A stretch of 64,000 nucleotides of DNA from Dermabacter sp. (GTDB lineage Bacteria > Actinomycetota > Actinomycetes > Actinomycetales > Dermabacteraceae): contig JAUNTX010000004.1 of assembly GCA_030538475.1 (NCBI GenBank), positions 124,001 through 188,000 on the forward strand, in the 5' to 3' direction. Positions 1 through 64,000 of this stretch are shown here, in pieces (within the stretch, counting starts at the first letter, position 1; each line of letters starts with the position of its first letter). The notes below the pieces were generated by a model. That model was not told the origin of the DNA. It was given only the letters and a program-made list of their open reading frames with translations, and searched no databases. Made by a program: the position numbers and the translations under genes.

Positions 1-1
1 C

Positions 2-979
2 TCCGGCGAGCTGTTGCAATACCTGGACACGTGGTCCGCCGCGCGCGACATGGACGTGATTCGGGCCGTGGTGGGCTCCGAGAAGCTCGACTACCTCGGG
101 TACTCCTACGGCACCTACCTCGGCGCCTCCTACGCCGAGCTGTACCCCGAGCGCACCGGCCACATCGTGCTTGACGCCGCGGTGGATCCGTCGATCACCG
201 GCGACGAAATGGCCGCGGGCCAGGCCGCGGGCTTCGAGGACTCCGTTCGTGCCTTCGTGACCTGGTGTCAAGGCCAAGCGGACGGCTCGTGCCCGCTCGA
301 GGGGACCGTCGATCAGGGCGTCCAGAAGATTCGGGACTTCCTGGACCAGACCGCCCAGAAGCCGCTGACCATGAGCGACGGCCGCGAACTGACCGGCTCC
401 CTCGCGGTCACGGGCGTGCTCGTGCCCATGTACAGCAGCGAAACGTGGCCCATGCTCGCCATGGCCCTGCAGCTGGCGTTCGCCGGGAACGGCGACCTGC
501 TCGGCATGTTCGCTGACCTCTCCAACGAGCGCAATTCCGACGGCAGCTACGCCTCCAACGGCATGTTCGCCATCACCGCCGTCAACTGCTTGGACCGCCT
601 CGGCGTCATAGATCCCGAGTGGGTGCAGACCGAATCCGAGCGGCTCGAAGAGCGCTATCCCACCTTCGGCGGCATGCTTGGCGGCGGCGGGATCTCGTGC
701 GAGCAGTGGCCCGCGAAGCCCGTGCGCGTGCCCGCGTCGATCCATGCCTCGGGCTCCTCCACCATCGTCGTCATCGGCACCACCGGCGACCCCGCCACCC
801 CGTATCCGTGGTCGGAGGCCCTCGCGGAGCAGCTGGACAACTCCGTGCTTTTGACTTTTGAAGGCTACGGTCACACCGCCTACGGCCGCAGCGGCGGCTG
901 CATCGAGGAAGCGGTGGACAACTACTTCATCAACGACGTCACCCCCACCGATGGGCTCACGTGCAGCCCGCCCGCCTGA
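2..979 (+). CDS. Alpha/beta hydrolase, tripeptidyl aminopeptidase (TAP)-like, 5'-truncated by window edge
   Basis: This is the C-terminal part of a secreted-type alpha/beta hydrolase of the actinobacterial TAP/SCO7095-like family, which releases short peptides or cleaves small esters. The reading frame is open from base 2, so the true start lies outside the window. The nucleophile serine sits in the elbow YLGYSYGTYLG, the acid is probably the Asp of GTTGDPATPYPW, and the histidine is in FEGYGHTAYG; this order and spacing are typical of the family. The TAP C-terminal lid region follows the core. Several cysteines near the end (GGCIEEA, GLTCSPPA) suggest disulphides and export, but the signal peptide cannot be seen. 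The exact substrate cannot be told from sequence. Confidence 0.85.
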   Translation, partial: SGELLQYLDTWSAARDMDVIRAVVGSEKLDYLGYSYGTYLGASYAELYPERTGHIVLDAAVDPSITGDEMAAGQAAGFEDSVRAFVTWCQGQADGSCPLEGTVDQGVQKIRDFLDQTAQKPLTMSDGRELTGSLAVTGVLVPMYSSETWPMLAMALQLAFAGNGDLLGMFADLSNERNSDGSYASNGMFAITAVNCLDRLGVIDPEWVQTESERLEERYPTFGGMLGGGGISCEQWPAKPVRVPASIHASGSSTIVVIGTTGDPATPYPWSEALAEQLDNSVLLTFEGYGHTAYGRSGGCIEEAVDNYFINDVTPTDGLTCSPPA

Positions 980-1084
980 GAGCGAGGGGCCGACGCTCAA
1001 CGTGAGACGAATCGCCCCGGCTCAGTTTTGCGCGGCATCGGCCCAGCCCGTACAGTAGTTGAGTCCGTGCCGCGCACGGGCGGC

Positions 1085-1157
1085 GCCGCCTTAGCTCAGT
1101 CGGTAGAGCGATTCACTCGTAATGAATAGGTCGCCGGTTCGATTCCGGCAGGCGGCT
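1085..1157 (+). tRNA. tRNA-Thr (anticodon CGU)
   Basis: A 73-nt cloverleaf. The acceptor arm GCCGCCT pairs with AGGCGGC, and the anticodon stem ATTCA/TGAAT encloses the 7-nt loop CTCGTAA, which gives anticodon CGT. The T arm carries GGTTCGATTCC. CCA is not encoded (TCAG follows). A strong hairpin terminator follows within 10 nt. Confidence 0.95.
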
Positions 1158-1165
1158 CAGCAGAA

Positions 1166-1208
1166 AAACGGCCCGCACCAGGGAAAACACCCGGTGTGGG
1201 CCGTTTCT
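1166..1208 (+). terminator. Rho-independent-type terminator after tRNA-Thr
   Basis: The arms AAACGGCCCGCACC (1166-1179) and GGTGTGGGCCGTTT (1193-1206) pair over 14 bp with one G-T wobble and are followed by CTTG. It ends the tRNA-Thr transcript. Confidence 0.8.
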
Positions 1209-1283
1209 TGCGTTCTGGCCTCGGCGGGCCAGTTTGTCAGTCGCCGCTCACCGTAACCAAGCGGAGCGGGGCGACTGTGCTCG

Positions 1284-1472
1284 CTACCCGCCCAAGTGCG
1301 GGCTGAGATGCTCGTAGACCTTCGAGGCGAGCTCGATGATCCTCAGGGTGAGGATAATGGCGTTCCTGGCCCGCCGGGCGATGACCCGGAAGCGCTTCCC
1401 AGTCGGGTGTTGTGGGCCGGACTCGTCGTGCTTCTCGGGTTCGTCTACTGAGTTACTGGTTTTCGTCCACAT
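1284..1472 (-). CDS. Possible small hypothetical protein (62 aa)
   Basis: A 62-residue open frame with an ATG start and a GGAG about 10 nt upstream. It encodes a polar N-terminus followed by a basic, leucine/isoleucine-rich helix (residues about 28-55) that could be amphipathic. No family is recognised. It stands alone in a stretch of roughly 500 bp between the tRNA-Thr terminator and the next gene, so it may be non-coding. The rest of that stretch (1473-1696) shows nothing else. Confidence 0.25.
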   Translation of the reverse strand: MWTKTSNSVDEPEKHDESGPQHPTGKRFRVIARRARNAIILTLRIIELASKVYEHLSPHLGG

Positions 1473-1696
1473 GAGGTGGCTCCGTTCCTAAATCGGTATC
1501 GGACTTTGTACTTCCACCTCTTGGTGTACCGGCGGCGCTTCTGCCTCCCTGCTGCGTGGATTCGGCACCTAATTTTGGGTACATACCTCGCGCTCGTCAC
1601 CGCGTCTTCGGCTGAGGGGTGTAGTCACCGCAGGAGGTTGCTGCCCGCGGTCATTGCTAGACTCGGGCGGTAGAAAAGGAGGCCGGCCGCGCCCAC

Positions 1697-1894
1697 ATGA
1701 GACGACAGGGCTGCCGCCAACCAGGCATGAAGGAAGATCTCAAGGAACGCGCCATTTTTGTCGCGCTCGTCGCCCTCGTCCTCGCGTGGATGACCTCGCA
1801 GAACTATGTTCCCTACGCGACGGCGTTTGCTTGGCTCCTCGTCGGTGTGGCCGCCCTGATCCTCGCCGTCAGGTACGTGAGGGCTACGGACTAG
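1697..1894 (+). CDS. Small two-span membrane protein (65 aa)
   Basis: A short protein with a basic N-terminus (about 18 residues) and two predicted transmembrane helices, roughly residues 18-32 and 40-60, joined by a short loop containing QNYVPY. A GGAGG sequence lies 14 nt before the ATG, which is rather far; an internal ATG at codon 11 is an alternative start but has no Shine-Dalgarno. No family is recognised. It stands alone, with a non-coding stretch of about 310 bp after it that holds a perfect hairpin and the fur promoter region. Confidence 0.5.
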   Translation: MRRQGCRQPGMKEDLKERAIFVALVALVLAWMTSQNYVPYATAFAWLLVGVAALILAVRYVRATD

Positions 1895-2020
1895 CGAGTG
1901 CCCTTGTGGGCACATGATGCTCACGCGCTCCACAGCGGTGACCGGACCCGGATCTGAAGGGTTGACTGAACCCGAGCCCGAAGGCTCGATCTGGGCTTCG
2001 GAGAGTGTCGATAAAAGCAC

Positions 2021-2047
2021 GAGAGGCAGCCGCTCGGGCTGCCTCTC
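2021..2047. terminator. Perfect 11-bp hairpin, possible bidirectional terminator
   Basis: GAGAGGCAGCC (2021-2031) and GGCTGCCTCTC (2037-2047) pair perfectly around a 5-nt loop. A run of T is present only when read on the minus strand (GTGCTTTTATC). It lies between the small membrane protein gene and fur, and may insulate the two. Confidence 0.45.
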
Positions 2048-2169
2048 GGAGTTGGCGCGTGGTCCGCGGTGGAACTGCTACCCGAGGCCCACTCTATAGA
2101 GCTGGATAGTGCCTAGGCAATGCGGGAGAAGATGCTCCTGCCCGACTACCTCCCGACTTGTTCGTTTAT

Positions 2170-2206
2170 TAGACTAGATCCAGAAAACTGGTCTAGGGTG
2201 GCTGCA
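2170..2206 (+). promoter_or_regulatory. fur promoter with dyad; start possibly leaderless
   Basis: An imperfect dyad, CTAGATCCAG-AAAA-CTGGTCTAG, lies between about 2174 and 2196 and is a candidate autoregulatory operator for the Fur-family gene. A TANNNT box, TAGGGT (2194-2199), ends 6 nt before the ATG at 2206. No proper Shine-Dalgarno is present. This fits leaderless transcription, which is common in actinobacteria. The metal or peroxide specificity of the site is not known. Confidence 0.45.
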
Positions 2207-2697
2207 TGACCACCCCCACGGACGCGACACTGCGTGGGAGCCTCACCCCCGAGGACTCCCTGCGTCAGGCTGGCTTGCGTGTCACGGCCCCGCGCCTGGC
2301 CACGCTTGCCGTTGTGGAGCGCCATCAGCACGCGGACGCCGACACCATCGCCGGGCACGTGCGCACCCAGTTGGGGACGGTCTCCAAGCAGGCGGTCTAT
2401 GACGTCCTGCATGCCCTCACCGATGCGGGCCTCGTGCGCCGCATCTCCGTGAACGGGCGGCGCGCCCTCTTTGAGACGCACCGCCACGACAACCACCACC
2501 ACCTGGTTTGCCGCGAATGCGGCCGGGTGGAGGATGTTCACTGCGCCACGGGCGAAGCCCCGTGCCTGCACGTGGCCTCCGGTCAGGACTACGGCTTTGC
2601 CATCGACGAAGCCGAAGTTATCTACCGAGGTTTTTGCCCGAAGTGCCGTGACACAGCGGCGGAGGCAGGCGCATCCCCGTCGGCCCCCGCCCCCTGA
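2206..2697 (+). CDS. Fur/PerR-family metal-dependent repressor
   Basis: A 163-residue Fur-superfamily repressor: a winged-helix DNA-binding domain (about residues 15-85, with recognition helix near [13 protein letters not shown]) followed by the dimerisation and metal domain. The structural zinc cysteines are visible as CREC (102-105) and CPKC (144-147), and a histidine cluster HDNHHH (94-99) supplies regulatory metal ligands. The catalase gene begins 64 nt downstream on the same strand. This is the classic FurA/PerR-katA arrangement, so it probably represses the catalase until peroxide oxidises it or metal is lost. Telling PerR-type from FurA-type needs functional data. The Ala/Pro-rich C-terminus is unremarkable. 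Confidence 0.9.
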
Positions 2698-2761
2698 CAC
2701 GAGCGCCCGGCGCCCCACCCCCACAGTTTTCCACCCCACTACAGAAATAACGGAGGAAGAG

Positions 2762-4246
2762 ATGAGCAACTTCGATCCGACCATCCCGTCCACAACCGAA
2801 TCCGGCGCCCCGCGCGAATCCGATGCAAACTCGCTGAGCATCGGAGCGAACGGGCCGCTGCTGCTGCACGACGTGGCCCTCGTGGAGAAGCTGGCCCGCT
2901 TCGACCGCGAGCGCATCCCGGAGCGCAGCCCGCACGCGAAGGGCTCCGGCGCCTTCGGCGAACTTCGCATCACCGAAGACGTCTCGAAGTACACGAAGGC
3001 GCAGGTGTTCCAACCGGGCACGAAGACTCCGATGCTCGCCCGCTTCTCCACCGTGGCCGGCGAACTGGGCTCGCCCGATACGTGGCGCGACGTGCGCGGA
3101 TTCGCGCTGAAGTTCTACACCGAAGAGGGCAACCTCGACATCGTGGGCAACAACACCCCGATCTTCTTCCTGCGCGACCCCATTAAGTTCCCCGACTTCA
3201 TCCACTCGCAGAAGCGCCTTCCCGATTCGGGGCTGCGCGACGCGACGATGCAGTGGGACTTCTGGACGCTCGTTCCCGAAACCGCCCACCAGGTCACCTA
3301 CCTCATGGGTCAGCGCGGCCTGCCGAAGACCTGGCGCCACATGAACGGCTACGGCTCGCACACCTACATGTGGGTCAACGAGTCCGGCGAAAAGTTCTGG
3401 GTGAAGTACCACTTCCACACGCAGCAGGGCATGGACTTCCTCTCCAACGCCGAGGCCACCCGCATCGCGGGTGAAGACGCCGACGCGCACCGCAAGGACC
3501 TGTTCGAGTCGATCAAGAACGGCGACTTCCCGAAGTGGGACGTCTCCGTGCAGGTGATGCCGTACGCCGACGCCGTGAACTACCGGTTCAACCCGTTCGA
3601 CCTCACGAAGACCTGGTCGAAGAAGGACTACCCGCTCATCAAGGTGGGCGAGTTCGAGCTCAACCGCAACCCCGTGAACCACTTCGCGCAGATCGAGCAG
3701 GCGGCCTTCAGCCCCTCGAACCAGGTGCCCGGCACCGGCGTCTCGCCCGACAAGATGCTGCTGGGCCGCGTGTTCTCCTACCCGGACGCGCAGCGCAACC
3801 GCCTCGGCACGAACTTCAACCAGCTGCCCGTCAACGCCCCGATCAACCGCACGAACAGCTACGACAAAGAAGGGGCGATGCAGTTCTTCCACAGCGGCGA
3901 CGCCCCCGTGTACGCGCCGAACTCGTTCGGCCGTGCCTTCCAGGACGAACAGGGCCCCGTGGATAACGGGTGGGAAGCCGACGGGCAGATGGTCCGCTCC
4001 GCCTACACCCTCCACCCCGAAGACGACGACTTCTCGCAGGCGGGCACCCTCGTGCGCGAGGTCTTCACCGACGCCCAGCGCGACGAGTTCGTCGAGACCG
4101 TCTCCGGCGCCCTCGGCGGCGTGATCGAACCCGTGCTCTCGCGCGCCTTCCAGTACTGGAAGAATGTGGACCAGGAAATCGGCGAGCGCATCGAGGCAGC
4201 CGTCAAGAAGAACGCGGGCGAAGAATCGCCCGGCAGCATTCAGTAG
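2762..4246 (+). CDS. katA: Monofunctional haem catalase (clade 3)
   Basis: A small-subunit cytoplasmic catalase of 494 residues that converts hydrogen peroxide to water and oxygen. The distal haem residues are His58 (in PERSPHAKG) and Asn130/131 (VGNNTPIFF); the proximal haem ligand is Tyr340 in [14 protein letters not shown]. The start is the ATG at 2762, preceded by GGAGGAAGAG; the frame is open further upstream but only through the fur gene. The length matches the family. It follows the Fur-type repressor gene as a likely two-gene peroxide-responsive unit and ends at a strong hairpin. Confidence 0.97.
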
Positions 4247-4259
4247 TTCTTCCACCGGT

Positions 4260-4305
4260 CACGCGCGGGTGCCGCAGTCGGCAACGACGGCGGCACCCGC
4301 GCGTG
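4260..4305 (+). terminator. Strong hairpin terminator after katA
   Basis: Sixteen-bp perfect arms, CACGCGCGGGTGCCGC (4260-4275) and GCGGCACCCGCGCGTG (4290-4305), directly after the catalase stop. There is no T run, as is usual in this high-G+C genome. Confidence 0.75.
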
Positions 4306-4327
4306 CTACTGCCGTACGCTGGAATCC

Positions 4328-4681
4328 ATGATCACGATGAGCGAGGCCGAGTTCCAGGACGCCGTGGACGACGCCCTCGATTCCCTCCCGCTCGACGTGA
4401 TCGAACGCGTCGCCCGCGCCAACGTCGTGATCCTCGTGGAAGACGAACCACCCGAAGGACAGTCCATTCTTGGCGTCTACATCGGGGTGCCGCTCGACAA
4501 GCGCGGCCACTTCGACTCCATGATGGAACCCGACCGCATCCTCATCTTCCGCGGCCCGCTCCAACGTCTCTGCCACACGCGCGCGCAACTGGTCCACGAG
4601 ATCCGCGTGACGGTGCTCCACGAAATCGGGCACCTGTTCGGCATGGACGATGCGCGCCTGCACGAACTTGGCTGGGGGTAG
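4328..4681 (+). CDS. Minimal zincin-like metallopeptidase (Zincin_1/DUF1025)
   Basis: A 117-residue protein with the metalloprotease helix HEIGH at residues 98-102, followed by LFGMDDARLHELGW. This is the characteristic C-terminal signature of the small Zincin_1 (PF06262) family. The acidic N-terminus and the central beta strands (VVILVED, ILGVYIGVPL, RILIFRGPL) complete the minimal fold. There is no signal peptide, so it is cytoplasmic. Its substrate is unknown for the whole family. It is a single gene between the katA terminator and the convergent stress-protein gene. Confidence 0.85.
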   Translation: MITMSEAEFQDAVDDALDSLPLDVIERVARANVVILVEDEPPEGQSILGVYIGVPLDKRGHFDSMMEPDRILIFRGPLQRLCHTRAQLVHEIRVTVLHEIGHLFGMDDARLHELGWG

Positions 4682-4732
4682 GGCCGCGCCGCGCCTCAAA
4701 TACGCCGGGCCCTCAGCAGTAGGGCGCCGCGC

Positions 4733-5122
4733 TCAGACGACGAGGACGCAGCAGGGGGAGTCCGCGACGATGTGCTGCAGGGTCATGCCGAGCATGTGCG
4801 CGGGACGGCCCCGCTCGCGGCGCCCCCCGATCACGAGGACCTGGGCGTTCGATGCGTCCACCGCGGTCAATAGGGACTCCACGAGCTGATCGCCCGTCTC
4901 GACGTGCGTGCGCGCATGCGTCACCGTGACGCCCCGCGCGTTCGCCCGCTTCGCGGCGTCGGCCAGCTGGGCATCGCTCGCGTGCCGCAGATCGCCCGGG
5001 CGGTCCCCGCGCACCACGTTAATGAGGTGCAGGGCGCTCCCGTTCAGTGCGGCCCGCTCAATCGCGGCCTCGAGCGCAGTATCGCCCGCGGGAGTGGGAA
5101 TGTAACCGACGGCGGTGATCAT
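4733..5122 (-). CDS. Universal stress protein (UspA family)
   Basis: A single-domain UspA fold of 129 residues. It starts with the strand MITAVGYIP and ends with the typical C-terminal strand ADSPCCVLVV. The nucleotide loop is degenerate: the usual G-2x-G-9x-G(S/T) pattern appears as GGRRERGRPAHMLGMTLQH, so ATP binding is possible but not certain. Its start codon overlaps the stop of the upstream plsC gene by 4 nt, so the two are probably translationally coupled. Confidence 0.85.
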   Translation of the reverse strand: MITAVGYIPTPAGDTALEAAIERAALNGSALHLINVVRGDRPGDLRHASDAQLADAAKRANARGVTVTHARTHVETGDQLVESLLTAVDASNAQVLVIGGRRERGRPAHMLGMTLQHIVADSPCCVLVV

Positions 5123-5835
5123 GCGACTGCTCCCTCGTCTGTGGCCGCGGTGGCGTCGGCCCCCGGCTCCTGAAGATCAACCGGGCGCTGGGCGGCCCGA
5201 TCCTGCCCACTGAGCTCCTGAATCGCGTCCATGACCCGCTCGGTCACGAGACGGCGCCGCTGATTCTCCGGCAGCGACCGGTCGATCCCCGTGAAGTCCA
5301 CGGGCGGCCCGAACGCGACCCTCAGCTTCGCCGCCTTCGGGCGGGGCAGGAGCTTTCCGCGCACGAACAGGGCGTTCGTGCCGCGCAGTCCCACGGGAAT
5401 CACGGGCGCATCGGAATGCTCCTCGAGCCACGCCACGCCCGTGCGGCCCTTGCCGAGCTTGCCATTCTTCGAGCGCGTGCCCTCGGGGTAGATGCCGAAC
5501 ACGCCGCCGTCGTTCAGGACGCCCAGGGCGGCATCGAGCGAGCCCTGCGCGGCCTTGAGAGTGCCCCGCTCCACGGGGACGGACCCGATCGACTCGAAAA
5601 ACTTCTGCGCCACGCGCGCCTTCAGGCCCTTTTGCTGCCAGTAATCGGCCTTGATGATGTAGCGGACCTTGCGGGGCGTCACCACGGGCACCAGGAAGCT
5701 GTCCACGTTCGCCAGGTGGTTGGAGGCGAGAATGACCGGCCCGGTGGACGGAATGTTCTCCAGGCCGACGACCTCGGGCCGCCACCACGCCTTGATGAAC
5801 GGCCTCACGAGGTTGCGGACGGATTCGTAGAACAC
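5119..5835 (-). CDS. plsC: 1-acyl-sn-glycerol-3-phosphate acyltransferase
   Basis: This enzyme transfers a second acyl chain to lysophosphatidic acid in phospholipid synthesis. The PlsC motifs are present: the catalytic NHxxxxD as NHLANVD (His40, Asp45) and the phosphate-binding FGIYPEGTRS (113-122). I chose the GTG at 5835 because GAAGGAGC lies 10 nt before it and the conserved part begins at once (VFYESVRNLVRPF); the open frame extends further upstream but encodes no conserved sequence. The product is about 238 residues, usual for actinobacterial members. It has an Ala/Glu/Asp-rich tail and overlaps the downstream stress-protein gene. Confidence 0.92.
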   Translation of the reverse strand: MFYESVRNLVRPFIKAWWRPEVVGLENIPSTGPVILASNHLANVDSFLVPVVTPRKVRYIIKADYWQQKGLKARVAQKFFESIGSVPVERGTLKAAQGSLDAALGVLNDGGVFGIYPEGTRSKNGKLGKGRTGVAWLEEHSDAPVIPVGLRGTNALFVRGKLLPRPKAAKLRVAFGPPVDFTGIDRSLPENQRRRLVTERVMDAIQELSGQDRAAQRPVDLQEPGADATAATDEGAVA

Positions 5836-6113
5836 GGCGGCGGTGCTCCTTCGGGTTCGGCGGGGGTGGGCGCGCCCGGCGCGCCTTCGTGGTGCACATC
5901 CAGGGTAACTTCCCCGCCGTGCCCGTGGGTACTCAACGAGGGCTGCCCAGCCAACCTCGGCGACGAGCCCGAGCCCCGAGCCTTGAGTGCCGCGCGCACC
6001 ACCCTGGGCCGCACACATGCCCGGTGGAGCGGGCAGGTGTTTAATGGTCGGGTCTGTCCCCGGCTCTGGGCGCCGCCCTCGCCCGCCGCCCACCTCCGGA
6101 AGGAACCCCACGC

Positions 6114-7439
6114 ATGGCCTCGCCTCTTCGCATCGCGGTTATTGGTCTCGGCACGATGGCGCAGTCCGTGCACCTGCCCATGATCATGCGCCGCCACGAC
6201 CGCTTCGAGATTGCCGCCGTCGTGGACATTTCCCCCCGCAGGCGCACCGAAGTGGCCCAGAAGTGGCACTTCGCCGACGACCTCGTGTTCGCGAGCGTGG
6301 ACGATCTGGTCTCCGCCGTGCGCCACAAGAGCATCGAGGTGGACGCGGCGGTGTTCGCGGCCGACGGCGTCAAGGGTGCCGATGTGCTCGCCCTCATGAA
6401 GCGCGGCATCCCCGTGCTCGTGGAACCACCCGTGGGATACGGGGCCGAAGAGATCGAGGAGATCGCCGCGTTCGAGCGCATGGCCGGGCGCCCGCTCGTC
6501 ATGGTGGGCTACGGCGCCCTCTACGACTCGTCCGTGACCCGCTTCGTGGCCGACAACCTGGCGCGCGATCTGCGCGTGCTCGAGTTCGAGACCCTCATGC
6601 CGGCAAGCGCCGTGGTGTTCTCGAAGCACCATGTGACGGCCGCCGCCTACGACCTGCCCACCGAGGTGCGGGCCGAACGCCGCGAAAGCCTCGCCGCCGC
6701 CGTCGCCGCAGGGGCGGGGGAGGGCTCCACCCAGCGCGACCGCGACCTCTACGTCAAGGGCCTGCTCACCGGCCTCGTGGCGCAGCTCGCGCTCTTGCGT
6801 TCCATGTACGGCCCCCTCACCGAGGTACACGGCATCCGCCACTGGCCCACCCAGGTGATCCCCGGCTCCCTCGAAGTGCTCGGCGCCATCGAGAAGGGCC
6901 CGCACGTGCGCTTCGCGTGGCACTACCTGCCGTTCGCCCCCGAACTGCGCGACTCCATCCGGTTCGTCTCCACCCGCCGCCAGGGCACGGTGCAGATCCC
7001 CGAGGAAGCCGACCTTGACCGCCGCGGCACCTACACCGTCACCGTGAAAACCGACGGCGCCGTCACCACGACCACCACCCGCTCCGAAGCCTCCGTCGGC
7101 TACGCCCTGTGGGATGCCTTCTTTGAGTTCGCCGCCCGCGGCAAGGCACCCGCCTACGGGCTGAGTGAGGCCCTCGAGGACACGGCCACCGCCCGCGAGA
7201 TCCTCGCGGAAATCGCCGCGACCGAGGGACGCTCGCTCGACCCGGTGGAGGAGGAGCCAGAAGCGGAGACGCCCGCGGACGAGGCCGCCGAGGCGGAGGC
7301 GCCCGAAACGCCCGAGGCCGCCGACGGCGCAGCGGACGACGGTGCTGCCGCGAAGGAGAGCGACGGTGCCGCCGCAGCGGAGGGCACCGAGGGCGCGGAG
7401 CCCGAAGCGTCGTCGCTCCCGCGACCCGACGGCGAGTGA
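6114..7439 (+). CDS. Gfo/Idh/MocA-family oxidoreductase with acidic C-terminal tail
   Basis: An NAD(P)-dependent sugar- or inositol-dehydrogenase-like protein of 441 residues. The Rossmann signature is IAVIGLGTMAQSVHLP at the N-terminus, and the typical EPPVG appears as VLVEPPVGYG (canonical EKP has lost its lysine). The second, alpha/beta substrate domain runs to about residue 365. From there the chain continues for about 75 residues of almost pure Ala/Glu/Asp/Pro/Thr, a low-complexity tail not part of the family fold. AGGAACC lies 6 nt before the ATG. It is divergent from plsC across about 280 bp. Because the active-site lysine of the EKP motif is missing, it may bind nucleotide without dehydrogenase activity. 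Confidence 0.8.
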   Translation: MASPLRIAVIGLGTMAQSVHLPMIMRRHDRFEIAAVVDISPRRRTEVAQKWHFADDLVFASVDDLVSAVRHKSIEVDAAVFAADGVKGADVLALMKRGIPVLVEPPVGYGAEEIEEIAAFERMAGRPLVMVGYGALYDSSVTRFVADNLARDLRVLEFETLMPASAVVFSKHHVTAAAYDLPTEVRAERRESLAAAVAAGAGEGSTQRDRDLYVKGLLTGLVAQLALLRSMYGPLTEVHGIRHWPTQVIPGSLEVLGAIEKGPHVRFAWHYLPFAPELRDSIRFVSTRRQGTVQIPEEADLDRRGTYTVTVKTDGAVTTTTTRSEASVGYALWDAFFEFAARGKAPAYGLSEALEDTATAREILAEIAATEGRSLDPVEEEPEAETPADEAAEAEAPETPEAADGAADDGAAAKESDGAAAAEGTEGAEPEASSLPRPDGE

Positions 7440-7529
7440 GCCCCGCCATCCGGCTTTCGCGCGACACGCCGAGCGCGCGCATCACATCAAGAAATTTTTC
7501 GCCCCGTGATGGCGGCACAGCCCCGCCGG

Positions 7530-7688
7530 TTGTCCACTGAGCGGGCACGATAATCCCCGTCGGCCACACTCGCCCACACCCTATCCACACACCCGTGCAC
7601 CCCAGGCTGCACGGGTGTCGTGCATGCACGGTGGATAACTCGCGCGAGGGTGCACACTGCTGAACAGACTGTCCACACAGCATCCACA
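7530..7688. promoter_or_regulatory. Cluster of five DnaA-box-like 9-mers upstream of nrdHIE
   Basis: Within 160 bp there are TTGTCCACT (7530-7538), CTATCCACA (7581-7589), GGTGGATAA (7630-7638, TTATCCACC on the other strand), CTGTCCACA (7669-7677) and GCATCCACA (7680-7688). Four of them match TTGTCCACA or TTATCCACA at 8 of 9 positions. The region has no gene and lies directly before the NrdR boxes and nrdH. DnaA control of ribonucleotide reductase is known in E. coli; here it is an inference. Confidence 0.5.
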
Positions 7689-7704
7689 TGACAGGCGTGT
7701 AATT

Positions 7705-7750
7705 CAGTACATCTAGTGGTGGCTGAAGTATCGGGCCACTAGGTGTAGTG
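7705..7750 (+). promoter_or_regulatory. Tandem NrdR boxes of the nrdHIE promoter
   Basis: Two palindromic boxes, CAGTACATCTAGTG (7705-7718) and CACTAGGTGTAGTG (7737-7750), share the NrdR half-sites CACTA/TAGTG. Their centres are 32 bp apart, three helical turns, which is the paired-box geometry known for the ATP-cone repressor NrdR. They lie 79 bp before the nrdH start. Confidence 0.8.
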
Positions 7751-7828
7751 TTGTGGTCGTTGATCTGCCCCGGGCGGATCGCCCCTCATAGCCCCGTTGT
7801 TTCTCAGTCTGGAAGGCTTCCCACCACG

Positions 7829-8086
7829 ATGGACATCACCGTCTACACCAAGCCCATGTGCGTGCAGTGCGACGCCACGAAGCGGGCCCTCAACAAGGCC
7901 GGCCTCGCGTACACCACCGTGGACATCTCCGAGGATGCCGACGCCCTCGCGAAGGTGAAGTCCATGGGCTTCATGCAGGCCCCCGTCGTCACCACGACGA
8001 ACGACGCCTGGGCGGGCTTCCGCCCCGACAAGATCAAGGCCCTCACCGCGGCGGCTGGCGTCGAGCGCCAGGCTCGCGCCGTCTGA
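7829..8086 (+). CDS. nrdH: Glutaredoxin-like NrdH redoxin
   Basis: An 85-residue redoxin that supplies electrons to the class Ib ribonucleotide reductase. The redox site is CVQC (residues 11-14), typical of NrdH, in [14 protein letters not shown]. The cis-proline is in APVVTTTND, and the C-terminal WAGFRPDKI motif is diagnostic of NrdH and binds thioredoxin reductase. The ATG at 7829 has GGAAGG upstream; an open frame before it reads through the promoter. It is the first gene of nrdHIE. Confidence 0.95.
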
Positions 8087-8117
8087 GACGCCCCGCACCG
8101 CGTCGCGGAGGTCAGTG

Positions 8118-8525
8118 ATGAGCAAGGTCGTGTACTTCTCGTCGGTCTCGGAGAACACGAAGCGATTCGTGGAAAAGCTGGAGATCCCCGCCGACAAGGT
8201 GGAACGCATCCCGCTGCGCCGCACCGAAGAACCCCTCGTGGTGGACGAAGACTACGTCCTCATCGTCCCCACCTACGGCGGCGGTTCCACGAAGGGAGCG
8301 GTACCGAAGCAGGTCATCGCCTTCCTTAACGACGAACGCAATCGCGCCCACATCAAGGGCGTCATCACCGGCGGCAACACCAACTTCGGTGAGGCCTATT
8401 GCCTCGCGGGCGACATCATCGCCCACAAGTGCAAGGTGCCGCACATGTACAAATTTGAACTCCTTGGGACGTCGCGAGACATCGCCAAGGTCAGAGAAGG
8501 ATTGGAACGGTTTTGGCTCAACTGA
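8118..8525 (+). CDS. nrdI: Flavodoxin-like NrdI, class Ib RNR activase
   Basis: This FMN protein delivers superoxide or peroxide to assemble the dimanganese-tyrosyl radical in NrdF. The FMN loops are visible: [14 protein letters not shown] (phosphate loop), VPTYGGGS and [14 protein letters not shown]. The ATG at 8118 is preferred over the GTG 3 nt upstream because GGAGG lies 6 nt before it. The 135-residue length is normal. Its last codons overlap the proposed nrdE start by 13 nt, which indicates translational coupling. Confidence 0.95.
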
Positions 8526-10666
8526 CTGAGATGCCGGGCTACGAGCACAACAAGGCGATGGATTACCACGCGCTCAACGCCATGCTGAACCTCTACGACA
8601 CCGAGGGGAAGATCCAGTTCGACAAGGACCGCGAAGCGGCCCGCGAATACTTCCTCCAGCACGTCAACCAGAACACGGTGTTCTTCCACTCCCTCGAGGA
8701 GAAGCTGGACTACCTGGTGGAGCACCAGTACTACGAGAAGGACGTGCTCGACCAGTATTCGCCAGCGTTCATCAAGTCGCTGTTCAAGCGCGCGTACGCG
8801 AAGAAGTTCCGCTTCCCCACCTTCCTCGGCGCCTTCAAGTACTACACCTCGTACACGCTCAAGACGTTCGACGGCAAGCGCTACCTTGAGCGGTTCGAGG
8901 ACCGCGTGAGCCTCGTGGCCCTCACCCTCGCGGCGGGCAACGAGCAGATCGCCGAAAACATCGTGGATGAGGTGATCGAGGGCCGCTTCCAGCCCGCGAC
9001 CCCCACCTTCCTCAACGCGGGCAAGGCGCAGCGCGGCGAACTGGTCTCGTGCTTCCTCTTGCGGATCGAAGACAACATGGAGTCGATCGGCCGCTCCATC
9101 AACTCCGCCCTGCAACTGTCCAAGCGCGGCGGCGGCGTGGCCCTCCTGCTCTCCAACCTGCGCGAATACGGCGCACCGATCAAGCAGATCGAGAACCAGA
9201 GCTCCGGCGTGATCCCCGTGATGAAGCTGTTGGAAGACTCCTTCAGCTACGCGAACCAGCTCGGTGCCCGCCAGGGCGCCGGTGCCGTCTACCTGCACGC
9301 GCACCACCCGGACATCCTGCGCTTCCTCGACACGAAGCGTGAGAACGCCGACGAGAAGATCCGCATCAAGACCCTCTCCCTCGGCGTGGTCATCCCCGAC
9401 ATCACGTTCGATCTGGCGAAGAACAACGAGCCGATGTACCTGTTCTCCCCGTACGACGTGGAGCGCGTGTACGGCAAGCCGTTCGCCGACATCGACGTGA
9501 GCGAGAAGTACCGCGAGATGGTGGACGATCACCGGATCGCGAAGAAGAAGATCCGCGCCCGCGACTTCTTCCAGACCCTCGCGGAAATCCAGTTCGAGTC
9601 CGGCTACCCCTACATCATGTTCGAAGACACGGTGAACCGGGCGAACCCGATTGGCGGCGCGAAGGTCACGCACTCGAACCTGTGCTCCGAAATCCTGCAG
9701 GTCTCCACCCCGTCCACGATGAACGCTGACCTCAGCTACGACGAACTGGGCCGGGACATCTCCTGCAACCTGGGCTCGCTCAACATCGCGAAGGCCATGG
9801 ATTCGCCGGACTTCACGAAGACCATCGACACGTCGATCCGCGCCCTCACCGCCGTCTCCGACGCGTCCGATATTTCGTCGGTGCCCACGATTGCCAACGG
9901 CAATAAGGCCTCCCACGCGATTGGCCTCGGCCAAATGAACCTCCACGGCTACCTTGCCCGCGAAGCCATCCACTACGGCAGCGACGAGGGCCTGGACTTC
10001 ACGAACATGTACTTCTACGCCGTCGCGTACCAGTGCATCAAGGCGTCCAACCGGATCGCCAAGGAGCGCGGCGAAACGTTCCTGGGCTTCGAGGACTCCA
10101 CGTACGCGAGCGGCGCCTACTTCGACAAGTACATCAACGAGGTGTGGGAGCCGCGCACCGAGCGCGTGCGCGAACTGTTCGAGAACTCGAGCGTTCACCT
10201 GCCCACCCAGGAGGACTGGGCGGCGCTCGCGGCCGAAGTCAAGGAGCACGGCATGTACAACGCGTACCTGCAGGCCGTTCCGCCCACCGGGTCGATCTCC
10301 TACATCAACCACTCGACCTCCTCGATCCACCCGATCGTCTCCAAGATCGAGATCCGCAAGGAAGGCAAGATCGGCCGCGTCTACTACCCGGCGCCGTACA
10401 TGACGAACGACAACCTGGAGTACTACCAGGACGCGTACGAAATCGGCTACGAGAAGATCATCGACACCTACGCGGAGGCCACGAAGCACGTGGATCAGGG
10501 CCTCTCGCTCACCCTGTTCTTCCCCGACACCGCCACCACTCGCGACGTCAACCGCGCGCAGATCTACGCGTGGCGCAAGGGCATCAAGACGCTCTACTAC
10601 ATCCGCCTGCGCCAGATGGCGCTCGAAGGCACCGAGGTCGAAGGCTGCGTCAGCTGCATGCTGTAA
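8513..10666 (+). CDS. nrdE: Class Ib ribonucleotide reductase, large (alpha) subunit
   Basis: The 717-residue catalytic subunit that reduces ribonucleoside diphosphates to deoxy forms. Recognisable parts are the substrate cysteine region ([17 protein letters not shown]), the central SNLCSEILQ with the thiyl-radical cysteine, the [16 protein letters not shown] active-site strand, paired tyrosines near LYYIRLRQM, and the C-terminal swinging thiols EGCVSCML. No ATP-cone domain is seen at the N-terminus, as expected for class Ib. The start is uncertain: TTG at 8513 (AAGGATTGGAAC upstream), or ATG at 8531. Its small-subunit partner gene nrdF is 18 kb away. Confidence 0.96.
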
Positions 10667-10688
10667 CGCCCGCCCAGACGCGGTAACG

Positions 10689-10722
10689 CACGGCCCGGAC
10701 TCCACGAGGAGCCCGGGCCGTG
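10689..10722 (+). terminator. Terminator after nrdE
   Basis: The arms CACGGCCCGG (10689-10698) and CCGGGCCGTG (10713-10722) pair perfectly over 10 bp, 23 nt after the nrdE stop. Confidence 0.75.
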
Positions 10723-10758
10723 CCCGTTTATCGGCAGAAGGCCGACGGCGACCGTCTC

Positions 10759-11322
10759 TCAGCGCTGCACGTCATACACGAGCTTCTGCACCCCGTTCGC
10801 GTACACCTCGTGCTCCGCGACGCTCAGCTTCGTCATGGAAGCGTCCGCATCGGGCCACAGGCGCGCGCCCGCGCCCAGCAGCACGGGATACACCAGCAGG
10901 TGATAGCGGTCCACGAGCCCCGCCGTGAGCAGCGAGCGACCCAGGGCGAGGCTCCCGTGCACGAGGATCGGGCCGCCGTCGGCCTCCTTGAGCGCCGCCA
11001 CCTCATTGAGGGTGCGCACAATCGTGGCCGGCCACCGCTCATCGTCGGCCGTGAGGGTTGTTGAGGCCACGTAGCGGGGGAGGGCGTTGTAGCGGGCGAA
11101 GTCCTCCATGCCCGGCCACACGGGCGCGAACATCTCGTAGCTGCGGCGGCCGAGCAGCAGCGCTCCCGCTTCCTCTTGCTCGCGGCCCTTGATCTCGAAC
11201 GCCGCCATGTCGAACGGGGCGCCCGTCATGGTCCAGCCCGCGTTCCGATACGCCAGGTCCTCGCCGGGGCCTTCGGCAACGCCGTCGGCGGAAACAAACG
11301 CGGTAACGATGAGTGAGCGCAT
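10759..11322 (-). CDS. Dihydrofolate reductase-like protein (RibD C-terminal domain family)
   Basis: A 187-residue single-domain protein of the RibD_C/YwjB-like group, which shares the dihydrofolate reductase fold. Features include the N-terminal strand SLIVTAFVSADGVAEGPG, the NADPH-site segment ALLLGRRSYEMFAPVW and the GGPILVHGSLALGRSLL loop. The ATG at 11322 is chosen from GTGGAGG 6 nt upstream; the open frame before it runs through the divergent regulatory region. In spite of the fold, members are not proven folate enzymes, and the substrate is unknown. It converges on the nrdE terminator. Confidence 0.85.
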   Translation of the reverse strand: MRSLIVTAFVSADGVAEGPGEDLAYRNAGWTMTGAPFDMAAFEIKGREQEEAGALLLGRRSYEMFAPVWPGMEDFARYNALPRYVASTTLTADDERWPATIVRTLNEVAALKEADGGPILVHGSLALGRSLLTAGLVDRYHLLVYPVLLGAGARLWPDADASMTKLSVAEHEVYANGVQKLVYDVQR

Positions 11323-11555
11323 GGTGGGCCTCCACGAGTAGGGTTCGCGGACGGCGCCTGCCGGGCCGCGCGGGCACCGCTGCCCGGGCTCCAGTATGCC
11401 GCCCCGCCCCTCCCGTATGGCTGAGACTGTCCCGCTGTGCACGCGTGGCTGACATCGTCCGGCCCCGGCGCCTGAGACCGCCCAGGCGTCCCAACCGGCC
11501 CGTCGGTCAGTGCAGAACATCTCCTGCCGCCCGTCACGTTGCCCCAGGTCACAGC

Positions 11556-11579
11556 CCTTTTCCTGCCTGCTGAAAAAGG
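11556..11579 (+). promoter_or_regulatory. Imperfect dyad, candidate operator of the glucitol operon
   Basis: CCTTTTC (11556-11562) and GAAAAAGG (11572-11579) form an imperfect inverted repeat about 110 bp before srlD. It is the most AT-rich spot in the 365-bp divergent region, which otherwise shows nothing clear. Binding by the PRD regulator encoded in the operon is a guess. Confidence 0.25.
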
Positions 11580-11687
11580 CCGATGCAATGGCCCTATCGC
11601 CGGGGCGTTCCCGGTTCGTACGGTGGTGAAACAGCACCCCCCGAAGAACCTGCACGGGGGCGGAAGCACGGCGAGAAGGAGTTGTTG

Positions 11688-12491
11688 ATGAGTGACACGT
11701 GGCTGGGACTGGACGGCGCAGTGGTGGCCGTGACCGGGGCCGGATCGGGTATTGGACAGCACATCGCCCGCGAACTGCTCGCGGCGGGCGCCCGCGTGGC
11801 GAACCTCGATGTGAGCGTGAGCGAGGTCCGGGAGGTGAGCCCCCAGCAGCTCGAGGTGCCGTGCGATGTGACCGACGGGGCCAGCGTCGAGGCCGCGCTC
11901 GAGGCCATCCTCGCGCACTACGGCGCGCTCGATGTCGTGGTCAACAATGCGGGGATCAACCTGCCGCGTCTGCTCGTGGATACGCGGGGCACCGCCCCGC
12001 AGTACGAGCTGGATGATCGGTCGTTCGACCTCATGATGAACGTCAACGTGCGCGGTGTGTTCCACGTGGGCCAGGCCGCGGCGCGGATCTTCACGACGCA
12101 GGGCCGCGGCGTGATCGTCAACATTTCGTCCGAGGCGGGCCTCGAAGGCTCCGACGGGCAGAGCGTCTACTCCGCCACGAAGGGCGCCGTGAACTCCCTG
12201 ACCCGCTCGTGGAGCAAGGAACTGGGCAAGTTTGGCGTGCGGGTCGTGGGCGTGGCGCCCGGCATTAGCGAACCCACGGGCCTCACCTCGCCCGCCTACA
12301 ACGAGGCCCTCGCCTACACGCGCGGAGTCACCGTGGATCAGCTGACCCCCGATTACCAGAAGGTGATTCCGCTCGGGCGGCCCGGCTCCCTCACGGAGAT
12401 CGCCAACCTCGTGGTCTTCCTCGCCTCGCCCCGCGCCTCCTACATTTCCGGTACCACGTATGCCGTAACCGGGGCGAAATCCCGAGGCTGA
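11688..12491 (+). CDS. srlD: Sorbitol-6-phosphate 2-dehydrogenase (SDR family)
   Basis: A short-chain dehydrogenase that oxidises imported glucitol-6-phosphate to fructose-6-phosphate. The Rossmann motif is TGAGSGIG (16-23), followed by NNAG (86-89), the catalytic Ser147/148 and YSATK (Tyr161, Lys165). The chain is 267 residues, with a normal C-terminal SDR end (ISGTTYAVTG). The ATG at 11688 has AGGAG 6 nt upstream. The specific function is inferred from the five genes that follow, which form a complete glucitol PTS operon; the enzyme sequence alone would only say SDR. Confidence 0.85.
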   Translation: MSDTWLGLDGAVVAVTGAGSGIGQHIARELLAAGARVANLDVSVSEVREVSPQQLEVPCDVTDGASVEAALEAILAHYGALDVVVNNAGINLPRLLVDTRGTAPQYELDDRSFDLMMNVNVRGVFHVGQAAARIFTTQGRGVIVNISSEAGLEGSDGQSVYSATKGAVNSLTRSWSKELGKFGVRVVGVAPGISEPTGLTSPAYNEALAYTRGVTVDQLTPDYQKVIPLGRPGSLTEIANLVVFLASPRASYISGTTYAVTGAKSRG

Positions 12492-12555
12492 CACGAGTCA
12501 AACCACACCTGACCGGGCAGCATGAGCCGAGACACGAGAGAAAAGGAGGAGCACC

Positions 12556-14463
12556 GTGAGCTACCGCGCGAGCATTCTTGACGCCCTCGAAGCGCGCCTG
12601 AGCGCGACCGTGCCCCAACTGGCCTCGCTGCTCGGCGTGTCCACCCGCACCATCGCCAACCACATCGCCGTGCTCAACACGGAGCTCGACGGGGTGGCGC
12701 AGGTGGTGCAGGTGGGGGAGCTGCGCCGTTTGGACACGTGGGACGAGGACGCGTATCGGGCCTACCGGGCATCGCTCGAGCGGCCCGCGATCGATCTGCA
12801 TTCGGCCCAATCGCGGATGGGGCTCATCTTTCACCGGTTGGCGTCGGCGGGCCGGACGGTCCTTGTTGATGACCTCGCCCACGAACTGAGCGTCTCCCGC
12901 TCCACCGTGAACGCGGACCTTGCGAAGCTGCGCGATGCGCTTGTGCCGTACGCGCTGCTGGTGAGCGGCCGCCCCAACAGCGGCGTGGAGCTGCAGGGAC
13001 CGGAGCTGAAGATTCGGCTCGCGTACGCGGGCATGTTCTTCACCGCGCTCGAGCACGAGGCGGGGATCCCCGACGCGCTCGTGATCGAGGCGCTCGATGT
13101 GTGCGAGGCCCTCGGGCTGAGCGCCGCCGCGAGCGAATCGGTCTCCCGCTGGTTCATGGTGATGGCCTCCCGGCTCGGTGACGGCTTCGATCTTCCCGCG
13201 GGCGAGCCGACGCTAAGCCGACTCGAAACGAGCGACGCGTTCACGACCGGCCGCACCCTCGCGGGACTCGCCGCCGACTGGCTCGACATACCGGTGCAGC
13301 CCGAGGAGGCGGCGTTCATGACCCTGCCGCTCGTAGGCATGCGCGGGCCCTTCGAGCCCCAGGCGTTCGCGAGCTACCTCGAGCGCGAAGACAACGAGCG
13401 GATCCTCCAGGCCATCCTCGATCAGATCCGCGACCAGATGGGGATCGACGTGCAGGCCACGGGCCTGCGCGAAGAGTTCATGATCCACCTGGGCTTCCTG
13501 CTCAACCGGGTGCGTTTCGGGATGCAGGTGGGCCACGATGCGATCGACCAGGTGAAGTCTCGCTACCCGCTCGCCTACCAGATGGCCTCCCACGCCCGCA
13601 CCGTCATCGAGGAGAACACCGGCGCCCTGGTGGCCGATGCCGAAGTCTCCCTCCTGGCCGCCTACTTCCAGGTGTTCCTCCACCAGATGCAGGCCCACCA
13701 CGAGCGGCCCGTGCAGGTGGCGGCGGTATACCCGTTCGGCAAGGTCGAGGGCGAACTGCTCTCGTGGCAGGTGCGGGAGGCGGTGCGCGGGCTCGGCACC
13801 GTCACCGCCATCTCCGACACCCAGGTCACCCGCGAGCTGCTCGCGGCGAGCGACGTGGTCGTGGCGCGCGAGACCTGCCAGTTGCCCGATCCGCTCGAGG
13901 TCCCCGTTATCCGCGTGGGGCCGCTGTTTGACGTGGACGAACTCGGTCGAAAAATATCGACGCTCGTCATGGCCCAGAACCGGCAGGGGCCGCTCACTGG
14001 CGTCTCGTGGCTCGGCGCCCTCATCGAAGCCGACACGTTCGTGCGCCTGTCCACGACCGACTATCGCGAGGCCCTGGCCGAACTCCTCGCCACCCTCGAG
14101 GAGCGGGGCCTCGGCTCGAGCACCCTTACCGAGGCGATGTGGGAGCGCGAATCCCGCTCGACGATGCTGCTCGGCCCCACCCTCGCCTTCCCGCACGTCT
14201 CCCACCCCTCCGACACGTTCCTGCTCGCCGTCGGCGCCGCCGCCGGGAACGAGGACCACGGGGGCCTGCTCATCGTCCTGCTCGCGGTGCCGGAGGCCGA
14301 CGGCGACACGAGCCCCACCCTCGTCGGCCTCTACGAAGAGGTCATCGCGCTCGGGCACGACCCGGCAGAAGTTACCGCCCTCGCCCGCTGCGAGGACGCC
14401 CACCAGTTCCGTGCGGCCATGGCCGCACGCACCACCCACCGCTTGTCGAGAGGACAACGATGA
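12556..14463 (+). CDS. PRD-containing PTS-regulated transcriptional activator (GutR/MtlR type)
   Basis: A 635-residue regulator. An N-terminal HTH (TVPQLASLLGVSTRTIANHIAVL) and a second, Mga/HTH_11-like helix set (VDDLAHELSVSRSTVNADLAKL) are followed by two PRD modules (about 180-400), an EIIB-like segment (about 400-500) and a C-terminal EIIA-type domain with LGPTLAFPHVSHPS, whose His is the probable phosphorylation site. Such proteins sense PTS flux and activate their own sugar operon. It lies inside that operon, 64 nt after srlD, and its stop overlaps the gutM start. GTG start with AAAGGAGGAGC upstream. Confidence 0.85.
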   Translation: MSYRASILDALEARLSATVPQLASLLGVSTRTIANHIAVLNTELDGVAQVVQVGELRRLDTWDEDAYRAYRASLERPAIDLHSAQSRMGLIFHRLASAGRTVLVDDLAHELSVSRSTVNADLAKLRDALVPYALLVSGRPNSGVELQGPELKIRLAYAGMFFTALEHEAGIPDALVIEALDVCEALGLSAAASESVSRWFMVMASRLGDGFDLPAGEPTLSRLETSDAFTTGRTLAGLAADWLDIPVQPEEAAFMTLPLVGMRGPFEPQAFASYLEREDNERILQAILDQIRDQMGIDVQATGLREEFMIHLGFLLNRVRFGMQVGHDAIDQVKSRYPLAYQMASHARTVIEENTGALVADAEVSLLAAYFQVFLHQMQAHHERPVQVAAVYPFGKVEGELLSWQVREAVRGLGTVTAISDTQVTRELLAASDVVVARETCQLPDPLEVPVIRVGPLFDVDELGRKISTLVMAQNRQGPLTGVSWLGALIEADTFVRLSTTDYREALAELLATLEERGLGSSTLTEAMWERESRSTMLLGPTLAFPHVSHPSDTFLLAVGAAAGNEDHGGLLIVLLAVPEADGDTSPTLVGLYEEVIALGHDPAEVTALARCEDAHQFRAAMAARTTHRLSRGQR

Positions 14464-14918
14464 CCCACATATGGGCCGTGCTCATCCTTTTTGCCCTGGT
14501 GATCGGGCTCAACATGGCACTGAGCTTCCGGCAGGAGAAGAACCTCGCCACCACCTACGTGCAGATGCGTCGCAAGTACCCGCTCGCGATTGGCAAGTAC
14601 AAGCGCCTTCTGAACTCGGGAAGCATCGTCATGTTCGGCATCGAGAACACGGGTCGGATCGCCGAAGCGCGCATGATCTCCGGCTACACCGTCTTCTCCC
14701 GCTTCCGCCCCTTCAACGACCTGGTGGGCTGCAACATCGCCCACCTCAACAAGGCCGACCTCTCGCGATACCCGAAATCCGTGCGCCTCGCCATCGCGAA
14801 TGCGTCCGACAACTACCTGGTGTTCGCCACGGGCGGCACCCCGCACGACCCCCTCGGGCCGTTCGCCCGCCTGGCGAACGCCCTCCCCTCGAAAAACCCC
14901 ACCCCAAAGGAGGCATGA
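14460..14918 (+). CDS. gutM: Glucitol operon activator protein GutM
   Basis: A 152-residue protein with one N-terminal membrane helix (IWAVLILFALVIGLNMAL) followed by a soluble domain with GutM features: SFRQEKNL, QMRRKYPLAIGKYK and the RFRPFNDLVGCNIAHL core. GutM positively affects expression of glucitol genes in enterobacteria; how it acts is not well known. The ATG overlaps the stop of the PRD regulator (ATGA), so the two should be made together. Confidence 0.88.
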   Translation: MTHIWAVLILFALVIGLNMALSFRQEKNLATTYVQMRRKYPLAIGKYKRLLNSGSIVMFGIENTGRIAEARMISGYTVFSRFRPFNDLVGCNIAHLNKADLSRYPKSVRLAIANASDNYLVFATGGTPHDPLGPFARLANALPSKNPTPKEA

Positions 14919-14921
14919 GTC

Positions 14922-15476
14922 ATGGATTACCTCGTGGCAGGCGCCGAATGGTTCATTGGACTGTTCCAAGCTGGCGCTGACACTTTCATCAGCTGGATGA
15001 CCGATATCGTCCCGCTCGTCCTGATCCTCTTGATCGCCATGAACTCGGTGATTCAGCTGATCGGCGAAAAGCGCGTGAACTGGCTGGCCGAACGCGCGAG
15101 CCGCCACGTGCTACTGCGCTACATGGTGCTGCCGTTCCTCGGCGCGTTCATGCTCGCCAACCCGATGGTGCACTCGCTGGGCCGGTTCATGCCGGAACGC
15201 TACAAGCCCGGCTACTTCGCCTCCGCGGCCCAGTTCTGCCACACCAGCAACGGCGTGTTCCCGCACATCAACCCCGCGGAACTGTTCGTGTGGCTCGGCG
15301 TGGCCACCGGCATCATGTCGCTCGGCCTCAGCACCGGCCCCCTCGCGATCCGCTACCTCCTGCTGGGGCTCGTCCTCAACTTCATCGGCGGCTGGGTCAC
15401 TGACCTGTGCGTGAAGTACGTGAGTAAGCAGCAGGGCGTCACGCTCAGCACCATCCCGAAGCTGGAGATCAAGTGA
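14922..15476 (+). CDS. srlA: PTS glucitol/sorbitol EIIC component (EIIC2)
   Basis: The smaller half of the split glucitol permease, 184 residues and mostly membrane helices, with the family signatures TDIVPLVLILLIAMNSVIQLIG, a long conserved GRFMPERYKPGYFASAAQ loop with CHTSNGVFPHINPAE, and C-terminal helices. It works only with the EIIBC protein encoded next. AAAGGAGG lies 8 nt before the ATG. Confidence 0.93.
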   Translation: MDYLVAGAEWFIGLFQAGADTFISWMTDIVPLVLILLIAMNSVIQLIGEKRVNWLAERASRHVLLRYMVLPFLGAFMLANPMVHSLGRFMPERYKPGYFASAAQFCHTSNGVFPHINPAELFVWLGVATGIMSLGLSTGPLAIRYLLLGLVLNFIGGWVTDLCVKYVSKQQGVTLSTIPKLEIK

Positions 15477-15477
15477 C

Positions 15478-16530
15478 ATGACCGAGTACCGCACCATCAC
15501 CATCACGAAGGGCTCCGGCGGATTCGGCGGCCCCCTCACCCTCACCCCGGATGCGACCCGCAACAAGATCGTCTACATCGTGGGCGGCGGCATGAAGCCC
15601 GAGGTCGTGGATCGCATCGCAGAACTCTCCGGCGCCGAACCCGTCAACGGCTTCCAGACCACCGTGCCCGACGAACAGATCTTCCTCGCGGTGATCGACT
15701 GCGGCGGGACGCTCCGCTGCGGCCTCTACCCGAAGAAGGGCATCCACACCGTCAACGTCATGCAGACCGGCAAGGCCGGCCCGCTCGCCCAGTTCATCAC
15801 GGAAGACCTCTACGTCTCCGCGGTGAGCCCCGCCCAGGTGCAGGCTGCCGAGCCAGCGCTCGTGGCCGCTGCGGCGGGTGCCGGAACGGCGGAGGCCGAC
15901 GCCGACGGTGGCCAGGAGTCCGGCGCTCCGGCTCGCGAGGGCCGCTATTCGACCGACAAGAAGATCTCCGAGACGGTTGCGGCGAAGAAGAACAAGTCGC
16001 TGCTCGAGAAGATCGGGCTCGGCGCCGGACGCGTCGTCTCGATCTTCTACCAGGCGGCCCGCGATGCCACGAACACGATGCTCACCTCGGTGATTCCCTT
16101 TATGGGCTTCGTCGCGATGCTCATCGGCATCATCAACGCCTCCGGCTTCGGCACGTTCTTCTCGCACCTGCTCGAGCCGCTCGCGGGCAACGGTATCGGG
16201 CTCATCGTGCTCGGCTTCATCTGCTCGATCCCGTTCCTCTCACCCCTGCTGGGCCCCGGCGGCGTGATCGGCGGCATCATCGGCACCCTGATCGGCAACG
16301 AGATCGCGCAGGGCAAGGTGCCTCCGCACCTGGCACTGCCCGCCCTGTTCGCGATCAACACGCAAAACGCGGCCGACTTCATCCCGGTCGGCCTCGGCCT
16401 TGCCGAAGCGGAACCGGAGACGGTGGAGGTGGGCGTGCCCGCGATCCTCTACTCCCGCTTCCTCAACGGCGCGCCCCGCGTCGCCATCGCGTGGCTGGCC
16501 AGCGTGGGACTCTACTCCGGCGCGAACTAG
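15478..16530 (+). CDS. srlE: PTS glucitol/sorbitol EIIBC component
   Basis: 350 residues. The N-terminal EIIB domain (1 to about 125) carries the phosphorylated cysteine in VIDCGGTLRCGLYPKKGI. A linker rich in Ala/Glu and Lys (about 125-180) leads to the EIIC1 membrane domain with MLTSVIPFMGFVAMLIGIIN and the very conserved PFLSPLLGPGGVIGGIIGT. It transports and phosphorylates glucitol with SrlA and SrlB. It starts 1 nt after the srlA stop. The length is about right for the family. Confidence 0.94.
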   Translation: MTEYRTITITKGSGGFGGPLTLTPDATRNKIVYIVGGGMKPEVVDRIAELSGAEPVNGFQTTVPDEQIFLAVIDCGGTLRCGLYPKKGIHTVNVMQTGKAGPLAQFITEDLYVSAVSPAQVQAAEPALVAAAAGAGTAEADADGGQESGAPAREGRYSTDKKISETVAAKKNKSLLEKIGLGAGRVVSIFYQAARDATNTMLTSVIPFMGFVAMLIGIINASGFGTFFSHLLEPLAGNGIGLIVLGFICSIPFLSPLLGPGGVIGGIIGTLIGNEIAQGKVPPHLALPALFAINTQNAADFIPVGLGLAEAEPETVEVGVPAILYSRFLNGAPRVAIAWLASVGLYSGAN

Positions 16531-16562
16531 GCTGAGAAACGCAGAACAACGAAGGAACTCTC

Positions 16563-16928
16563 ATGACCACGATGTATTCGACCACCGTCCGCGAGATCGG
16601 CCCCGAAGCGGCCACGTTCGCCGCCGAAGGCATGGCGGTCCTGTTCGGCCCGGAGGCGCCCGGCGAGCTGCGCGATTTTTGCTACATCATTGATCGCACC
16701 GACCTCACCGGCACCCTCGCGCCGGGGGCCACCCTCCACCTCGGCGATGCCGCGTTCGCGGTGACGGCGGTGGGGGCAGCGGCCCAGAAGAACCTCGTGG
16801 ACCTCGGGCACGTCACGCTTCACTTCTCGGGCGCCACCGAGGCGGAGCTCGCGGGGACGATCTACCTCGAGGCTGCCGGGCAGATCCCGCCGATCAGCGT
16901 GGGCACCACCATCGCCCTCACGGCGTAG
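16563..16928 (+). CDS. srlB: PTS glucitol/sorbitol EIIA component
   Basis: A 121-residue soluble EIIA(Gut) protein that accepts phosphate from HPr and passes it to SrlE. Recognisable features are the strand pattern MAVLFGPEAPGELRDFCYII and LVDLGHVTLHFSGA, whose histidine is the candidate phosphorylation site, and the end QIPPISVGTTIAL. It is the last gene of the operon and is followed by a hairpin. Confidence 0.9.
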   Translation: MTTMYSTTVREIGPEAATFAAEGMAVLFGPEAPGELRDFCYIIDRTDLTGTLAPGATLHLGDAAFAVTAVGAAAQKNLVDLGHVTLHFSGATEAELAGTIYLEAAGQIPPISVGTTIALTA

Positions 16929-16946
16929 TTTCTCTCGTCGGCACCA

Positions 16947-16980
16947 CCGCCCGCCCCGGCCCTTCGCCGGTGGCGGGCGG
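16947..16980 (+). terminator. Terminator of the glucitol operon
   Basis: CCGCCCGCC (16947-16955) pairs with GGCGGGCGG (16972-16980), starting 19 nt after srlB. Confidence 0.65.
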
Positions 16981-17123
16981 CGTCGTTGCCACGTTCGCCA
17001 CTTTCCCGCCTCCCCTCGCTTACGCGTGCTGGCGGGCCTCCGCTAGTCTCGGTCCACGAGGCCCCGATGGTGCGGCCGCATCCGCCACCCGCACTCATCA
17101 CCGCAAGGGCACACCGCACCTCC

Positions 17124-18533
17124 ATGAGCACACATTCCTCCACCCCGGGCAGCCCCGCATCGCCGAACCGGGCCCCCGAGGCGCACGCGCCCGAGCTCGC
17201 CACGACCACGGGGCCCTTCGATCTGCCGACCATGACCGGCGGCATCCCCGTGCTCGAAGACGCCGTGAACGACGACCCCGCGCGCTTTCCGAGCGTGCGC
17301 CAGCTCGGGGAATCCCCGGCGCGAGTGACCGCGCTCGTCATCGCGGTGCTCACGACGCTCAGCGCGATTGGCCCGCTCGCCACCGACATGTACATTCCCG
17401 CGTTCCCGCAGGTCACCAGGGATCTTGCCACGACCGCGGCAAGCCTCCAGCTCACCCTCACCGCGTTCTTCATGGGCGTGGCCGGGGGCCAGATCGTGGC
17501 GGGGCCTCTCTCGGATCGCCTCGGGCGCCGCGCCCCACTCATCGTGGGCATTGTGCTGTGCCTCGTGGGCTCCATCGCGTGCGCGCTCGCCCCCAGCGTC
17601 ACGTGGCTGCTCGTGGCCCGTATCGTCCAGGGCATCGGCGGCGGCTTCGGCATGGTGCTCGGCCGCGCGGTCCTGATCGACCTCACCGAGGGCCCCGAAC
17701 TGTTCCGCACCCTGAACATCATGCAGGGCATTAGCGGCGTGGCCCCCATCGTGGCGCCCCTGCTCGGCGGCCTGATCCTCATCGTCGGCGAATGGCGCGA
17801 GGTGTTCTGGGTGATCGCGGGCATGAGCCTGCTGTCGCTCGTTGGCGTCCTCACCCTCATCCCCGAATCGCTGCCGAAAGAGCGGCGGCACGCGGGCGGT
17901 TTCAGGACCTTCCTGAAGAACGGCGGCACGCTCCTGCGCCGCCGCCTCTTCGTGACCTACATGCTGCTCAACGCGTTCTCCGCGTTCGCCCTCTTGGCCT
18001 ACGTGTCCGCCTCGACCTTCGTCGTCCAGGACATGCTGGGCTTCGATTCGACCATCTACTCGGTGAGCTTCGCGGTGAACTCCACGGGCATGATGTGCAT
18101 GAGCTTCCTGTCGGCCCGCCTCTCGCGTGACGTGCCGCCCCGCACCCTCATCGGCATCGGCCTCAGCATCTCCGCCTTCGCGGCGCTCCTGCTCCTCGTG
18201 GGCACGCTCGTCTTCGACACCCCGGCCTGGATCGTCTTCCCCGGCTTCTTCCTTCTGGTCTCCGCGCAGGGCCTCATCTTCGGTAATGGCGGCGCGCTCG
18301 CCTCGCGCGAATCGCTCGACATGGCGGGCACCGGGTCCGCGCTGCTGGGCCTCGGCTTCAGCATCGCCGCATCGGCGGCCGCACCCCTCGTGGGGCTCGC
18401 CGGCACGCATTCCTCGCTGCCGATGGCCCTCACGATGGTGGCCGGGGTTGCGATCTCCTTCTTCTGCTACGTGCTCGCGGGCCGGGTGGGGACGGATCGC
18501 GGGGCCGACGGGGCCGTCGCTTCGGCCTCCTGA
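17124..18533 (+). CDS. Bcr/CflA-family MFS drug exporter
   Basis: A 469-residue transporter with twelve predicted membrane helices and the DHA1 Bcr/CflA signatures: ATDMYIPAFPQV at the end of helix 1, GPLSDRLGRRAP between helices 2 and 3, and RIVQGIGGGFGMVLGRAV (motif C region). It probably exports drugs or small metabolites by proton antiport. The N-terminus carries about 65 extra polar, Pro/Ser-rich residues before helix 1. I take the ATG at 17124; the Shine-Dalgarno is weak. The 3' end overlaps the convergent lacZ gene by 67 bp. Confidence 0.88.
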   Translation: MSTHSSTPGSPASPNRAPEAHAPELATTTGPFDLPTMTGGIPVLEDAVNDDPARFPSVRQLGESPARVTALVIAVLTTLSAIGPLATDMYIPAFPQVTRDLATTAASLQLTLTAFFMGVAGGQIVAGPLSDRLGRRAPLIVGIVLCLVGSIACALAPSVTWLLVARIVQGIGGGFGMVLGRAVLIDLTEGPELFRTLNIMQGISGVAPIVAPLLGGLILIVGEWREVFWVIAGMSLLSLVGVLTLIPESLPKERRHAGGFRTFLKNGGTLLRRRLFVTYMLLNAFSAFALLAYVSASTFVVQDMLGFDSTIYSVSFAVNSTGMMCMSFLSARLSRDVPPRTLIGIGLSISAFAALLLLVGTLVFDTPAWIVFPGFFLLVSAQGLIFGNGGALASRESLDMAGTGSALLGLGFSIAASAAAPLVGLAGTHSSLPMALTMVAGVAISFFCYVLAGRVGTDRGADGAVASAS

Positions 18534-21500
18534 ACCCGCCCGAAACTCATCGACCACGCGCCCGGGCGGGGCCGCAGCTGCGCTTCGGGCCGCACGTCCG
18601 GGCCGCACGAGCGGCTGCCGAGGCCGTGCTGGGCGAGGTCGAACACGAGGTGCGTAGCGCTCGGGGCGGGAAGCTCGTGCGGGTGCTTCGCGGCCGCCAC
18701 CTCCCACGCGCTGTGCTCGCGCACCTGGAAGCCGGGCCGTTCCTGGCCGACGGCCTCCGTGCGCACCACGAGGCCGAGCCCGCCGAGGGTGAGTTCGCGA
18801 AGGTCGGGCCGGTACCCGGATTCTTGCGGGACTGCGTACTCGGTCACGAGATCGGCGACGGGGGCGCTGAAGCGTCCCACGCGCGCCGCCTGCCGCGAGT
18901 CCGCGTAGCTTTCGCCGGGGCCGGTGCCGAACCACGAGACGTCTCCCGCGCCGAGCGGGGCCTCGAAGGCGAGTCCGAGCCGCGCCCACGGGTGGCTCCA
19001 GTGGGCCGACGGCTGCGCGTCGGCGCTGAGCTGCACGGCGCCGTCGCTGCCGAGCCGCCACGAGAGCTCGACGTCCACGAAGGCGCGTGAAGCCGCGGGG
19101 GCGTAGCGGTGCAGTGCGCGCACCTCGCCGTCGCCCGCATCGACGCGGATCACGCGGCGGTGCAGCCGGTTGATGCCGTCGGCCTCCCAGAGCGCCGCCG
19201 TCGAGGGGCCGGGCACGCCGTGGCCGAGCGTGGTCGTGGGGTCGCCGAGGATGTAGGAGCCGAAATCGCTCAGTGAGTCGTTTTCGGTGGGGGCGCGCCA
19301 CAGCAGGAGGCGCGGGCCCGCGAGTGAGAGGTCGCCGAGGCGCACGAGGTCGCCCGTGGTGGGATCGAACTGGGCGTCGCCGAGGACGAAGGGATCCTCC
19401 TCGAGCGTGCCCTCGCCCGTGCCCGCAAGCGTGCCCTTAAGCGGGCCCTGGTCCAAGGAACCGTCGGCCCCCTCGAGCGCGGCGGGGGCACCGAGCGCGG
19501 TCAGGGCCCGCGCACTCGGGGTGGCGGTCTCGCTCGGGCGCACCACGCGCACCTGCAGGAACGCCACCTCGTGACCCGCCTTCGCCCACGCCGTGTCCTC
19601 CCGCAGCACCGCGGAGACGGTGCGCCACAGTTCGCCGCTGCTGCGCCCCACGAGGTCGAAGCCGGGCAGGGGCCACGTGGCCCACTCCGCCGCGGCGCCG
19701 TCGCCCGCCTGAGCATCCACCCACACGTGCGGGCGGGGTAGCACGTGCCGCGCCACCTCCTCGCCGTCGAGCTCGTCGATCACCACGAAGGAGAAGTCGT
19801 GGATGCTGCCCGCGTGCCGCTCGTCGTGCACCTCGAGCGTGAGGGAATCGGTGAGCGGCACCTCGCCACTCGATTCGCCCGCGCCCAGATCATCCTGCGT
19901 GGAGACGGTGAGGGTGAGCGGGCTGATGATCGCCCCGAACTCGTGGAGGCCGGGGGAGGGCTCGCCGCTCGAGAGCACGAGGCCATCGCACACGAACGAG
20001 CCGTCGTGGATCTCCTCCCCGAAATCGCCGCCGTAGCCGAAGAACTCGCGGCCCTCGGCGTCGCGCGTGCGGATCCCGTGATCGCGCCACTCCCACAGGA
20101 AGCCGCCGTGCCACTGGTTCCAGGAGGAAAAGAGGTGCTCGTAGCCGGCGAGGCCGCCCGGCCCGTTACCCATCGCGTGCGCGTACTCGCACAGGATCAT
20201 GGGGCGGGTGGCGAGCACGGCGTTTCGGCCCGGCGCCTCGGCGCGGCCGCGGCCCTCACCGGCCGACATCTGCCGCATCTCTTCGAGCGGCGGGTACATG
20301 CGGGACACGAGGTCGGTGTACGCGCCATCGAAGTCGGGCTCGTAGTGCACGGGCCGCTCGGGATCGCGGCGGTGCAGCCACGTTGCCATCGCCGCCATGT
20401 TCACGCCCGTGTGCCCCTCGTTGCCGAGGGAGAAGGAAATGATCGACGGGTGGTTCTTGTCGCGCTCGAAGAACCGCTCCACGCGGTCCAGGAGCGCGTC
20501 GCGCCAGCGCGGATCGTTCGCCGGCACATCCACCCAGCCCCCGGCCTCGAAGCCGTGCGCCTCGTAATCGCACTCGTCCATCACCCAGAACCCCAGCTCG
20601 TCGGCCAGGTCAAAAAACTCGGGGTGCGGCGGGTAGTGGGCCGTGCGGATCGCGTTGATGTTGTGCCGCTTCATGAGCAGCATCCCCTCGCGGGCCTTGT
20701 CCCTATCCCACACGCGGCCGTGGTCGGGATCGTATTCGTGGCGGTTCACGCCGCGCAGGCGCAGCCGCTTGCCGTTGACGAGCCATTGATCGCCGCGAAT
20801 CTCGATGCGGCGGAACCCGGCGCGCAGGCGCAGCGTTTCGGCGCCGTTGCTCACCGAGACGTCGTACAGGCGGGGCGCGTCGGCGCTCCACGGCTCGACC
20901 GTGCCCACCCTGATCGGCGCGACCGCCTCGGGCTCAGCCCACGTCTCCGAGATCCCCAGCTCGGGCACCTCGAGCGTGATCGGGTATGCGTCCCGCTCGG
21001 CGCGAATCTCCGGGATGAGCGTTCCCACGCCCTGCCCCGCAGCCTGCCCCGCACCCTCGCCGCCACGCGCGAAGTCGGCGCGCAGCCACACGTCCTCGAT
21101 CCCGCGCGCGGGCCGCACGATCACCCGCACCTCGCGGAAAATCCCCGGCAGCCACCACTGATCCTGGTCCTCGAGGTAGCTGTGGGCGCTCCACTGATGC
21201 ACGCGCACGTGCAGCGTGTTGGTGCCCTCGACGGCCACGTCGCTGATGTCGAGCTCCTGGGTGAGGCGGGAGCCGCGCACGGCCCCCACCTCCGTGCCAT
21301 TGACGGAGATGATGCCGAGCGACTCGATGCCGAGGGTGCGCAGGTAGATGCTGCCGCCCGCGCCCACTTCGGCGATGTGCGCGGCCGTGAGCTCGAACGT
21401 GGTGCGGTAATCACCCGTCGGGTTCTCGTCCGGAACGTGCGGCACATCCACGGGGAAGGGGAAGGCCACGTTCTGGTACGCGGGCGCGCCGTACCGCCCG

Positions 21501-21745
21501 AACGCGCCGTAGCGGCCCCCGCCCTCGAGCACCCAGTGCGAGGGGACGGCAATCGTGTCCCACCCCGAGTCGTCGAACTCCACCTCCGCCGCCTCGGGGC
21601 CAACCCCGTCGGCCGTGGGGCTGAGCGCGAATCGCCACGCGCCACTGAGGTCCAGGCTCTCGGCGCTCGAATCGAGGTGGGCACGCGGCTGCACCCTAGC
21701 CCCCGAACCGGGGGAGAAGGACGTGACGGCGCTGGCGGTGCTCAT
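18467..21745 (-). CDS. lacZ: Beta-galactosidase, GH2 (LacZ type)
   Basis: A 1092-residue cytoplasmic enzyme that hydrolyses lactose and other beta-galactosides. Order: sugar-binding jelly-roll (starts near LSGAWRFAL), immunoglobulin-like domains, TIM barrel, then the Bgal_small_N domain. The acid/base Glu is in SFSLGNEGHTG (about residue 443) and the nucleophile Glu in LCEYAHAMGNG (about 518). RGVNRHEYDPDHGRV is the family metal/loop motif. AAGGAGC lies 10 nt before the ATG. It is the last gene of the lacI-SBP-permease operon. The final segment overlaps the convergent MFS gene. Confidence 0.96.
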   Translation of the reverse strand: MSTASAVTSFSPGSGARVQPRAHLDSSAESLDLSGAWRFALSPTADGVGPEAAEVEFDDSGWDTIAVPSHWVLEGGGRYGAFGRYGAPAYQNVAFPFPVDVPHVPDENPTGDYRTTFELTAAHIAEVGAGGSIYLRTLGIESLGIISVNGTEVGAVRGSRLTQELDISDVAVEGTNTLHVRVHQWSAHSYLEDQDQWWLPGIFREVRVIVRPARGIEDVWLRADFARGGEGAGQAAGQGVGTLIPEIRAERDAYPITLEVPELGISETWAEPEAVAPIRVGTVEPWSADAPRLYDVSVSNGAETLRLRAGFRRIEIRGDQWLVNGKRLRLRGVNRHEYDPDHGRVWDRDKAREGMLLMKRHNINAIRTAHYPPHPEFFDLADELGFWVMDECDYEAHGFEAGGWVDVPANDPRWRDALLDRVERFFERDKNHPSIISFSLGNEGHTGVNMAAMATWLHRRDPERPVHYEPDFDGAYTDLVSRMYPPLEEMRQMSAGEGRGRAEAPGRNAVLATRPMILCEYAHAMGNGPGGLAGYEHLFSSWNQWHGGFLWEWRDHGIRTRDAEGREFFGYGGDFGEEIHDGSFVCDGLVLSSGEPSPGLHEFGAIISPLTLTVSTQDDLGAGESSGEVPLTDSLTLEVHDERHAGSIHDFSFVVIDELDGEEVARHVLPRPHVWVDAQAGDGAAAEWATWPLPGFDLVGRSSGELWRTVSAVLREDTAWAKAGHEVAFLQVRVVRPSETATPSARALTALGAPAALEGADGSLDQGPLKGTLAGTGEGTLEEDPFVLGDAQFDPTTGDLVRLGDLSLAGPRLLLWRAPTENDSLSDFGSYILGDPTTTLGHGVPGPSTAALWEADGINRLHRRVIRVDAGDGEVRALHRYAPAASRAFVDVELSWRLGSDGAVQLSADAQPSAHWSHPWARLGLAFEAPLGAGDVSWFGTGPGESYADSRQAARVGRFSAPVADLVTEYAVPQESGYRPDLRELTLGGLGLVVRTEAVGQERPGFQVREHSAWEVAAAKHPHELPAPSATHLVFDLAQHGLGSRSCGPDVRPEAQLRPRPGAWSMSFGRVQEAEATAPSAPRSVPTRPAST

Positions 21746-21795
21746 GCGGGTGATGCTCCTTGGGTGGTGAAAACGAGGGCGGCGGGCGGGGGAGG

Positions 21796-22656
21796 TTAGC
21801 CCTTTGTGGAGCCCATGGTCAGCCCCGCGACGAACTGACGCTGCAGCACGAAGAAGATGATGAGGATGGGCAGGGCGGCGATGATCGAGCCCGCCGACAG
21901 CAGGTTGTAGTCCGTGAAGAACGAGCCCTTGAGGTTATTCAACGAGGATGTCACGGGGAACTTGGAGCCGGTCTGCAAGAGCACCGTGGCCCAGAAGAAC
22001 TCGTTGTAGATCCACGCGGCCTGCAGGGTGGCGAGCGCCGCGAGCGGCGTCCGGCACAGCGGCAGGGTGAGCCGTACGAACTGCGTCCACACGCTCGCCC
22101 CGTCCACGTCGGCGGATTCGTAGATTTCCTTCGGGATGGCCTTCATGTAGTTCGAGAGGACGAACGTGCAAAAACCGGTCTGGAAGGCCACGTTGATGAG
22201 GATGAGGCCCAGGTGCGTATCCAGCAGCGTGCCCGAATCCGACAGCCACGTGGGCAGCGGGATCGCGAGGTAGATGCGGTAGACCGGCACGAGCAGCGAC
22301 TGCGGGGGCAGCAGGTTCGCCGCGACGAAGAACGCGAGCATCGCGAGGTTGAAGCGGAAGCTGAAGCGCGAGAGCACGAACGCCATGCACGAGGACAGGG
22401 CGAGGGTGAGCACCACGGCCGAAACGGTGATGACCGCTGAGTTCAGGAACGAGGTACTGAATCCGCCGCGCTCCCACGCGTTCGTCCAGTTATCGAGCGT
22501 GAAGCCGCCGAACGAGAAGTAGCCGTGCTCGAGCGTGTAGCCGTAGTCGCGGAACGCGTTGAACAGCGCCCACGCCATCGGGAAGATCCACACGAGGGCC
22601 GTGGCCAGCAGAAACACGTGCAGGAGCAGGCGTGTGGGGGTGAGGGTCTTGGTCAT
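21796..22656 (-). CDS. Sugar ABC transporter permease (MalG type)
   Basis: One of two inner-membrane subunits of a CUT1 sugar importer. It has 286 residues and six helices. The EAA loop that contacts the ATPase is EIYESADVDGASVWTQFVRLTLP. The ATG at 22656 has GGGAGAGAAG upstream. It starts 1 nt after the stop of the partner permease. No ATPase gene is present in the operon, so a shared ATPase is likely. Confidence 0.93.
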   Translation of the reverse strand: MTKTLTPTRLLLHVFLLATALVWIFPMAWALFNAFRDYGYTLEHGYFSFGGFTLDNWTNAWERGGFSTSFLNSAVITVSAVVLTLALSSCMAFVLSRFSFRFNLAMLAFFVAANLLPPQSLLVPVYRIYLAIPLPTWLSDSGTLLDTHLGLILINVAFQTGFCTFVLSNYMKAIPKEIYESADVDGASVWTQFVRLTLPLCRTPLAALATLQAAWIYNEFFWATVLLQTGSKFPVTSSLNNLKGSFFTDYNLLSAGSIIAALPILIIFFVLQRQFVAGLTMGSTKG

Positions 22657-22657
22657 G

Positions 22658-23548
22658 TCACTTCTCTCCCTTGAGCATGATGCGCAGTTGAACCACGATG
22701 AAGATCGAGCTGATGATGAGCATGATCGTGGCCATGGCGCTGCCGAACCCGATCCGGCTGGCCTCACCCACGACGTTCTGGGTTACGAGCGTGGAGATGA
22801 GCTCGAGCCCGTTGCGGCCCTTGTTGATGATCCACACGATGTCGAACGCGCGCAGGCCCTCGATGAACGTGATGACCAGCAGGAGGATGTTGACGGGACG
22901 CAGCACCGGCAGCACCACCTGGAAGAAGGTGCGTACCTCGCCCGCGCCGTCCAGAGACGCGGCTTCGCGCAGGGCCCCGTCCACGCCCTTCAGTCCCGCC
23001 AAGTACAGGAGCATGATGTAGCCGACGTGGCGCCACCCGTTCGCAACAATCGCGGCGTACAGGTTGATCGAGGGGTCGCCGTACCAGTCGATCGTGGTGC
23101 CGAGCAGGGCGTTGATGAAGCCCTGGTCGCGGCTGTAGAGCAGCTGCCAGATGAAGCCGATGAGGGCGGCGGACAGCACGACCGGCATGTAGAGCGAGGT
23201 CTGGTAGAACTTCGTGCCCTTGAGTTCCTTGTCGAGTAGCACCGCGAGGAACATGCCGAGCGGGGTGAACACGAGGAACAGGCCGGCGAGCCAGATCAGG
23301 TTGTGCCACAGGGCCGGCCAGAACGGCGGGTAGATCGTGGCGACATCCACGTAGTTCTGGAAGCCCACGAACTCGATGTCGGCGATGCCGCCGATCCCGT
23401 CCCACGAGGTGAGGGAGAGCCCCACCGTGATGACGGCGGGCAGCCAGACGAACAGGGCCACGAGCACGAGCGGGATCGCGCTCATGGCGATGACGGTGGC
23501 GCGGTCCCTGCCTCGCATTGTCGAGAGGGGGCCAAGGCGTTTACTCAC
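22658..23548 (-). CDS. Sugar ABC transporter permease (MalF type)
   Basis: The partner permease, 296 residues and six helices, with the EAA loop LREAASLDGAGEVRTFFQVVLPVL. The GTG start at 23548 is supported by GGAGGTGC 8-9 nt upstream. It is located between the binding protein and the MalG-type permease, the standard CUT1 order. Confidence 0.93.
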   Translation of the reverse strand: MSKRLGPLSTMRGRDRATVIAMSAIPLVLVALFVWLPAVITVGLSLTSWDGIGGIADIEFVGFQNYVDVATIYPPFWPALWHNLIWLAGLFLVFTPLGMFLAVLLDKELKGTKFYQTSLYMPVVLSAALIGFIWQLLYSRDQGFINALLGTTIDWYGDPSINLYAAIVANGWRHVGYIMLLYLAGLKGVDGALREAASLDGAGEVRTFFQVVLPVLRPVNILLLVITFIEGLRAFDIVWIINKGRNGLELISTLVTQNVVGEASRIGFGSAMATIMLIISSIFIVVQLRIMLKGEK

Positions 23549-23578
23549 GGTGGAGCACCTCCTTCAAGGTGGCGGGAA

Positions 23579-24883
23579 TCAGCTGGCGAAGATCGAAACC
23601 TTCTGGGTTTCGACATCCTTCAGGATCGAATCGATATCGCCCGGCGTGCGCAGGTAGTTCTGCAGGGCGGGCGTAATGACGGTCGAGGCGAAGTCAGGCC
23701 GCGTATCGCGGTCCAGGAACTGCGAGATCGCGCTCGCGTTATCCACGACCTCGACGGCCTTCTTCTGCAGCGGCGTGTACGTGGCCTGGTCCTGGTCGCT
23801 GCGGGGCGAAATCACCGACGGGTCCGCCTTGAGCTTGTACTCGATGGCCTCGGCCGTGGAGAGGTAGAGCAGGAGCTCCTTCGCCTTCTCTTCATTTGTG
23901 GGCTTCGCCGCCATCATGAAGCCGTCAATCGGAGCCTCCACGACATCGGCGCCAATGGCCGGATCGAACTCGGGCACTACGAAGAAGTCGATGTCCTCGG
24001 GGTTGGAGGACGTGGCCCACTGCTGGTCGATGAACATGCCCATGAGGTACATCGCGGACTTTTCGTTGAGGACGCTCTGCGCCGCCTCCTGCCACGTGCG
24101 GCCCAGCGGATCGGCCTGCTGGAACGGCAGGAGTTCGCTCCACGCGCTGAAGACCTTCTTGACCGGATCGCCCGTCCACGATTCCTCGCCTGCCATGAGC
24201 GAGACGTGGTAGTCGTAGCCGTTGAGGCGGAGGTTGAGCATGTCGAACGTGCCCATCGCCTCCCAGCCGTCCTTGTCGCTCATCGCGATCGGGTCCATGC
24301 CCGCGCCCTTGATGCTCTCGTTGAGGGTGATCCACTCGTCGAACGTGGTGGGAGCGCTCCAGCCGTTCGCCTCGAACACGCTCGGCTTGTAGAAGATCGC
24401 CCACGGGTAGTAGTTGTTCGGGATGAACACCTGGCGGCCCTCGTTATCGGTCGAGGCCACCTTCATCGATTCGGGCATCCCGGTGATCTTTTCCCACACG
24501 TCGCTCAGGTCGCCCACGAGGCCGCGCTCGGCGAAGTAGCGGGCGCGGTAGCCCGCGAACCACGTGAACACGTCGTCCGGGTTGCCCTGCAGGTAGTTGT
24601 TGATGCCTTCCTTGAACGTTTCGTGATCCACCGTGTTGATCTTCGTGGTGCCGCCCTTCCACGAATCGATCATCTCGGCGAACGCCTTGCGGGGCACGTC
24701 GTCGCTCTGGTGGGAGCCGACGGTCACGAGGTTCGGGTCGCTCGAGGCCCCGCCGCCGCAACCGGCGAGGAGGGCGGCGGCGCCGATGCCCGCACCGGCG
24801 CCGAGGATGGTGCGGCGGTTGACGTGGGCCTGTCGGATGGCCCGCACGGACGCGGGGATCTGGTTCAGGGGCGATACGGTCAT
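23579..24883 (-). CDS. Sugar ABC transporter substrate-binding lipoprotein (Tat type)
   Basis: A 434-residue cluster-1 (family SBP_bac_1) binding protein for the importer. The N-terminus carries a twin-arginine signal (VNRRTILGAG) and a lipobox (LLAGCGG), so it is exported folded and anchored to the membrane. The mature part shows the usual solute-binding features (VTVGSHQSDDVPRKAF, KGINTFEGID-type sites are absent). Given the linked lacZ, the ligand is probably a beta-galactoside such as lactose, galactobiose or lacto-N-biose-type sugar. AGGAG lies 6 nt before the ATG. Confidence 0.9.
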   Translation of the reverse strand: MTVSPLNQIPASVRAIRQAHVNRRTILGAGAGIGAAALLAGCGGGASSDPNLVTVGSHQSDDVPRKAFAEMIDSWKGGTTKINTVDHETFKEGINNYLQGNPDDVFTWFAGYRARYFAERGLVGDLSDVWEKITGMPESMKVASTDNEGRQVFIPNNYYPWAIFYKPSVFEANGWSAPTTFDEWITLNESIKGAGMDPIAMSDKDGWEAMGTFDMLNLRLNGYDYHVSLMAGEESWTGDPVKKVFSAWSELLPFQQADPLGRTWQEAAQSVLNEKSAMYLMGMFIDQQWATSSNPEDIDFFVVPEFDPAIGADVVEAPIDGFMMAAKPTNEEKAKELLLYLSTAEAIEYKLKADPSVISPRSDQDQATYTPLQKKAVEVVDNASAISQFLDRDTRPDFASTVITPALQNYLRTPGDIDSILKDVETQKVSIFAS

Positions 24884-24925
24884 GAGATTCTCCTATGAAT
24901 GTCGAACAACGGGGTTCCGGTGCCC

Positions 24926-26011
24926 CTAGGTGGAGGACCGGACGATCAGGTGGGTGGGCAGCACGGCGGAGCCCACCGGGGAACCGCCGAGCAGGGTGTG
25001 CAGGAGGCGAGAGGCCGTGGCGCCGACGTCAAAAATGGGCTGGTGGATGGTGGTGAGCGGGGGAGTGGCGGTCGCGGCGAGCGAATGGTCATCGAAGCCG
25101 ACCACCCGCACGTCGCCCGGGATGATGCGCCCCACCTCGCGCAGCACCGCCATTGCTCCGAGCGCCTGGCGGTCGGAGCCGCACAGCACGCCGTCGAGGT
25201 CCGGGTGGGCGGCCAGCAGGGCGCGCATGACCTCGGCGCCGCCCGCGGAGGAATAGGGGGCATGGCCGACGGCTCCCGGGAGCGCCGCTGCGCCGAGCCC
25301 CTCGATCTGTCCCGCCACGCGCCGGTGGGCGCCCTGGGCCGCGTCTGGACCCCCGATGATGCCCACCCGCTCGCAGCCGCGCTCGACGAGGTGGCGCGCG
25401 CCCGCGAGGCCGCCCGCGTGGTCATCAATCGTCACGGTCCACGTGGCGGGCCGCTCGGCATCGAGCGCGCCGCACACAATCGTCGGGATCGCGGTATCCA
25501 GCTCGCGCAACAGCGGATCGTCGATGTGGGGGCTCAGCAGGATGATGCCGTCCACGCGCGAGGGCTCGAGCTGGCGCAGGGTGCGCTCGCGCTCCTCGTC
25601 GGTGGTGACGAACAGCAGGTTGAGGGCGATGTCGGTGCCCACCAGTTCGGAGCCGACGCCCTGGAGCATCCGCCCGAACGTGGGATCGTCAAACAGTTCG
25701 CCGTAGGGCTCGGAGAGGACCGCGGCGTACACGTGGCTGCGGCCCGAGGCGAGGGAGCGCGCGTGAATGTTCGTGCGATAGCCGGTGCTCGCGATCGCGG
25801 CCTGGACCTTGGCGCGGGAGCTTGGCGAGGCGTAGCCGCCGTTGAGGACGCGCGAGACGGTGCCGCGGGAGACCCCGGCGGCGCGGGCCACGTGCTCGAT
25901 GGTGACCTTGGAAGGCGCGGCGGTCGCCTGCGCGGGGTCGGTTGCCGCGTCGGTCGCGGGGGCCGACGGGCGAGGTGCGGGATCCGACGGGGGAGCGGAT
26001 GGGGCGGGCAT
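24926..26011 (-). CDS. LacI-family repressor of the beta-galactoside operon
   Basis: The HTH is VTIEHVARAAGVSRGTVSRV with the hinge helix ending RSLASGRSH; the periplasmic-binding-protein-like effector domain follows (VDGIILLSPHIDDPLL, RVVGFDDHSLAATATPPLTTI). The ATG at 26011 has a full GGAGGTGA upstream, which excludes an earlier in-frame start that would lie beyond the operator. The protein has about 361 residues with a Pro/Ala-rich arm of about 40 residues before the HTH. It is the first gene of the operon, so it should autoregulate the whole set, and the effector should be a beta-galactoside. Confidence 0.92.
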   Translation of the reverse strand: MPAPSAPPSDPAPRPSAPATDAATDPAQATAAPSKVTIEHVARAAGVSRGTVSRVLNGGYASPSSRAKVQAAIASTGYRTNIHARSLASGRSHVYAAVLSEPYGELFDDPTFGRMLQGVGSELVGTDIALNLLFVTTDEERERTLRQLEPSRVDGIILLSPHIDDPLLRELDTAIPTIVCGALDAERPATWTVTIDDHAGGLAGARHLVERGCERVGIIGGPDAAQGAHRRVAGQIEGLGAAALPGAVGHAPYSSAGGAEVMRALLAAHPDLDGVLCGSDRQALGAMAVLREVGRIIPGDVRVVGFDDHSLAATATPPLTTIHQPIFDVGATASRLLHTLLGGSPVGSAVLPTHLIVRSST

Positions 26012-26098
26012 GGGGTGGTCACCTCCTCGTGACGCGGGGCGCGCCGCGGGTGGGCGGCTAGCCGGTGGGCGGGTGCTCCCGTCGGCCATGAACCGATT

Positions 26099-26114
26099 GT
26101 GGGAGCGCTCCCAC
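26099..26114. promoter_or_regulatory. LacI-type operator
   Basis: GTGGGAGCGCTCCCAC is a perfect 16-bp palindrome with the central CG typical of LacI-family operators (TGGGAGCGCTCCCA core). It lies 87 bp before the lacI start and is the only such site seen in this cluster. A possible -10 (TAGAAT, 26196-26201) for the divergent GltS-like gene lies beyond it. Confidence 0.85.
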
Positions 26115-26314
26115 GTAACGTAGCACACACCCCGCGGCGCTGACCAGAGCGTCCCGCCGATTGCTTGTCGCCCTCGCGCCGCGTCGCGCTTTGCTTAGAA
26201 TGGATCCCCACACCACTCCGGGCCCGCGCAGGACCAGACGTGACACGGCCGCTGCCCAGGCGTCGGAGCAGGCACACGGCCGTGCCGCCCCGCCCAACCC
26301 ACAAGGTGGTCCCC

Positions 26315-27796
26315 ATGACTGCGAACGCCATCGGATTCGCCCTCCTCATCCTCGGAGCAGCCCTGCTCATCGGCAAGATCGTCCGCGTGAAAGTGGGGTG
26401 GGTGCAGAGCCTCTTTCTGCCCAGCTCCATCATCGCGGGCGCCCTCCTGCTCCTCCTCGGCCCCCAGGTCCTCGGCCGATTCGACGGCCCGTGGGGAGAG
26501 AGCGGCCTGTTCACCGAGAACATGATCACCGTGTGGTCGGCCCTTCCCGGCCTGCTCATCAGCGTCATCTTCGCGACCATGTTCCTCGGCCAGGACCTCC
26601 CCTCCCCGAAACGGGCCGCGAAGCTCGTCGGCCCCCAGCTCTCCCTCGGCGTGGCGCTTGGATCCGGCCAGTACGTCGTCGGCCTCCTGCTCGCCGCCCT
26701 CGTCCTCGTGCCGCTGTTCGCCGCCTCGCCCATGACCGGCGCCCTCATCGAGATCGCCTTCGAGGGCGGCCACGGCACCGCCGCCGGTATGCGCGGCGTC
26801 ATGGACGATCTGGGCTTCGGCCAGGGAGCCGACCTCGCCGTCGGCCTTGCCACCGTCGGCATTGTGGGCGGTATCGTCATCGGCATCGCCCTCATCAACT
26901 GGGGCGTGCGCACCGGCAAGACCGAGATCCTCAAGGACAACGCGCACATGTCGATCGCGGAGCAAAAGGGCCTGTTCCGCGAGGACGAGCACTACTCCGC
27001 GGGCACGATGACGAGCCGCCCGGCCTCCGTGGAGCCGCTGTCGCTGCACATGTCGATTATGGCCGTGGCCGTGCTCATCGGCTGGCTCATCCTCGAGGCT
27101 CTTCGGTGGATCGAGCAGGCCACCTACGCGGGCATCATGCTGGATGACAACACGCCGCTCGAGATCTTCGCCTACGTGCCACTGTTCCCGATGGCGCTGC
27201 TCGGCGGGGTGATCCTCCAGGTCATCGCCAAGGCGCTCGGCGCCGATAGCTACATCGACCACCAGATGATGCTACGCATCCAGGGGTGGGCGCTCGACTT
27301 CCTCATCGTCTCCGCGATCGCCACGCTGTCCCTGCAGGCCGTGGGGGAGAACATCGAGACCTTCGCGATCCTCGCCATCGCCGGTATCGCCTTCAACGTG
27401 GCCGTGTTCCTGTGGCTCGCGCCCCGGCTCATCGGCCGCTACTGGTTCGAGCGCGGCATCGGCGACTTCGGGCAGTCGATGGGCGTCACCGCTACCGGCC
27501 TGATCCTTATGCGCGTCACGGATCCCCAGGGCGAATCGCCCGCGTTCGAAGCCTTCGGCTACAAGCAGCTCGTGTTCGAGCCCTTCTTCGGCGGCGGCCT
27601 CGTCACCGCGCTCGCCATCCCCATCATCTACCTCACGGGGCCGTGGCCGCTGTTCTTCGTCATGCTCGCCGTCTTCATCACCGCGATCCTCGTGGGGCTG
27701 CTCTACTTCCGGCCCCGCGAAATGCACGACCGCAAGCTCCACACCGAGGAAATGGCCGCGCTCAAGCAGAGCCAGATCGACGGCACGGAGGCGTGA
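26315..27796 (+). CDS. GltS-like sodium:glutamate symporter family protein
   Basis: A 493-residue membrane protein with about ten to twelve helices. The GltS pore motif GGHGT is clear in IEIAFEGGHGTAAGM, and a second, inverted half carries DFGQSMGVTATGLILMRV. It probably imports an acidic amino acid or related anion with sodium. The ATG at 26315 follows AAGGTGG; upstream open frame runs through the promoter region. Its stop overlaps the start of the patatin-like gene (GTGA). Confidence 0.85.
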   Translation: MTANAIGFALLILGAALLIGKIVRVKVGWVQSLFLPSSIIAGALLLLLGPQVLGRFDGPWGESGLFTENMITVWSALPGLLISVIFATMFLGQDLPSPKRAAKLVGPQLSLGVALGSGQYVVGLLLAALVLVPLFAASPMTGALIEIAFEGGHGTAAGMRGVMDDLGFGQGADLAVGLATVGIVGGIVIGIALINWGVRTGKTEILKDNAHMSIAEQKGLFREDEHYSAGTMTSRPASVEPLSLHMSIMAVAVLIGWLILEALRWIEQATYAGIMLDDNTPLEIFAYVPLFPMALLGGVILQVIAKALGADSYIDHQMMLRIQGWALDFLIVSAIATLSLQAVGENIETFAILAIAGIAFNVAVFLWLAPRLIGRYWFERGIGDFGQSMGVTATGLILMRVTDPQGESPAFEAFGYKQLVFEPFFGGGLVTALAIPIIYLTGPWPLFFVMLAVFITAILVGLLYFRPREMHDRKLHTEEMAALKQSQIDGTEA

Positions 27797-28725
27797 GCGC
27801 CCCCGTCGGCCCCGGGGTTGGGCCCGGCATCCAGCCCAACGCCCCCGACGTGGCCCTCGTCTTCGAGGGCGGCGGCATGCGCGCGAGCTACTCCTCCGGG
27901 GTCCTCACCGCCCTCGTGGAGGCGGGGATCGTGACGGGGTGGGTGGGCGGCATCAGCGCCGGAAGCTCGTGCACCTTCAACTACCTCACCCGCGACACGC
28001 TGCGCGCCCGCAAGAGCTTCGTGGACCTCGCCGCCACCACCCAGTTCGGCAACATCGGCACGTGGGTGCGCGGCAAAGGCATGTTCCACTCCGAGTACAT
28101 CTACGAACGCACGAGCGGGCCCGGCCAGTTCCTCGAATACAACATGCCCGCCCACCTCGCGGCCCGCACCCGCTACGCCATCGGCGCTTTCGCGTGCGAG
28201 AGCGGGCAGATGCGGTACTGGGGGCCAGAGGACATGCAGAGCCTCGAGAGCCTCGTCGTTCGCGTGCGCGCGAGCTCCACGATGCCGCTGCTCATGCCGT
28301 GGACCACCGTGGACTCCGTCGTCTACTGCGACGGCGCGCTCGGCCCCACCGGCGGTTTCGCCCACGACGCCGCCCGGGCCGACGGCTTCGCGAAGTTCCT
28401 CGTCATCACCACCCGTGAGCGCGGCTACCGCAAGCCCCCGCAGCGCACCCCCGCCGTCATGAACGCCGCCTTGCGCCGCTACCCCCGGGTCGCCGCTGCG
28501 CTCAATGCGCGGCCCGCCCACTACAACCGCAGCCTCGAAGAGCTCCACGACCTCGAATCCTCCGGCGACGCGTTCCTCATCTTCCCCGAGACCATGCCGA
28601 TCAAGAACTCGGAACGCCGCGTCCCCGTGCTCTTGCGGATGTACCGCCAGGGCCTTGCCCAGGGCCGACGCCTCATCCCACAGATCAGGACCTGGGCGGG
28701 CATCGAGCCACGCTCGCCCGGATGA
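27793..28725 (+). CDS. Patatin-like phospholipase (YjjU-type)
   Basis: A serine acyl-hydrolase of 310 residues. The oxyanion loop is EGGGMRASYSSG (GGGMR at 26-30), the nucleophile Ser55 is in GISAGS, and the catalytic Asp is in YCDGALG. A C-terminal region with LEELHDLESSGDAFLIFPETMPI matches the YjjU subgroup. The GTG at 27793 overlaps the previous stop and has ACGGAGGC upstream, which makes translational coupling with the transporter likely. There is no signal peptide. Natural substrate unknown. Confidence 0.87.
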   Translation: MSAPVGPGVGPGIQPNAPDVALVFEGGGMRASYSSGVLTALVEAGIVTGWVGGISAGSSCTFNYLTRDTLRARKSFVDLAATTQFGNIGTWVRGKGMFHSEYIYERTSGPGQFLEYNMPAHLAARTRYAIGAFACESGQMRYWGPEDMQSLESLVVRVRASSTMPLLMPWTTVDSVVYCDGALGPTGGFAHDAARADGFAKFLVITTRERGYRKPPQRTPAVMNAALRRYPRVAAALNARPAHYNRSLEELHDLESSGDAFLIFPETMPIKNSERRVPVLLRMYRQGLAQGRRLIPQIRTWAGIEPRSPG

Positions 28726-28805
28726 TCGGGGGAAGGCGTCCCGGCGTGAGACCTCACCCACCGCGCACGCGCCGCCTCCCGAACCGCCCACCCGAGCCCG
28801 CGTAG

Positions 28806-29843
<1,038 letters not shown>

Positions 29844-29882
29844 CAGGTGCCAGCGCGCCCCTGACGTCAGGGGTGGTGAAGG

Positions 29883-29921
29883 GCCCCGGACCTGTGCGAG
29901 TGCGCAGGCCCGGGGCTTTTT
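29883..29921 (+). terminator. Rho-independent terminator of nrdF
   Basis: GCCCCGGACCTG (29883-29894) pairs with CAGGCCCGGGGC (29905-29916) and is followed by TTTTT. A palindrome, CCCCTGACGTCAGGGG, lies just before it (about 29858-29873). Confidence 0.92.
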
Positions 29922-30075
29922 CGTGGCGGCGCGGTGTGGCCGTGGGCACATCGCGCGGTGACTTTCGTTCTCATTGTCGATGGGGTGAATGGGGAATATC
30001 GGCGGAAAATGCGCTCTGACTAGGGCTACCATTCGGTAATGCGCTCGCGGCGCGGGCCGGTGCCCCGCCGCCGCA

Positions 30076-30104
30076 TTGACGTGACCTGCGGAAATGTCTA
30101 GTCT
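30076..30104 (+). promoter_or_regulatory. Sigma-70-type promoter of the GlsB-like gene
   Basis: TTGACG (30076-30081) and TAGTCT (30099-30104) are separated by exactly 17 nt. A transcript from here would have a leader of about 110 nt before the ATG at 30220. The leader contains no recognised riboswitch. Confidence 0.7.
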
Positions 30105-30219
30105 GAGGAACGGTTGGGCATACTCAACCGCCTGCGTAGGAATTCGCTGGACACCACGTCAGCAACGGCAGGGTTTTCCCCCGCGCCCACCCGGCGCGAG
30201 TATCGAAAAGGAAATCACC

Positions 30220-30507
30220 ATGGGACTCCTCTGGGCAATCATCTCTTGGATCATCATCGGCACCCTCGTGGGCCTCATCGCACGGGCCGTCATGCCCGGC
30301 AAGCAGGCCATGAGCTGGGGCCCCACCATCGTCCTCGGCGTCGTCGGCGCCATCGTCGGCGGCTTCCTTGGCGGCCTCCTCGGCGGCAAGGGCGTCTCCG
30401 GCGTCATGAACGACCCGTGGTCGCTCACCACCATCCTCCTCTCGGTCGTCGGCGCCCTCATCGTCATGGCCATCTATGGCTTCGTCACGAGGAACAGCAA
30501 CGCCTGA
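30220..30507 (+). CDS. GlsB/YeaQ/YmgE-family stress membrane protein
   Basis: A 95-residue protein with three glycine-rich membrane helices: LLWAIISWIIIGTLVGLIAR, the GPTIVLGVVGAIVGGFLGGLLG core, and the C-terminal ILLSVVGALIVMAIYG. This is the transglycosylase-associated/YeaQ family, induced by general stress in many bacteria; molecular role unknown. AAAAGGAAATC lies before the ATG. Single-gene unit with its own promoter and hairpin. Confidence 0.9.
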   Translation: MGLLWAIISWIIIGTLVGLIARAVMPGKQAMSWGPTIVLGVVGAIVGGFLGGLLGGKGVSGVMNDPWSLTTILLSVVGALIVMAIYGFVTRNSNA

Positions 30508-30550
30508 TCTTCTAGGCTCTCGCGGCGGCGCACCGCGCCACCGCAGCACC

Positions 30551-30586
30551 GAAGGCGCCACCCCACACCACCGGGGTGGCGCCTTC
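30551..30586 (+). terminator. Terminator after glsB-like gene
   Basis: GAAGGCGCCACCCC (30551-30564) and GGGGTGGCGCCTTC (30573-30586) pair perfectly over 14 bp. No T run follows. Confidence 0.75.
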
Positions 30587-30770
30587 GCCGTGTTCTTGGG
30601 CCGTGTGCTCCTTTGGCGCGGCCCGGGCGTGCCCACGGTGCGCCCTGGGTGCACCATCCGAGCGTGCCAGCTACGCGCCCCGGGCGTACCACCCGTGCGT
30701 GTGACCTCATGCGTGGCCCCGCCTCCCGGCTATCCCGCGGGCGCGCCCGCCGCCTATACTTGTGAGCCTT

Positions 30771-30846
30771 GGGCCTTTAGCTCAGTCGGTAGAGCATCGG
30801 ACTTTTAATCCGCTGGTCGCGGGTTCGAGCCCCGCAGGGCCCACCA
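30771..30846 (+). tRNA. tRNA-Lys (anticodon UUU), CCA encoded
   Basis: 76 nt. Acceptor GGGCCTT pairs with AGGGCCC (one G-T), the anticodon loop is CTTTTAA (anticodon TTT), the T arm has GGTTCGAGCCC, and ACCA is encoded at the 3' end. A minus-strand pseudogene stops 1 nt after the tRNA end. tRNA-Lys genes are frequent integration targets, and the DNA beyond it differs in character. Confidence 0.96.
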
Positions 30847-31784
30847 TCAGAGGGGAACGTTGAGCTCGATGTTCAGCGCTTCCCCCGTTTTCTTTGCCTC
30901 GGGGTGTTCATCGACGTCGATGGAGTCCCCGCGGTCGTAGAACCACGATGCGTTGGTCAGCTTCGACTCACCTACCGAAGTAGTGCTGCGGGGTCGAGGC
31001 TGCTTCGAAGTGTTCGTCGAGTGAGTTGTCCTCGGGCCAGAAGTCGGACGCTCTCAGATCGACTCTTGAGACTGCGGGAGGTTCGATCTCATCGCGAGGG
31101 CGTTTCCGGTGGAAACACCACCACAGCGGGTTTTCATGATCCGCGCTGCGTGATCGACGGTAGTGGGCGTCCTGCAGCCTGGACGCGCTCGAACCAGCCT
31201 TGTGGCAGCCAACTCCGGGTGCTGTATTGCGGATGGGCCGGGTGGCGGACGCGCGCCCACAGGGTGAAAAGCAGCTCGGCGGCGTCGGTGGCCATCAGCC
31301 AGTGGATGGGGCCGTTGTCGGATGTTCCGGTGATCGTGACTTGTGCTGGGTGGACGAGCTGCATCGACGAAACCGATTCCCACGTCCAGGTGTGCAGGCC
31401 TCCGGGAACTGCCAGGTAGAAGCCCAGGTTCGACACGTAGATCGCACCTTGGTCGATTGGCATCCAACGTGGAACGCTGTCAAATTGGGCCTGGCGGCGG
31501 CGTGCATTGTTGCCGGCGGCTCGTCCGAGTGCGACTCCTGCGGAGAGGGCCAGCCCCAGGCCACCAGTGGCGATGAAGAAGCTGTCGTCGCGGGTGTAGG
31601 TGCCGTTACCGGGGGCGGCCCACCGGTACAGATGCAGCGGTGCCGAGCCCCACACGATGTCGTGGGGCATCGGCGCGAACGTGACTGGCACGGTCGGGAT
31701 CTCCTGGTAGCGATCAGCATCAAGCAACTCATTGATGCGGAGAGTGTGCCACAGGAAGTCGTCGTGTCTCGTCAGCGCCTGCAT
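30847..31784 (-). pseudogene. Frameshifted gene for an unknown protein (about 310 codons in three frames)
   Basis: The first part (31784 to 31134) is an intact-looking frame of 216 codons that begins MQALTRHDDFLWHT, contains a hydrophobic segment near IATGGLGLALSAGVALG and stops at 31134. Reading on in the next frame gives another protein-like stretch (WWCFHRKRPRDEIEPP, then RASDFWPEDNSLDEHF) to a stop at 30968. A third frame (NASWFYDRGDSIDVDEHPEA) continues to the TGA at 30847-30849. The composition of all three is protein-like, so I read them as one gene with two frameshifts, at about 31.14 and 30.98 kb. Sequencing errors could give the same picture. The family is not recognised. It abuts the tRNA-Lys 3' end. 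Confidence 0.55.
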
Positions 31785-31934
31785 GATATGAGTCTAAACG
31801 CCCTCGCCGATGCGGTACTGCTGCACGGTTACGTGCTGACGTTGGGGGCGCGTCCACCCGCAGGGTGTCTGCTCCCGCCTCGGTGGCTGCACCTATCCGG
31901 CCGAGACCGCCCCGCCAGCGAACGCCTCGACCTG

Positions 31935-32282
31935 CTACTCGTCGGCTGCTGCCTTCCGCGGCTTGCCTGCGGGAACGAGCTTCAGCCCCACCACCGCGGC
32001 GATGATGCCGCAGATGAACACGATCTTCCCCGCGGAGACGGTCTCCGCGCCCGTCGCCATCGCGTAGATGACCGTGAGGGCGGCGCCGACTCCCACCCAC
32101 ACGGCGTAGGCCGTGCCGATCGGGATGTGGCGAAGCGACCAGCCGAGCCCCGCCATGCTGGCGGCAAGGGCGGCGACAAACACCGCCGTCGGCCCCGGCT
32201 CCGAAAAGCCCTCCGACATGCCCAGGGCCGTGGCCCACACGGCCTCGAATACGGCGCTGATCAGCAGAACGATCCACGCCAT
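31935..32282 (-). CDS. Small multidrug resistance (SMR) family exporter subunit, probable guanidinium exporter
   Basis: A 115-residue protein with four membrane helices. The SMR active-site glutamate is Glu13 in AVFEAVWATALG, and the TAYAVWVGVGA loop of helix 3 is conserved. It has a charged tail (GKPRKAAADE). It starts 2 nt after the stop of a second SMR gene, so the two probably form a heterodimer like other paired SMR proteins. A guanidine-III riboswitch upstream of the pair argues for guanidinium export (Gdx type) rather than general drug efflux. Confidence 0.88.
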   Translation of the reverse strand: MAWIVLLISAVFEAVWATALGMSEGFSEPGPTAVFVAALAASMAGLGWSLRHIPIGTAYAVWVGVGAALTVIYAMATGAETVSAGKIVFICGIIAAVVGLKLVPAGKPRKAAADE

Positions 32283-32284
32283 GC

Positions 32285-32599
32285 TCAGCTCACCGCCTTC
32301 AGGCCGACGACGGAGCCGACGAGCAGAATCAGCAGCAGCGAGCGGGCCACGGTGGGCCGTTCCTGACCGGTGGCGAACCCCCACAGCACCGTGAGGGTGG
32401 CGCCGATGCCCACCCAGACGGCGTAGGCGGTGCCCGTGGGCAGGGACAGCATTGCCCAAGCGAGCCCGGCCATGCTCGTGGCGAGCGCGAGGAAAAAGAT
32501 CAGGGTGGGAACGCGCCTGGAGAAACCCTCCGACGCGGACAGGGCAATCGCCCACACCGCCTCGAGCATTCCGGAGATGATAAGAACAGCCCATGCCAT
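32285..32599 (-). CDS. SMR family exporter subunit, first of a pair, probable guanidinium exporter
   Basis: A 104-residue four-helix SMR protein: MAWAVLIISGMLEAVWAIAL has the catalytic Glu13, and TAYAVWVGIGATLTVLWG is the third-helix signature. ATG at 32599; the ribosome-binding site AAAGGGG lies between it and the riboswitch. It is about as similar to its neighbour as expected for two halves of a heterodimer. It is controlled by the guanidine-III riboswitch whose 3' end lies about 20 nt before the start. Confidence 0.9.
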   Translation of the reverse strand: MAWAVLIISGMLEAVWAIALSASEGFSRRVPTLIFFLALATSMAGLAWAMLSLPTGTAYAVWVGIGATLTVLWGFATGQERPTVARSLLLILLVGSVVGLKAVS

Positions 32600-32618
32600 G
32601 ACGAGACAGGCCCCTTTC

Positions 32619-32659
32619 GCGGCAGTCTTGTCGTGGTGCGGGTACTGCTCCCTCGTCCG
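32619..32659 (-). promoter_or_regulatory. Guanidine-III riboswitch (ykkC-III) aptamer
   Basis: Read on the minus strand, the segment has the conserved blocks GCGGACGAGG, GCAGTACCCG and GACAAGACTGC in the order and spacing of the guanidine-III pseudoknot. I compare from memory with the Thermobifida fusca aptamer (GGACGAGG, CCGTACCCGG, GGACAAGACGG). The last block pairs with the middle block to form the pseudoknot. The Shine-Dalgarno GAAAGGGG begins directly after it, so ligand binding should change access of the ribosome to the first SMR gene. Confidence 0.88.
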
Positions 32660-32717
32660 CGAACCCGGTTCGGGGTTCCAACCGAAAATCCTACCCGCCC
32701 CCTGCCACAATGGCCCT

Positions 32718-33641
32718 ATGGCTACTCAATCGGTCGTTGCCGCACCGGCACGCAGCTCCCTGTTCCTCGTCCTCACCGTCAACCACGGCGCCGAAGCCGC
32801 TGTGCGCAGCATCCTCGGCGATATCCCCGCCCTCACCCGCGCCGTCGGATTCCGTCGCCCAGAAGACTCGCTGACCACCGTCGTCGGCCTCGGATCCGAC
32901 CTCTGGGACCGCATGCTCACCGCACCCAAACCCCGCCACCTGCACCCCTTCATTGCACTGCACGGCGACACCCACACCGCCCCCAGCACCCCCGGCGACC
33001 TGCTCATTCACGTCCGCTCCCAACACCCCGACACAGCGTTCGAGGTCAGCCGCCTCATCACCGACCGGCTCAGCGACCACACCGCAATCGCCGACGAGGT
33101 CCACGCCTTCCGCTACTTCGACGAGCGCGACCTCCTGGGCTTCGTGGACGGCACCGAAAACCCCGAAGGCGACGCCGCCACCGACGCCGTCCTCATTGAC
33201 GACGACCCCGACTACACCGGCGGCAGCTACGTCATCGTCCAGAAATACACCCACGACATGCCCGCCTGGGACAGCCTCACCGCCGAACAGCAAGAACGCG
33301 TCATCGGCCGTACCAAACTCGACGACGTCCAGCTCGACGACCTCCCCGCCAACTCCCACGTGGCCCTCAACAGCATCACCGACGACGACGGCAACGACCT
33401 CGACATCCTCCGCTTCAACATGGCCTTCGGCAGCCTCAGCGCGAAGGAGTTCGGCACCTACTTCATCGGCTACGCCAAGAACCCCGCCGTCACCGAACGC
33501 ATGCTGCACAACATGTTCATCGGCGACCCCGTAGGCACCACCGACCGCATCCTCGACTTCTCCACCGCCATCACCGGCAGCCTCTTCTTCGTCCCCAGCA
33601 TCGACGCGCTCGAGACGCTCAGCGGCGGTGGGGATAGCTAG
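32718..33641 (+). CDS. Dye-decolorising peroxidase (DyP, class B/YfeX-like)
   Basis: A 307-residue haem peroxidase without a signal peptide. The diagnostic GXXDG motif is GFVDGTENP, with the distal Asp; the proximal haem His is in LPANSHVALNSITDDDG. The N-terminal ferredoxin-like half begins RSSLFLVLTVNHGAEA. There is no encapsulin gene next to it, and the C-terminus (ETLSGGGDS) lacks a clear cargo-loading peptide. ATG at 32718; the Shine-Dalgarno is poor. It is divergent from the riboswitch-SMR unit with very little space, so promoters must overlap. Confidence 0.92.
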   Translation: MATQSVVAAPARSSLFLVLTVNHGAEAAVRSILGDIPALTRAVGFRRPEDSLTTVVGLGSDLWDRMLTAPKPRHLHPFIALHGDTHTAPSTPGDLLIHVRSQHPDTAFEVSRLITDRLSDHTAIADEVHAFRYFDERDLLGFVDGTENPEGDAATDAVLIDDDPDYTGGSYVIVQKYTHDMPAWDSLTAEQQERVIGRTKLDDVQLDDLPANSHVALNSITDDDGNDLDILRFNMAFGSLSAKEFGTYFIGYAKNPAVTERMLHNMFIGDPVGTTDRILDFSTAITGSLFFVPSIDALETLSGGGDS

Positions 33642-33746
33642 CCGACGAGCTCGGCCAGGGCCGCCATGAGGTGCGGTCTTGCCTGTTCGTAGGCGTAGAT
33701 CTGGGGGAGGTGGCCCGACGCCTCGCACTCTCCGGCTAGCTACCCT
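33638..33746 (-). pseudogene. Remnant of a GH31 glycosidase gene (3' end only)
   Basis: The minus strand encodes a C-terminal tail GHLPQIYAYEQARPHLMAAL followed by AELVG and a stop, without any start codon. It is nearly the same as the last 25 residues of the GH31 protein encoded at 43215-45731 (GHLPQLNTYEQVDPHLMAAL, AELLG). The DNA is also similar, with most of about 75 bp identical. It is a fossil 3' end, in the same orientation as the intact gene 9.6 kb away. The last 4 bp overlap the DyP stop region. Confidence 0.75.
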
Positions 33747-33823
33747 GCCTGCGGTCGCGCTATGTCGCTGCGGCCTCTGAAAATTGCGTGACCTTCCTTG
33801 TTGACAGATCTCACAAGTGGTGC

Positions 33824-33851
33824 TTCACTGGTCAAAGGTAATACGTATGAT
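33824..33851 (+). promoter_or_regulatory. Probable promoter and operator of the sialidase operon
   Basis: TTCACT (33824-33829) and TATGAT (33846-33851) are 16 nt apart. The palindrome ATACGTAT (33841-33848), preceded by GGTA, overlaps the -10 and is a candidate operator for the GntR/FCD regulator encoded in the operon. GGTATA-like elements are known for NanR, but identity here is a guess. A TTGACA at 33801 is too far away to pair with this -10. Confidence 0.5.
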
Positions 33852-33872
33852 GTTTGTCGCGAGGAAGGGCCA

Positions 33873-35474
33873 ATGATGGACCGTCGACATTTTCTTACTC
33901 TGCTGGGCAGCCTCGGTGCCGCCGGGACAGTCGCCGCGTGCTCCAGTGGCGGTGGTGCCGGAGGATCGGATTCTGGTGCGAACGCAGGCGCGGGCGGCAC
34001 TCTCGCGATCGATGCCGGTGCCGAAATCGGGGATCGGCTGGGGAGCCCGTGGATGGGAAACGGGACTCTTGACAACGTGGCGCTCTACAGCACGCTCCTT
34101 CTCGCGGACCACACCCTTGCCGAGTTCCAGCCTGACCTCGCGGAAAGTTGGGAGTACAGCAACGACGACACCACTCTCACACTCGTCCTCAAAGACGGGC
34201 TCAAGTGGTCAGACGGCGAGCCCTTCACCGCGGAAGACGTCAAGTTCTCCCTGGAAACCCTCCTGCGAGTCTCGCAAGCCAACTCCATCTACACGGCCGC
34301 TTTCCGCCACATCGACGGTGGCGAAGCAGTGCTTGACGGAAGCGCCACCGAACTCTCTGGCGTCACCATTGACGGTTCCACCATGACCTTGGCGCTGACG
34401 CAGACCTACGGAACGTTCGTCCCAGTGTTGGCGCAGTTCGTGATCCTCCCGAAGCACAAGCTGCACAGTGCCGATCCGCTCGAACTCCACAACGACCCGT
34501 TCTTCCGGGATCCCGTGGGGACCGGCATGTACAAGCTCAAAGAATTCAACACGGGCAACTTCTACTCGCTCGAACCCAACCCCAACTATCACGGCGAAGC
34601 CCCCAAGCTCAAAGAGCTTCGGTTCGTCGCGTCCTCAGACAAGGTCGCCGACGCCACGAGCGGTCGACTCGACTACTTCACGACCAATGTTCCCGAAGTC
34701 GTGCAAGGCATGGCCGATTCACCCACCATGACGGCCAACCCTGTAGAAACACTGTTCTACCGCTACCTCATCTTCAATGCGAGCGAAGAATCCCTTCCGG
34801 CGGCTAACGTCAAGTTCCGTGAAGCACTCACGAAGGCGGTCGACTACAAGCCGCTCGTCACCGCACTTTACAGCGACCAAGCCACGATGATCAGCTCGGG
34901 AGTGCCCGACGGTGACCCGATGTCCGCCAAACTCCCCGGCTTTGCCTTTAGTGCATCGGCAGCCAAATCGCTTCTTGACGGCGCAGGCTACGACTACAGC
35001 AAGAAACTTCGCCTTCGCTACTACTACGACGACGCCACGTCACGGAACTTGATGACTGCGATTGCGCAGGGGCTCGAGGCCATCGGTGTGCAGACCGACG
35101 TGCAGCAATTCCAAGGGGATGTGACCACAGAGCTCTACACCAACAGAAACTGGGATGTCGCACTCAAGGGACTGTCGTCCTTCGGGCTTGAAGAATGGTA
35201 TAGCGAGTATGTCGGGGCCAACTTCAAGGCCATCATTGGCGAACAGCCCCAGTACTCGACACTGATTGACAGGCTCGCCACTGAAACTGAGGACTCGGCC
35301 CGCCGGGACACCCTCGACGAGCTTCAGCGGCTAGAGCGGTCCGATCTGTTCAAGGTGCCACTGTTCACCATCAAACAGTTCATCTACGTCGCCAAGAAGG
35401 TTGACACCGCCGGGGTGACCTTTGGTAGCCCGTTCTACCGCTACAACCTCAAGTTGGGGGACTGGACGATGTAG
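33873..35474 (+). CDS. Oligopeptide-type ABC transporter substrate-binding lipoprotein (SBP_bac_5)
   Basis: A 533-residue binding protein of the DppA/OppA/SatA family. It begins with a twin-arginine signal (MMDRRHFLTLLGSLG) and a lipobox (TVAACSS). Family features are LAESWEYSNDDTTLTLVLKDGLKWSDGEPFTAEDV-type sequence after the mature start and PVGTGMYKLKEFNTGNF in the middle. Although the family mostly binds peptides, the linked sialidase suggests a sialylated oligosaccharide, as in the SatABCD-type sialic acid importers of some Gram-positive bacteria. GAGGAAGGG lies before the ATG. First gene of the operon. Confidence 0.88.
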   Translation: MMDRRHFLTLLGSLGAAGTVAACSSGGGAGGSDSGANAGAGGTLAIDAGAEIGDRLGSPWMGNGTLDNVALYSTLLLADHTLAEFQPDLAESWEYSNDDTTLTLVLKDGLKWSDGEPFTAEDVKFSLETLLRVSQANSIYTAAFRHIDGGEAVLDGSATELSGVTIDGSTMTLALTQTYGTFVPVLAQFVILPKHKLHSADPLELHNDPFFRDPVGTGMYKLKEFNTGNFYSLEPNPNYHGEAPKLKELRFVASSDKVADATSGRLDYFTTNVPEVVQGMADSPTMTANPVETLFYRYLIFNASEESLPAANVKFREALTKAVDYKPLVTALYSDQATMISSGVPDGDPMSAKLPGFAFSASAAKSLLDGAGYDYSKKLRLRYYYDDATSRNLMTAIAQGLEAIGVQTDVQQFQGDVTTELYTNRNWDVALKGLSSFGLEEWYSEYVGANFKAIIGEQPQYSTLIDRLATETEDSARRDTLDELQRLERSDLFKVPLFTIKQFIYVAKKVDTAGVTFGSPFYRYNLKLGDWTM

Positions 35475-35545
35475 CTGCTCCGGTGAGGTTCTAGCAGTTC
35501 CTTCCGGCCGCCCAAGGATGGTCCACTCGATGCGCGAGGAAGCAC

Positions 35546-36496
35546 ATGAGCTCATTCATTATCCGAAAACTTCTCATGATGATACCGATGACCATCATCG
35601 TGAGCATCGTGGTCTTCTTTGCCATGAGACTCAGCCCAGTAGACCCACTGCTGTATGCTGTTTCCCCGGATCAGATGAATTCTGGAAATATTGACGAGCT
35701 CCGTGCCAGCATGGGCCTCGATGACCCCATCATCATCCAGTACCTGCGGTGGGTCGCAGATATGGCGACGGGAAACTTCGGCTACTCGATTCAATCCGGG
35801 GAGTCCATTGCCAGCATCTACGCCACACGCCTACCGGCGACACTCCAGCTCACTCTCATTGCGCTGCTCATCTCGTCCATCGTCGGCATCACCCTGGGGC
35901 TATTGGCAGCCAGCTTCAAGAACCGCCTTCCTGACTATGCCGCGCGCGGCATCTCGGTGATCGGTGCGGCGATTCCGGAGTTCTTCATCGGAATCATCGT
36001 TCTTCAGATCTTCGCCTATTGGCTTGGATGGTTCCCTTCTGGAGGACGTCTGGAACCCGGCTCCACCAGCGCGTGGGACAGCATCCCGAACATGATCCTT
36101 CCAGTTCTCACGCTGTCCTTCGGGATGCTGGCTGTCCTCATCAGATACACCAGAAGCTCGGCACTGGACGTCATCGGAAAAGAATACGTCAAAACTGCAC
36201 GCAGTAAGGGTATCTCGGAGTCTCGAGTGTTCTTCAGTCACGTTCTGCGCAATGCGCTCGGGCCAGTGCTCATCGTTCTTGTTCTGCGACTTCCCATCCT
36301 CGTGGGCGGTTCAGTGTTGATCGAGACGATCTTCCGTTGGCCCGGCATCGGGCGAGTCATCGTGACGAGCGTGGCCTCGAGCGACTACCCAGTCATCATG
36401 GCCACCACTCTCCTCATTGCCGTTGCCATCTTGATTGCCAGCTTCCTGATTGACATCGTCAAAGCTGCTCTCGATCCCCGAATCCGACTGAGCTGA
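35546..36496 (+). CDS. Dpp/Opp-type ABC transporter permease (DppB-like)
   Basis: 316 residues, six membrane helices. It starts with the typical FIIRKLLMMIPMTIIVSIVV and has the MRLSPVDPLL loop; the EAA motif is EYVKTARSKGISESRVFFSHVLRNAL. It forms the channel with the DppC-like protein. GAGGAAG lies 6 nt before the ATG. Confidence 0.93.
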   Translation: MSSFIIRKLLMMIPMTIIVSIVVFFAMRLSPVDPLLYAVSPDQMNSGNIDELRASMGLDDPIIIQYLRWVADMATGNFGYSIQSGESIASIYATRLPATLQLTLIALLISSIVGITLGLLAASFKNRLPDYAARGISVIGAAIPEFFIGIIVLQIFAYWLGWFPSGGRLEPGSTSAWDSIPNMILPVLTLSFGMLAVLIRYTRSSALDVIGKEYVKTARSKGISESRVFFSHVLRNALGPVLIVLVLRLPILVGGSVLIETIFRWPGIGRVIVTSVASSDYPVIMATTLLIAVAILIASFLIDIVKAALDPRIRLS

Positions 36497-36505
36497 GGAC
36501 GAGCA

Positions 36506-37390
36506 ATGACCACTGCGACGCCACGTGACTTACCTTCGTCAACAACCCTATCTTTCACTGCAAAAAGATTCTTCCACCGGCTGAAGAGAAACCCGGTCGC
36601 CATCCTATGCCTGTGCGTGATTGCGATTCTCGCAGGTTCCGCGGTCGTGTCGCCATGGCTGCCGATCGGAAGCCCCCAAGATATTGATCCCGTGAACGGC
36701 TACCTTCCGCCCAGCCTCGACTACCCCTTCGGGACGGACCAGCTGGGCCGCGACATGCTTGGCATGGTCATTCACGGCGGAAGAGTGTCGCTCTACGTAG
36801 GCTTCACTGCCGCGCTTGTCGAGACTCTCATCGGGATCACCCTGGGCCTGGCAGCCGGCTATCGGGGCGGTGCGCTCGATGGGATCCTGGTCCGCATCTC
36901 GGAGATCGTTATGACGTTCCCCAACCTCATCCTGATCATGGTCCTCGTTGGCATCCTGGGCCCCGGTGTCAACACGCTCGTTATCGTCTTCGCGCTCACG
37001 GGATGGATGACGACATTCAGAATCGTGAGGGGCGAGGTCCAGTCCATCAAAGAGGAAACATACATCGACGTTGCGCGCGCCTTTGGATTTCCCACGTGGA
37101 AGATCCTTATCCGGCAGATCCTCCCCAACGCGATGAGCCCGATTCTCGTGGCCTTTACTATCAATGTCGCAGTGTTCATCTTGGCAGAAGCAGGGCTCAG
37201 CATCCTTGGGCTCGGCGTCCCTCAGACCACTCCAACCTGGGGCAACCTGCTGAGCGCGGCACAGAACGTCGACGTCATGCGTAGCTACTGGTGGATCTGG
37301 ACAGCGCCCGGGATCGTTCTTGCGGCCTTCGTCCTAGCCATCTACTTCCTTGGTGACACACTACGAGACCTCGTGGACACACGCTCATGA
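36506..37390 (+). CDS. Dpp/Opp-type ABC transporter permease (DppC-like)
   Basis: 294 residues. Conserved features: the pre-helix PFGTDQLGRDMLGMVIHGGR, the EAA loop TYIDVARAFGFPTWKILIRQ with ILPNAMSPI, and the C-terminal LSILGLGVPQTTPTWGN. It follows the DppB-like gene after 9 nt, with GAGGACGAGC as the ribosome-binding site, and its stop overlaps the next ATG (ATGA). Confidence 0.94.
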   Translation: MTTATPRDLPSSTTLSFTAKRFFHRLKRNPVAILCLCVIAILAGSAVVSPWLPIGSPQDIDPVNGYLPPSLDYPFGTDQLGRDMLGMVIHGGRVSLYVGFTAALVETLIGITLGLAAGYRGGALDGILVRISEIVMTFPNLILIMVLVGILGPGVNTLVIVFALTGWMTTFRIVRGEVQSIKEETYIDVARAFGFPTWKILIRQILPNAMSPILVAFTINVAVFILAEAGLSILGLGVPQTTPTWGNLLSAAQNVDVMRSYWWIWTAPGIVLAAFVLAIYFLGDTLRDLVDTRS

Positions 37391-38397
37391 CAAACCCGAC
37401 CTGCCAACTGACGATCGACGACCTTTCTCTCGGATTCGACGCGGGGGATGACCATATCCGCATCCTCAAGAATGTCAGCCTGAGCCTCGAACGGGGCAGG
37501 ATGCTGGCAATCGTCGGTGAATCCGGTTGCGGAAAGTCGATGACCGCGCACAGTATCCTTCGCCTTCTGCCAGACGCCGCACGAATCACCAGCGGTCAGA
37601 TATCGCTGATGACGGGTTCGGGAGAGGCGGTGGAGATCGCCGCCCTGCCGCAGCACGGCAAGGTCCTGCGAAGCATCCGCGGCGGCGAGATAGGGATGGT
37701 CTTTCAAGACGCGATGACGGCGCTCAACCCGTCGCACACTGTCGGCCGTCAGACCGCTGAGTCGCTTCGGCAGCACAGAGGAGTGAGTAAGGAAGACGCC
37801 AAGGCTCAAGTGATTGAGCTTTTTCGTGAGCTGGGGATTCCCGAGCCGGAAACACGATACGGCGCATACCCTCATGAGCTTTCCGGCGGGATGCGGCAGA
37901 GGATAATGATCGCCATTGCTATGATCAACCAGCCCAGCATCTTGATAGCTGATGAGCCAACGACGGCGCTCGATGTCACCATCCAGGCTCAGATCATGAC
38001 GCTGATCAAACGCCTACAAAGCGAGGGCGATACCAGCGTCATTCTCATTACACACAACATGGGCGTGGTGGCTGAGTATGCCGACGATATCGCCGTCATG
38101 TACATGGGTCGCGTTGTTGAATTGGGTCCGGTGCACACGGTCCTACGCTCGCCAGCTCATCCATACACCCAGGCTCTCGTCGCCTCGGTGCCAAGGATCG
38201 ACATGGACCGCGATGCTCCGCTCACGACCATACGGGGTTCCACCCCGAACCCGACCGAGCTGGGGACCGGGTGCGAGTTCGCAGACCGCTGCCCCGTTGT
38301 CCTGCCCCAGTGCCGCGAAGGCTTGATTCCATTGATCGCCCTGACGTCAACACATAGGGCGCGCTGCGTTCGAGTGGAAGGAGTGAGTGACTCATGA
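37387..38397 (+). CDS. Dpp/Opp-type ABC transporter ATPase (DppD-like)
   Basis: 336 residues. Walker A GESGCGKS (44-51), signature [11 protein letters not shown], Walker [16 protein letters not shown]-loop ITHNMGVV. The C-terminal oligopeptide-transporter domain has the cysteine cluster [14 protein letters not shown] that may hold an Fe-S cluster. It overlaps both neighbours by 4 nt, so translation is coupled. Confidence 0.95.
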
Positions 38398-39407
38398 CCG
38401 ACGACGTCATCTACGAAGTCAAGGACCTCCATCGGGACTTCCCCGTGCGAGGAGGTGTTCTGCGTCGAACAGTCGCGCACGTCAAGGCCGTCGATGGAGT
38501 GTCACTGTCTGTCGAACGGGGCAAGACGTTCGGCATCCTCGGAGAGTCAGGGTCCGGAAAATCAACGGTTGCACGGATCATGGCACTCATCGACAAGCCG
38601 ACCTCCGGGTCGCTGCACTTCCGCACAGCTGACGGAGACAGTCATCAGCTCGACAAGCTCACCGGAGCCAGGCGGCAGGAGCTTCAGCGCCGCGTGCAGA
38701 TGGTCTTCCAAGATCCCTACGCGGTGTTCAACCCCCGACAGCGAGTAATCGACAGCTTCCAAGACGTGCTCAAGGCCTATGGAGTGCGGACGCCGAACGA
38801 GCGCCGCGACCGCATCCTCGAAGCGCTTGACTACGTCAGCATGCGCCCCGAATACCTCAATAGATACCCGCACGAACTCTCCGGCGGGCAACGCCAACGA
38901 TTGAGCATTGCCCGGGCACTCAGCCCCCGCCCGGATGTCCTCATCTGTGACGAGTCAGTATCTGCGCTCGACGTTTCCGTTCAAGCGCAGGTCTTGAACC
39001 TCCTTCGGAGTATCCAGTGTGAAACGGGCATTACCTACGTGTTCATCGCGCACGACCTGAGCGTCGTTCGCTACATGAGCGACTCGGTTGCGGTCATGTA
39101 CCTGGGTCAGGTCATGGAGGTCCTCGGCTCCGACACGATGCACCTCGAAGCACGGCACCCATACACAAAGGCGCTCATCGAGGCCGTTCCGTCAGCAGAC
39201 GTCGATCGCCCAAGTAGCGGTCGTCCACTCACGGGCGATATCCCCAGCCCGATCAATCGGCCACCTGGATGCCCGTTCGCCACTCGATGCCCCGTGCGGG
39301 TAGACATCTGCGATGTGCAGAAGCCGTCTCTTCTCCCAGTGATCAACCGCCAACAGCAGGTCGTCGCCTGCCATGTCGTCCACGCTTCAACGAAAGTTCC
39401 CTCATGA
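38394..39407 (+). CDS. Dpp/Opp-type ABC transporter ATPase (DppF-like)
   Basis: 337 residues. Walker A GESGSGKS (50-57), VFQDPYAVFNPRQRV, signature HELSGGQRQRL, Walker B VLICDESVSALDVS, H-loop FIAHDLSVVRYM, and the C-terminal CPFATRCPVRVDIC cluster. With the DppD-like protein it powers the importer, so unlike the two CUT1 importers in this window this system brings its own ATPases. It overlaps the next gene by 4 nt. Confidence 0.95.
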   Translation: MTDDVIYEVKDLHRDFPVRGGVLRRTVAHVKAVDGVSLSVERGKTFGILGESGSGKSTVARIMALIDKPTSGSLHFRTADGDSHQLDKLTGARRQELQRRVQMVFQDPYAVFNPRQRVIDSFQDVLKAYGVRTPNERRDRILEALDYVSMRPEYLNRYPHELSGGQRQRLSIARALSPRPDVLICDESVSALDVSVQAQVLNLLRSIQCETGITYVFIAHDLSVVRYMSDSVAVMYLGQVMEVLGSDTMHLEARHPYTKALIEAVPSADVDRPSSGRPLTGDIPSPINRPPGCPFATRCPVRVDICDVQKPSLLPVINRQQQVVACHVVHASTKVPS

Positions 39408-40822
39408 AACTCCACCTGTTCCACTACTCGGTGATCAATCTGCACTTCACATCTGGAATGGCGCTGCGAGTTGGGGAGTTCCGAAAAGACGGGCGCTCCC
39501 CGTTCTTCACCGAGGGCTACTTCGGTTCACCCAAACTTCCGTGGGAGGTGCGGTACGACAACTCCTATCCCAACGTCATGTTCGACGATAAAGACGGCAA
39601 GTGGAAGCTTTACTACACGCTCTTCATTGTTGATCCAGACGCGGAACGTACGCCGTTGGAGGAGCGGCCACACACGCATTATGCACCTTCGGCTGAGCGC
39701 ATCACAGGCGTCTGCTACGCGGAGTCGCACGATGGAGTCACGTGGGAGCGCCCGAACTTGGGGATTGTCGAGTTCCGGGGTAGCAGAGAGAACAACATCT
39801 TGTTCAAGCACGCTCACGGCACCGGTGTCTTCCTCGACGAAGTCGAGACAGATCCGGACCGGCGCTACAAGCTGATCACGAAGCTCGAGTACTCCACTCG
39901 CAACCACTTCATGGTCTCCGCGTTCTCACCCGACGGGATCACCTGGAGTGAACCCATCCCGTGGCGGAACCACAACCCCAAGGCCGACACGCACAACTTC
40001 GTGTTTCGCGACCCCGACACCAGGGAGTTCGTTCTCATCACGCGCGTCATGCGTGACGGCATCAGAGTTGTTGCGCGCTCCACCAGCCGCGACTTCGTGA
40101 CATGGAGCGAGCCGGTAGAGGTCATGCGCGGACGCGGCCCAGGCGCGCAGGTCTACTCCATGCCCGTCATGCCCTACGACGGAACATTCTTGGGATTCCC
40201 CTCAATCTATCGAGAAGGCGACAGATCCGCACCGGACTTCGATCTCGTGGATTTGGGGCTCGCCTTCTCCCGCACCACTGAGCACTGGGAGCTTCTTTCA
40301 GACAGCGATTCCCCGCTGCCACGCGGTGAGGGATCCTATCCGGACGGCGCCTTCGATTCGAGTTGCGTCTACGCAGCCATGCCTCTTCCTGTCGGCGACG
40401 AACTCGTCATGTACTACATGGGTGGAAACGGGCCGCATACGGACCATCGCGAAACGTCCTTTGGGCGAGCCAGCATCCACCGCGATAAGGTCGCGTACTA
40501 CTCGCCCTCTGGCGCAGAGGAGGGGACGTTGGTTATTGGCCCTTTGAGCATCTTCGGTTCCACTATCGAGCTTTTTGCTGATGTCGATGAGGGTGGGTGC
40601 ATCGAATACGATGTGGTCCGGGACTTGCGTGGGGGTTCCGCGCTGCAGGGTTTTGAGCGCGGAAACTGCGTGCCGATCGATCGATCCGGAGTCACCCGAC
40701 TAAGTTTCGCCAATGCAGACTTTGAGGATCTTGGCGGGGGGCATTGCTTTATCAGGGCCTTCGCGCGTGACGCTCGTCTCTACACCCTTGCAGGAGACGT
40801 TATGGCGAAGCATATGCTTTGA
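39404..40822 (+). CDS. Uncharacterised five-bladed beta-propeller protein (GH43/GH32-like fold)
   Basis: 472 residues. No signal peptide. The blades are shown by repeated strand patterns (DKDGKWKLYYTLFIVD, CYAESHDGVTWERPN, FVFRDPDTREFVLITRV, RDFVTWSEPVEVM, DELVMYYMGGNGPHTDH), as in GH32/GH43/GH130-type propellers. FDDKDGKWKLYYT followed by ESHDGVTWERP resembles the substrate face of such enzymes, but I cannot name the catalytic residues. It overlaps the last ATPase gene and is 3 nt before the GntR gene, inside a sialidase operon. It may therefore be a glycosidase, phosphorylase or esterase acting on imported sialo-glycans. Confidence 0.6.
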   Translation: MKLHLFHYSVINLHFTSGMALRVGEFRKDGRSPFFTEGYFGSPKLPWEVRYDNSYPNVMFDDKDGKWKLYYTLFIVDPDAERTPLEERPHTHYAPSAERITGVCYAESHDGVTWERPNLGIVEFRGSRENNILFKHAHGTGVFLDEVETDPDRRYKLITKLEYSTRNHFMVSAFSPDGITWSEPIPWRNHNPKADTHNFVFRDPDTREFVLITRVMRDGIRVVARSTSRDFVTWSEPVEVMRGRGPGAQVYSMPVMPYDGTFLGFPSIYREGDRSAPDFDLVDLGLAFSRTTEHWELLSDSDSPLPRGEGSYPDGAFDSSCVYAAMPLPVGDELVMYYMGGNGPHTDHRETSFGRASIHRDKVAYYSPSGAEEGTLVIGPLSIFGSTIELFADVDEGGCIEYDVVRDLRGGSALQGFERGNCVPIDRSGVTRLSFANADFEDLGGGHCFIRAFARDARLYTLAGDVMAKHML

Positions 40823-40825
40823 GCT

Positions 40826-41617
40826 ATGAATGACGTTCGAGAATCGCCTCATCCGCCCGCGCAGCTCACGCGCGCCCAGAGGACCGCGGAGAAAATCAAG
40901 GACATGATCGTCGCTGCTGGAATGCAGCCGGGCGATCTCCTTCCATCGGAAAGCGAGTTGTGTGAGACGCTCAATGTGAGCCGCACGGTTCTCCGTGAGG
41001 CGGCGAAGACCCTGCAAGCGCAAGACATCGTGACCATGCGGCAGGGGAGAGGGACTTTCGTTGGATATTTGAGCCTGGATGCACTGGTTAACCAGGTAAC
41101 GTTTCATGCTCTGTTGCGCCCTCACGAAACGCCCAAGCGGCTTCTTGACGTTCTTGATGTCCGTCAGGTGCTGGAATGTGGACTCTTAGAGGATCTGATC
41201 GAGAAGGATCTCAAGCCCGATGCCCAGCAGATCGAGGGCATCCTTGATCGCATGCAGGTGGAGAGTGAAGTCGGAGCGGTGCGCGCGTCGACAGACTTCT
41301 TGTTCCATCGCGCTCTGTTTCGGCGGTTGAATAATGATATAGCCGCCGAGCTGCTCGCGGCCTACTGGGGTATCTACGAAACGATGTGGCGACTGCTGCC
41401 TCCCGTGTCTGAAGACTTGCGCCATGGTGCACATGTGGATACCCATCGGAACATCTTTCTGGCTGTCATGGATGGTGATGTCGTGCAGTCGCAAGCGCTC
41501 ATGCGGGATCATTTTCTCCCGCTGCGGTCGCGCCTTACGTCGCTTCCCAAGGGAGCGCAGAATCAGGAGTTGGTATGGTCACGGAGTTCCCCGTTTTCGA
41601 ACGCGACGGAGGAGTAG
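40826..41617 (+). CDS. GntR-family regulator with FCD domain
   Basis: 263 residues. The winged helix covers about 15-80 (MQPGDLLPSESELCETLNVSRTVLREAAKTL), followed by RQGRGTFVG, and an all-helical FCD effector domain with metal/ligand residues such as ASTDFLFHRALFRRLNN and HVDTHRNIFLAVMDGD. NanR, the sialic-acid repressor, is of this type. The gene starts 3 nt after the propeller gene with no clear ribosome-binding site and ends inside the sialidase gene (43-bp overlap). It probably represses the operon at the dyad near 33845. Confidence 0.88.
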   Translation: MNDVRESPHPPAQLTRAQRTAEKIKDMIVAAGMQPGDLLPSESELCETLNVSRTVLREAAKTLQAQDIVTMRQGRGTFVGYLSLDALVNQVTFHALLRPHETPKRLLDVLDVRQVLECGLLEDLIEKDLKPDAQQIEGILDRMQVESEVGAVRASTDFLFHRALFRRLNNDIAAELLAAYWGIYETMWRLLPPVSEDLRHGAHVDTHRNIFLAVMDGDVVQSQALMRDHFLPLRSRLTSLPKGAQNQELVWSRSSPFSNATEE

Positions 41618-43149
41618 AGAGCGCGTTCTTCCGAATCCCTTTCCTCCTCTTGACAGATTCCGGAACCTTGATCGCAGGATCCGACGCCAACCGTGGCACA
41701 ACGGGAGATTCTGCGGACAACATCGATGTCGTGATTCGGAGGAAGCCGCATGCCCGGCGGCATCCCGCACAGTCTGGCTGGGGTGCGCCCTTCGTTCCTC
41801 CTGCACTTGACCTCGACGACTACTCGCCGAAGCCCGGGTATCAGCAGGCGAGTTCCTCGGTGATCGACGGGGCTATCGTTCAAGCGGCTCGAGGCCGCAT
41901 TATCCTTCTCGTTGACCTGTTCGCATGGAATGGGGGCGTGTTTGAGTTTTCGCATATCAACAGTCATCTTCAGTCGGAAGGTGGTCGGGCGCGGGAGATT
42001 GTCCCTGGTCATGGTTTCGCCATGGTTGAGGGCCGATGGATGTGGTTGCTGGCGTCAAGCAACGTTAAAGGTAGCGCCGATGGGGCACTGGACAATATCA
42101 ACCTGAACATTGAACGAACCAAGTTCGATCATGTTGCTGACGTATGGGGCCCGAAGGACGCTGCCGGCCGCAGCATTATTTATGCGCTCGATGGGGTTCC
42201 TGAGGGGTACGGGGAGAAGTTTAGTCCGGTGGACGACAGTCATCTGCGACGCGGCGCACGCAGCGGGTTCACGCTAGGCGCCGACTTTGAGCTATTCGAG
42301 GACGGTGAACAGGTGACCACCCTTCAGAAGGGGGAAGGGGCGGCGGGCTGCATCCCGATGCGCGTGTACTACGAAGATTCGCCATTGCAGCCATACAATA
42401 CGTCCTACATCCTCCAAGTCGTCTCGGATGACGATGGGGTCACCTGGGCGGCCGAACAGATCATTAGCCCGCAGGTAGCTCCGGAAAATACGGCACACTT
42501 CATTCTTGGACCCGGTGCGGGCATGCGCGTCTCCCAGGGGAGATACTCCGGTCGACTGATGGTTCCCGTGTACTACCGCGAAGTGGGTGCATCGAAGAAC
42601 TACTGTGCAGTCATCTATTCTGACGATTCAGGTTCGACGTGGAATCTCGGTGGCGCTATTGTTGCGGAACAATCACTGACTGAGGCCTGTGTCGTAGAAG
42701 CCCCCGGCGGGGCCGTGCAGATCTTTGCGCGCAACACCGGAGCATCGGGCGGGCGGGTCGTCTCCGCATGGAGTACAACCGGCGGTGAGACGTGGGGCAA
42801 TGTACATAGCGCACTAGGCGACACTGACCCTGGCGTGAACTGCCAAGTGTCTGCACTGACCTTTGAGGCCGGTGGCGAAACGTACTGTGCGCTGGCAACG
42901 GCGACCCACGTTACTCGCGACCACGGCGTTATCTTCGTGGGCCGGTGGGAGAGATCCAGCGACGGACAGATGAAGGTTCGGTGGCTGGCAGAAGAGACCG
43001 TCACCCGTGACAAGTTCGCCTATTCGTCGATGGCGCATCTTGGCGAGGGTCGGATTGGAATTCTGTACGAAACTTCCCCGACACCGTTATGGTCCGACGG
43101 CCTCCGAGCGATGTTCTATCAAGAGGTCGTTGTGGCACCCGGTGCTTAA
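41575..43149 (+). CDS. Sialidase (neuraminidase, GH33-type), apparently intracellular
   Basis: 524 residues without a signal peptide or sortase signal. The FRIP motif is FFRIP (18-22), followed by LIAGSDANRGTTGDSADNID, which contains the first triad arginine and the catalytic acid region; Asp boxes are SDDDGVTW, SDDSGSTW and STTGGETW. A Tyr/Glu pair in GRIGILYETSP near the C-terminus supplies the nucleophile region. It releases terminal sialic acid. CAGGAG lies 5 nt before the ATG, inside the gntR gene. Together with the importer, this suggests that sialo-oligosaccharides are cut inside the cell. No nanA, nanE or nanK gene is linked in this window. Confidence 0.9.
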   Translation: MVTEFPVFERDGGVESAFFRIPFLLLTDSGTLIAGSDANRGTTGDSADNIDVVIRRKPHARRHPAQSGWGAPFVPPALDLDDYSPKPGYQQASSSVIDGAIVQAARGRIILLVDLFAWNGGVFEFSHINSHLQSEGGRAREIVPGHGFAMVEGRWMWLLASSNVKGSADGALDNINLNIERTKFDHVADVWGPKDAAGRSIIYALDGVPEGYGEKFSPVDDSHLRRGARSGFTLGADFELFEDGEQVTTLQKGEGAAGCIPMRVYYEDSPLQPYNTSYILQVVSDDDGVTWAAEQIISPQVAPENTAHFILGPGAGMRVSQGRYSGRLMVPVYYREVGASKNYCAVIYSDDSGSTWNLGGAIVAEQSLTEACVVEAPGGAVQIFARNTGASGGRVVSAWSTTGGETWGNVHSALGDTDPGVNCQVSALTFEAGGETYCALATATHVTRDHGVIFVGRWERSSDGQMKVRWLAEETVTRDKFAYSSMAHLGEGRIGILYETSPTPLWSDGLRAMFYQEVVVAPGA

Positions 43150-43214
43150 CGGGCGTCTCAGGGTCCGCGTTCCTGCCGTCGGAGGGCTTCGTCGATAGCG
43201 GCGCTTGAGGCTGT

Positions 43215-45731
43215 CTACCCGAGAAGTTCGGCCAGGGCCGCCATGAGGTGCGGATCCACCTGCTCGTAGGTATTGAGCTGGGGGAGGTGGCCCATCGGTG
43301 CGCGGCCCATCGCGCCAAGCTGGCGGACGGCGCCGCGGCCGTGGTCACGGACCGCCGCGCTTATGGCTTCCTTGAGGGAGTATCCGATTTCGGCGTCGTC
43401 GATCAGGCGGTGGACCTGGGCGCGCGCTTCAGTGCTGAGCTCGGCGGTTCCGTTGGCCGCCTGGGAGAATCCGCGACTGCGGAGAGTGACTGGAGTGCCG
43501 GGCCTGACCCCGGCAATGCTCACTCGAAGGGCGCCCGGGGCGGGCGTATCTGCCGCCGTCGGCCGGTGGACGGCCTGGGCCCTGGCGTGAGGGGGCTCGT
43601 GGATCTCGGTGATGTCCGCACCGTCGATCTCGAGGCCGGTGAAAGCGGTGCGGTCGAATCCGTGGAAGGCGAACGTCCATTGCCGTGCACTCAAGGCCTC
43701 TACTGACTCGGTGGGGGACGTCGCAGGGACGTCGATCGTGAGCGCCCCGTCCCGAGGGCTCACGCGAATGTTCACGTGGCTCCATGCCGGTCCTTCGTGA
43801 CCAGGCCATTCATCGTGAAGGACAAACTCGCCTTCAGCGCCTGCGGTCACGATGATCTCCAGGGCCGACGGGGGAGTGCTGGCCTCGGCGAGGGTGTCCT
43901 CGCGCGGGGTCAGCGGCACGATTCCTCCGGCACGCATAAGCACCGGGATGGACTCGAGCGATCGGAACATGCGCTGCACAGTGCGGCCGGAATACCAGGT
44001 GCCGGTGAACAGGTCGATCCACTCGCCCTCGGGCACATACACGTCTGCGCTTGCTCTGTTCAGCCCCGAATGCCCTGGCCGGATGATGGGCGCCACGAGC
44101 ATCTGCGACCCAAAAAGGTACTCGTCACGGTACTCGTATGCCCGCGGATCCTGATCTTCGAAGTACACGGGCTCCACCAGCGAGCGGCCCTCGTGGTGGG
44201 CGCGATAGTTCATGGCGTGCAGATACGGCAAGAGACGGTGGCGTAAGCGCAGGTGCGCCGCCATCACTTCACCGTGCGGAAGCGGGAAGTTCCACGGCTC
44301 CTTCCCTGAGAACTCGGAGTTCGATGAGTGCAGGCGCATGATCGGGGAGAAGACTCCGAACTGCACCCAGCGGGTCGCCAACTCGTTGTCCCGGTAGCCC
44401 TCCATGTGGCCGCCAATGTCGTGGCTCCACCAGCCGTAGCCGATGTTGGCCGCTGCAGCGGTAAAGCGTGGCTGAAACGCCAAGGAATCCCAGGTGACCA
44501 GTGAGTCCCCAGAGAAGCCGACGGGGTAGCGGTGGGAGCCGGGCCCCGCGTAACGCGAGAACGTGAGGGGGCGCTCAAGGGTCCGAGCGCTGTGCGAAAA
44601 ATGCTCGTGGTTGAGCACCCATAGTGGGTCGACGCCCTCGGTGCTGGAATAGGGGCCGGACTGCCAATCCACCCACCAAAAGTCCGTGCCAAGATCCTCC
44701 AGGCCCCGATGCAGGACCTCGAAGTAGGCCTCCATGAAGGCTGGGTTATTCACGTCGAAGGGAATCGGCGTGCCGTCGGACGCCCGCCCCATCCGCTCGC
44801 ACATCGCGGTGTACGCGTCCTCGTGAGAGCGCACCCCGTCGGCCGGGTGAACGTTCAACGTCACGGCCAGACCGCGGTCGTGGAGCGCCTCTTGGAAGGC
44901 GGCGGGATCGGGAAAGAGATCCCTGTTCCACGTGTAGCCCGTCCACCCCGAACCCAACGCGGGATCAATCTGCGTCAGGTGCCAATCCATATCGATCACA
45001 GCGACGGCCAGCGGAATGCCCTCATCCCGAAAAGCATCCGTGAGTTCCAGGTAGCTGGCTGCGGTATAGGGGTGGAAGCGCGACCACCAGTTCCCAAGGG
45101 CCCAGCGAGGAAGCAGCGGTTGCGGCCCGCTGAGGGAGAAGAAATCTCTGACGGCGGCCACGTGGTCGTGGCCCGCAGCAAAGACGTAGAGGTCCTGGGC
45201 GCCGTCCTCGACGGGGCGTGCGGCAAGCGAGCCGGCGGCCGTCACAACCATTGATCGGGCATCGTCGATCACTGCATAGCCGAGGCGGGAGTTCACGCCG
45301 GCCTCTAGCGGCACGGCCCCGTCGGCGACATCGAGGGTGCGCGCAGCGCCACCCAGGTTGCCGTCGAGGCTGCGGGCGGTGTGCCCAGCGTCCGCACGGG
45401 CCCGGTCTGCCGGCAACGCGAGGTCCTGCCCGAATCGCCACACCGAGTGGTAGGCGGAGACCCCACCGAGAACCTCAATCTTCAGCCCGTTGGTACTGAA
45501 GGGACCGCGGTCGTATTCGAGCCGGAAGTTCTCCGTGGTGAGCGTGAGCCGCCCCTGGTATTCGCCCACCGTGAAGTGCTCGGGGTCGAGTGTGAGCTGA
45601 CGATTTATCGCCATCGTGGTGGGGCGGTTCTCGAACATCCCCGTGGGGGAGTACTCCAGGCGCACGAGGCGTGGAGTCAGTGGCGTGACGCGGAAGTTCG
45701 GGCCCGAGAGCGCGGGGTGAGCGGAGGTCAT
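43215..45731 (-). CDS. GH31 alpha-glycosidase
   Basis: 838 residues, cytoplasmic (no signal peptide). The N-terminal beta-sandwich leads to the TIM barrel with VAVIDMDWHLTQIDPALG. The nucleophile is Asp355 in FWWVDWQSG and the acid/base is Asp409 in FSGDSLVTWDS; both are typical of GH31. The tail after about 780 contains a small helical domain (DAEIGYSLKEAISAAVRDHG). Specificity (glucose, xylose, galactose or other) cannot be read from the motifs. It is the last gene of an SBP-permease-permease-GH31 operon under a divergent LacI regulator. The end of this gene is duplicated at 33.6 kb. Confidence 0.92.
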   Translation of the reverse strand: MTSAHPALSGPNFRVTPLTPRLVRLEYSPTGMFENRPTTMAINRQLTLDPEHFTVGEYQGRLTLTTENFRLEYDRGPFSTNGLKIEVLGGVSAYHSVWRFGQDLALPADRARADAGHTARSLDGNLGGAARTLDVADGAVPLEAGVNSRLGYAVIDDARSMVVTAAGSLAARPVEDGAQDLYVFAAGHDHVAAVRDFFSLSGPQPLLPRWALGNWWSRFHPYTAASYLELTDAFRDEGIPLAVAVIDMDWHLTQIDPALGSGWTGYTWNRDLFPDPAAFQEALHDRGLAVTLNVHPADGVRSHEDAYTAMCERMGRASDGTPIPFDVNNPAFMEAYFEVLHRGLEDLGTDFWWVDWQSGPYSSTEGVDPLWVLNHEHFSHSARTLERPLTFSRYAGPGSHRYPVGFSGDSLVTWDSLAFQPRFTAAAANIGYGWWSHDIGGHMEGYRDNELATRWVQFGVFSPIMRLHSSNSEFSGKEPWNFPLPHGEVMAAHLRLRHRLLPYLHAMNYRAHHEGRSLVEPVYFEDQDPRAYEYRDEYLFGSQMLVAPIIRPGHSGLNRASADVYVPEGEWIDLFTGTWYSGRTVQRMFRSLESIPVLMRAGGIVPLTPREDTLAEASTPPSALEIIVTAGAEGEFVLHDEWPGHEGPAWSHVNIRVSPRDGALTIDVPATSPTESVEALSARQWTFAFHGFDRTAFTGLEIDGADITEIHEPPHARAQAVHRPTAADTPAPGALRVSIAGVRPGTPVTLRSRGFSQAANGTAELSTEARAQVHRLIDDAEIGYSLKEAISAAVRDHGRGAVRQLGAMGRAPMGHLPQLNTYEQVDPHLMAALAELLG

Positions 45732-45733
45732 GA

Positions 45734-46552
45734 TTATCCCTTGACGGCCGCGCTCGCCGCCCCTGCGATGAATCGCTTCTGAAAGAGGAGGTAGACGATG
45801 AGCACGGGGAGGATGGACAGTGTGGTAGCGGCGAACAGGCCACCGAAATCGGTGGAATAGCGGCCATTGAACGTCGTGAGGCCGACAGCGAGAACCTGCT
45901 TCGAGTCGTCATCGATCATCAAGTATGGCCACAGGTAGTCTTCCCACACCCATAGGAACTGGAAGATTGCCAGGGCGCTGATCGCGTTGGTGCTCATGGG
46001 CAAGATAATGCGGTGGAAGATGTAGATCTCCGACGCTCCATCGATGCGGGCAGCCTCCAACACGGAGTCTGGGATGGCATCCATCGACTGCTTCATCATG
46101 AAGATGCCGAAGCCGCTGAAGAGTGCCGGGATGATGATCGAGAACCATGAGCCTTTGAGCCCAATGTCGGAGAACATCGTGTACCGCGGGATGATGGTGA
46201 CCGCCCAGGGGAACATCATGGTGCCGAGAATGAACCCGAAGAGGGCGAGCCTGCCGCGAAACGCGTACTTCCCCAGCACGAAACCGGCCAGGCAGCTCGT
46301 GTAGATGGTGATGGCTGTGATCGTGACTGACAGAAAGACCGAGTTCCCGAAGAGCTGGAGGAAGTCGAACTTCTCCTGGATGTTCAGGAAGTTGTTGAAC
46401 GTCCATTCGCGGGGGAGGAAGGACTGGTCGAGTGCCCGAATCTCGCTGTTGGGTTTGAACGCGCTCAGCAGCATCCAGACAAACGGGAACACGGTGATGA
46501 TCCCCATCAGGATGAGACCCAGGTGGAGGACGATGACTCCTGTCTTACGCAT
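45734..46552 (-). CDS. Sugar ABC transporter permease (MalG type)
   Basis: 272 residues, six helices. The EAA loop is VLEAARIDGASEIYIFHRIILPM. The start overlaps the end of the upstream permease by 8 nt, and the stop lies 2 nt before the GH31 start. Part of the importer for the GH31 substrate; no ATPase is encoded nearby. Confidence 0.93.
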   Translation of the reverse strand: MRKTGVIVLHLGLILMGIITVFPFVWMLLSAFKPNSEIRALDQSFLPREWTFNNFLNIQEKFDFLQLFGNSVFLSVTITAITIYTSCLAGFVLGKYAFRGRLALFGFILGTMMFPWAVTIIPRYTMFSDIGLKGSWFSIIIPALFSGFGIFMMKQSMDAIPDSVLEAARIDGASEIYIFHRIILPMSTNAISALAIFQFLWVWEDYLWPYLMIDDDSKQVLAVGLTTFNGRYSTDFGGLFAATTLSILPVLIVYLLFQKRFIAGAASAAVKG

Positions 46553-47537
46553 GCGCGTCTCCTTCCTTGGAGGTGCCGACAGTTCGAGATCGAGAACGCC
46601 GACGCGGTAGCCCGCCCATGCCGGAGATGGCGAAGGACAGCGCGGTGAGGGAGGCGGTTACCACGAGGAGTCCGAAGGCAATGGCGGAGGCGTACCCGAA
46701 GTTGTACTTGACGAAAGCCTCGTCGTAGATGAGGTACGACAGCAGATAGGTGGAGCTCCCGGGCCCTCCCTTGGTCAAGACAAGGACCTGGATGAACGCT
46801 TGCAGGTAGGCGATGAGCGACGTGATGACCACGAAGATGGTCATGGGTCGCAAGAGGGGGAGCGTGACGTACCAGAATCGCTTCCACGGCGTTGCGCCAT
46901 CAACCGCTGCGGCCTCCATGACATCTTCCGGCAGTGAGTAAAGCCCCGCGAGGAAGAGGATGACCGCGTAGCCGAAGTCCTTCCAGATCGTCATGAGGAT
47001 GATGGCGGGCAAGGCGAATCGCGTGTCAAACAACCAGTTGATGTCCATGCCCAGGAAGGTGTTGATGGCGCCCACCTGCGGGTCGTACATCATCTTCCAG
47101 ACATATGCAACAGCGACTAGAGGGGTCACGGTAGGCATATAAAACAGTGCGCGAAAGAATGTTTTATAGCGCGTCACGCGCGTGAAGATGGCGATGGCGA
47201 GCGCGAGGCCCAGGACGACACGCGCAGTGATCGCGAAGGCCGAGAAGATGACCGTGTTGAGCACCGATGTCACGAGTCGAGGATCGTTGAACATCCTCGA
47301 GTAGTTCGCGAGTCCCACGGGATCGAACGTGCCATTGAGGGGGTTCCAGTTGTGGAAGCTGCCCACGATGGCGATGCCGACGGGGATAACGAGAAGCAGA
47401 AGGTTGAAAGCGATAAGAGTGATGACGACGGAGTTGCGAACACCGCGTTCACCCTTGTAGCTGATGGCCCTGTCGCGCTTCTTCGCGATGGGGCCCGACG
47501 GGGTCGGTGGAGTGGAGGACAGGGGTGGTGCGCTCAT
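46545..47537 (-). CDS. Sugar ABC transporter permease (MalF type)
   Basis: 330 residues: a cytoplasmic N-terminus of about 30 residues, then six helices. The EAA loop is VMEAAAVDGATPWKRFWYVTLPLL. The ATG at 47537 is chosen because it lies just after the intergenic hairpin and is followed at once by conserved sequence; the longer open frame runs through that hairpin. The C-terminal tail is Arg/Ser-rich. Confidence 0.92.
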   Translation of the reverse strand: MSAPPLSSTPPTPSGPIAKKRDRAISYKGERGVRNSVVITLIAFNLLLLVIPVGIAIVGSFHNWNPLNGTFDPVGLANYSRMFNDPRLVTSVLNTVIFSAFAITARVVLGLALAIAIFTRVTRYKTFFRALFYMPTVTPLVAVAYVWKMMYDPQVGAINTFLGMDINWLFDTRFALPAIILMTIWKDFGYAVILFLAGLYSLPEDVMEAAAVDGATPWKRFWYVTLPLLRPMTIFVVITSLIAYLQAFIQVLVLTKGGPGSSTYLLSYLIYDEAFVKYNFGYASAIAFGLLVVTASLTALSFAISGMGGLPRRRSRSRTVGTSKEGDAHA

Positions 47538-47555
47538 AAGAACCTCACAAGAGAG

Positions 47556-47585
47556 CGGGGAGCCCCGGGCGGAGGGGGCTCCCCG
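47556..47585 (-). terminator. Intra-operon hairpin between binding protein and permease genes
   Basis: CGGGGAGCCCC (47556-47566) and GGGGCTCCCCG (47575-47585) form a perfect 11-bp stem 8 nt after the SBP stop. There is no T run. It probably protects the SBP message or causes partial termination, so that the binding protein is made in excess over the permeases. Confidence 0.7.
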
Positions 47586-47592
47586 TAACCGG

Positions 47593-48981
47593 TTAGCGAG
47601 TGGGCTGATAGAACGCGTAGAGGTTCTCAACGGCCGTGAAGTCAGATCCCTGGAGATCTGTGGCGATGCCTTCCTGGGCGGCCTGCATGGCCGTGTCCGG
47701 TGCGGCGCCGTTGTAGAGGATGTCCTCCCACATCGTGGTGAGGTTCTCCTCGATGGTGGCCGGGATGGGGCCGGGCCAGATGTACCGTTCGATGCCGTCG
47801 GCGAGCGACTGGAGTTGCGGATCCTCCAGAATGTCGGAGTCGTCGGCCAAGGGCTTGTACATCGGGAACACGTGGTAGTTGAGGCACAGCTCCTTCAGGG
47901 TGTCCTTTGAGGTGAGGAAGAATCGAACGAAGTCCTGAGCGACGGCCTTGGTTGCAGCATCGGCTTTCGTGTTGATGCCGAGCGTGGACTCTCCGTTGTA
48001 GCGGTCGAAGGCGTACGGCGTTTCGCCCGCCGTCACCACCGGCGTCCTGAAGGTCGCGTAGTTGATGTCGGGGAAGTCGTTGGCGAGCGTCCCGCCCAGG
48101 TGCGTCCAGGAGTAGACCATGGACGACTGGCCCTGCCCGAACGAATCTCCCGAGGCCGTCCCAAAGTCCTTGGAACCCACCTGGTCCACGTCGTAAAAGC
48201 TCTGGAAGCGTTCGATGACGTCCATCATCGCCTCGGTGGCGATGGTCGGAGTGGTTTGATCGTCGGCGAACATGTTCTGGCCGTATTGGTAGGGCAGGCC
48301 CGGTGAGAACGCGTTGAACTGGGCGTTGAAGTTGAAACCGGCGCGTTCGAACGAGTCTCCGCTCCTCTTCGTCAGCTTCTTGGCGACTTCGCGGAACTGC
48401 TCCCATGTTTCGGGAATGTCGGCGTCGGTGAGGCCCGCTTCCTTCCAGTGGTCCACGTTGTAGTAGATCACCCCGGACATGAGGCCGTAGTCCAGGTAAG
48501 AAATCGTGCCATCGATGACGTGGGCTTCTGCGCCCGTGTAGTCGGCCGTGAGCTCGTCTGTCGGGATGTCGTAGGGCTCCAGGTAAGGCGCCAAGTTTGA
48601 GTGATGGCTGTTGTGGATGTTGAACAGCGCCGGGGTGGCGCCATCTCGCAACGACAGCGGGAGCTTCGTCCAGTAATCCTCCCACGGCTGCTTCACGATC
48701 GTGATAGCGACGTTGGTGTGGATCGCGGTGTAGGCATCCACGAACTTCTGGAACATATCTTCCGCATCCCACAGCCACCACTCCATGCTGATGGGCTTGC
48801 CATCGTTCACCAAGTGGTTGGGGTCGTACGTCAGGGTCTCGCCCTGCACGGGGTGGCCGCTCGGGGTCTCGGTCAGTTCCTCGGGGCCACTCGATCCGCA
48901 GCCTGCGAGGGCAACGGCGCTGGCCGTGCCGAGAGCTGCGCCCGACATGAATGTGCGGCGATTGAACATGGAATCCACCAT
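47593..48981 (-). CDS. Sugar ABC transporter substrate-binding lipoprotein (Tat type)
   Basis: 462 residues. Twin-arginine signal (MFNRRTFMSGAALG), lipobox ALAGCGS. The mature part is of the SBP_bac_1 type (MEWWLWDAEDMFQKFVDAYT, and VYSWTHLGGTLANDFPDI near the middle). ATG at 48981, or the Met at codon 5. It should bind the oligosaccharide cut by the GH31 enzyme. First gene of the operon, facing the divergent LacI regulator. Confidence 0.9.
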   Translation of the reverse strand: MVDSMFNRRTFMSGAALGTASAVALAGCGSSGPEELTETPSGHPVQGETLTYDPNHLVNDGKPISMEWWLWDAEDMFQKFVDAYTAIHTNVAITIVKQPWEDYWTKLPLSLRDGATPALFNIHNSHHSNLAPYLEPYDIPTDELTADYTGAEAHVIDGTISYLDYGLMSGVIYYNVDHWKEAGLTDADIPETWEQFREVAKKLTKRSGDSFERAGFNFNAQFNAFSPGLPYQYGQNMFADDQTTPTIATEAMMDVIERFQSFYDVDQVGSKDFGTASGDSFGQGQSSMVYSWTHLGGTLANDFPDINYATFRTPVVTAGETPYAFDRYNGESTLGINTKADAATKAVAQDFVRFFLTSKDTLKELCLNYHVFPMYKPLADDSDILEDPQLQSLADGIERYIWPGPIPATIEENLTTMWEDILYNGAAPDTAMQAAQEGIATDLQGSDFTAVENLYAFYQPTR

Positions 48982-49019
48982 CCTTGCTAGATCTTGTTAC
49001 GCGCCAGGTCGCCCGAGGC

Positions 49020-49033
49020 GTTTAGCGCTAAAC
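49020..49033. promoter_or_regulatory. LacI-type operator of the GH31 operon
   Basis: GTTTAGCGCTAAAC is a perfect 14-bp palindrome with a central CG pair in the 128-bp divergent region. A shorter related dyad, TTACGGTAA, follows at about 49035-49043. Both lie where a LacI protein could control the two divergent promoters together. Confidence 0.85.
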
Positions 49034-49109
49034 CTTACGGTAAACTGTAGGCAGTGCACCCGCCCCTGTCAAGGACTACCGTCCCCCTCTCGTCTACGAG
49101 GAGTCGCCC

Positions 49110-50135
49110 ATGAGGCCCACCCTGGCCGATGTCGCCTCGCGCGCCGGAGTGAGCATGATGACCGTCTCCAACGTGCTCGCGGGCAAGTCCAACAAGGTGT
49201 CAGTGGCGACAGCGCAGCGCGTGCGAGAAGCGATCGACGAGACCGGCTACGTCGTCAACGCCTCTGCGCGCTCCCTCTCCGGCAATCGGTCACGCATCAT
49301 CGCTATTGCCATCAGCGGAGAGGGAAACATCCTGGAAGGCGCCCACAATTCCAGCTTGGTCGGCGACATAACCCAGGAGCTGCAGAGGCGGAACTATCAC
49401 ACCATGCTCATCCCAGCCAGGGATGTCACGGAGACGATATCGAGCCTGCGCTCCTGGAACGTGGACGGGGCAATCTTCCTCAACACCATTGCCGACGACA
49501 TCGCGACAATCCGGGAGCAGCACTCCGTCCCCATGGTCTTTAGCGACAACTACGCTGACCAGCCCGGCATCCTCACCGTCCGGACCGACGACTACGAGGG
49601 CGGGCGCCTCGCCGCACGCCACCTCATCGAGGCCGGGCATCGCCACGCCATGTTTCTTGGCCCCATCCGACACAGGGTTGGGGTGGTCGATGAACGACTT
49701 CGCGGCTTCCGCGAGGTGCACGCCGAAGCTGGACTCCCTGAGCCCGTCGCTCCAGAAATCATCTCGGACACATCCCTGGCGTCGGGGCTTCGCGTTGCCG
49801 ACATCATCGCAGACCTTCCCGCTCTACCCACCGCCATTTTCTGCTCAGCCGACGACCTTGGCGTCGGTCTCATTCGTGGGCTCATCGCGCGGGGCGTGCG
49901 AGTGCCGGAGGACGTGTCCATCGTCGGTTTTGACGGTTTCATCATCGGGGAGGCCTGCACGCCACCGCTGACCACCATCGCCCAGGATGTCCACGCCAAG
50001 GCCGTCAAAGCCGTCGACCTCCTGGTGGCAGCCATCGATGGCGAACTGCCACCAAACGCGCCCATCGAGGCTTTGCCGGTGACGCTCCTGGCGCGTGAAT
50101 CCGTGGCTACGCTCGGTGCTGAAGTGTCTGGCTGA
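49110..50135 (+). CDS. LacI-family repressor (GH31/ABC operon)
   Basis: 341 residues. HTH: PTLADVASRAGVSMMTVSNV, hinge NASARSLSGNRS, effector domain with VDGAIFLNTIADDIATIRE and VSIVGFDGFIIGEACTPPLTT. Length and domain order are typical. It is divergent from the binding-protein gene, and the operator lies between. ACGAGGAGTCGCCC precedes the ATG. Its 3' end faces the old end of the CRISPR array across about 390 bp of lower-G+C DNA. Confidence 0.92.
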   Translation: MRPTLADVASRAGVSMMTVSNVLAGKSNKVSVATAQRVREAIDETGYVVNASARSLSGNRSRIIAIAISGEGNILEGAHNSSLVGDITQELQRRNYHTMLIPARDVTETISSLRSWNVDGAIFLNTIADDIATIREQHSVPMVFSDNYADQPGILTVRTDDYEGGRLAARHLIEAGHRHAMFLGPIRHRVGVVDERLRGFREVHAEAGLPEPVAPEIISDTSLASGLRVADIIADLPALPTAIFCSADDLGVGLIRGLIARGVRVPEDVSIVGFDGFIIGEACTPPLTTIAQDVHAKAVKAVDLLVAAIDGELPPNAPIEALPVTLLARESVATLGAEVSG

Positions 50136-50524
50136 GGAGTACGGCTCTCTAGCTCGAGTTCCTCTTGGACCCGCTCGTGAGTCATTGTTCAGCGTGTTCG
50201 GGGCCTCGCAAATAGCAGCCTTCAACATCCCGGTTGCTTTACTAAGCATCCCGGTATTCCAGCTCTATTTTCGCGCGGAGTGAAGTCTAAGATAGTGCTC
50301 ATTTGCACATATGGCGCCCTGGCCTTGGTGTGTTCAAATGTGTGCTGTGCCGCCGTGAGTAGGACTAGTGTGACATCGAAGCCCCAGATTTGCGTATTCA
50401 TCAAGAAGATTGCTCTTTGTAGGCAAATGGTCTTTAGGAATTACAGCCGTTTGGGTTTTGGTGAAGCAAGGCTATCTCTGGCGGATAAGGGAGCATTGGA
50501 GCGTCTCCGCTTCATGGATTAATT
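50136..50524. other. Low-G+C stretch between the LacI gene and the CRISPR array
   Basis: About 390 bp, visibly richer in A+T than its surroundings. Short open frames occur (up to about 80 codons) but none has a good ribosome-binding site or protein-like composition. I see no tRNA, terminator or mobile-element end. It may be the remains of older array or of acquired DNA. Confidence 0.5.
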
Positions 50525-50560
50525 GGCTCCACTAATTTCGCCACACTAAGGGATGGAGAG
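50525..50560 (-). repeat. Fossil CRISPR repeat beyond the recognised array end
   Basis: Aligned with the 36-nt consensus, 25 of 36 positions agree, best at the end GGGATGGAGAG (consensus GGGACGGAGAG). It lies one spacer length (34 nt, 50561-50594) from the first recognised repeat, which supports a common origin. With 11 differences it is unlikely to work. Confidence 0.6.
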
Positions 50561-50594
50561 TCATATTCGACGTCAAGTTATCGGGCATCTTCTC

Positions 50595-52497
50595 GCCTCA
50601 ACAAAGTCCGTCCCACGAAGGGGCGGAGGGGCTCCTTCAGCTCCCGAATCCGCTCCTGATCCGCCACGCCTCAACAAAGTCCGTCCCGGGAAGGGGCGGA
50701 GAGGGCCCAGACTCGACGCGACGCCGCCGGAGGCATCTCGCCTCCACGAAGTCTGTCCCGCGAAGGGACGGAGAGACGCGCCCGCCGCCTTCCAGCGGTG
50801 AGGCATCGCCGCCTCAACGAAGTCCGTCCCGTGAAGGGACGGAAAGTCCATGGCCCGCTGGAGTGCGGGATCGAGCTTGTCCCCGCCTCAACGAAGTCCG
50901 TCCCGTGAAGGGACGGAGAGGTGAAAGGAGCCCTGGGTTCTCGCGATGACCTCGTGCCTCAACGAAGTCCGTCCGGCGAACGGACGGAGAGCTCGTGGAT
51001 CAGCCAGTCCACGTGATCGGCCGGGTCACCTCAACAAAGTCCGTTCCGCGAAGGGACGGTGAGCCGGGCTCGACGTACGGCCCCACGTCAACATTTTGCC
51101 TCAACGAGGTCCGTCCCGAGAAGGGACGGAGAGTCGGCAGATCGTGGTTCCCTTCCCCGCGTAGCGGGGGCCTCAACGAAGTCCGTCCCGTGAAGGGACG
51201 GAGAGCGTTCTGGACCACTGCATCCAGCTGACCCCGACCCGGCCTCAATGAAGTCCGTCTCGTGAAGGGACGGAGAGGTTGTCATCCATCTCGTCGGCGG
51301 CGGCCCCGATATCGCCTCAACGAAGTCCGTCCCGTGAAGGGACGGAGAGACAGCGCCGCGCTTGCGTGCGGTCGAGTGACCCCCGCCTCAAGGAAGTCCG
51401 TCCCGCGAAGGGGCGGAGAGATTCGCTCGCGAATACCTTTGCATGTGGCCAATAACGCCTCAACGAAGTCCGTCCCGTGAAGGGACGGAGAGTCAGGCAA
51501 GGGGCTGTGAGGGGCTTGCCGCTGGATGGCCTCAACGAAGTCCGTCCCGAGAAGGGACGGAGAGCCCACCGAGCGCGCCCATGAGCACGCCGAGCGCACC
51601 GCCTCAACGAAGTCCGTCCCGAGAAGGGACGGAGAGCCCACCGAGCGCGCCCATGAGCACGCCGAGCGCACCGCCTCAACGAAGTCCGTCCCGAGAAGGG
51701 ACGGAGAGGACCCCGTGGCGGACCCGGACGGCCCCGACGGACAGGCCTCAACGAAGTCCGTCCCGAGAAGGGACGGAGAGATCACACCACGGGGAGGGTG
51801 TGGATTGCCTGCCAGGCCTCAACGAAGTCCGTCCCGAGAAGGGACGGAGAGCCGTCAGTGATCGCCTTGTCGGAGGAGTTGAAGGCGCCTCAACGAAGTC
51901 CGTCCCGAGAAGGGACGGAGAGCGGAATCGGGGGGAGGTTACTTCGTGCATGATTCGGCCTCAACGAAGTCCGTCCCGAGAAGGGACGGAGAGCGTCAGA
52001 CCCCGGCGTTGCGCGCTGTGGCGGCCGTGCCTCAACGAAGTCCGTCCCGAGAAGGGACGGAGAGTTGCCCATGAGGAAATTTCCCGCGCCGTCGCCCGCG
52101 CCTCAACGAAGTCCGTCCCGAGAAGGGACGGAGAGCACCGACTCGCGTTGGAGGGCTGCCCTGGCGTCCCACGGGCCTCAACGAAGTCCGTCCCGAGAAG
52201 GGACGGAGAGGGCACCGGGACCCCGCCTTCCCTCCGGTGGTACGGGCCTCAACGAAGTCCGTCCCGAGAAGGGACGGAGAGAGGCGTCGCACAAGCTCCG
52301 AATCACCAGTGGTGGTGCCTCAACGAAGTCCGTCCCGTGAAGGGACGGAGAGGGTGCTCGAGCAACGTTACATCTTCGGCTACCGCGAGCCTCAACGAAG
52401 TCCGTCCCGTGAAGGGACGGAGAGCGGGAGTCATGCCCGCGCGCATCTGCACGCTCTCGGAGCCTCAACGAAGTCCGTCCCGTGAAGGGACGGAGTG
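50595..52497 (-). CRISPR. Type I-G CRISPR array, 27 repeats and 26 spacers
   Basis: The repeat is 36 nt; on the plus strand it starts GCCTCAACGAAGTCCGTCCC and ends AAGGGACGGAGAG, with GAG or GTG between. Repeats begin at 50595, 50668, 50740, 50811, 50885, 50956, 51028, 51098, 51170, 51242, 51314, 51385, 51457, 51529, 51601, 51673, 51745, 51816, 51887, 51958, 52029, 52100, 52175, 52246, 52317, 52389 and 52462. Spacers are 34-39 nt, mostly 35-36. The first three repeats and the seventh are the most altered, so the old end is at low coordinates and the leader is beside cas2; the transcript should run on the minus strand. The inverted repeat CCGTCCC/GGGACGG gives a 7-bp stem. Spacers 14 (51565-51600) and 15 (51637-51672) are identical. 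Because repeat plus spacer is often 72 nt, long false open frames run through the array. Confidence 0.98.
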
Positions 52498-52674
52498 CGC
52501 GGTCGATATTCTAGCGTGCTGACCAGGCTTTACAGGGGCTCTGGCGAGGGGTGTGGGTTTTCTGGTGGCGCTTCCGCCCCAATTTTTCATCTCGCAGCAC
52601 AAATGCGTCGTTGACCTGCAAGTATTCCCCGCGAGGGGTGAAGGGGCGGCGCTTGTTGACGGAGGGCTCGCGGC
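52498..52674 (-). promoter_or_regulatory. CRISPR leader region
   Basis: 177 bp between the youngest repeat and the cas2 stop, with no open frame. It includes an AT-rich tract (read on the minus strand, GATGAAAAATTGGGG) and a GC-rich segment near cas2. The promoter for the pre-crRNA and the integration signals should be here; I cannot fix the -10 and -35. Confidence 0.7.
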
Positions 52675-52977
52675 TCACACGATGAGCGGTCCGGCTTCCG
52701 TGACGTCTCGGCTCTGCCCGAGGTAGGAGAACTCCATGTCCGTCAAGGCCGCTCGAAGCCCGAGGTCGCAGACCAGCACGCTGTCCTCCCCGGTGTCTAT
52801 TAATTGCGAAACCTCGGCCTTGAGTCGCGTGAGCGCTGCCGGCAAGATGTCAACGATAAATACGGAGTACTGGATCCGGTCACCGTACTGACCGATCGCT
52901 TTAGCTACGCGGGTTCTTCTGCGGTCGTCAGGAATATCGTAGGCGATGAGGGTGCGCCTCACACGGTCGCGGATCAT
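52675..52977 (-). CDS. cas2: CRISPR-associated endonuclease Cas2
   Basis: 100 residues with the ferredoxin-like Cas2 fold. The N-terminal strand LIAYDIPDDRRRTRVAKAI carries the metal-binding Asp14; GQYGDRIQYSVFIVDI is the second conserved strand. It forms the adaptation complex with Cas1. The start overlaps the cas4-cas1 stop by 4 nt. It is the last cas gene before the leader. Confidence 0.96.
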   Translation of the reverse strand: MIRDRVRRTLIAYDIPDDRRRTRVAKAIGQYGDRIQYSVFIVDILPAALTRLKAEVSQLIDTGEDSVLVCDLGLRAALTDMEFSYLGQSRDVTEAGPLIV

Positions 52978-54593
52978 CGCACGGTGACTCCCTTGTAGCT
53001 TTGTTGGCTGCCGTCGATGACCCCAAGAACCATGCGCGCTTGAATCTCGATGGCTCGGCGCCAGGTGGTGCGGTAGCCAAAGACGGGGTGCGTGAACTCG
53101 GTAGCAACACGCCGCTCAAATGCGGCAATGAGCTTCTTCCTGCCCGCTGGCGTGAGCCGGTAGCTACCGAGGACATTGGTGAAACTGTTGGACTTCAGCT
53201 CGCCATTGTTGAGCGCGCCGATGATGGCGGCATCGACGAGCGGGGCGCGGAACTCTTCCATGAGGTCAAGAGCAAGTGCTGGCTTGTTCCTGCCGGGGGA
53301 GTGGAGGAACCCGGCACTGGGATCGAGCCCGCACGCAATGATTCCGCGCAGCACTTCTGTGAGGAGTAGCCCGTACCCGTAGTTCAGCGCGCTGTTCAGC
53401 GGATCGATAGCGCCCCGGCCCACGCGCCCGGTAAAGTCCTCCACGCATTCGGGAGGGGCTGCTGGTCCCAGAAGAGTGGTGAGCTCCCCGAAATACAGGG
53501 AAGCGCCATTGCCCTCGATGCCGAACAGCACCCGTGTGGACGTGCAGGTCTTCGCTGCACGTGCCAGGTCCCGAATCTGCTGGACGATCTCCTTGTCCCC
53601 GCCAAACCTCCGCAGGATCGTGGCCTGGTTGGATAGCTTGCTGGCCACGAACTCGCGTGCAAGGTCAATGCGGCCGTCGTGGGACTGGGCAAACTGCCGG
53701 TGGCGAGCGCTGCCGTTGGGTGCGGATGCGGTGCGTGACCAGCCGACAACCCGCCCGTAGCCCGTGCACCACACAATCGGCAGGTCCCGCCACATGAGTT
53801 CGCGCAGCAGCGCTCCGGAAACATCAACGTTGCCGTGGACCACCACAGCGAGCACCCGCTCCATGGGAATCGATGCGAGCTTTTCGTCGCCTTTGACCAC
53901 CGTGACTCGGCCCGAGGCCAGCTGCGCGCGGCTTCCCGGGGTAGTGAGGTGCAGGACGTCGCCAGCGGGATCGGGAGGCATGATCCTGCGCCGCACTTCC
54001 TGTTCTTGGCGCTCTTCGGGAAGGCACACCGCAGAATGGGAACACCGCATACACTTCGGGTCGTCGATCAGCGGCTCAGGTGCCGTGGCCGAGCTCAAGA
54101 CCGCCCGCGTAGCTTCCACGGCCCCGATGGCATTCGCGGTCGCCACCTCGTCGATCTCGATAGGAACGCGCCGGTGGTGCGTAGAGAAATACAGCTCAGT
54201 ACTCGCAACGGTGAAGCCTTGATCTTCGAGCGCCATGGCCTGCAGCGTGAGCTGGAGCCGGTTGGTATCCGAGGCCCTGGGCTCCCGTTTCACCGGAGTG
54301 GCCTTGTGCTCAATCAGCCGTACCACCGTGTCGCTCACCATTTCCACGCGGTCGATACGCCCGTGAAAGCCAAGCGCCCGGTGCCGGACATCAACGGCCC
54401 GCACGGTGGCCGCATCACGGGTCGTTGCCTCGTCCACCCTGCGGTGGGCGGCGGTCCCGTCGGCCATTTGACCCGAGTATTCCGCACGCTCGCCCGCACC
54501 CTCCAGCCACGCACGGCGCGGACAGAATTGCCAGTGCGCCACCATTCCAATGGGCACCGACACTGAATCCTCCGCGGGAGCCTCGGGAACCAT
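52974..54593 (-). CDS. cas4-cas1: Cas4-Cas1 fusion protein
   Basis: 539 residues. The Cas4 part (1 to about 205) has Cys24 (QFCPRR) and the C-terminal cluster CMRCSHSAVC (Cys181, 184, 190) for an Fe-S cluster, and RecB-type nuclease residues Asp81 (GRIDRVE) and Glu95-x-Lys97 (LIEHKAT). The Cas1 part (about 212-539) has the catalytic Glu360 (GIEGNGASLYF), His431 (GFLHSPGR) and the acidic pair Asp443/Glu446 (LDLMEEFR). It selects, trims and inserts new spacers. The fusion is a hallmark of type I-G/I-U loci. All active-site residues are present, so adaptation should be working. Confidence 0.97.
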   Translation of the reverse strand: MVPEAPAEDSVSVPIGMVAHWQFCPRRAWLEGAGERAEYSGQMADGTAAHRRVDEATTRDAATVRAVDVRHRALGFHGRIDRVEMVSDTVVRLIEHKATPVKREPRASDTNRLQLTLQAMALEDQGFTVASTELYFSTHHRRVPIEIDEVATANAIGAVEATRAVLSSATAPEPLIDDPKCMRCSHSAVCLPEERQEQEVRRRIMPPDPAGDVLHLTTPGSRAQLASGRVTVVKGDEKLASIPMERVLAVVVHGNVDVSGALLRELMWRDLPIVWCTGYGRVVGWSRTASAPNGSARHRQFAQSHDGRIDLAREFVASKLSNQATILRRFGGDKEIVQQIRDLARAAKTCTSTRVLFGIEGNGASLYFGELTTLLGPAAPPECVEDFTGRVGRGAIDPLNSALNYGYGLLLTEVLRGIIACGLDPSAGFLHSPGRNKPALALDLMEEFRAPLVDAAIIGALNNGELKSNSFTNVLGSYRLTPAGRKKLIAAFERRVATEFTHPVFGYRTTWRRAIEIQARMVLGVIDGSQQSYKGVTVR

Positions 54594-55597
54594 CAGAGCA
54601 CCTCGGCTTCCAGCGCACGGCGCTCGGGAGAACTCGGATTTTCCGACACGCTGACAGGAAAGGAGAGCACGACTGGGAAGCCAGCATCCTCCAGCCGCTC
54701 CCGCGCCGCGACCGCTTCCGGTTCAGAGATCCGGCCCTGCTTCTCTGCCTCGCCGAGAATAGTGAGGTGCGATGAGCGAAGAACTGATCGCCACCGTGCC
54801 ACGGTCACCCACCCCGTCGGGACAGGCATGAGGAGCCGGGCCTGGCGGTCCCGGTGGCCGGGAACGAAAGCGGAAGCAGTTGAGCGGGCCGCACGGTGAT
54901 GCCACATGGGCATCGCCGACATTCCCCAGAGCCCGCACCACGCCCGCGCACTGTCGGTAGGTCCGAGCGGTCCGAGGCCCAAGGACGTACGCGAGTCGGG
55001 ACTGTTCTTGCCCACGTCGTCGTTCAGATACTCTCCCGTCAGGCCGTCGATCACCTGGGCACTTTCACGGGCGGCGACGGCAGTGGCGAGGGGCAGGAGG
55101 CCGTTGGTGATGACCTCCATCCCCTTATTGCGGGTGCGCATCTCCCAGGGTGATGCACCTTCGTAGAAACGTTTCTTATCCCCGGTGGCCTGAAGCCACC
55201 ACGCCCGCTCGCCCAAGGCCAGGGTCATGTCTGATTCGAGGCCCCGAAGACCAGCCGCCACATGGTTGCGTTGTGCCAGGTACTCGGTCCAAGCGTCATC
55301 GGTGCTCGGCACCTTGGCGCGGACTGCGAAATGTGACTGCGCTGCCTCGCTCTTCGCTTGCATCCACCCGTCGGCTCCATCGGCGTGGCGGGATGCGTGC
55401 TCCCGGATGATGGCACCGACGTCTTCCGGCGAATCTCGCTCCACGCGGAGCATGGGGACGGCATCGGCGGTGTCGGTCCAGCGGCACAGTGCGTTACCCG
55501 GACCAAGGGCGTCATCCAGGATGCTTGCCGCACCGAGCAGCGCCATGTGTGAGAGCAGGATGCTGCTCGGGCCCGTGAACGTGATGTCGATACTCAT
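54593..55597 (-). CDS. csb3: Type I-G Cascade subunit Csb3 (Cas8-like)
   Basis: 334 residues. Begins MSIDITFTGPSSILLSHMAL and contains LGERAWWLQATGDKKRFYEG; length and position fit the Csb3 proteins of type I-U/I-G loci that stand in place of the larger Csx17. The role as large subunit (PAM recognition and Cas3 recruitment) is inferred from the family, not shown by motifs. It overlaps cas3 by 4 nt and touches the cas4-cas1 start. Confidence 0.75.
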   Translation of the reverse strand: MSIDITFTGPSSILLSHMALLGAASILDDALGPGNALCRWTDTADAVPMLRVERDSPEDVGAIIREHASRHADGADGWMQAKSEAAQSHFAVRAKVPSTDDAWTEYLAQRNHVAAGLRGLESDMTLALGERAWWLQATGDKKRFYEGASPWEMRTRNKGMEVITNGLLPLATAVAARESAQVIDGLTGEYLNDDVGKNSPDSRTSLGLGPLGPTDSARAWCGLWGMSAMPMWHHRAARSTASAFVPGHRDRQARLLMPVPTGWVTVARWRSVLRSSHLTILGEAEKQGRISEPEAVAARERLEDAGFPVVLSFPVSVSENPSSPERRALEAEVL

Positions 55598-58446
55598 CGC
55601 CCCTCCTGGGAAATGGTGTTGTCTGCTGCACGAAGGAGAGTCTCAAGGTACGCGGTGCCCCATATGCCCCAGGCCTGGTCTGTCGCGTCGATCAGTGCGT
55701 CCCAGAGCCCCACATCGAACAGGGCATGGGCCGACGCATGGACCTCGGCAGTCTGAGAAGGAGAGAGCAGTTGCCTCGCTGAATGGTGGAAAGTGCCGCG
55801 TCCATAGCCGTGACTGGTTCCCACGAGCCGCGTCACCAAGTCCAGGTCCGGTGTGCCCGAGGCGTGCACCATGGCAGCGGAAAGTTGCTCGTGCCGCCAG
55901 CGCGTTGGGAGGCCGGAGTTTTGGCCGTGACGCCCAAGGAATCCAGTGCCGGGTCTGCTTTTCGCCAGGAAGAGTCCCTGTTCGGCTGCCTTCCCGCCGC
56001 GCAAGAAGACCTGAAATCGGGGTTCCATCTTCCCGTCGTCATGATGGAGCCCCGCGATCTCCAGGACGCCCGCCAGGTGTTCTCCGAGCCCAATCGCTTG
56101 AGCGAACTCGCGTGCTCGCTCACCCACGTGCGCCTGGTGATTCTCGAGCAGCACGTCGTCAGTTGGGGACAGCTGGCTGATGAGCACCTCGTCGGCCGCG
56201 GGTTCGGTGATGTGGTCAATGCAGACCCAGGCAAGGGAGCGGGGATGCGACTGCGAAGGGTTGCCCGCCGTCACCTTGAATCGGCCCAGTTCCGCCTCAG
56301 TGGGCAGTTCGTCGCGGCCCAGATGGGCCGCGAACGCCTGGCCGAAACCACGGTCGATCATGGCGCCGGCGAGCGAGGTCAATGTCAGGTCTCGCTCCTC
56401 ACGAAGTAGTTCTCCCGCCGCGTCGAGAATTGCTGCCTCCAGGACTTCGTTAGTCGCTGAGGCCCGACCGAGAGCGCCGGGGCGGCTCACGAACGTGATG
56501 AAGCGGTGGGCCCGGGAGGCGTCGGGAAGCGTCGCGGGCCGCCCGGACGCGTCACGCGGATCCAGGACTTCACCGAGAGGTTGAAGGTCATCCGTCTTCG
56601 CCGACATGAGGACCCCGTGCCGTGCAGACACAGTGTCGTCCGGCAGACACACCACGTCGCCCGCGCGGAGGCCGGAACGGTCATCAATGTCCAGCCAGGA
56701 CCATTGCCCCGCGCGATACACGAGGACCGGCGTGCTCGGAAATTTTGCTCCCCACACGCTGTTTCGCAGCAGTGCCATCACTGCCCGCACGGTAGACGGA
56801 TACGTTTCATGCGGCTGCGGCGGAACCGCCGTGACCAGTGCGAGCGCCTCCTGGCGGTCCACAGGGCGGCCCATCAGCAAATCCTCGCGGGAGTCTCGGT
56901 AGGGCAGACGCCGACCGATCACGGAGACTTCCGCCGCCTCTTCCAGGTCATCGCTCAGATAGAACCCCAGCTCCGGCTGGGTGGGGAACTGTTCAGACGT
57001 GCGCGCAAGCAGGCGCACTCGAGCATCCTCGATTTCCGTAAAGGCCAGCCGACGTGGCCTGGGCAGGGGCGGGGGACTGTCGTGAATCGCCTGGGGATTC
57101 ACCCCTTCGGGCTCCGCCGCGAGAGATTGAATCCACGCCAAGCCATCCACGAGATCGTCTTCGTGATACGGGAGGGATTGCTTCGTGGTGATGGCGGCGC
57201 CGGACGGCGGAGCAAGCACGTGCATCCAGGCAAGTTCACGCCCCCCTCGACGATTCAGCCGACCCGCCCGTTGCGCGAGCGACGTGGCGGGCGCCAGGTC
57301 CGTGATGAGCGTGCCAAAGTCCAGGTCCACGCCCACTTCGATGCTCTGAGTGGCAACGTAGACGATGGGCTCGCGTTCGCCGGTGTGAAGTCCGGACTCT
57401 CGTTCCCACACGCGTTGCGGCCCAACGATGAGTGAGACGCGTTCCCCGGCAGTCTCGCTCATCGCGCGTACCTCGTTATAGACGGCGATGGCGGATTCGA
57501 CTCGATTGAGCACAATGCCCACCGGCGTCGCGCCCTCGGTGATCGCCGCCTTTGCGAGCTCTGCGATGCCGGCAACTGCCTGAGTGCGCTCGCGAGCCGT
57601 CCCCGCACCGGGGAGCCACATGCCGCCCACGTGCATCGAGATCGGCTTCGGGCGCCGCATCCGTCGCTCCAGTTCTTCATCATTCAACGGGGCGCTCAGG
57701 TCGAGCCCGGCTACCTCGCGGTCCCCGTCGGCTCCCGTGCCCTCGACCGGTGTGGCCGTTGACTCGACCACCTGCAGTGCGGGCACAAGAGCTGCGAGGG
57801 GGGATTCCGCCGCGAGGTTTGATACCCGCCTGGCCGTGGTGAGCAGTTGCCTGCTGAGGTGGGCTTCATCCACGATCAGCACCGTGTCGAAGGCCAGGAG
57901 CCCAGCCTCACGCGGTCGGGCATTCACGGTCGCGCCATAGCCGCGGAACAGGAGCCTGCTGCCGCACATGTCGGGGGTGGCGCACACAATCTGACACGCC
58001 GCGGGGGCATTGACCCAGCCGCGTTCGGGGCTCACACCACCGCGCACCTTGGTCACCACGAGTGGCTCGGAGCCGGGAGTCAGTGTGGCAAGGGCACGGG
58101 CGACGCGGTGCGTGACGGTATCGGTACCGTCGGCAAGTGCCTGGGAGAGCATGCCACGGAGGTGATCGGCCTGGTCAGCCATGTCGTCCACGAGGGCCCG
58201 CCGTGCCACTACGTGACACAGCCTGCGCGGTACTCGCGCCGCCCCAGGGGCAGCAGAAGCTGCCACGGCGAAGACGTGGATTGCGAGGACCGACGATTTT
58301 CCGGACCCCGTGGGAGCGGTGATGGCCGACGGCCATGTGCCCGTGTCAAGAACGAATGCAGCAAGGTCCCGTTGCCACGCAAAGGGTGCCGCGCCGTCGT
58401 GACACGCGGCGAACCACTCATCAAAGTCAGCGAGGGTGAGAGTCAT
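55594..58446 (-). CDS. cas3: Cas3 helicase-nuclease with C-terminal HD domain
   Basis: 950 residues. Superfamily 2 helicase first: Walker A TAPTGSGKS (43-51), DEAH box (193-196) in LIVDEAHLSRQ, motif VI SLAQRAGRLNRRG. The HD nuclease domain is at the C-terminus, with HHDDGK (801-806), RHEQLS and GTSHGYGRG. Most Cas3 proteins have HD at the N-terminus; the reversed order is a known mark of type I-G. It unwinds and degrades target DNA. Overlaps csb2 and csb3 by 4 nt each. Confidence 0.95.
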   Translation of the reverse strand: MTLTLADFDEWFAACHDGAAPFAWQRDLAAFVLDTGTWPSAITAPTGSGKSSVLAIHVFAVAASAAPGAARVPRRLCHVVARRALVDDMADQADHLRGMLSQALADGTDTVTHRVARALATLTPGSEPLVVTKVRGGVSPERGWVNAPAACQIVCATPDMCGSRLLFRGYGATVNARPREAGLLAFDTVLIVDEAHLSRQLLTTARRVSNLAAESPLAALVPALQVVESTATPVEGTGADGDREVAGLDLSAPLNDEELERRMRRPKPISMHVGGMWLPGAGTARERTQAVAGIAELAKAAITEGATPVGIVLNRVESAIAVYNEVRAMSETAGERVSLIVGPQRVWERESGLHTGEREPIVYVATQSIEVGVDLDFGTLITDLAPATSLAQRAGRLNRRGGRELAWMHVLAPPSGAAITTKQSLPYHEDDLVDGLAWIQSLAAEPEGVNPQAIHDSPPPLPRPRRLAFTEIEDARVRLLARTSEQFPTQPELGFYLSDDLEEAAEVSVIGRRLPYRDSREDLLMGRPVDRQEALALVTAVPPQPHETYPSTVRAVMALLRNSVWGAKFPSTPVLVYRAGQWSWLDIDDRSGLRAGDVVCLPDDTVSARHGVLMSAKTDDLQPLGEVLDPRDASGRPATLPDASRAHRFITFVSRPGALGRASATNEVLEAAILDAAGELLREERDLTLTSLAGAMIDRGFGQAFAAHLGRDELPTEAELGRFKVTAGNPSQSHPRSLAWVCIDHITEPAADEVLISQLSPTDDVLLENHQAHVGERAREFAQAIGLGEHLAGVLEIAGLHHDDGKMEPRFQVFLRGGKAAEQGLFLAKSRPGTGFLGRHGQNSGLPTRWRHEQLSAAMVHASGTPDLDLVTRLVGTSHGYGRGTFHHSARQLLSPSQTAEVHASAHALFDVGLWDALIDATDQAWGIWGTAYLETLLRAADNTISQEGR

Positions 58447-60035
58447 GATTCCTCCGGCCGGGTGGGGATGGGGCGGTCAACGGGCAGAAGGAGGCCGCAG
58501 CCGAGGTGGCGGGACTGCCCAAGGGCCACAATGGCGCGATCTGGCACGAGAGTGCCGAGGTCCAGTTCGGCCCTGAAAGGGTGGGGCGGGAGGGCACGAC
58601 CGCGACCTTTGCCGGGTGGGCCCGACCTACTGCCGGAACGGTGAACGAATGATCTGGGGCTGAAGCTGCGCAGGCCACGGCATCGAAATCCCAGGCCGAG
58701 TTCTTCGGCAGCTGCCCAGCGTTCCTGGGGGCGTGGCGCGTATAGCTCCGGGTGGATCTCCCGAAATACGTTTCCAAGCGACCACGCGGCCGCGACGTCC
58801 AGGTCGCTGACCCCATCGACAACGCCCGATATATGGCGTTCAGCCACCATCGCGGGAGAAGCCTCCCATGTCCGGTACGTTGCTTCCGGGACGGGCCGCC
58901 AGAACGCCTGACCGTCGAAAATCTCCATCTCCTCGGGTGCGAGGCGAAGCTGGTGATCTCGCGTGACTACTCGCTCAATGGAGGCGAGTGCCCCGGCGGC
59001 CTGCCCCAAATCGTCGGCAGTGGATTCCAACGGGATCATCACGAGCATCCTGTCCCGGCCATCCGTGAACGGGGCCGCCTCCACGTCGCCCGGCAAGAGA
59101 TGGATGGCCAGGCGATTGGCAGGCTGCTCCACCCCGGGCAAGTACGTGCCCGTGATGAGTGGAGAGGCGTCGGGCCCAAGCTTGCTCACGATGGCGCGGT
59201 GCATGGCCACGCAGACGGAAACCATGTGCTCGTCGGGGATGCTCTCGCTACCGGAGATGATCGGAAGGGCGAGGACCATGCTCCACGGCACGTCATGCAC
59301 GGGGGGATCAACAGGCTTGTAGATGGCCGACTGAAGTCTGGTCCGCGGCGGTGAGATCGCGTGCGGGCGGGCGCTCGTACCGTGCTTGTCGCTGGCGACT
59401 GATGGCAGCTTGGCGGTTCCCGCCACTCGCGTGTGCGCTTCGTCGAGTTCGGCGAGCCTACCGGGAGCGGGGACGCTTTCGCGGATCGCTCCGGCGGGAG
59501 GCCGAAGTCCGGACGAGGTATCACGCAGGTGCGTGGGCGGTGTCGTGGTCGATGATTCGCAGTGCATCAGTACCGGCGACGATGCTTCGCCGAGGTAGGG
59601 AATGTCGGCGCAGAGGATATCGATGGTCTCGACAATCTCCGGCGCTGGCTCGTCCCGCCACATCCACTTGATCGGACCACCGACGGCTGTTCCATCGCTC
59701 ATGTCTTTGCCGATCACCTTGTAATTGGTTGCCTTCCCCTCCTTGAGGAAGACGCCTTCGGCGCGATAGGCGATGAGGCGCCGACCAGGCGCGATCGGTT
59801 CCACACGGGGGAGGACCAGCCCGTCCGGCGGGTTTTCCTCCAGCCACGTCAATGCGGCGAGAGATGCTGGGGCATATGGATCGGCGGGGTTGCCTGTCGC
59901 TGTGCTCCCCTTGGCCGCGGCCTGGACGAGGGCGGAATACGCTCGACCAAAGGTGGGGATGCGCTCAGGCAGGCCCGATGGGCTATGGCCCGTATAGACC
60001 CCGAGGGGGTAGGAGGCGCTGATCGCCATGGTCAT
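58443..60035 (-). CDS. csb2: Csb2, Cas5-Cas6 fusion of the type I-G complex
   Basis: 530 residues. The N-terminal RAMP (Cas5-like) begins MAISASYPLGVYTGHSP; the C-terminal part carries a glycine-rich loop, LGQSRHLGCGLLLPV, as in Cas6 enzymes that cut repeat RNA. The protein should process pre-crRNA and hold the 5' handle. The middle contains proline-rich low-complexity segments. It starts 6 nt after the csb1 stop. Confidence 0.88.
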   Translation of the reverse strand: MTMAISASYPLGVYTGHSPSGLPERIPTFGRAYSALVQAAAKGSTATGNPADPYAPASLAALTWLEENPPDGLVLPRVEPIAPGRRLIAYRAEGVFLKEGKATNYKVIGKDMSDGTAVGGPIKWMWRDEPAPEIVETIDILCADIPYLGEASSPVLMHCESSTTTPPTHLRDTSSGLRPPAGAIRESVPAPGRLAELDEAHTRVAGTAKLPSVASDKHGTSARPHAISPPRTRLQSAIYKPVDPPVHDVPWSMVLALPIISGSESIPDEHMVSVCVAMHRAIVSKLGPDASPLITGTYLPGVEQPANRLAIHLLPGDVEAAPFTDGRDRMLVMIPLESTADDLGQAAGALASIERVVTRDHQLRLAPEEMEIFDGQAFWRPVPEATYRTWEASPAMVAERHISGVVDGVSDLDVAAAWSLGNVFREIHPELYAPRPQERWAAAEELGLGFRCRGLRSFSPRSFVHRSGSRSGPPGKGRGRALPPHPFRAELDLGTLVPDRAIVALGQSRHLGCGLLLPVDRPIPTRPEES

Positions 60036-60041
60036 TGCGGA

Positions 60042-61286
60042 TCACTCATCCGCTTCGTCGGCTGAGGCGGCACTGAGAATGCTCTGGTTGCCCAGGACTT
60101 CCAGCACCTGCCCGGACCAGTCGATGCCGGCCACCTCGCGGGCGTGGGTGAGCGCCTCGGTGAACAGTGCCAGCGCGGAGTCTTCATCCAGCGGTTCGAG
60201 TTCTTCGGAACGGCCCTGGCGCAGGTCCAAAGTCATCGTGGACGGTCCGGCTTCCACGAGTTCGCAGTTGGCGCGAATATACAGTTCCTGATCGGACAGG
60301 GTCATGGCCAGGAGGCCGTAGGCCGCCAAGAGGGCGCGGCATGCGGCATCCGCTTCGGCGTTGCCGCCGAAGCGGAGCTGACGCAGTGCGGCGAAACTGA
60401 GCACGCGGCGGCGAGTAATGGAGGAGCAGGCCACGCCTCCGAGGCCCTCCAGCGAGGGGGGAATGTGTCCGAAGCCGAGGGTAGACATCGATGATCCCTT
60501 GGCCCCGCCCTTCTTCGCTTCGCCCAGGATTTTTTCCTGAAGCTTCGGGCTCAGGTCGTCTTTCTGATCCTCGACAAGAGCTTTCACGGTCTTTTCGTCC
60601 AAGCGAATGCTCGCTGCCACGGGGTCCACGCGAGCGCCGTGGCGACGGTTTGTCGAATTATTCGGATCATTGTCCTGATCTGCGACAACACCAACGATCT
60701 CACCCGTAATTGCGGTGGTGTAGCGGGCCTGGTGCGACTTGCGGGTGGAGTCCCAAGCGCCGTAAAGAAGCGACGTGGGTGCGGCCTCGATGAGCGCCCT
60801 GGCGTTCCCGGGATTGGCGTTGCGTAGCGCGCGGTACTCGTCCGTTGCGGTGATGGGCGTGCCGCCCACCGATCCTGCGCGGATGTGTGCATCGAATGCG
60901 CGGTGGGGGAGTTCCAGGTCGCTGACCTTCATGCCGTCGTATGTCACGAGGATCGTGGGCACGCGGAGCAAGGCCAGGCCGATGGGGCTGTCCTGGTCAA
61001 GGCGGGCAGACAGTACAGCGGCTTCGTCAGCGTTGGAGACACCCTGCTTCGACTTGATCAGAACCGTCCACTTCGCCACAAACTCATTGAGCTCGGGGTC
61101 AAATTCAAGGCGGCGTTCGAACGCGTAGGCCGGCCCATTGCGATCGGTGACGCGTGCAGGCGCGATGAGAGCGCCGGGGCCGCCAGCCGGGGCGAGCGGC
61201 GTGGTGACACTCAGGGCGGATCCGCCGCCAGCCTTACAGGCGGCCAGGAGCTTCGTGAAGGTGAGCGGGGTTGTGGTGGTGGACAT
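60042..61286 (-). CDS. csb1: Csb1, Cas7-like backbone subunit of the type I-G complex
   Basis: 414 residues of the GSU0053/Csb1 (Cas7g) family. It begins MSTTTTPLTFTKLLAACKAGGG; family features include YDGMKVSDLELPHRAFDAHIR and ALIEAAPTSLLYGAWDSTRK. Multiple copies coat the crRNA spacer. AAAGGAG lies 8 nt before the ATG. It is the first of six tightly packed cas genes on one transcript. The 281-bp region upstream contains two large inverted repeats. Confidence 0.92.
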   Translation of the reverse strand: MSTTTTPLTFTKLLAACKAGGGSALSVTTPLAPAGGPGALIAPARVTDRNGPAYAFERRLEFDPELNEFVAKWTVLIKSKQGVSNADEAAVLSARLDQDSPIGLALLRVPTILVTYDGMKVSDLELPHRAFDAHIRAGSVGGTPITATDEYRALRNANPGNARALIEAAPTSLLYGAWDSTRKSHQARYTTAITGEIVGVVADQDNDPNNSTNRRHGARVDPVAASIRLDEKTVKALVEDQKDDLSPKLQEKILGEAKKGGAKGSSMSTLGFGHIPPSLEGLGGVACSSITRRRVLSFAALRQLRFGGNAEADAACRALLAAYGLLAMTLSDQELYIRANCELVEAGPSTMTLDLRQGRSEELEPLDEDSALALFTEALTHAREVAGIDWSGQVLEVLGNQSILSAASADEADE

Positions 61287-61340
61287 GAGGGGTCTCCTTT
61301 AAGTAGGTACTGCGATGGATGTAGTTGACGTGCGGTCGGT

Positions 61341-61420
61341 CAGGTGGTGGGTGAGTAGGCTCCTAACCGCCCACCACCTGCGTATATATGCGTAGATTTC
61401 ACAATTGATGCCTACGCAGG
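61341..61420 (-). promoter_or_regulatory. Nested inverted repeats upstream of csb1
   Basis: CAGGTGGTGGG (61341-61351) and CCCACCACCTG (61370-61380) form a perfect 11-bp stem with an 18-nt loop, inside the probable 5' leader of csb1. Overlapping it, CCTGCGTA (61377-61384) and TACGCAGG (61413-61420) form a second dyad; TGCGTA occurs again at 61389-61394. An AT-rich TATATA lies between. The first may be an RNA hairpin, the second an operator for an unknown regulator. Confidence 0.6.
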
Positions 61421-61567
61421 TTCTTGGAGAGCCTCAATGGCTGCTCCTCTGATGCTCGGAGCTGTGCGAGTCTGGTGGTTGAAGCTGACGCAGGAGGGTG
61501 GCTTGCTTCGAGCCTGACTCCGGGAGGGCTTTTCTGACGGTAGTTAGCCGTAAGAAGGCCTGTAGTG

Positions 61568-61801
61568 TCACGGCGCTCTTTTGAAACGCCGAGAACGTAT
61601 TATCGTCCAGCCTATCCCGGTAAAGCCGATTTTGCTGGTAGCTTCTGCGTTATAGAGGGCGGCTTCGTCACAGCTCGCCAGTCGCCGCAGATGAGCTTGG
61701 TAGTAAATGCTCGGGTCGTCATAGGTGAGGTCGAGATATTCCCAGGCCCGCCAGGCCCGGTTGGAGCGAGGTGCTTTGTTGGGCGGCGGCTTGTCCTCCA
61801 T
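61568..61801 (-). CDS. Small unknown protein (77 aa) upstream of the cas operon
   Basis: The chain starts MEDKPPPNKAPRSNRAWRAW and continues with EYLDLTYDDPSIYYQAHLRR and NAEATSKIGFTGIGWTIIRS; it is basic at both ends with an acidic aromatic centre. The ATG at 61801 has AGGAGAAGAG 6-7 nt upstream; an earlier in-frame ATG at 61870 would lie before the probable transcription start. No family is recognised. It is on the same strand as the cas genes, 281 bp upstream. It could be a small regulator, anti-CRISPR-like, or unrelated. Confidence 0.55.
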   Translation of the reverse strand: MEDKPPPNKAPRSNRAWRAWEYLDLTYDDPSIYYQAHLRRLASCDEAALYNAEATSKIGFTGIGWTIIRSRRFKRAP

Positions 61802-61868
61802 GGGCGTCTCTTCTCCTGCGTGAGTGGCGATGGTGTGCCACCTCGGCCTGCGATCGGTGGTAGTGTCC

Positions 61869-61898
61869 ACCTTAGGTTGATGTCAGAGACAATGTCAA
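61869..61898 (-). promoter_or_regulatory. Strong sigma-70-type promoter with dyad, upstream of the 77-aa gene
   Basis: On the minus strand TTGACA (61898-61893) and TAAGGT (61874-61869) are 18 nt apart. A broken dyad, GGTTGATGTC with GACA and TCAACC (61875-61900), covers the -35 and the spacer, and ATGTCA is repeated directly 12 bp apart. This is the best consensus promoter near the cas locus and looks regulated. Confidence 0.72.
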
Positions 61899-61901
61899 CC
61901 C

Positions 61902-62408
61902 CTTGCACCAATCCCTAGCAAGTACGTAGTAAGGCTGTCCGGCTATGACATACTCTGGGGCGTCAAAGGTTGGCTTCGTTCAGGCTCGCGGGACAAGATC
62001 TGCGTGACCTCAGTCAGCTGTTCACTCCTTCTCTTCCGAGGGCGTGCTTCGTTGAGGATATGTGCTTGCTAGGGACTGCAAGTGCCCCCTCACCTCCAGC
62101 GGGCCGTGAGGCCCGCTGCTTCGTTCCTCGCGGGCGGGCCGGGCGGTTGATGTCAGGCCCGCCCGCGATCTTGTGTTTGAGGGTGGTGCTTGCCCGGCTA
62201 TCTCCGAGGCGCGCTAAGCCACTGTTGGAAACCGCCCGGGCCCCGGCCCCACTCTCGCCACACCCACCCCCACTCTTACCCCGCCCCACCAACCCCCACC
62301 CAAAGTTACCGACCACCTCGCTTGCCCCGCCCGTCGGCCCCTATAGTGCCCGATATTGAACCTGCGGAACCCCTTCGTGGGAGTCGTGTTCGGTGTTACT
62401 GTGCTGCC
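61902..62408. other. Non-coding stretch right of the CRISPR locus
   Basis: About 500 bp without a supported gene. It holds a perfect 8-bp hairpin, AGCGGGCC (62098-62105) and GGCCCGCT (62110-62117) with GTGA loop. It also holds a cytosine-rich tract (about 62240-62330). No mobile-element end or repeat pair was seen. Confidence 0.5.
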
Positions 62409-63233
62409 ATGACTGATGAGCAGTGGACCTTGGTGACGTGGATGTTGGTCGGCCTGGGCGTGTGGTGTGTTCTGGTGTTCGGTGGTGCGTTCTTGGTGCG
62501 TCGGCGGTGGTCGCGTCGGCAGCAGGAGGGGCCGGGGGCGCGGTCGATTCCGGCGCCGGTGGATCCGTGGCGTCGTTTTACGGGGTCGCTCGCGGCTGTG
62601 TATGGGCGTGTGGAGTGGGTGCGGACGCGGGGTGTGCGCCGCCGGTATTCGGAGGATCAGGTGCTGTATGGGTATGGCTCTGCCCAGGTGGTGCAGCGAC
62701 TGCTGGGGGAGTTGAAGCGTGATTGGGGGGTGAGGAAGCCTGCGCAAGCGGCCGCGGCGGTGGCGGTGGCGCCGAACATGGTGGAGGTGAGTGCGGCGCG
62801 GGTGGCGTATGCGAGGGGCGAGAGCGCCGAGGGGCTTGAGGCGCGGCTCGATGCCGTGGGCGCGCCGGAGTATGCGCGCGATGGCGTGGTCGAGGAGCTG
62901 CGGGCGCTTCGAGAGGATGGGGCTTCGTCGTTCGATGCCCGTGCGCTCGTGGGGCCGTTGGCGTTCGACGTGGCGCGCTATAGCAATCTGGTGCGCATGA
63001 CCGCGTGTGCGGGGCTCGTGACGGAGGGGCAGGCGCACGAGGCGTCGGATCGGCTCGGCGTCGCGGCCGTGGCCGCGTTTGGGAGCTGGGACGCGTTCGC
63101 TGAGGCGTATCCCGACGGACTTGCGGCCTTCACCCGCAGCGGTAATAGGCCGTATCGGAAGGCGCTGGACTGGCTGCGCACGGAGGGCAAGAGTCCGTGG
63201 GTGCGCTTCGGATGGCCCGCCGCGGGACGGTAG
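62409..63233 (+). CDS. DUF1266-domain membrane-anchored protein
   Basis: 274 residues. One N-terminal membrane helix (TLVTWMLVGLGVWCVLVFGG) is followed by an Arg-rich stop-transfer and a cytoplasmic part. The C-terminal half shows the DUF1266 pattern: FDVARYSNLVRMTACAGLVT, GQAHEASDRLG, FGSWDAFAEAYPDGLAAF. The function of the family is unknown. The ATG at 62409 is chosen because the conserved chain begins there; no strong Shine-Dalgarno is seen. A clear terminator follows. Confidence 0.8.
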   Translation: MTDEQWTLVTWMLVGLGVWCVLVFGGAFLVRRRWSRRQQEGPGARSIPAPVDPWRRFTGSLAAVYGRVEWVRTRGVRRRYSEDQVLYGYGSAQVVQRLLGELKRDWGVRKPAQAAAAVAVAPNMVEVSAARVAYARGESAEGLEARLDAVGAPEYARDGVVEELRALREDGASSFDARALVGPLAFDVARYSNLVRMTACAGLVTEGQAHEASDRLGVAAVAAFGSWDAFAEAYPDGLAAFTRSGNRPYRKALDWLRTEGKSPWVRFGWPAAGR

Positions 63234-63273
63234 GAACAGTCCGCCTCCGGTCGGAAAAACGGGGGAAGAAAGC

Positions 63274-63303
63274 AAGGGGAGGAGCCAGCGGCTCCTCCCC
63301 TTT
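63274..63303 (+). terminator. Rho-independent terminator
   Basis: AAGGGGAGGAGCC (63274-63286) pairs with GGCTCCTCCCCTT (63290-63302) around a 3-nt loop, ending in TTT. Confidence 0.9.
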
Positions 63304-63649
63304 ATCGTGCCCGGGAGCCCGTCGCGACACCGAGCCAGCCTGCCCCGGTGCGCCAGGTCACGCGGGATAGCCCCAAGGGCAGGTAAACGCGGACCCCCGT
63401 TGGGTCAACGCTGGTCGGGCGGTGGCGGATTTCCCCGTGCCGCACGGGTCGGATTGGGTAAAACTCCCTCACCGGCCTTCCCAAGTCCATCGATCTGGGC
63501 CCGGGCGGCTCCTACGGTTGATAGCACGAGGTCGCGGTGGGCTCGCTTCGCTCCGAAGCACTCCGGCCCGCGTTTCCTCGAGGGAAGCACTGCACGAACT
63601 GCTCATACACACGCATACGCATGACTGACGATTAGGGACCAGCACACTC
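63304..63649. other. Upstream region of the secreted-protein gene
   Basis: About 345 bp without a supported gene. I looked for a ydaO/c-di-AMP riboswitch, which often precedes cell-wall hydrolase genes in actinobacteria, and did not find its GGGGAACC core. A minus-strand open frame (63302-63490) has no ribosome-binding site. Confidence 0.4.
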
Positions 63650-64000
63650 ATGGCACGACACAACACGCACCGCGCCCAGGGCTCCGCTCTTTCCACCATG
63701 ACCATTCGCCCCGTGGGCAAGACCGCGTTCGGTATGGCGCTCGCGGGCGCTGCTGTTTTCGGCACGATGTCGGGCGCGAACGCTGCCCCGTCGGAGTCGG
63801 ACACCACGAACACCACGGCGACCATTCCTGTGGCAGCCGTCAACGCGGCAACGACCGAGGCCGCTCAGACCACCCAGCAGTTCGATCTGGTGTCGCTGGT
63901 GGCCGCGCTGAACGAGGTCACGGCTGCCGAGGGTGGCCCGGTGGCCACCCTGCAGGAGAAGCTCAACGCGAAGGGCGCGTCGCTCGAGGTGGATGGCCGG
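63650..64000 (+). CDS. Secreted protein, N-terminal part, cut by window end
   Basis: 117 codons are visible. A basic N-terminus with about 24 residues (MARHNTHRAQGSALSTMTIR) precedes a hydrophobic signal core FGMALAGAAVFGTMSG and a cleavage site after ANA. The mature start is Ser/Thr/Ala-rich, then QFDLVSLVAALNEVTAAEGG. This layout resembles actinobacterial cell-wall hydrolases (NlpC/P60 or resuscitation-factor types), but the catalytic domain is not in the window. AGGGACC lies about 13 nt before the ATG. Confidence 0.65.
   Translation, partial: MARHNTHRAQGSALSTMTIRPVGKTAFGMALAGAAVFGTMSGANAAPSESDTTNTTATIPVAAVNAATTEAAQTTQQFDLVSLVAALNEVTAAEGGPVATLQEKLNAKGASLEVDGR

What the first reader, a model, noticed from the sequence alone, without database searches (positions are those of the whole stretch)
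50595..61286. Complete type I-G CRISPR-Cas locus of the Csb3 variety
Csb1, Csb2, Csb3, Cas3 (helicase before HD), Cas4-Cas1 fusion and Cas2 are all intact with active-site residues. There is no Csx17. Type I-G is among the less studied type I systems, and the Csb3 branch is studied even less.
Basis: partly seen in the sequence, partly recalled or inferred. Interest (0 to 1): 0.6.

Follow-up and report, generated by a model that had tools for sequence, protein, structure and literature searches.

The report
This is a complete, ordinary-looking bacterial CRISPR immune system of the uncommon I-G type in which the usual large targeting subunit (Csx17) is replaced by a half-size protein, Csb3, that matches only the front half of Csx17; a related system is already used for genome editing in a probiotic Bifidobacterium.

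Summary
Window 50525-61286 (minus strand) carries csb1, csb2, cas3 (helicase before HD), csb3, a cas4-cas1 fusion and cas2, then a CRISPR array of 27 clear 36-nt repeats plus a degenerate 28th. Profiles identify each gene, every catalytic residue checked is present, and no csx17 exists in the 2.5-Mb genome. Csb3 genes from about 45 other loci, nearly all Actinomycetota, sit in almost the same operon, so this is a new member of a known branch. It is not unstudied: the Csb1/Csb2/Csb3 system of Bifidobacterium lactis is active and used for editing. Two points go beyond the finding. First, the Csb3 profile aligns along its whole length with only the N-terminal Cas8-like domain of Csx17 (E about 1e-6; controls negative), not with its bridge and Cas11-like C-terminus; no small-subunit gene fits in the operon. 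Second, spacers from four Csb3-type systems match actinophages next to 5'-TAC/TAT in 13 of 17 cases, agreeing with the published Bifidobacterium TAN motif and differing from TTN of Csx17 systems. The window's own PAM is undetermined: its single plausible target, a Brachybacterium conjugative-plasmid gene, is flanked by TTT/TTC.

The parts
60042..61286 (-). csb1 (Cas7g backbone subunit, 414 aa)
   Evidence: TIGR02570 above cut-off, PF09617 E 5e-31, PADLOC Cas7g; carries a roughly 35-40 aa insertion (residues ~222-263) conserved in the Csb3 branch and absent from Csx17-branch Csb1
58443..60035 (-). csb2 (Cas5-Cas6 fusion, pre-crRNA endonuclease, 530 aa)
   Evidence: TIGR02165 E 6e-61 full length; catalytic His510 in GQSRHLGCGLL invariant in 44 homologues of both branches
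55594..58446 (-). cas3 (I-G type, helicase then HD, 950 aa)
   Evidence: TIGR02621 E 4e-182; Walker A K50, DEAH 193-196, motif VI, HD H802/D803, H852, H879, D942; insertion 649-725 found in Csb3-branch Cas3 only
54593..55597 (-). csb3 (Cas8-like large subunit, 334 aa)
   Evidence: PADLOC PDLC01374 E 2e-64; 44-sequence alignment A3; AF2 pLDDT 90, pTM 0.92; homologous to Csx17 N-domain
52974..54593 (-). cas4-cas1 fusion (539 aa)
   Evidence: TIGR00287, TIGR00372, PF01867, PF01930 above cut-off, NF049935 E 1.5e-139; active-site residues present
52675..52977 (-). cas2 (100 aa)
   Evidence: PF09827 E 3e-18, PADLOC Cas2g E 3e-37; D14 present
52498..52674 (-). leader region between cas2 and the array
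   Evidence: repeats are cleanest at this end and most degenerate at the far end; inference
50595..52497 (-). CRISPR array: 27 repeats of 36 nt, 26 spacers of 34-39 nt (mostly 35-36); repeat CTCTCCGTCCCTTCACGGGACGGACTTCGTTGAGGC
   Evidence: repeat folds into an 8-bp hairpin and ends with TTCGTTGAGG, a tail common to Csb3-branch repeats
50525..50560 (-). degenerate terminal (28th) repeat, with a 34-nt spacer at 50561-50594
   Evidence: 25/36 identity at correct spacing; 0 of 20,000 random positions reach it
50992..51027 (-). spacer 21, the only one with a plausible target (conjugative-plasmid gene of Brachybacterium, 30/36, flank TTT; homologue in another genome of the family, 30/36, flank TTC)
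51565..51672 (-). two identical adjacent spacers (12 and 13) with the repeat between them, a tandem duplication

Best explanation
[quoted passage not shown] Likely workings: the array is transcribed on the minus strand from the leader beside cas2. Csb2 (Cas5-Cas6 fusion) cuts each repeat a few bases 3' of its hairpin with His510, leaving an 8-nt handle (GTTGAGGC), and stays on the crRNA 3' end. Several Csb1 copies coat the spacer. Csb3 is the large subunit: a single-domain Cas8 equivalent to the N-terminal half of Csx17, sitting at the PAM-proximal end and recruiting Cas3. Cas3 then unwinds and degrades the target. Cas4-Cas1 with Cas2 adds new spacers. Shown here: gene identities, intact active sites, gene order, the repeat hairpin, Csb3-Csx17 N-domain homology, and a TAC/TAT motif next to targets of other Csb3-type systems. 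Inferred: expression, subunit placement, PAM reading by Csb3, Cas3 recruitment, and the PAM of this particular system.
For: Profile matches for all six proteins; active-site residues conserved; near-constant operon order csb1-csb2-cas3-csb3-cas4/1-cas2 in about 45 other loci; Csb3- and Csx17-type Cas3 form two separate, fully supported groups; Csb3 versus Csx17 profile comparison Prob 89-92%, E 8e-7 to 3e-6, covering Csx17 3-376 of about 720, with reversed, 12 column-shuffled and 12 unrelated-profile controls all at 5% or less, and no match to the Csx17 C-part; AF2 model of Csb3 pLDDT 90 with best PDB match 7tr6_C of type I-A Cascade, prob 0.95; Csb3-type spacers hit actinophages with 5' TAC/TAT in 13 of 17 spacers; the B. 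lactis Csb1/2/3 system works in vivo with PAM TAT (PMC12915315).
Against: No expression or interference data. Only one spacer of this array has a plausible target, at 83% identity, and its flank is TTT/TTC rather than TAC/TAT. The structural match to 7tr6_C is weak globally (TM 0.33) and its identity as Cas8a was reached by elimination, not read from the entry: Cas7a of that complex has 336 residues, close to the 333 of chain C, but the related Cas7a structures 4reg, 3ps0 and 9cp1 are not among the 50 best Foldseek matches.
Confidence: 0.92

Rival explanations
1. The locus is intact by sequence but silent or decaying in this strain, a relic no longer taking up or using spacers.
For: Degenerate repeats at the trailer end; two loop variants among the repeats; only one plausible target for 26 spacers; absent from the other 46 genomes of its family.
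Against: All six genes open with every active-site residue checked; the leader-proximal repeats are nearly identical, as expected of recent additions; few targets are expected since phages of this genus are hardly represented in the collections (inference).
Confidence: 0.06
2. Csb3 is not a Cas8 but a helper of Cas3, as the NCBIfam name 'Cas3-extension family' (NF049934) suggests; the effector would have no large subunit.
For: NF049934 matches 34 of 44 Csb3 proteins; csb3 always follows cas3; no clear PDB homologue by sequence.
Against: Profile homology to the Csx17 N-terminal domain with clean controls, fold match to type I-A Cascade, PADLOC label Cas8g, and mutual replacement of csx17 and csb3 in otherwise similar gene sets.
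Confidence: 0.07
3. The Csb3-Csx17 similarity is convergence or an alignment artefact, and Csb3 is an unrelated subunit occupying the same genetic slot.
For: Only 13% identity along the alignment; the confident core is the first 60 residues (N-domain alone); 8b2x_M (Csx17 of the solved Cascade) is not among the 50 best fold matches.
Against: E 8e-7 to 3e-6 against 5% probability or less in every control; alignment collinear over the whole length, ending where the Csx17 N-domain ends (381 in PMC9638904).
Confidence: 0.1

Closest known systems
Type I-G system of Bifidobacterium animalis subsp. lactis (Csb1, Csb2, Csb3; PMC12915315)
   Same: Same genes including csb3 and the cas4-cas1 fusion, no csx17 mentioned, 36-nt repeat, spacers near 35-36 nt, single array.
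   Different: Different genus; its PAM is 5'-TAT-3', whereas the one plausible target here is flanked by TTT/TTC.
Type I-G Cascade of Thioalkalivibrio sulfidiphilus (Csb2, Cas7, Csx17/Cas8g, Cas3; PMC9638904, PDB 8b2x)
   Same: Csb2 with C-terminal catalytic His, Cas7 backbone, I-G Cas3, repeat hairpin with 8-nt handle.
   Different: Large subunit is 720-aa Csx17 with bridge and Cas11-like C-terminal domain; here 334-aa Csb3 matches only its N-domain. PAM TTN. Csx17-branch Cas3 and Csb1 (actinobacterial ones compared here) lack the insertions seen in the Csb3 branch.
Mycobacterial I-G loci csb1-csb2-cas3-hypothetical-cas1-cas2 (M. heckeshornense, M. hassiacum; PMC10333696)
   Same: Same gene set with one unassigned protein; in M. 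heckeshornense in the csb3 position (inference).
   Different: The authors left that protein unidentified; M. hassiacum gene order differs; the proteins were not compared here.
Type I-A Cascade Cas8a (PDB 7tr6)
   Same: Best fold match of the Csb3 model (prob 0.95), similar length.
   Different: TM only 0.33; type I-A has a separate Cas11a, and no cas11 gene is found here; chain identity by elimination.

Membership tests
Type I-G CRISPR-Cas | csb2 (Cas5-Cas6 fusion, TIGR02165) | tested here: met
   E 6e-61, full length; catalytic His conserved
Type I-G CRISPR-Cas | csb1 / Cas7g (TIGR02570, PF09617) | tested here: met
   above curated cut-offs
Type I-G CRISPR-Cas | Cas3 of I-G type, helicase before HD (TIGR02621) | tested here: met
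   608 bits against cut-off 400; motif order
Type I-G CRISPR-Cas | cas4-cas1 fusion and cas2 | tested here: met
   NF049935 at 466 bits is below its cut-off of 560, but both domains pass their own cut-offs
Type I-G CRISPR-Cas | CRISPR array with 36-nt hairpin repeat | tested here: met
Csx17-type I-G | csx17 (Cas8g1, TIGR04113) | tested here: not met
   no match in the whole genome at E up to 10
Csb3-type I-G | csb3 between cas3 and cas4-cas1 | tested here: met
   PDLC01374 E 2e-64; same position in nearly all other loci
Csb3-type I-G | NCBIfam NF049934 (type I-G, Cas3-extension family) | tested here: inconclusive
   34 of 44 relatives match, this protein does not
Csb3-type I-G | 5'-TAN-3' PAM | tested here: inconclusive
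   13 of 17 spacers in four other Csb3-type systems; for this array one target family only, flank TTT/TTC
Cas8 large-subunit superfamily (Csb3) | homology to a known Cas8 | tested here: met
   profile match to the Csx17 N-domain with negative controls; fold match to type I-A Cascade
Functional adaptive immunity | interference and spacer uptake in cells | not testable with these tools
   needs experiment

The most novel reading that the evidence does not exclude
The Csb3 branch is an effector without a small subunit: Csb3 is the Cas8 half of Csx17 without the bridge and Cas11-like bundle, no cas11 gene exists, and the missing surface along the crescent is supplied by the branch-specific insertions in Csb1 (about 35-40 aa in every copy) and/or Cas3 (about 60-75 aa). 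Branch and PAM would go together: TAN with Csb3, TTN with Csx17.
Probability: 0.3. Interest if true: 0.5.

Novelty: new member of a known kind. Interest (0 to 1): 0.33.

Why it matters
As a locus it adds one more intact Csb3-type I-G system, in a family (Dermabacteraceae) where 1 of 47 searched genomes has it. The comparison it prompted is more useful: it ties Csb3 to the N-terminal Cas8 domain of Csx17, suggests a type I effector with no Cas11-like part, and gives a phage-derived TAC/TAT motif for Csb3 systems in Gordonia and mycobacteria. If borne out, Csb1+Csb2+Csb3+Cas3 (about 6.7 kb of coding DNA) would be a compact type I machine.

Tried and rejected
Spacer targets for the window: phages, plasmids, the family's genomes, 396 genomes of the order and eight 17-20 nt scans of IMG/VR. 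Only spacer 21 gave a plausible target. Repeated weak hits of spacers 12/13 (a Streptomyces phage tape-measure gene 29/36, several chromosomal genes) were rejected as look-alike GC-rich coding sequence with scattered mismatches and no shared flank. Hits spanning repeat and spacer were rejected. The Rothia hit (closest relative) was rejected: mismatches at the 5' end. L049, L019 and L017 arrays gave no phage match. Csb3 against BFVD gave nothing. PF09609 does not detect this Csb2; TIGR02165 does. A separate cas11 gene was considered: 232 of 242 gaps between cas genes are 30 nt or less, so there is no room. Genome-wide file analysis was not available.

Full report
Check of the observation. Six open, abutting genes lie on the minus strand at 52675-61286, in the order csb1, csb2, cas3, csb3, cas4-cas1, cas2, followed by a CRISPR array. 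Profile searches identify each: Csb1 (TIGR02570 above cut-off, PF09617), Csb2 (TIGR02165, E 6e-61), Cas3 of I-G type (TIGR02621, 608 bits against a cut-off of 400), Cas4-Cas1 (TIGR00372, TIGR00287, PF01867, PF01930), Cas2 (PF09827), and Csb3, seen only by PADLOC's PDLC01374 (labelled Cas8g, CAS-I-U; E 2e-64). Alignments with relatives show the active-site residues in place: Csb2 His510 in a GQSRHxGxGLL loop whose His and glycines are invariant, Walker A and B and HD residues of Cas3, the four cysteines and D/E/K of Cas4, E360/H431/E446 of Cas1 and D14 of Cas2. The C-terminal His of Thioalkalivibrio Csb2 (H503) was shown to be catalytic (PMC9638904). csx17 is absent from the whole 2.53-Mb genome, while the same model finds 12 of 396 genomes of the phylum.

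The array. Read on the minus strand, the repeat is CTCTCCGTCCCTTCACGGGACGGACTTCGTTGAGGC. There are 27 clear copies at 50595-52497, spacers of 34-39 nt (mostly 35-36), and degeneration towards low coordinates, which puts the leader next to cas2. A 28th, degenerate copy at 50525-50560 matches 25 of 36 bases at the right spacing, which none of 20,000 random places did. The repeat folds into an 8-bp hairpin with 12 nt behind it, consistent with Csb2 cutting a few bases past the stem to leave an 8-nt handle, as in Thioalkalivibrio (PMC9638904). The repeats of 26 Csb3-type loci keep the hairpin through different sequences and share the tail TTC(A/G)T(T/C)GAGG.

Relatives. The Csb3 profile finds 2 of 396 genomes across the phylum, 9 of 396 in the order, and only this one of 47 in the family, pointing to acquisition by transfer (inference). 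The family is Dermabacteraceae: a plasmid of Brachybacterium avium is part of one of its genomes. A scan of 84,980 species genomes gave 41 loci, in Actinomycetota and two Chloroflexota MAGs. Csb3-encoding loci share the order csb1-csb2-cas3-csb3-cas4/1-cas2, with few exceptions (one with the adaptation genes upstream and inverted, some lacking them), and 232 of 242 gaps between genes are 30 nt or less. In a Cas3 tree the Csb3-type and Csx17-type systems are two separate, fully supported groups; the window groups with Rothia kristinae and a second genome of that family.

What Csb3 is. An AF2 model from 44 sequences has pLDDT 90 and pTM 0.92. Its best PDB match is chain C of the type I-A Cascade 7tr6 (prob 0.95, E 9e-3, TM 0.33). 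That chain is most likely Cas8a: Cas7a of the same complex has 336 residues, but the close Cas7a structures 4reg, 3ps0 and 9cp1 are not among the 50 best matches, as they should be if chain C were Cas7a. This is elimination, not a reading of the entry. Independently, the Csb3 profile aligns along its full length with residues 3-376 of Csx17 (Prob 91.7%, E 7.7e-7; repeated at 88.6%, 2.6e-6). Reversed, column-shuffled and unrelated-profile controls stay at 5% or below, and the Csx17 C-part gives nothing. In Thioalkalivibrio the Csx17 N-terminal region is 1-381, followed by a bridge (382-479) and a Cas11-like region (480-720), and its N-terminal domain was itself reported to resemble Cas8a2 (PMC9638904). 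So Csb3 is best read as the Cas8 half of Csx17 alone. NCBIfam's name for most of the family, 'Cas3-extension family' (NF049934, 34 of 44 members), misses this. The most conserved stretch, GASxWEMxxRNxG (residues 147-159), is also the least confident part of the model, as expected of a loop that orders on binding a partner or DNA (inference).

What replaces the missing half. No extra gene fits in the operon. Csb3-branch Csb1 carries a conserved insertion (residues ~222-263; median 42 residues in that region against 7 in the Csx17 branch) and Csb3-branch Cas3 one before the HD domain (residues 649-725; median 62 against 3). Whether these take over the Cas11 role is untested.

PAM. Arrays of two Gordonia, one Mycolicibacterium and one Mycolicibacter system of the Csb3 type match known phages. 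Over 17 spacers the three bases 5' of the protospacer are TAC in 12 and TAT in one; the rest are CAC, TCT, CAG and TTC. This agrees with TAN/TAT for Bifidobacterium type I-G (PMC7284854, PMC12915315) and differs from TTN for the Csx17 system (PMC9638904). Many of the matched phage genes are conserved proteins, so some TAC triplets may be tyrosine codons; they occur in several genes, phages and hosts. For the window itself only spacer 21 has a plausible target, a gene beside the conjugation genes of a Brachybacterium avium plasmid (30/36, flank TTT; BLAST E 0.05) with a homologue in another genome of the family (30/36, flank TTC). TTT/TTC may be one phenylalanine codon in related genes, so this is a single, weak observation.

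How it most likely works. As a type I system: Csb2 makes and caps crRNAs, Csb1 coats them, Csb3 sits at the PAM end and brings in Cas3, Cas3 degrades the target, Cas4-Cas1-Cas2 acquires spacers. Gene content, active sites and homologies are shown; the steps are inferred from Thioalkalivibrio (PMC9638904) and B. lactis (PMC12915315).

Novelty. A new member of a known branch. The Csb3-Csx17 N-domain link and the TAC/TAT motif outside Bifidobacterium were not found in the papers that could be searched, but that library is partial, PADLOC already labels the family Cas8g, and PMC9638904 mentions three size variants of the I-G large subunit, so the first point may be partly known to specialists.

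Noticed in passing
window 51565-51672: Two adjacent identical spacers (12 and 13) with their repeat: a tandem duplication inside the array.
   Followed up: partly
window 50595-52497: Two loop variants of the repeat: the three leader-proximal repeats have TTCAC, the next eleven TTCTC, older ones are mixed.
   Followed up: no
window 61341-61380: Perfect 11-base inverted repeat (CAGGTGGTGGG ... CCCACCACCTG) in the space upstream of csb1, not followed by a T run; possibly an operator for the cas operon.
   Followed up: no
L138 (G492:C2): An actinomycete genome outside this family has an array whose repeats resemble the window's (GCCTCAACGAAGTCCGTCCCCGTAGGGCGGAGCCAG), yet the Csb3 profile did not report it in the order search.
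   Followed up: partly
M. heckeshornense and M. hassiacum loci described in PMC10333696: The unassigned 'hypothetical protein' in these mycobacterial I-G loci is probably Csb3.
   Followed up: no
L044 (Mycolicibacterium frederiksbergense), array 12194-14220: The array of this Csb3-type system matches 827 phage records, mostly mycobacteriophages (capsid, tape measure, holin, antirepressor and others): a good natural test bed for I-G interference.
   Followed up: yes
L055 (Actinoplanes regularis), 10067-10747: A second, truncated csb3 with a cas4-cas1 fragment, a decayed I-G locus, in a genome that also carries a complete one (L039).
   Followed up: no
window 62190-63233: DUF1266 protein next to the cas operon, absent from the other three genomes of the genus; function unknown.
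   Followed up: partly
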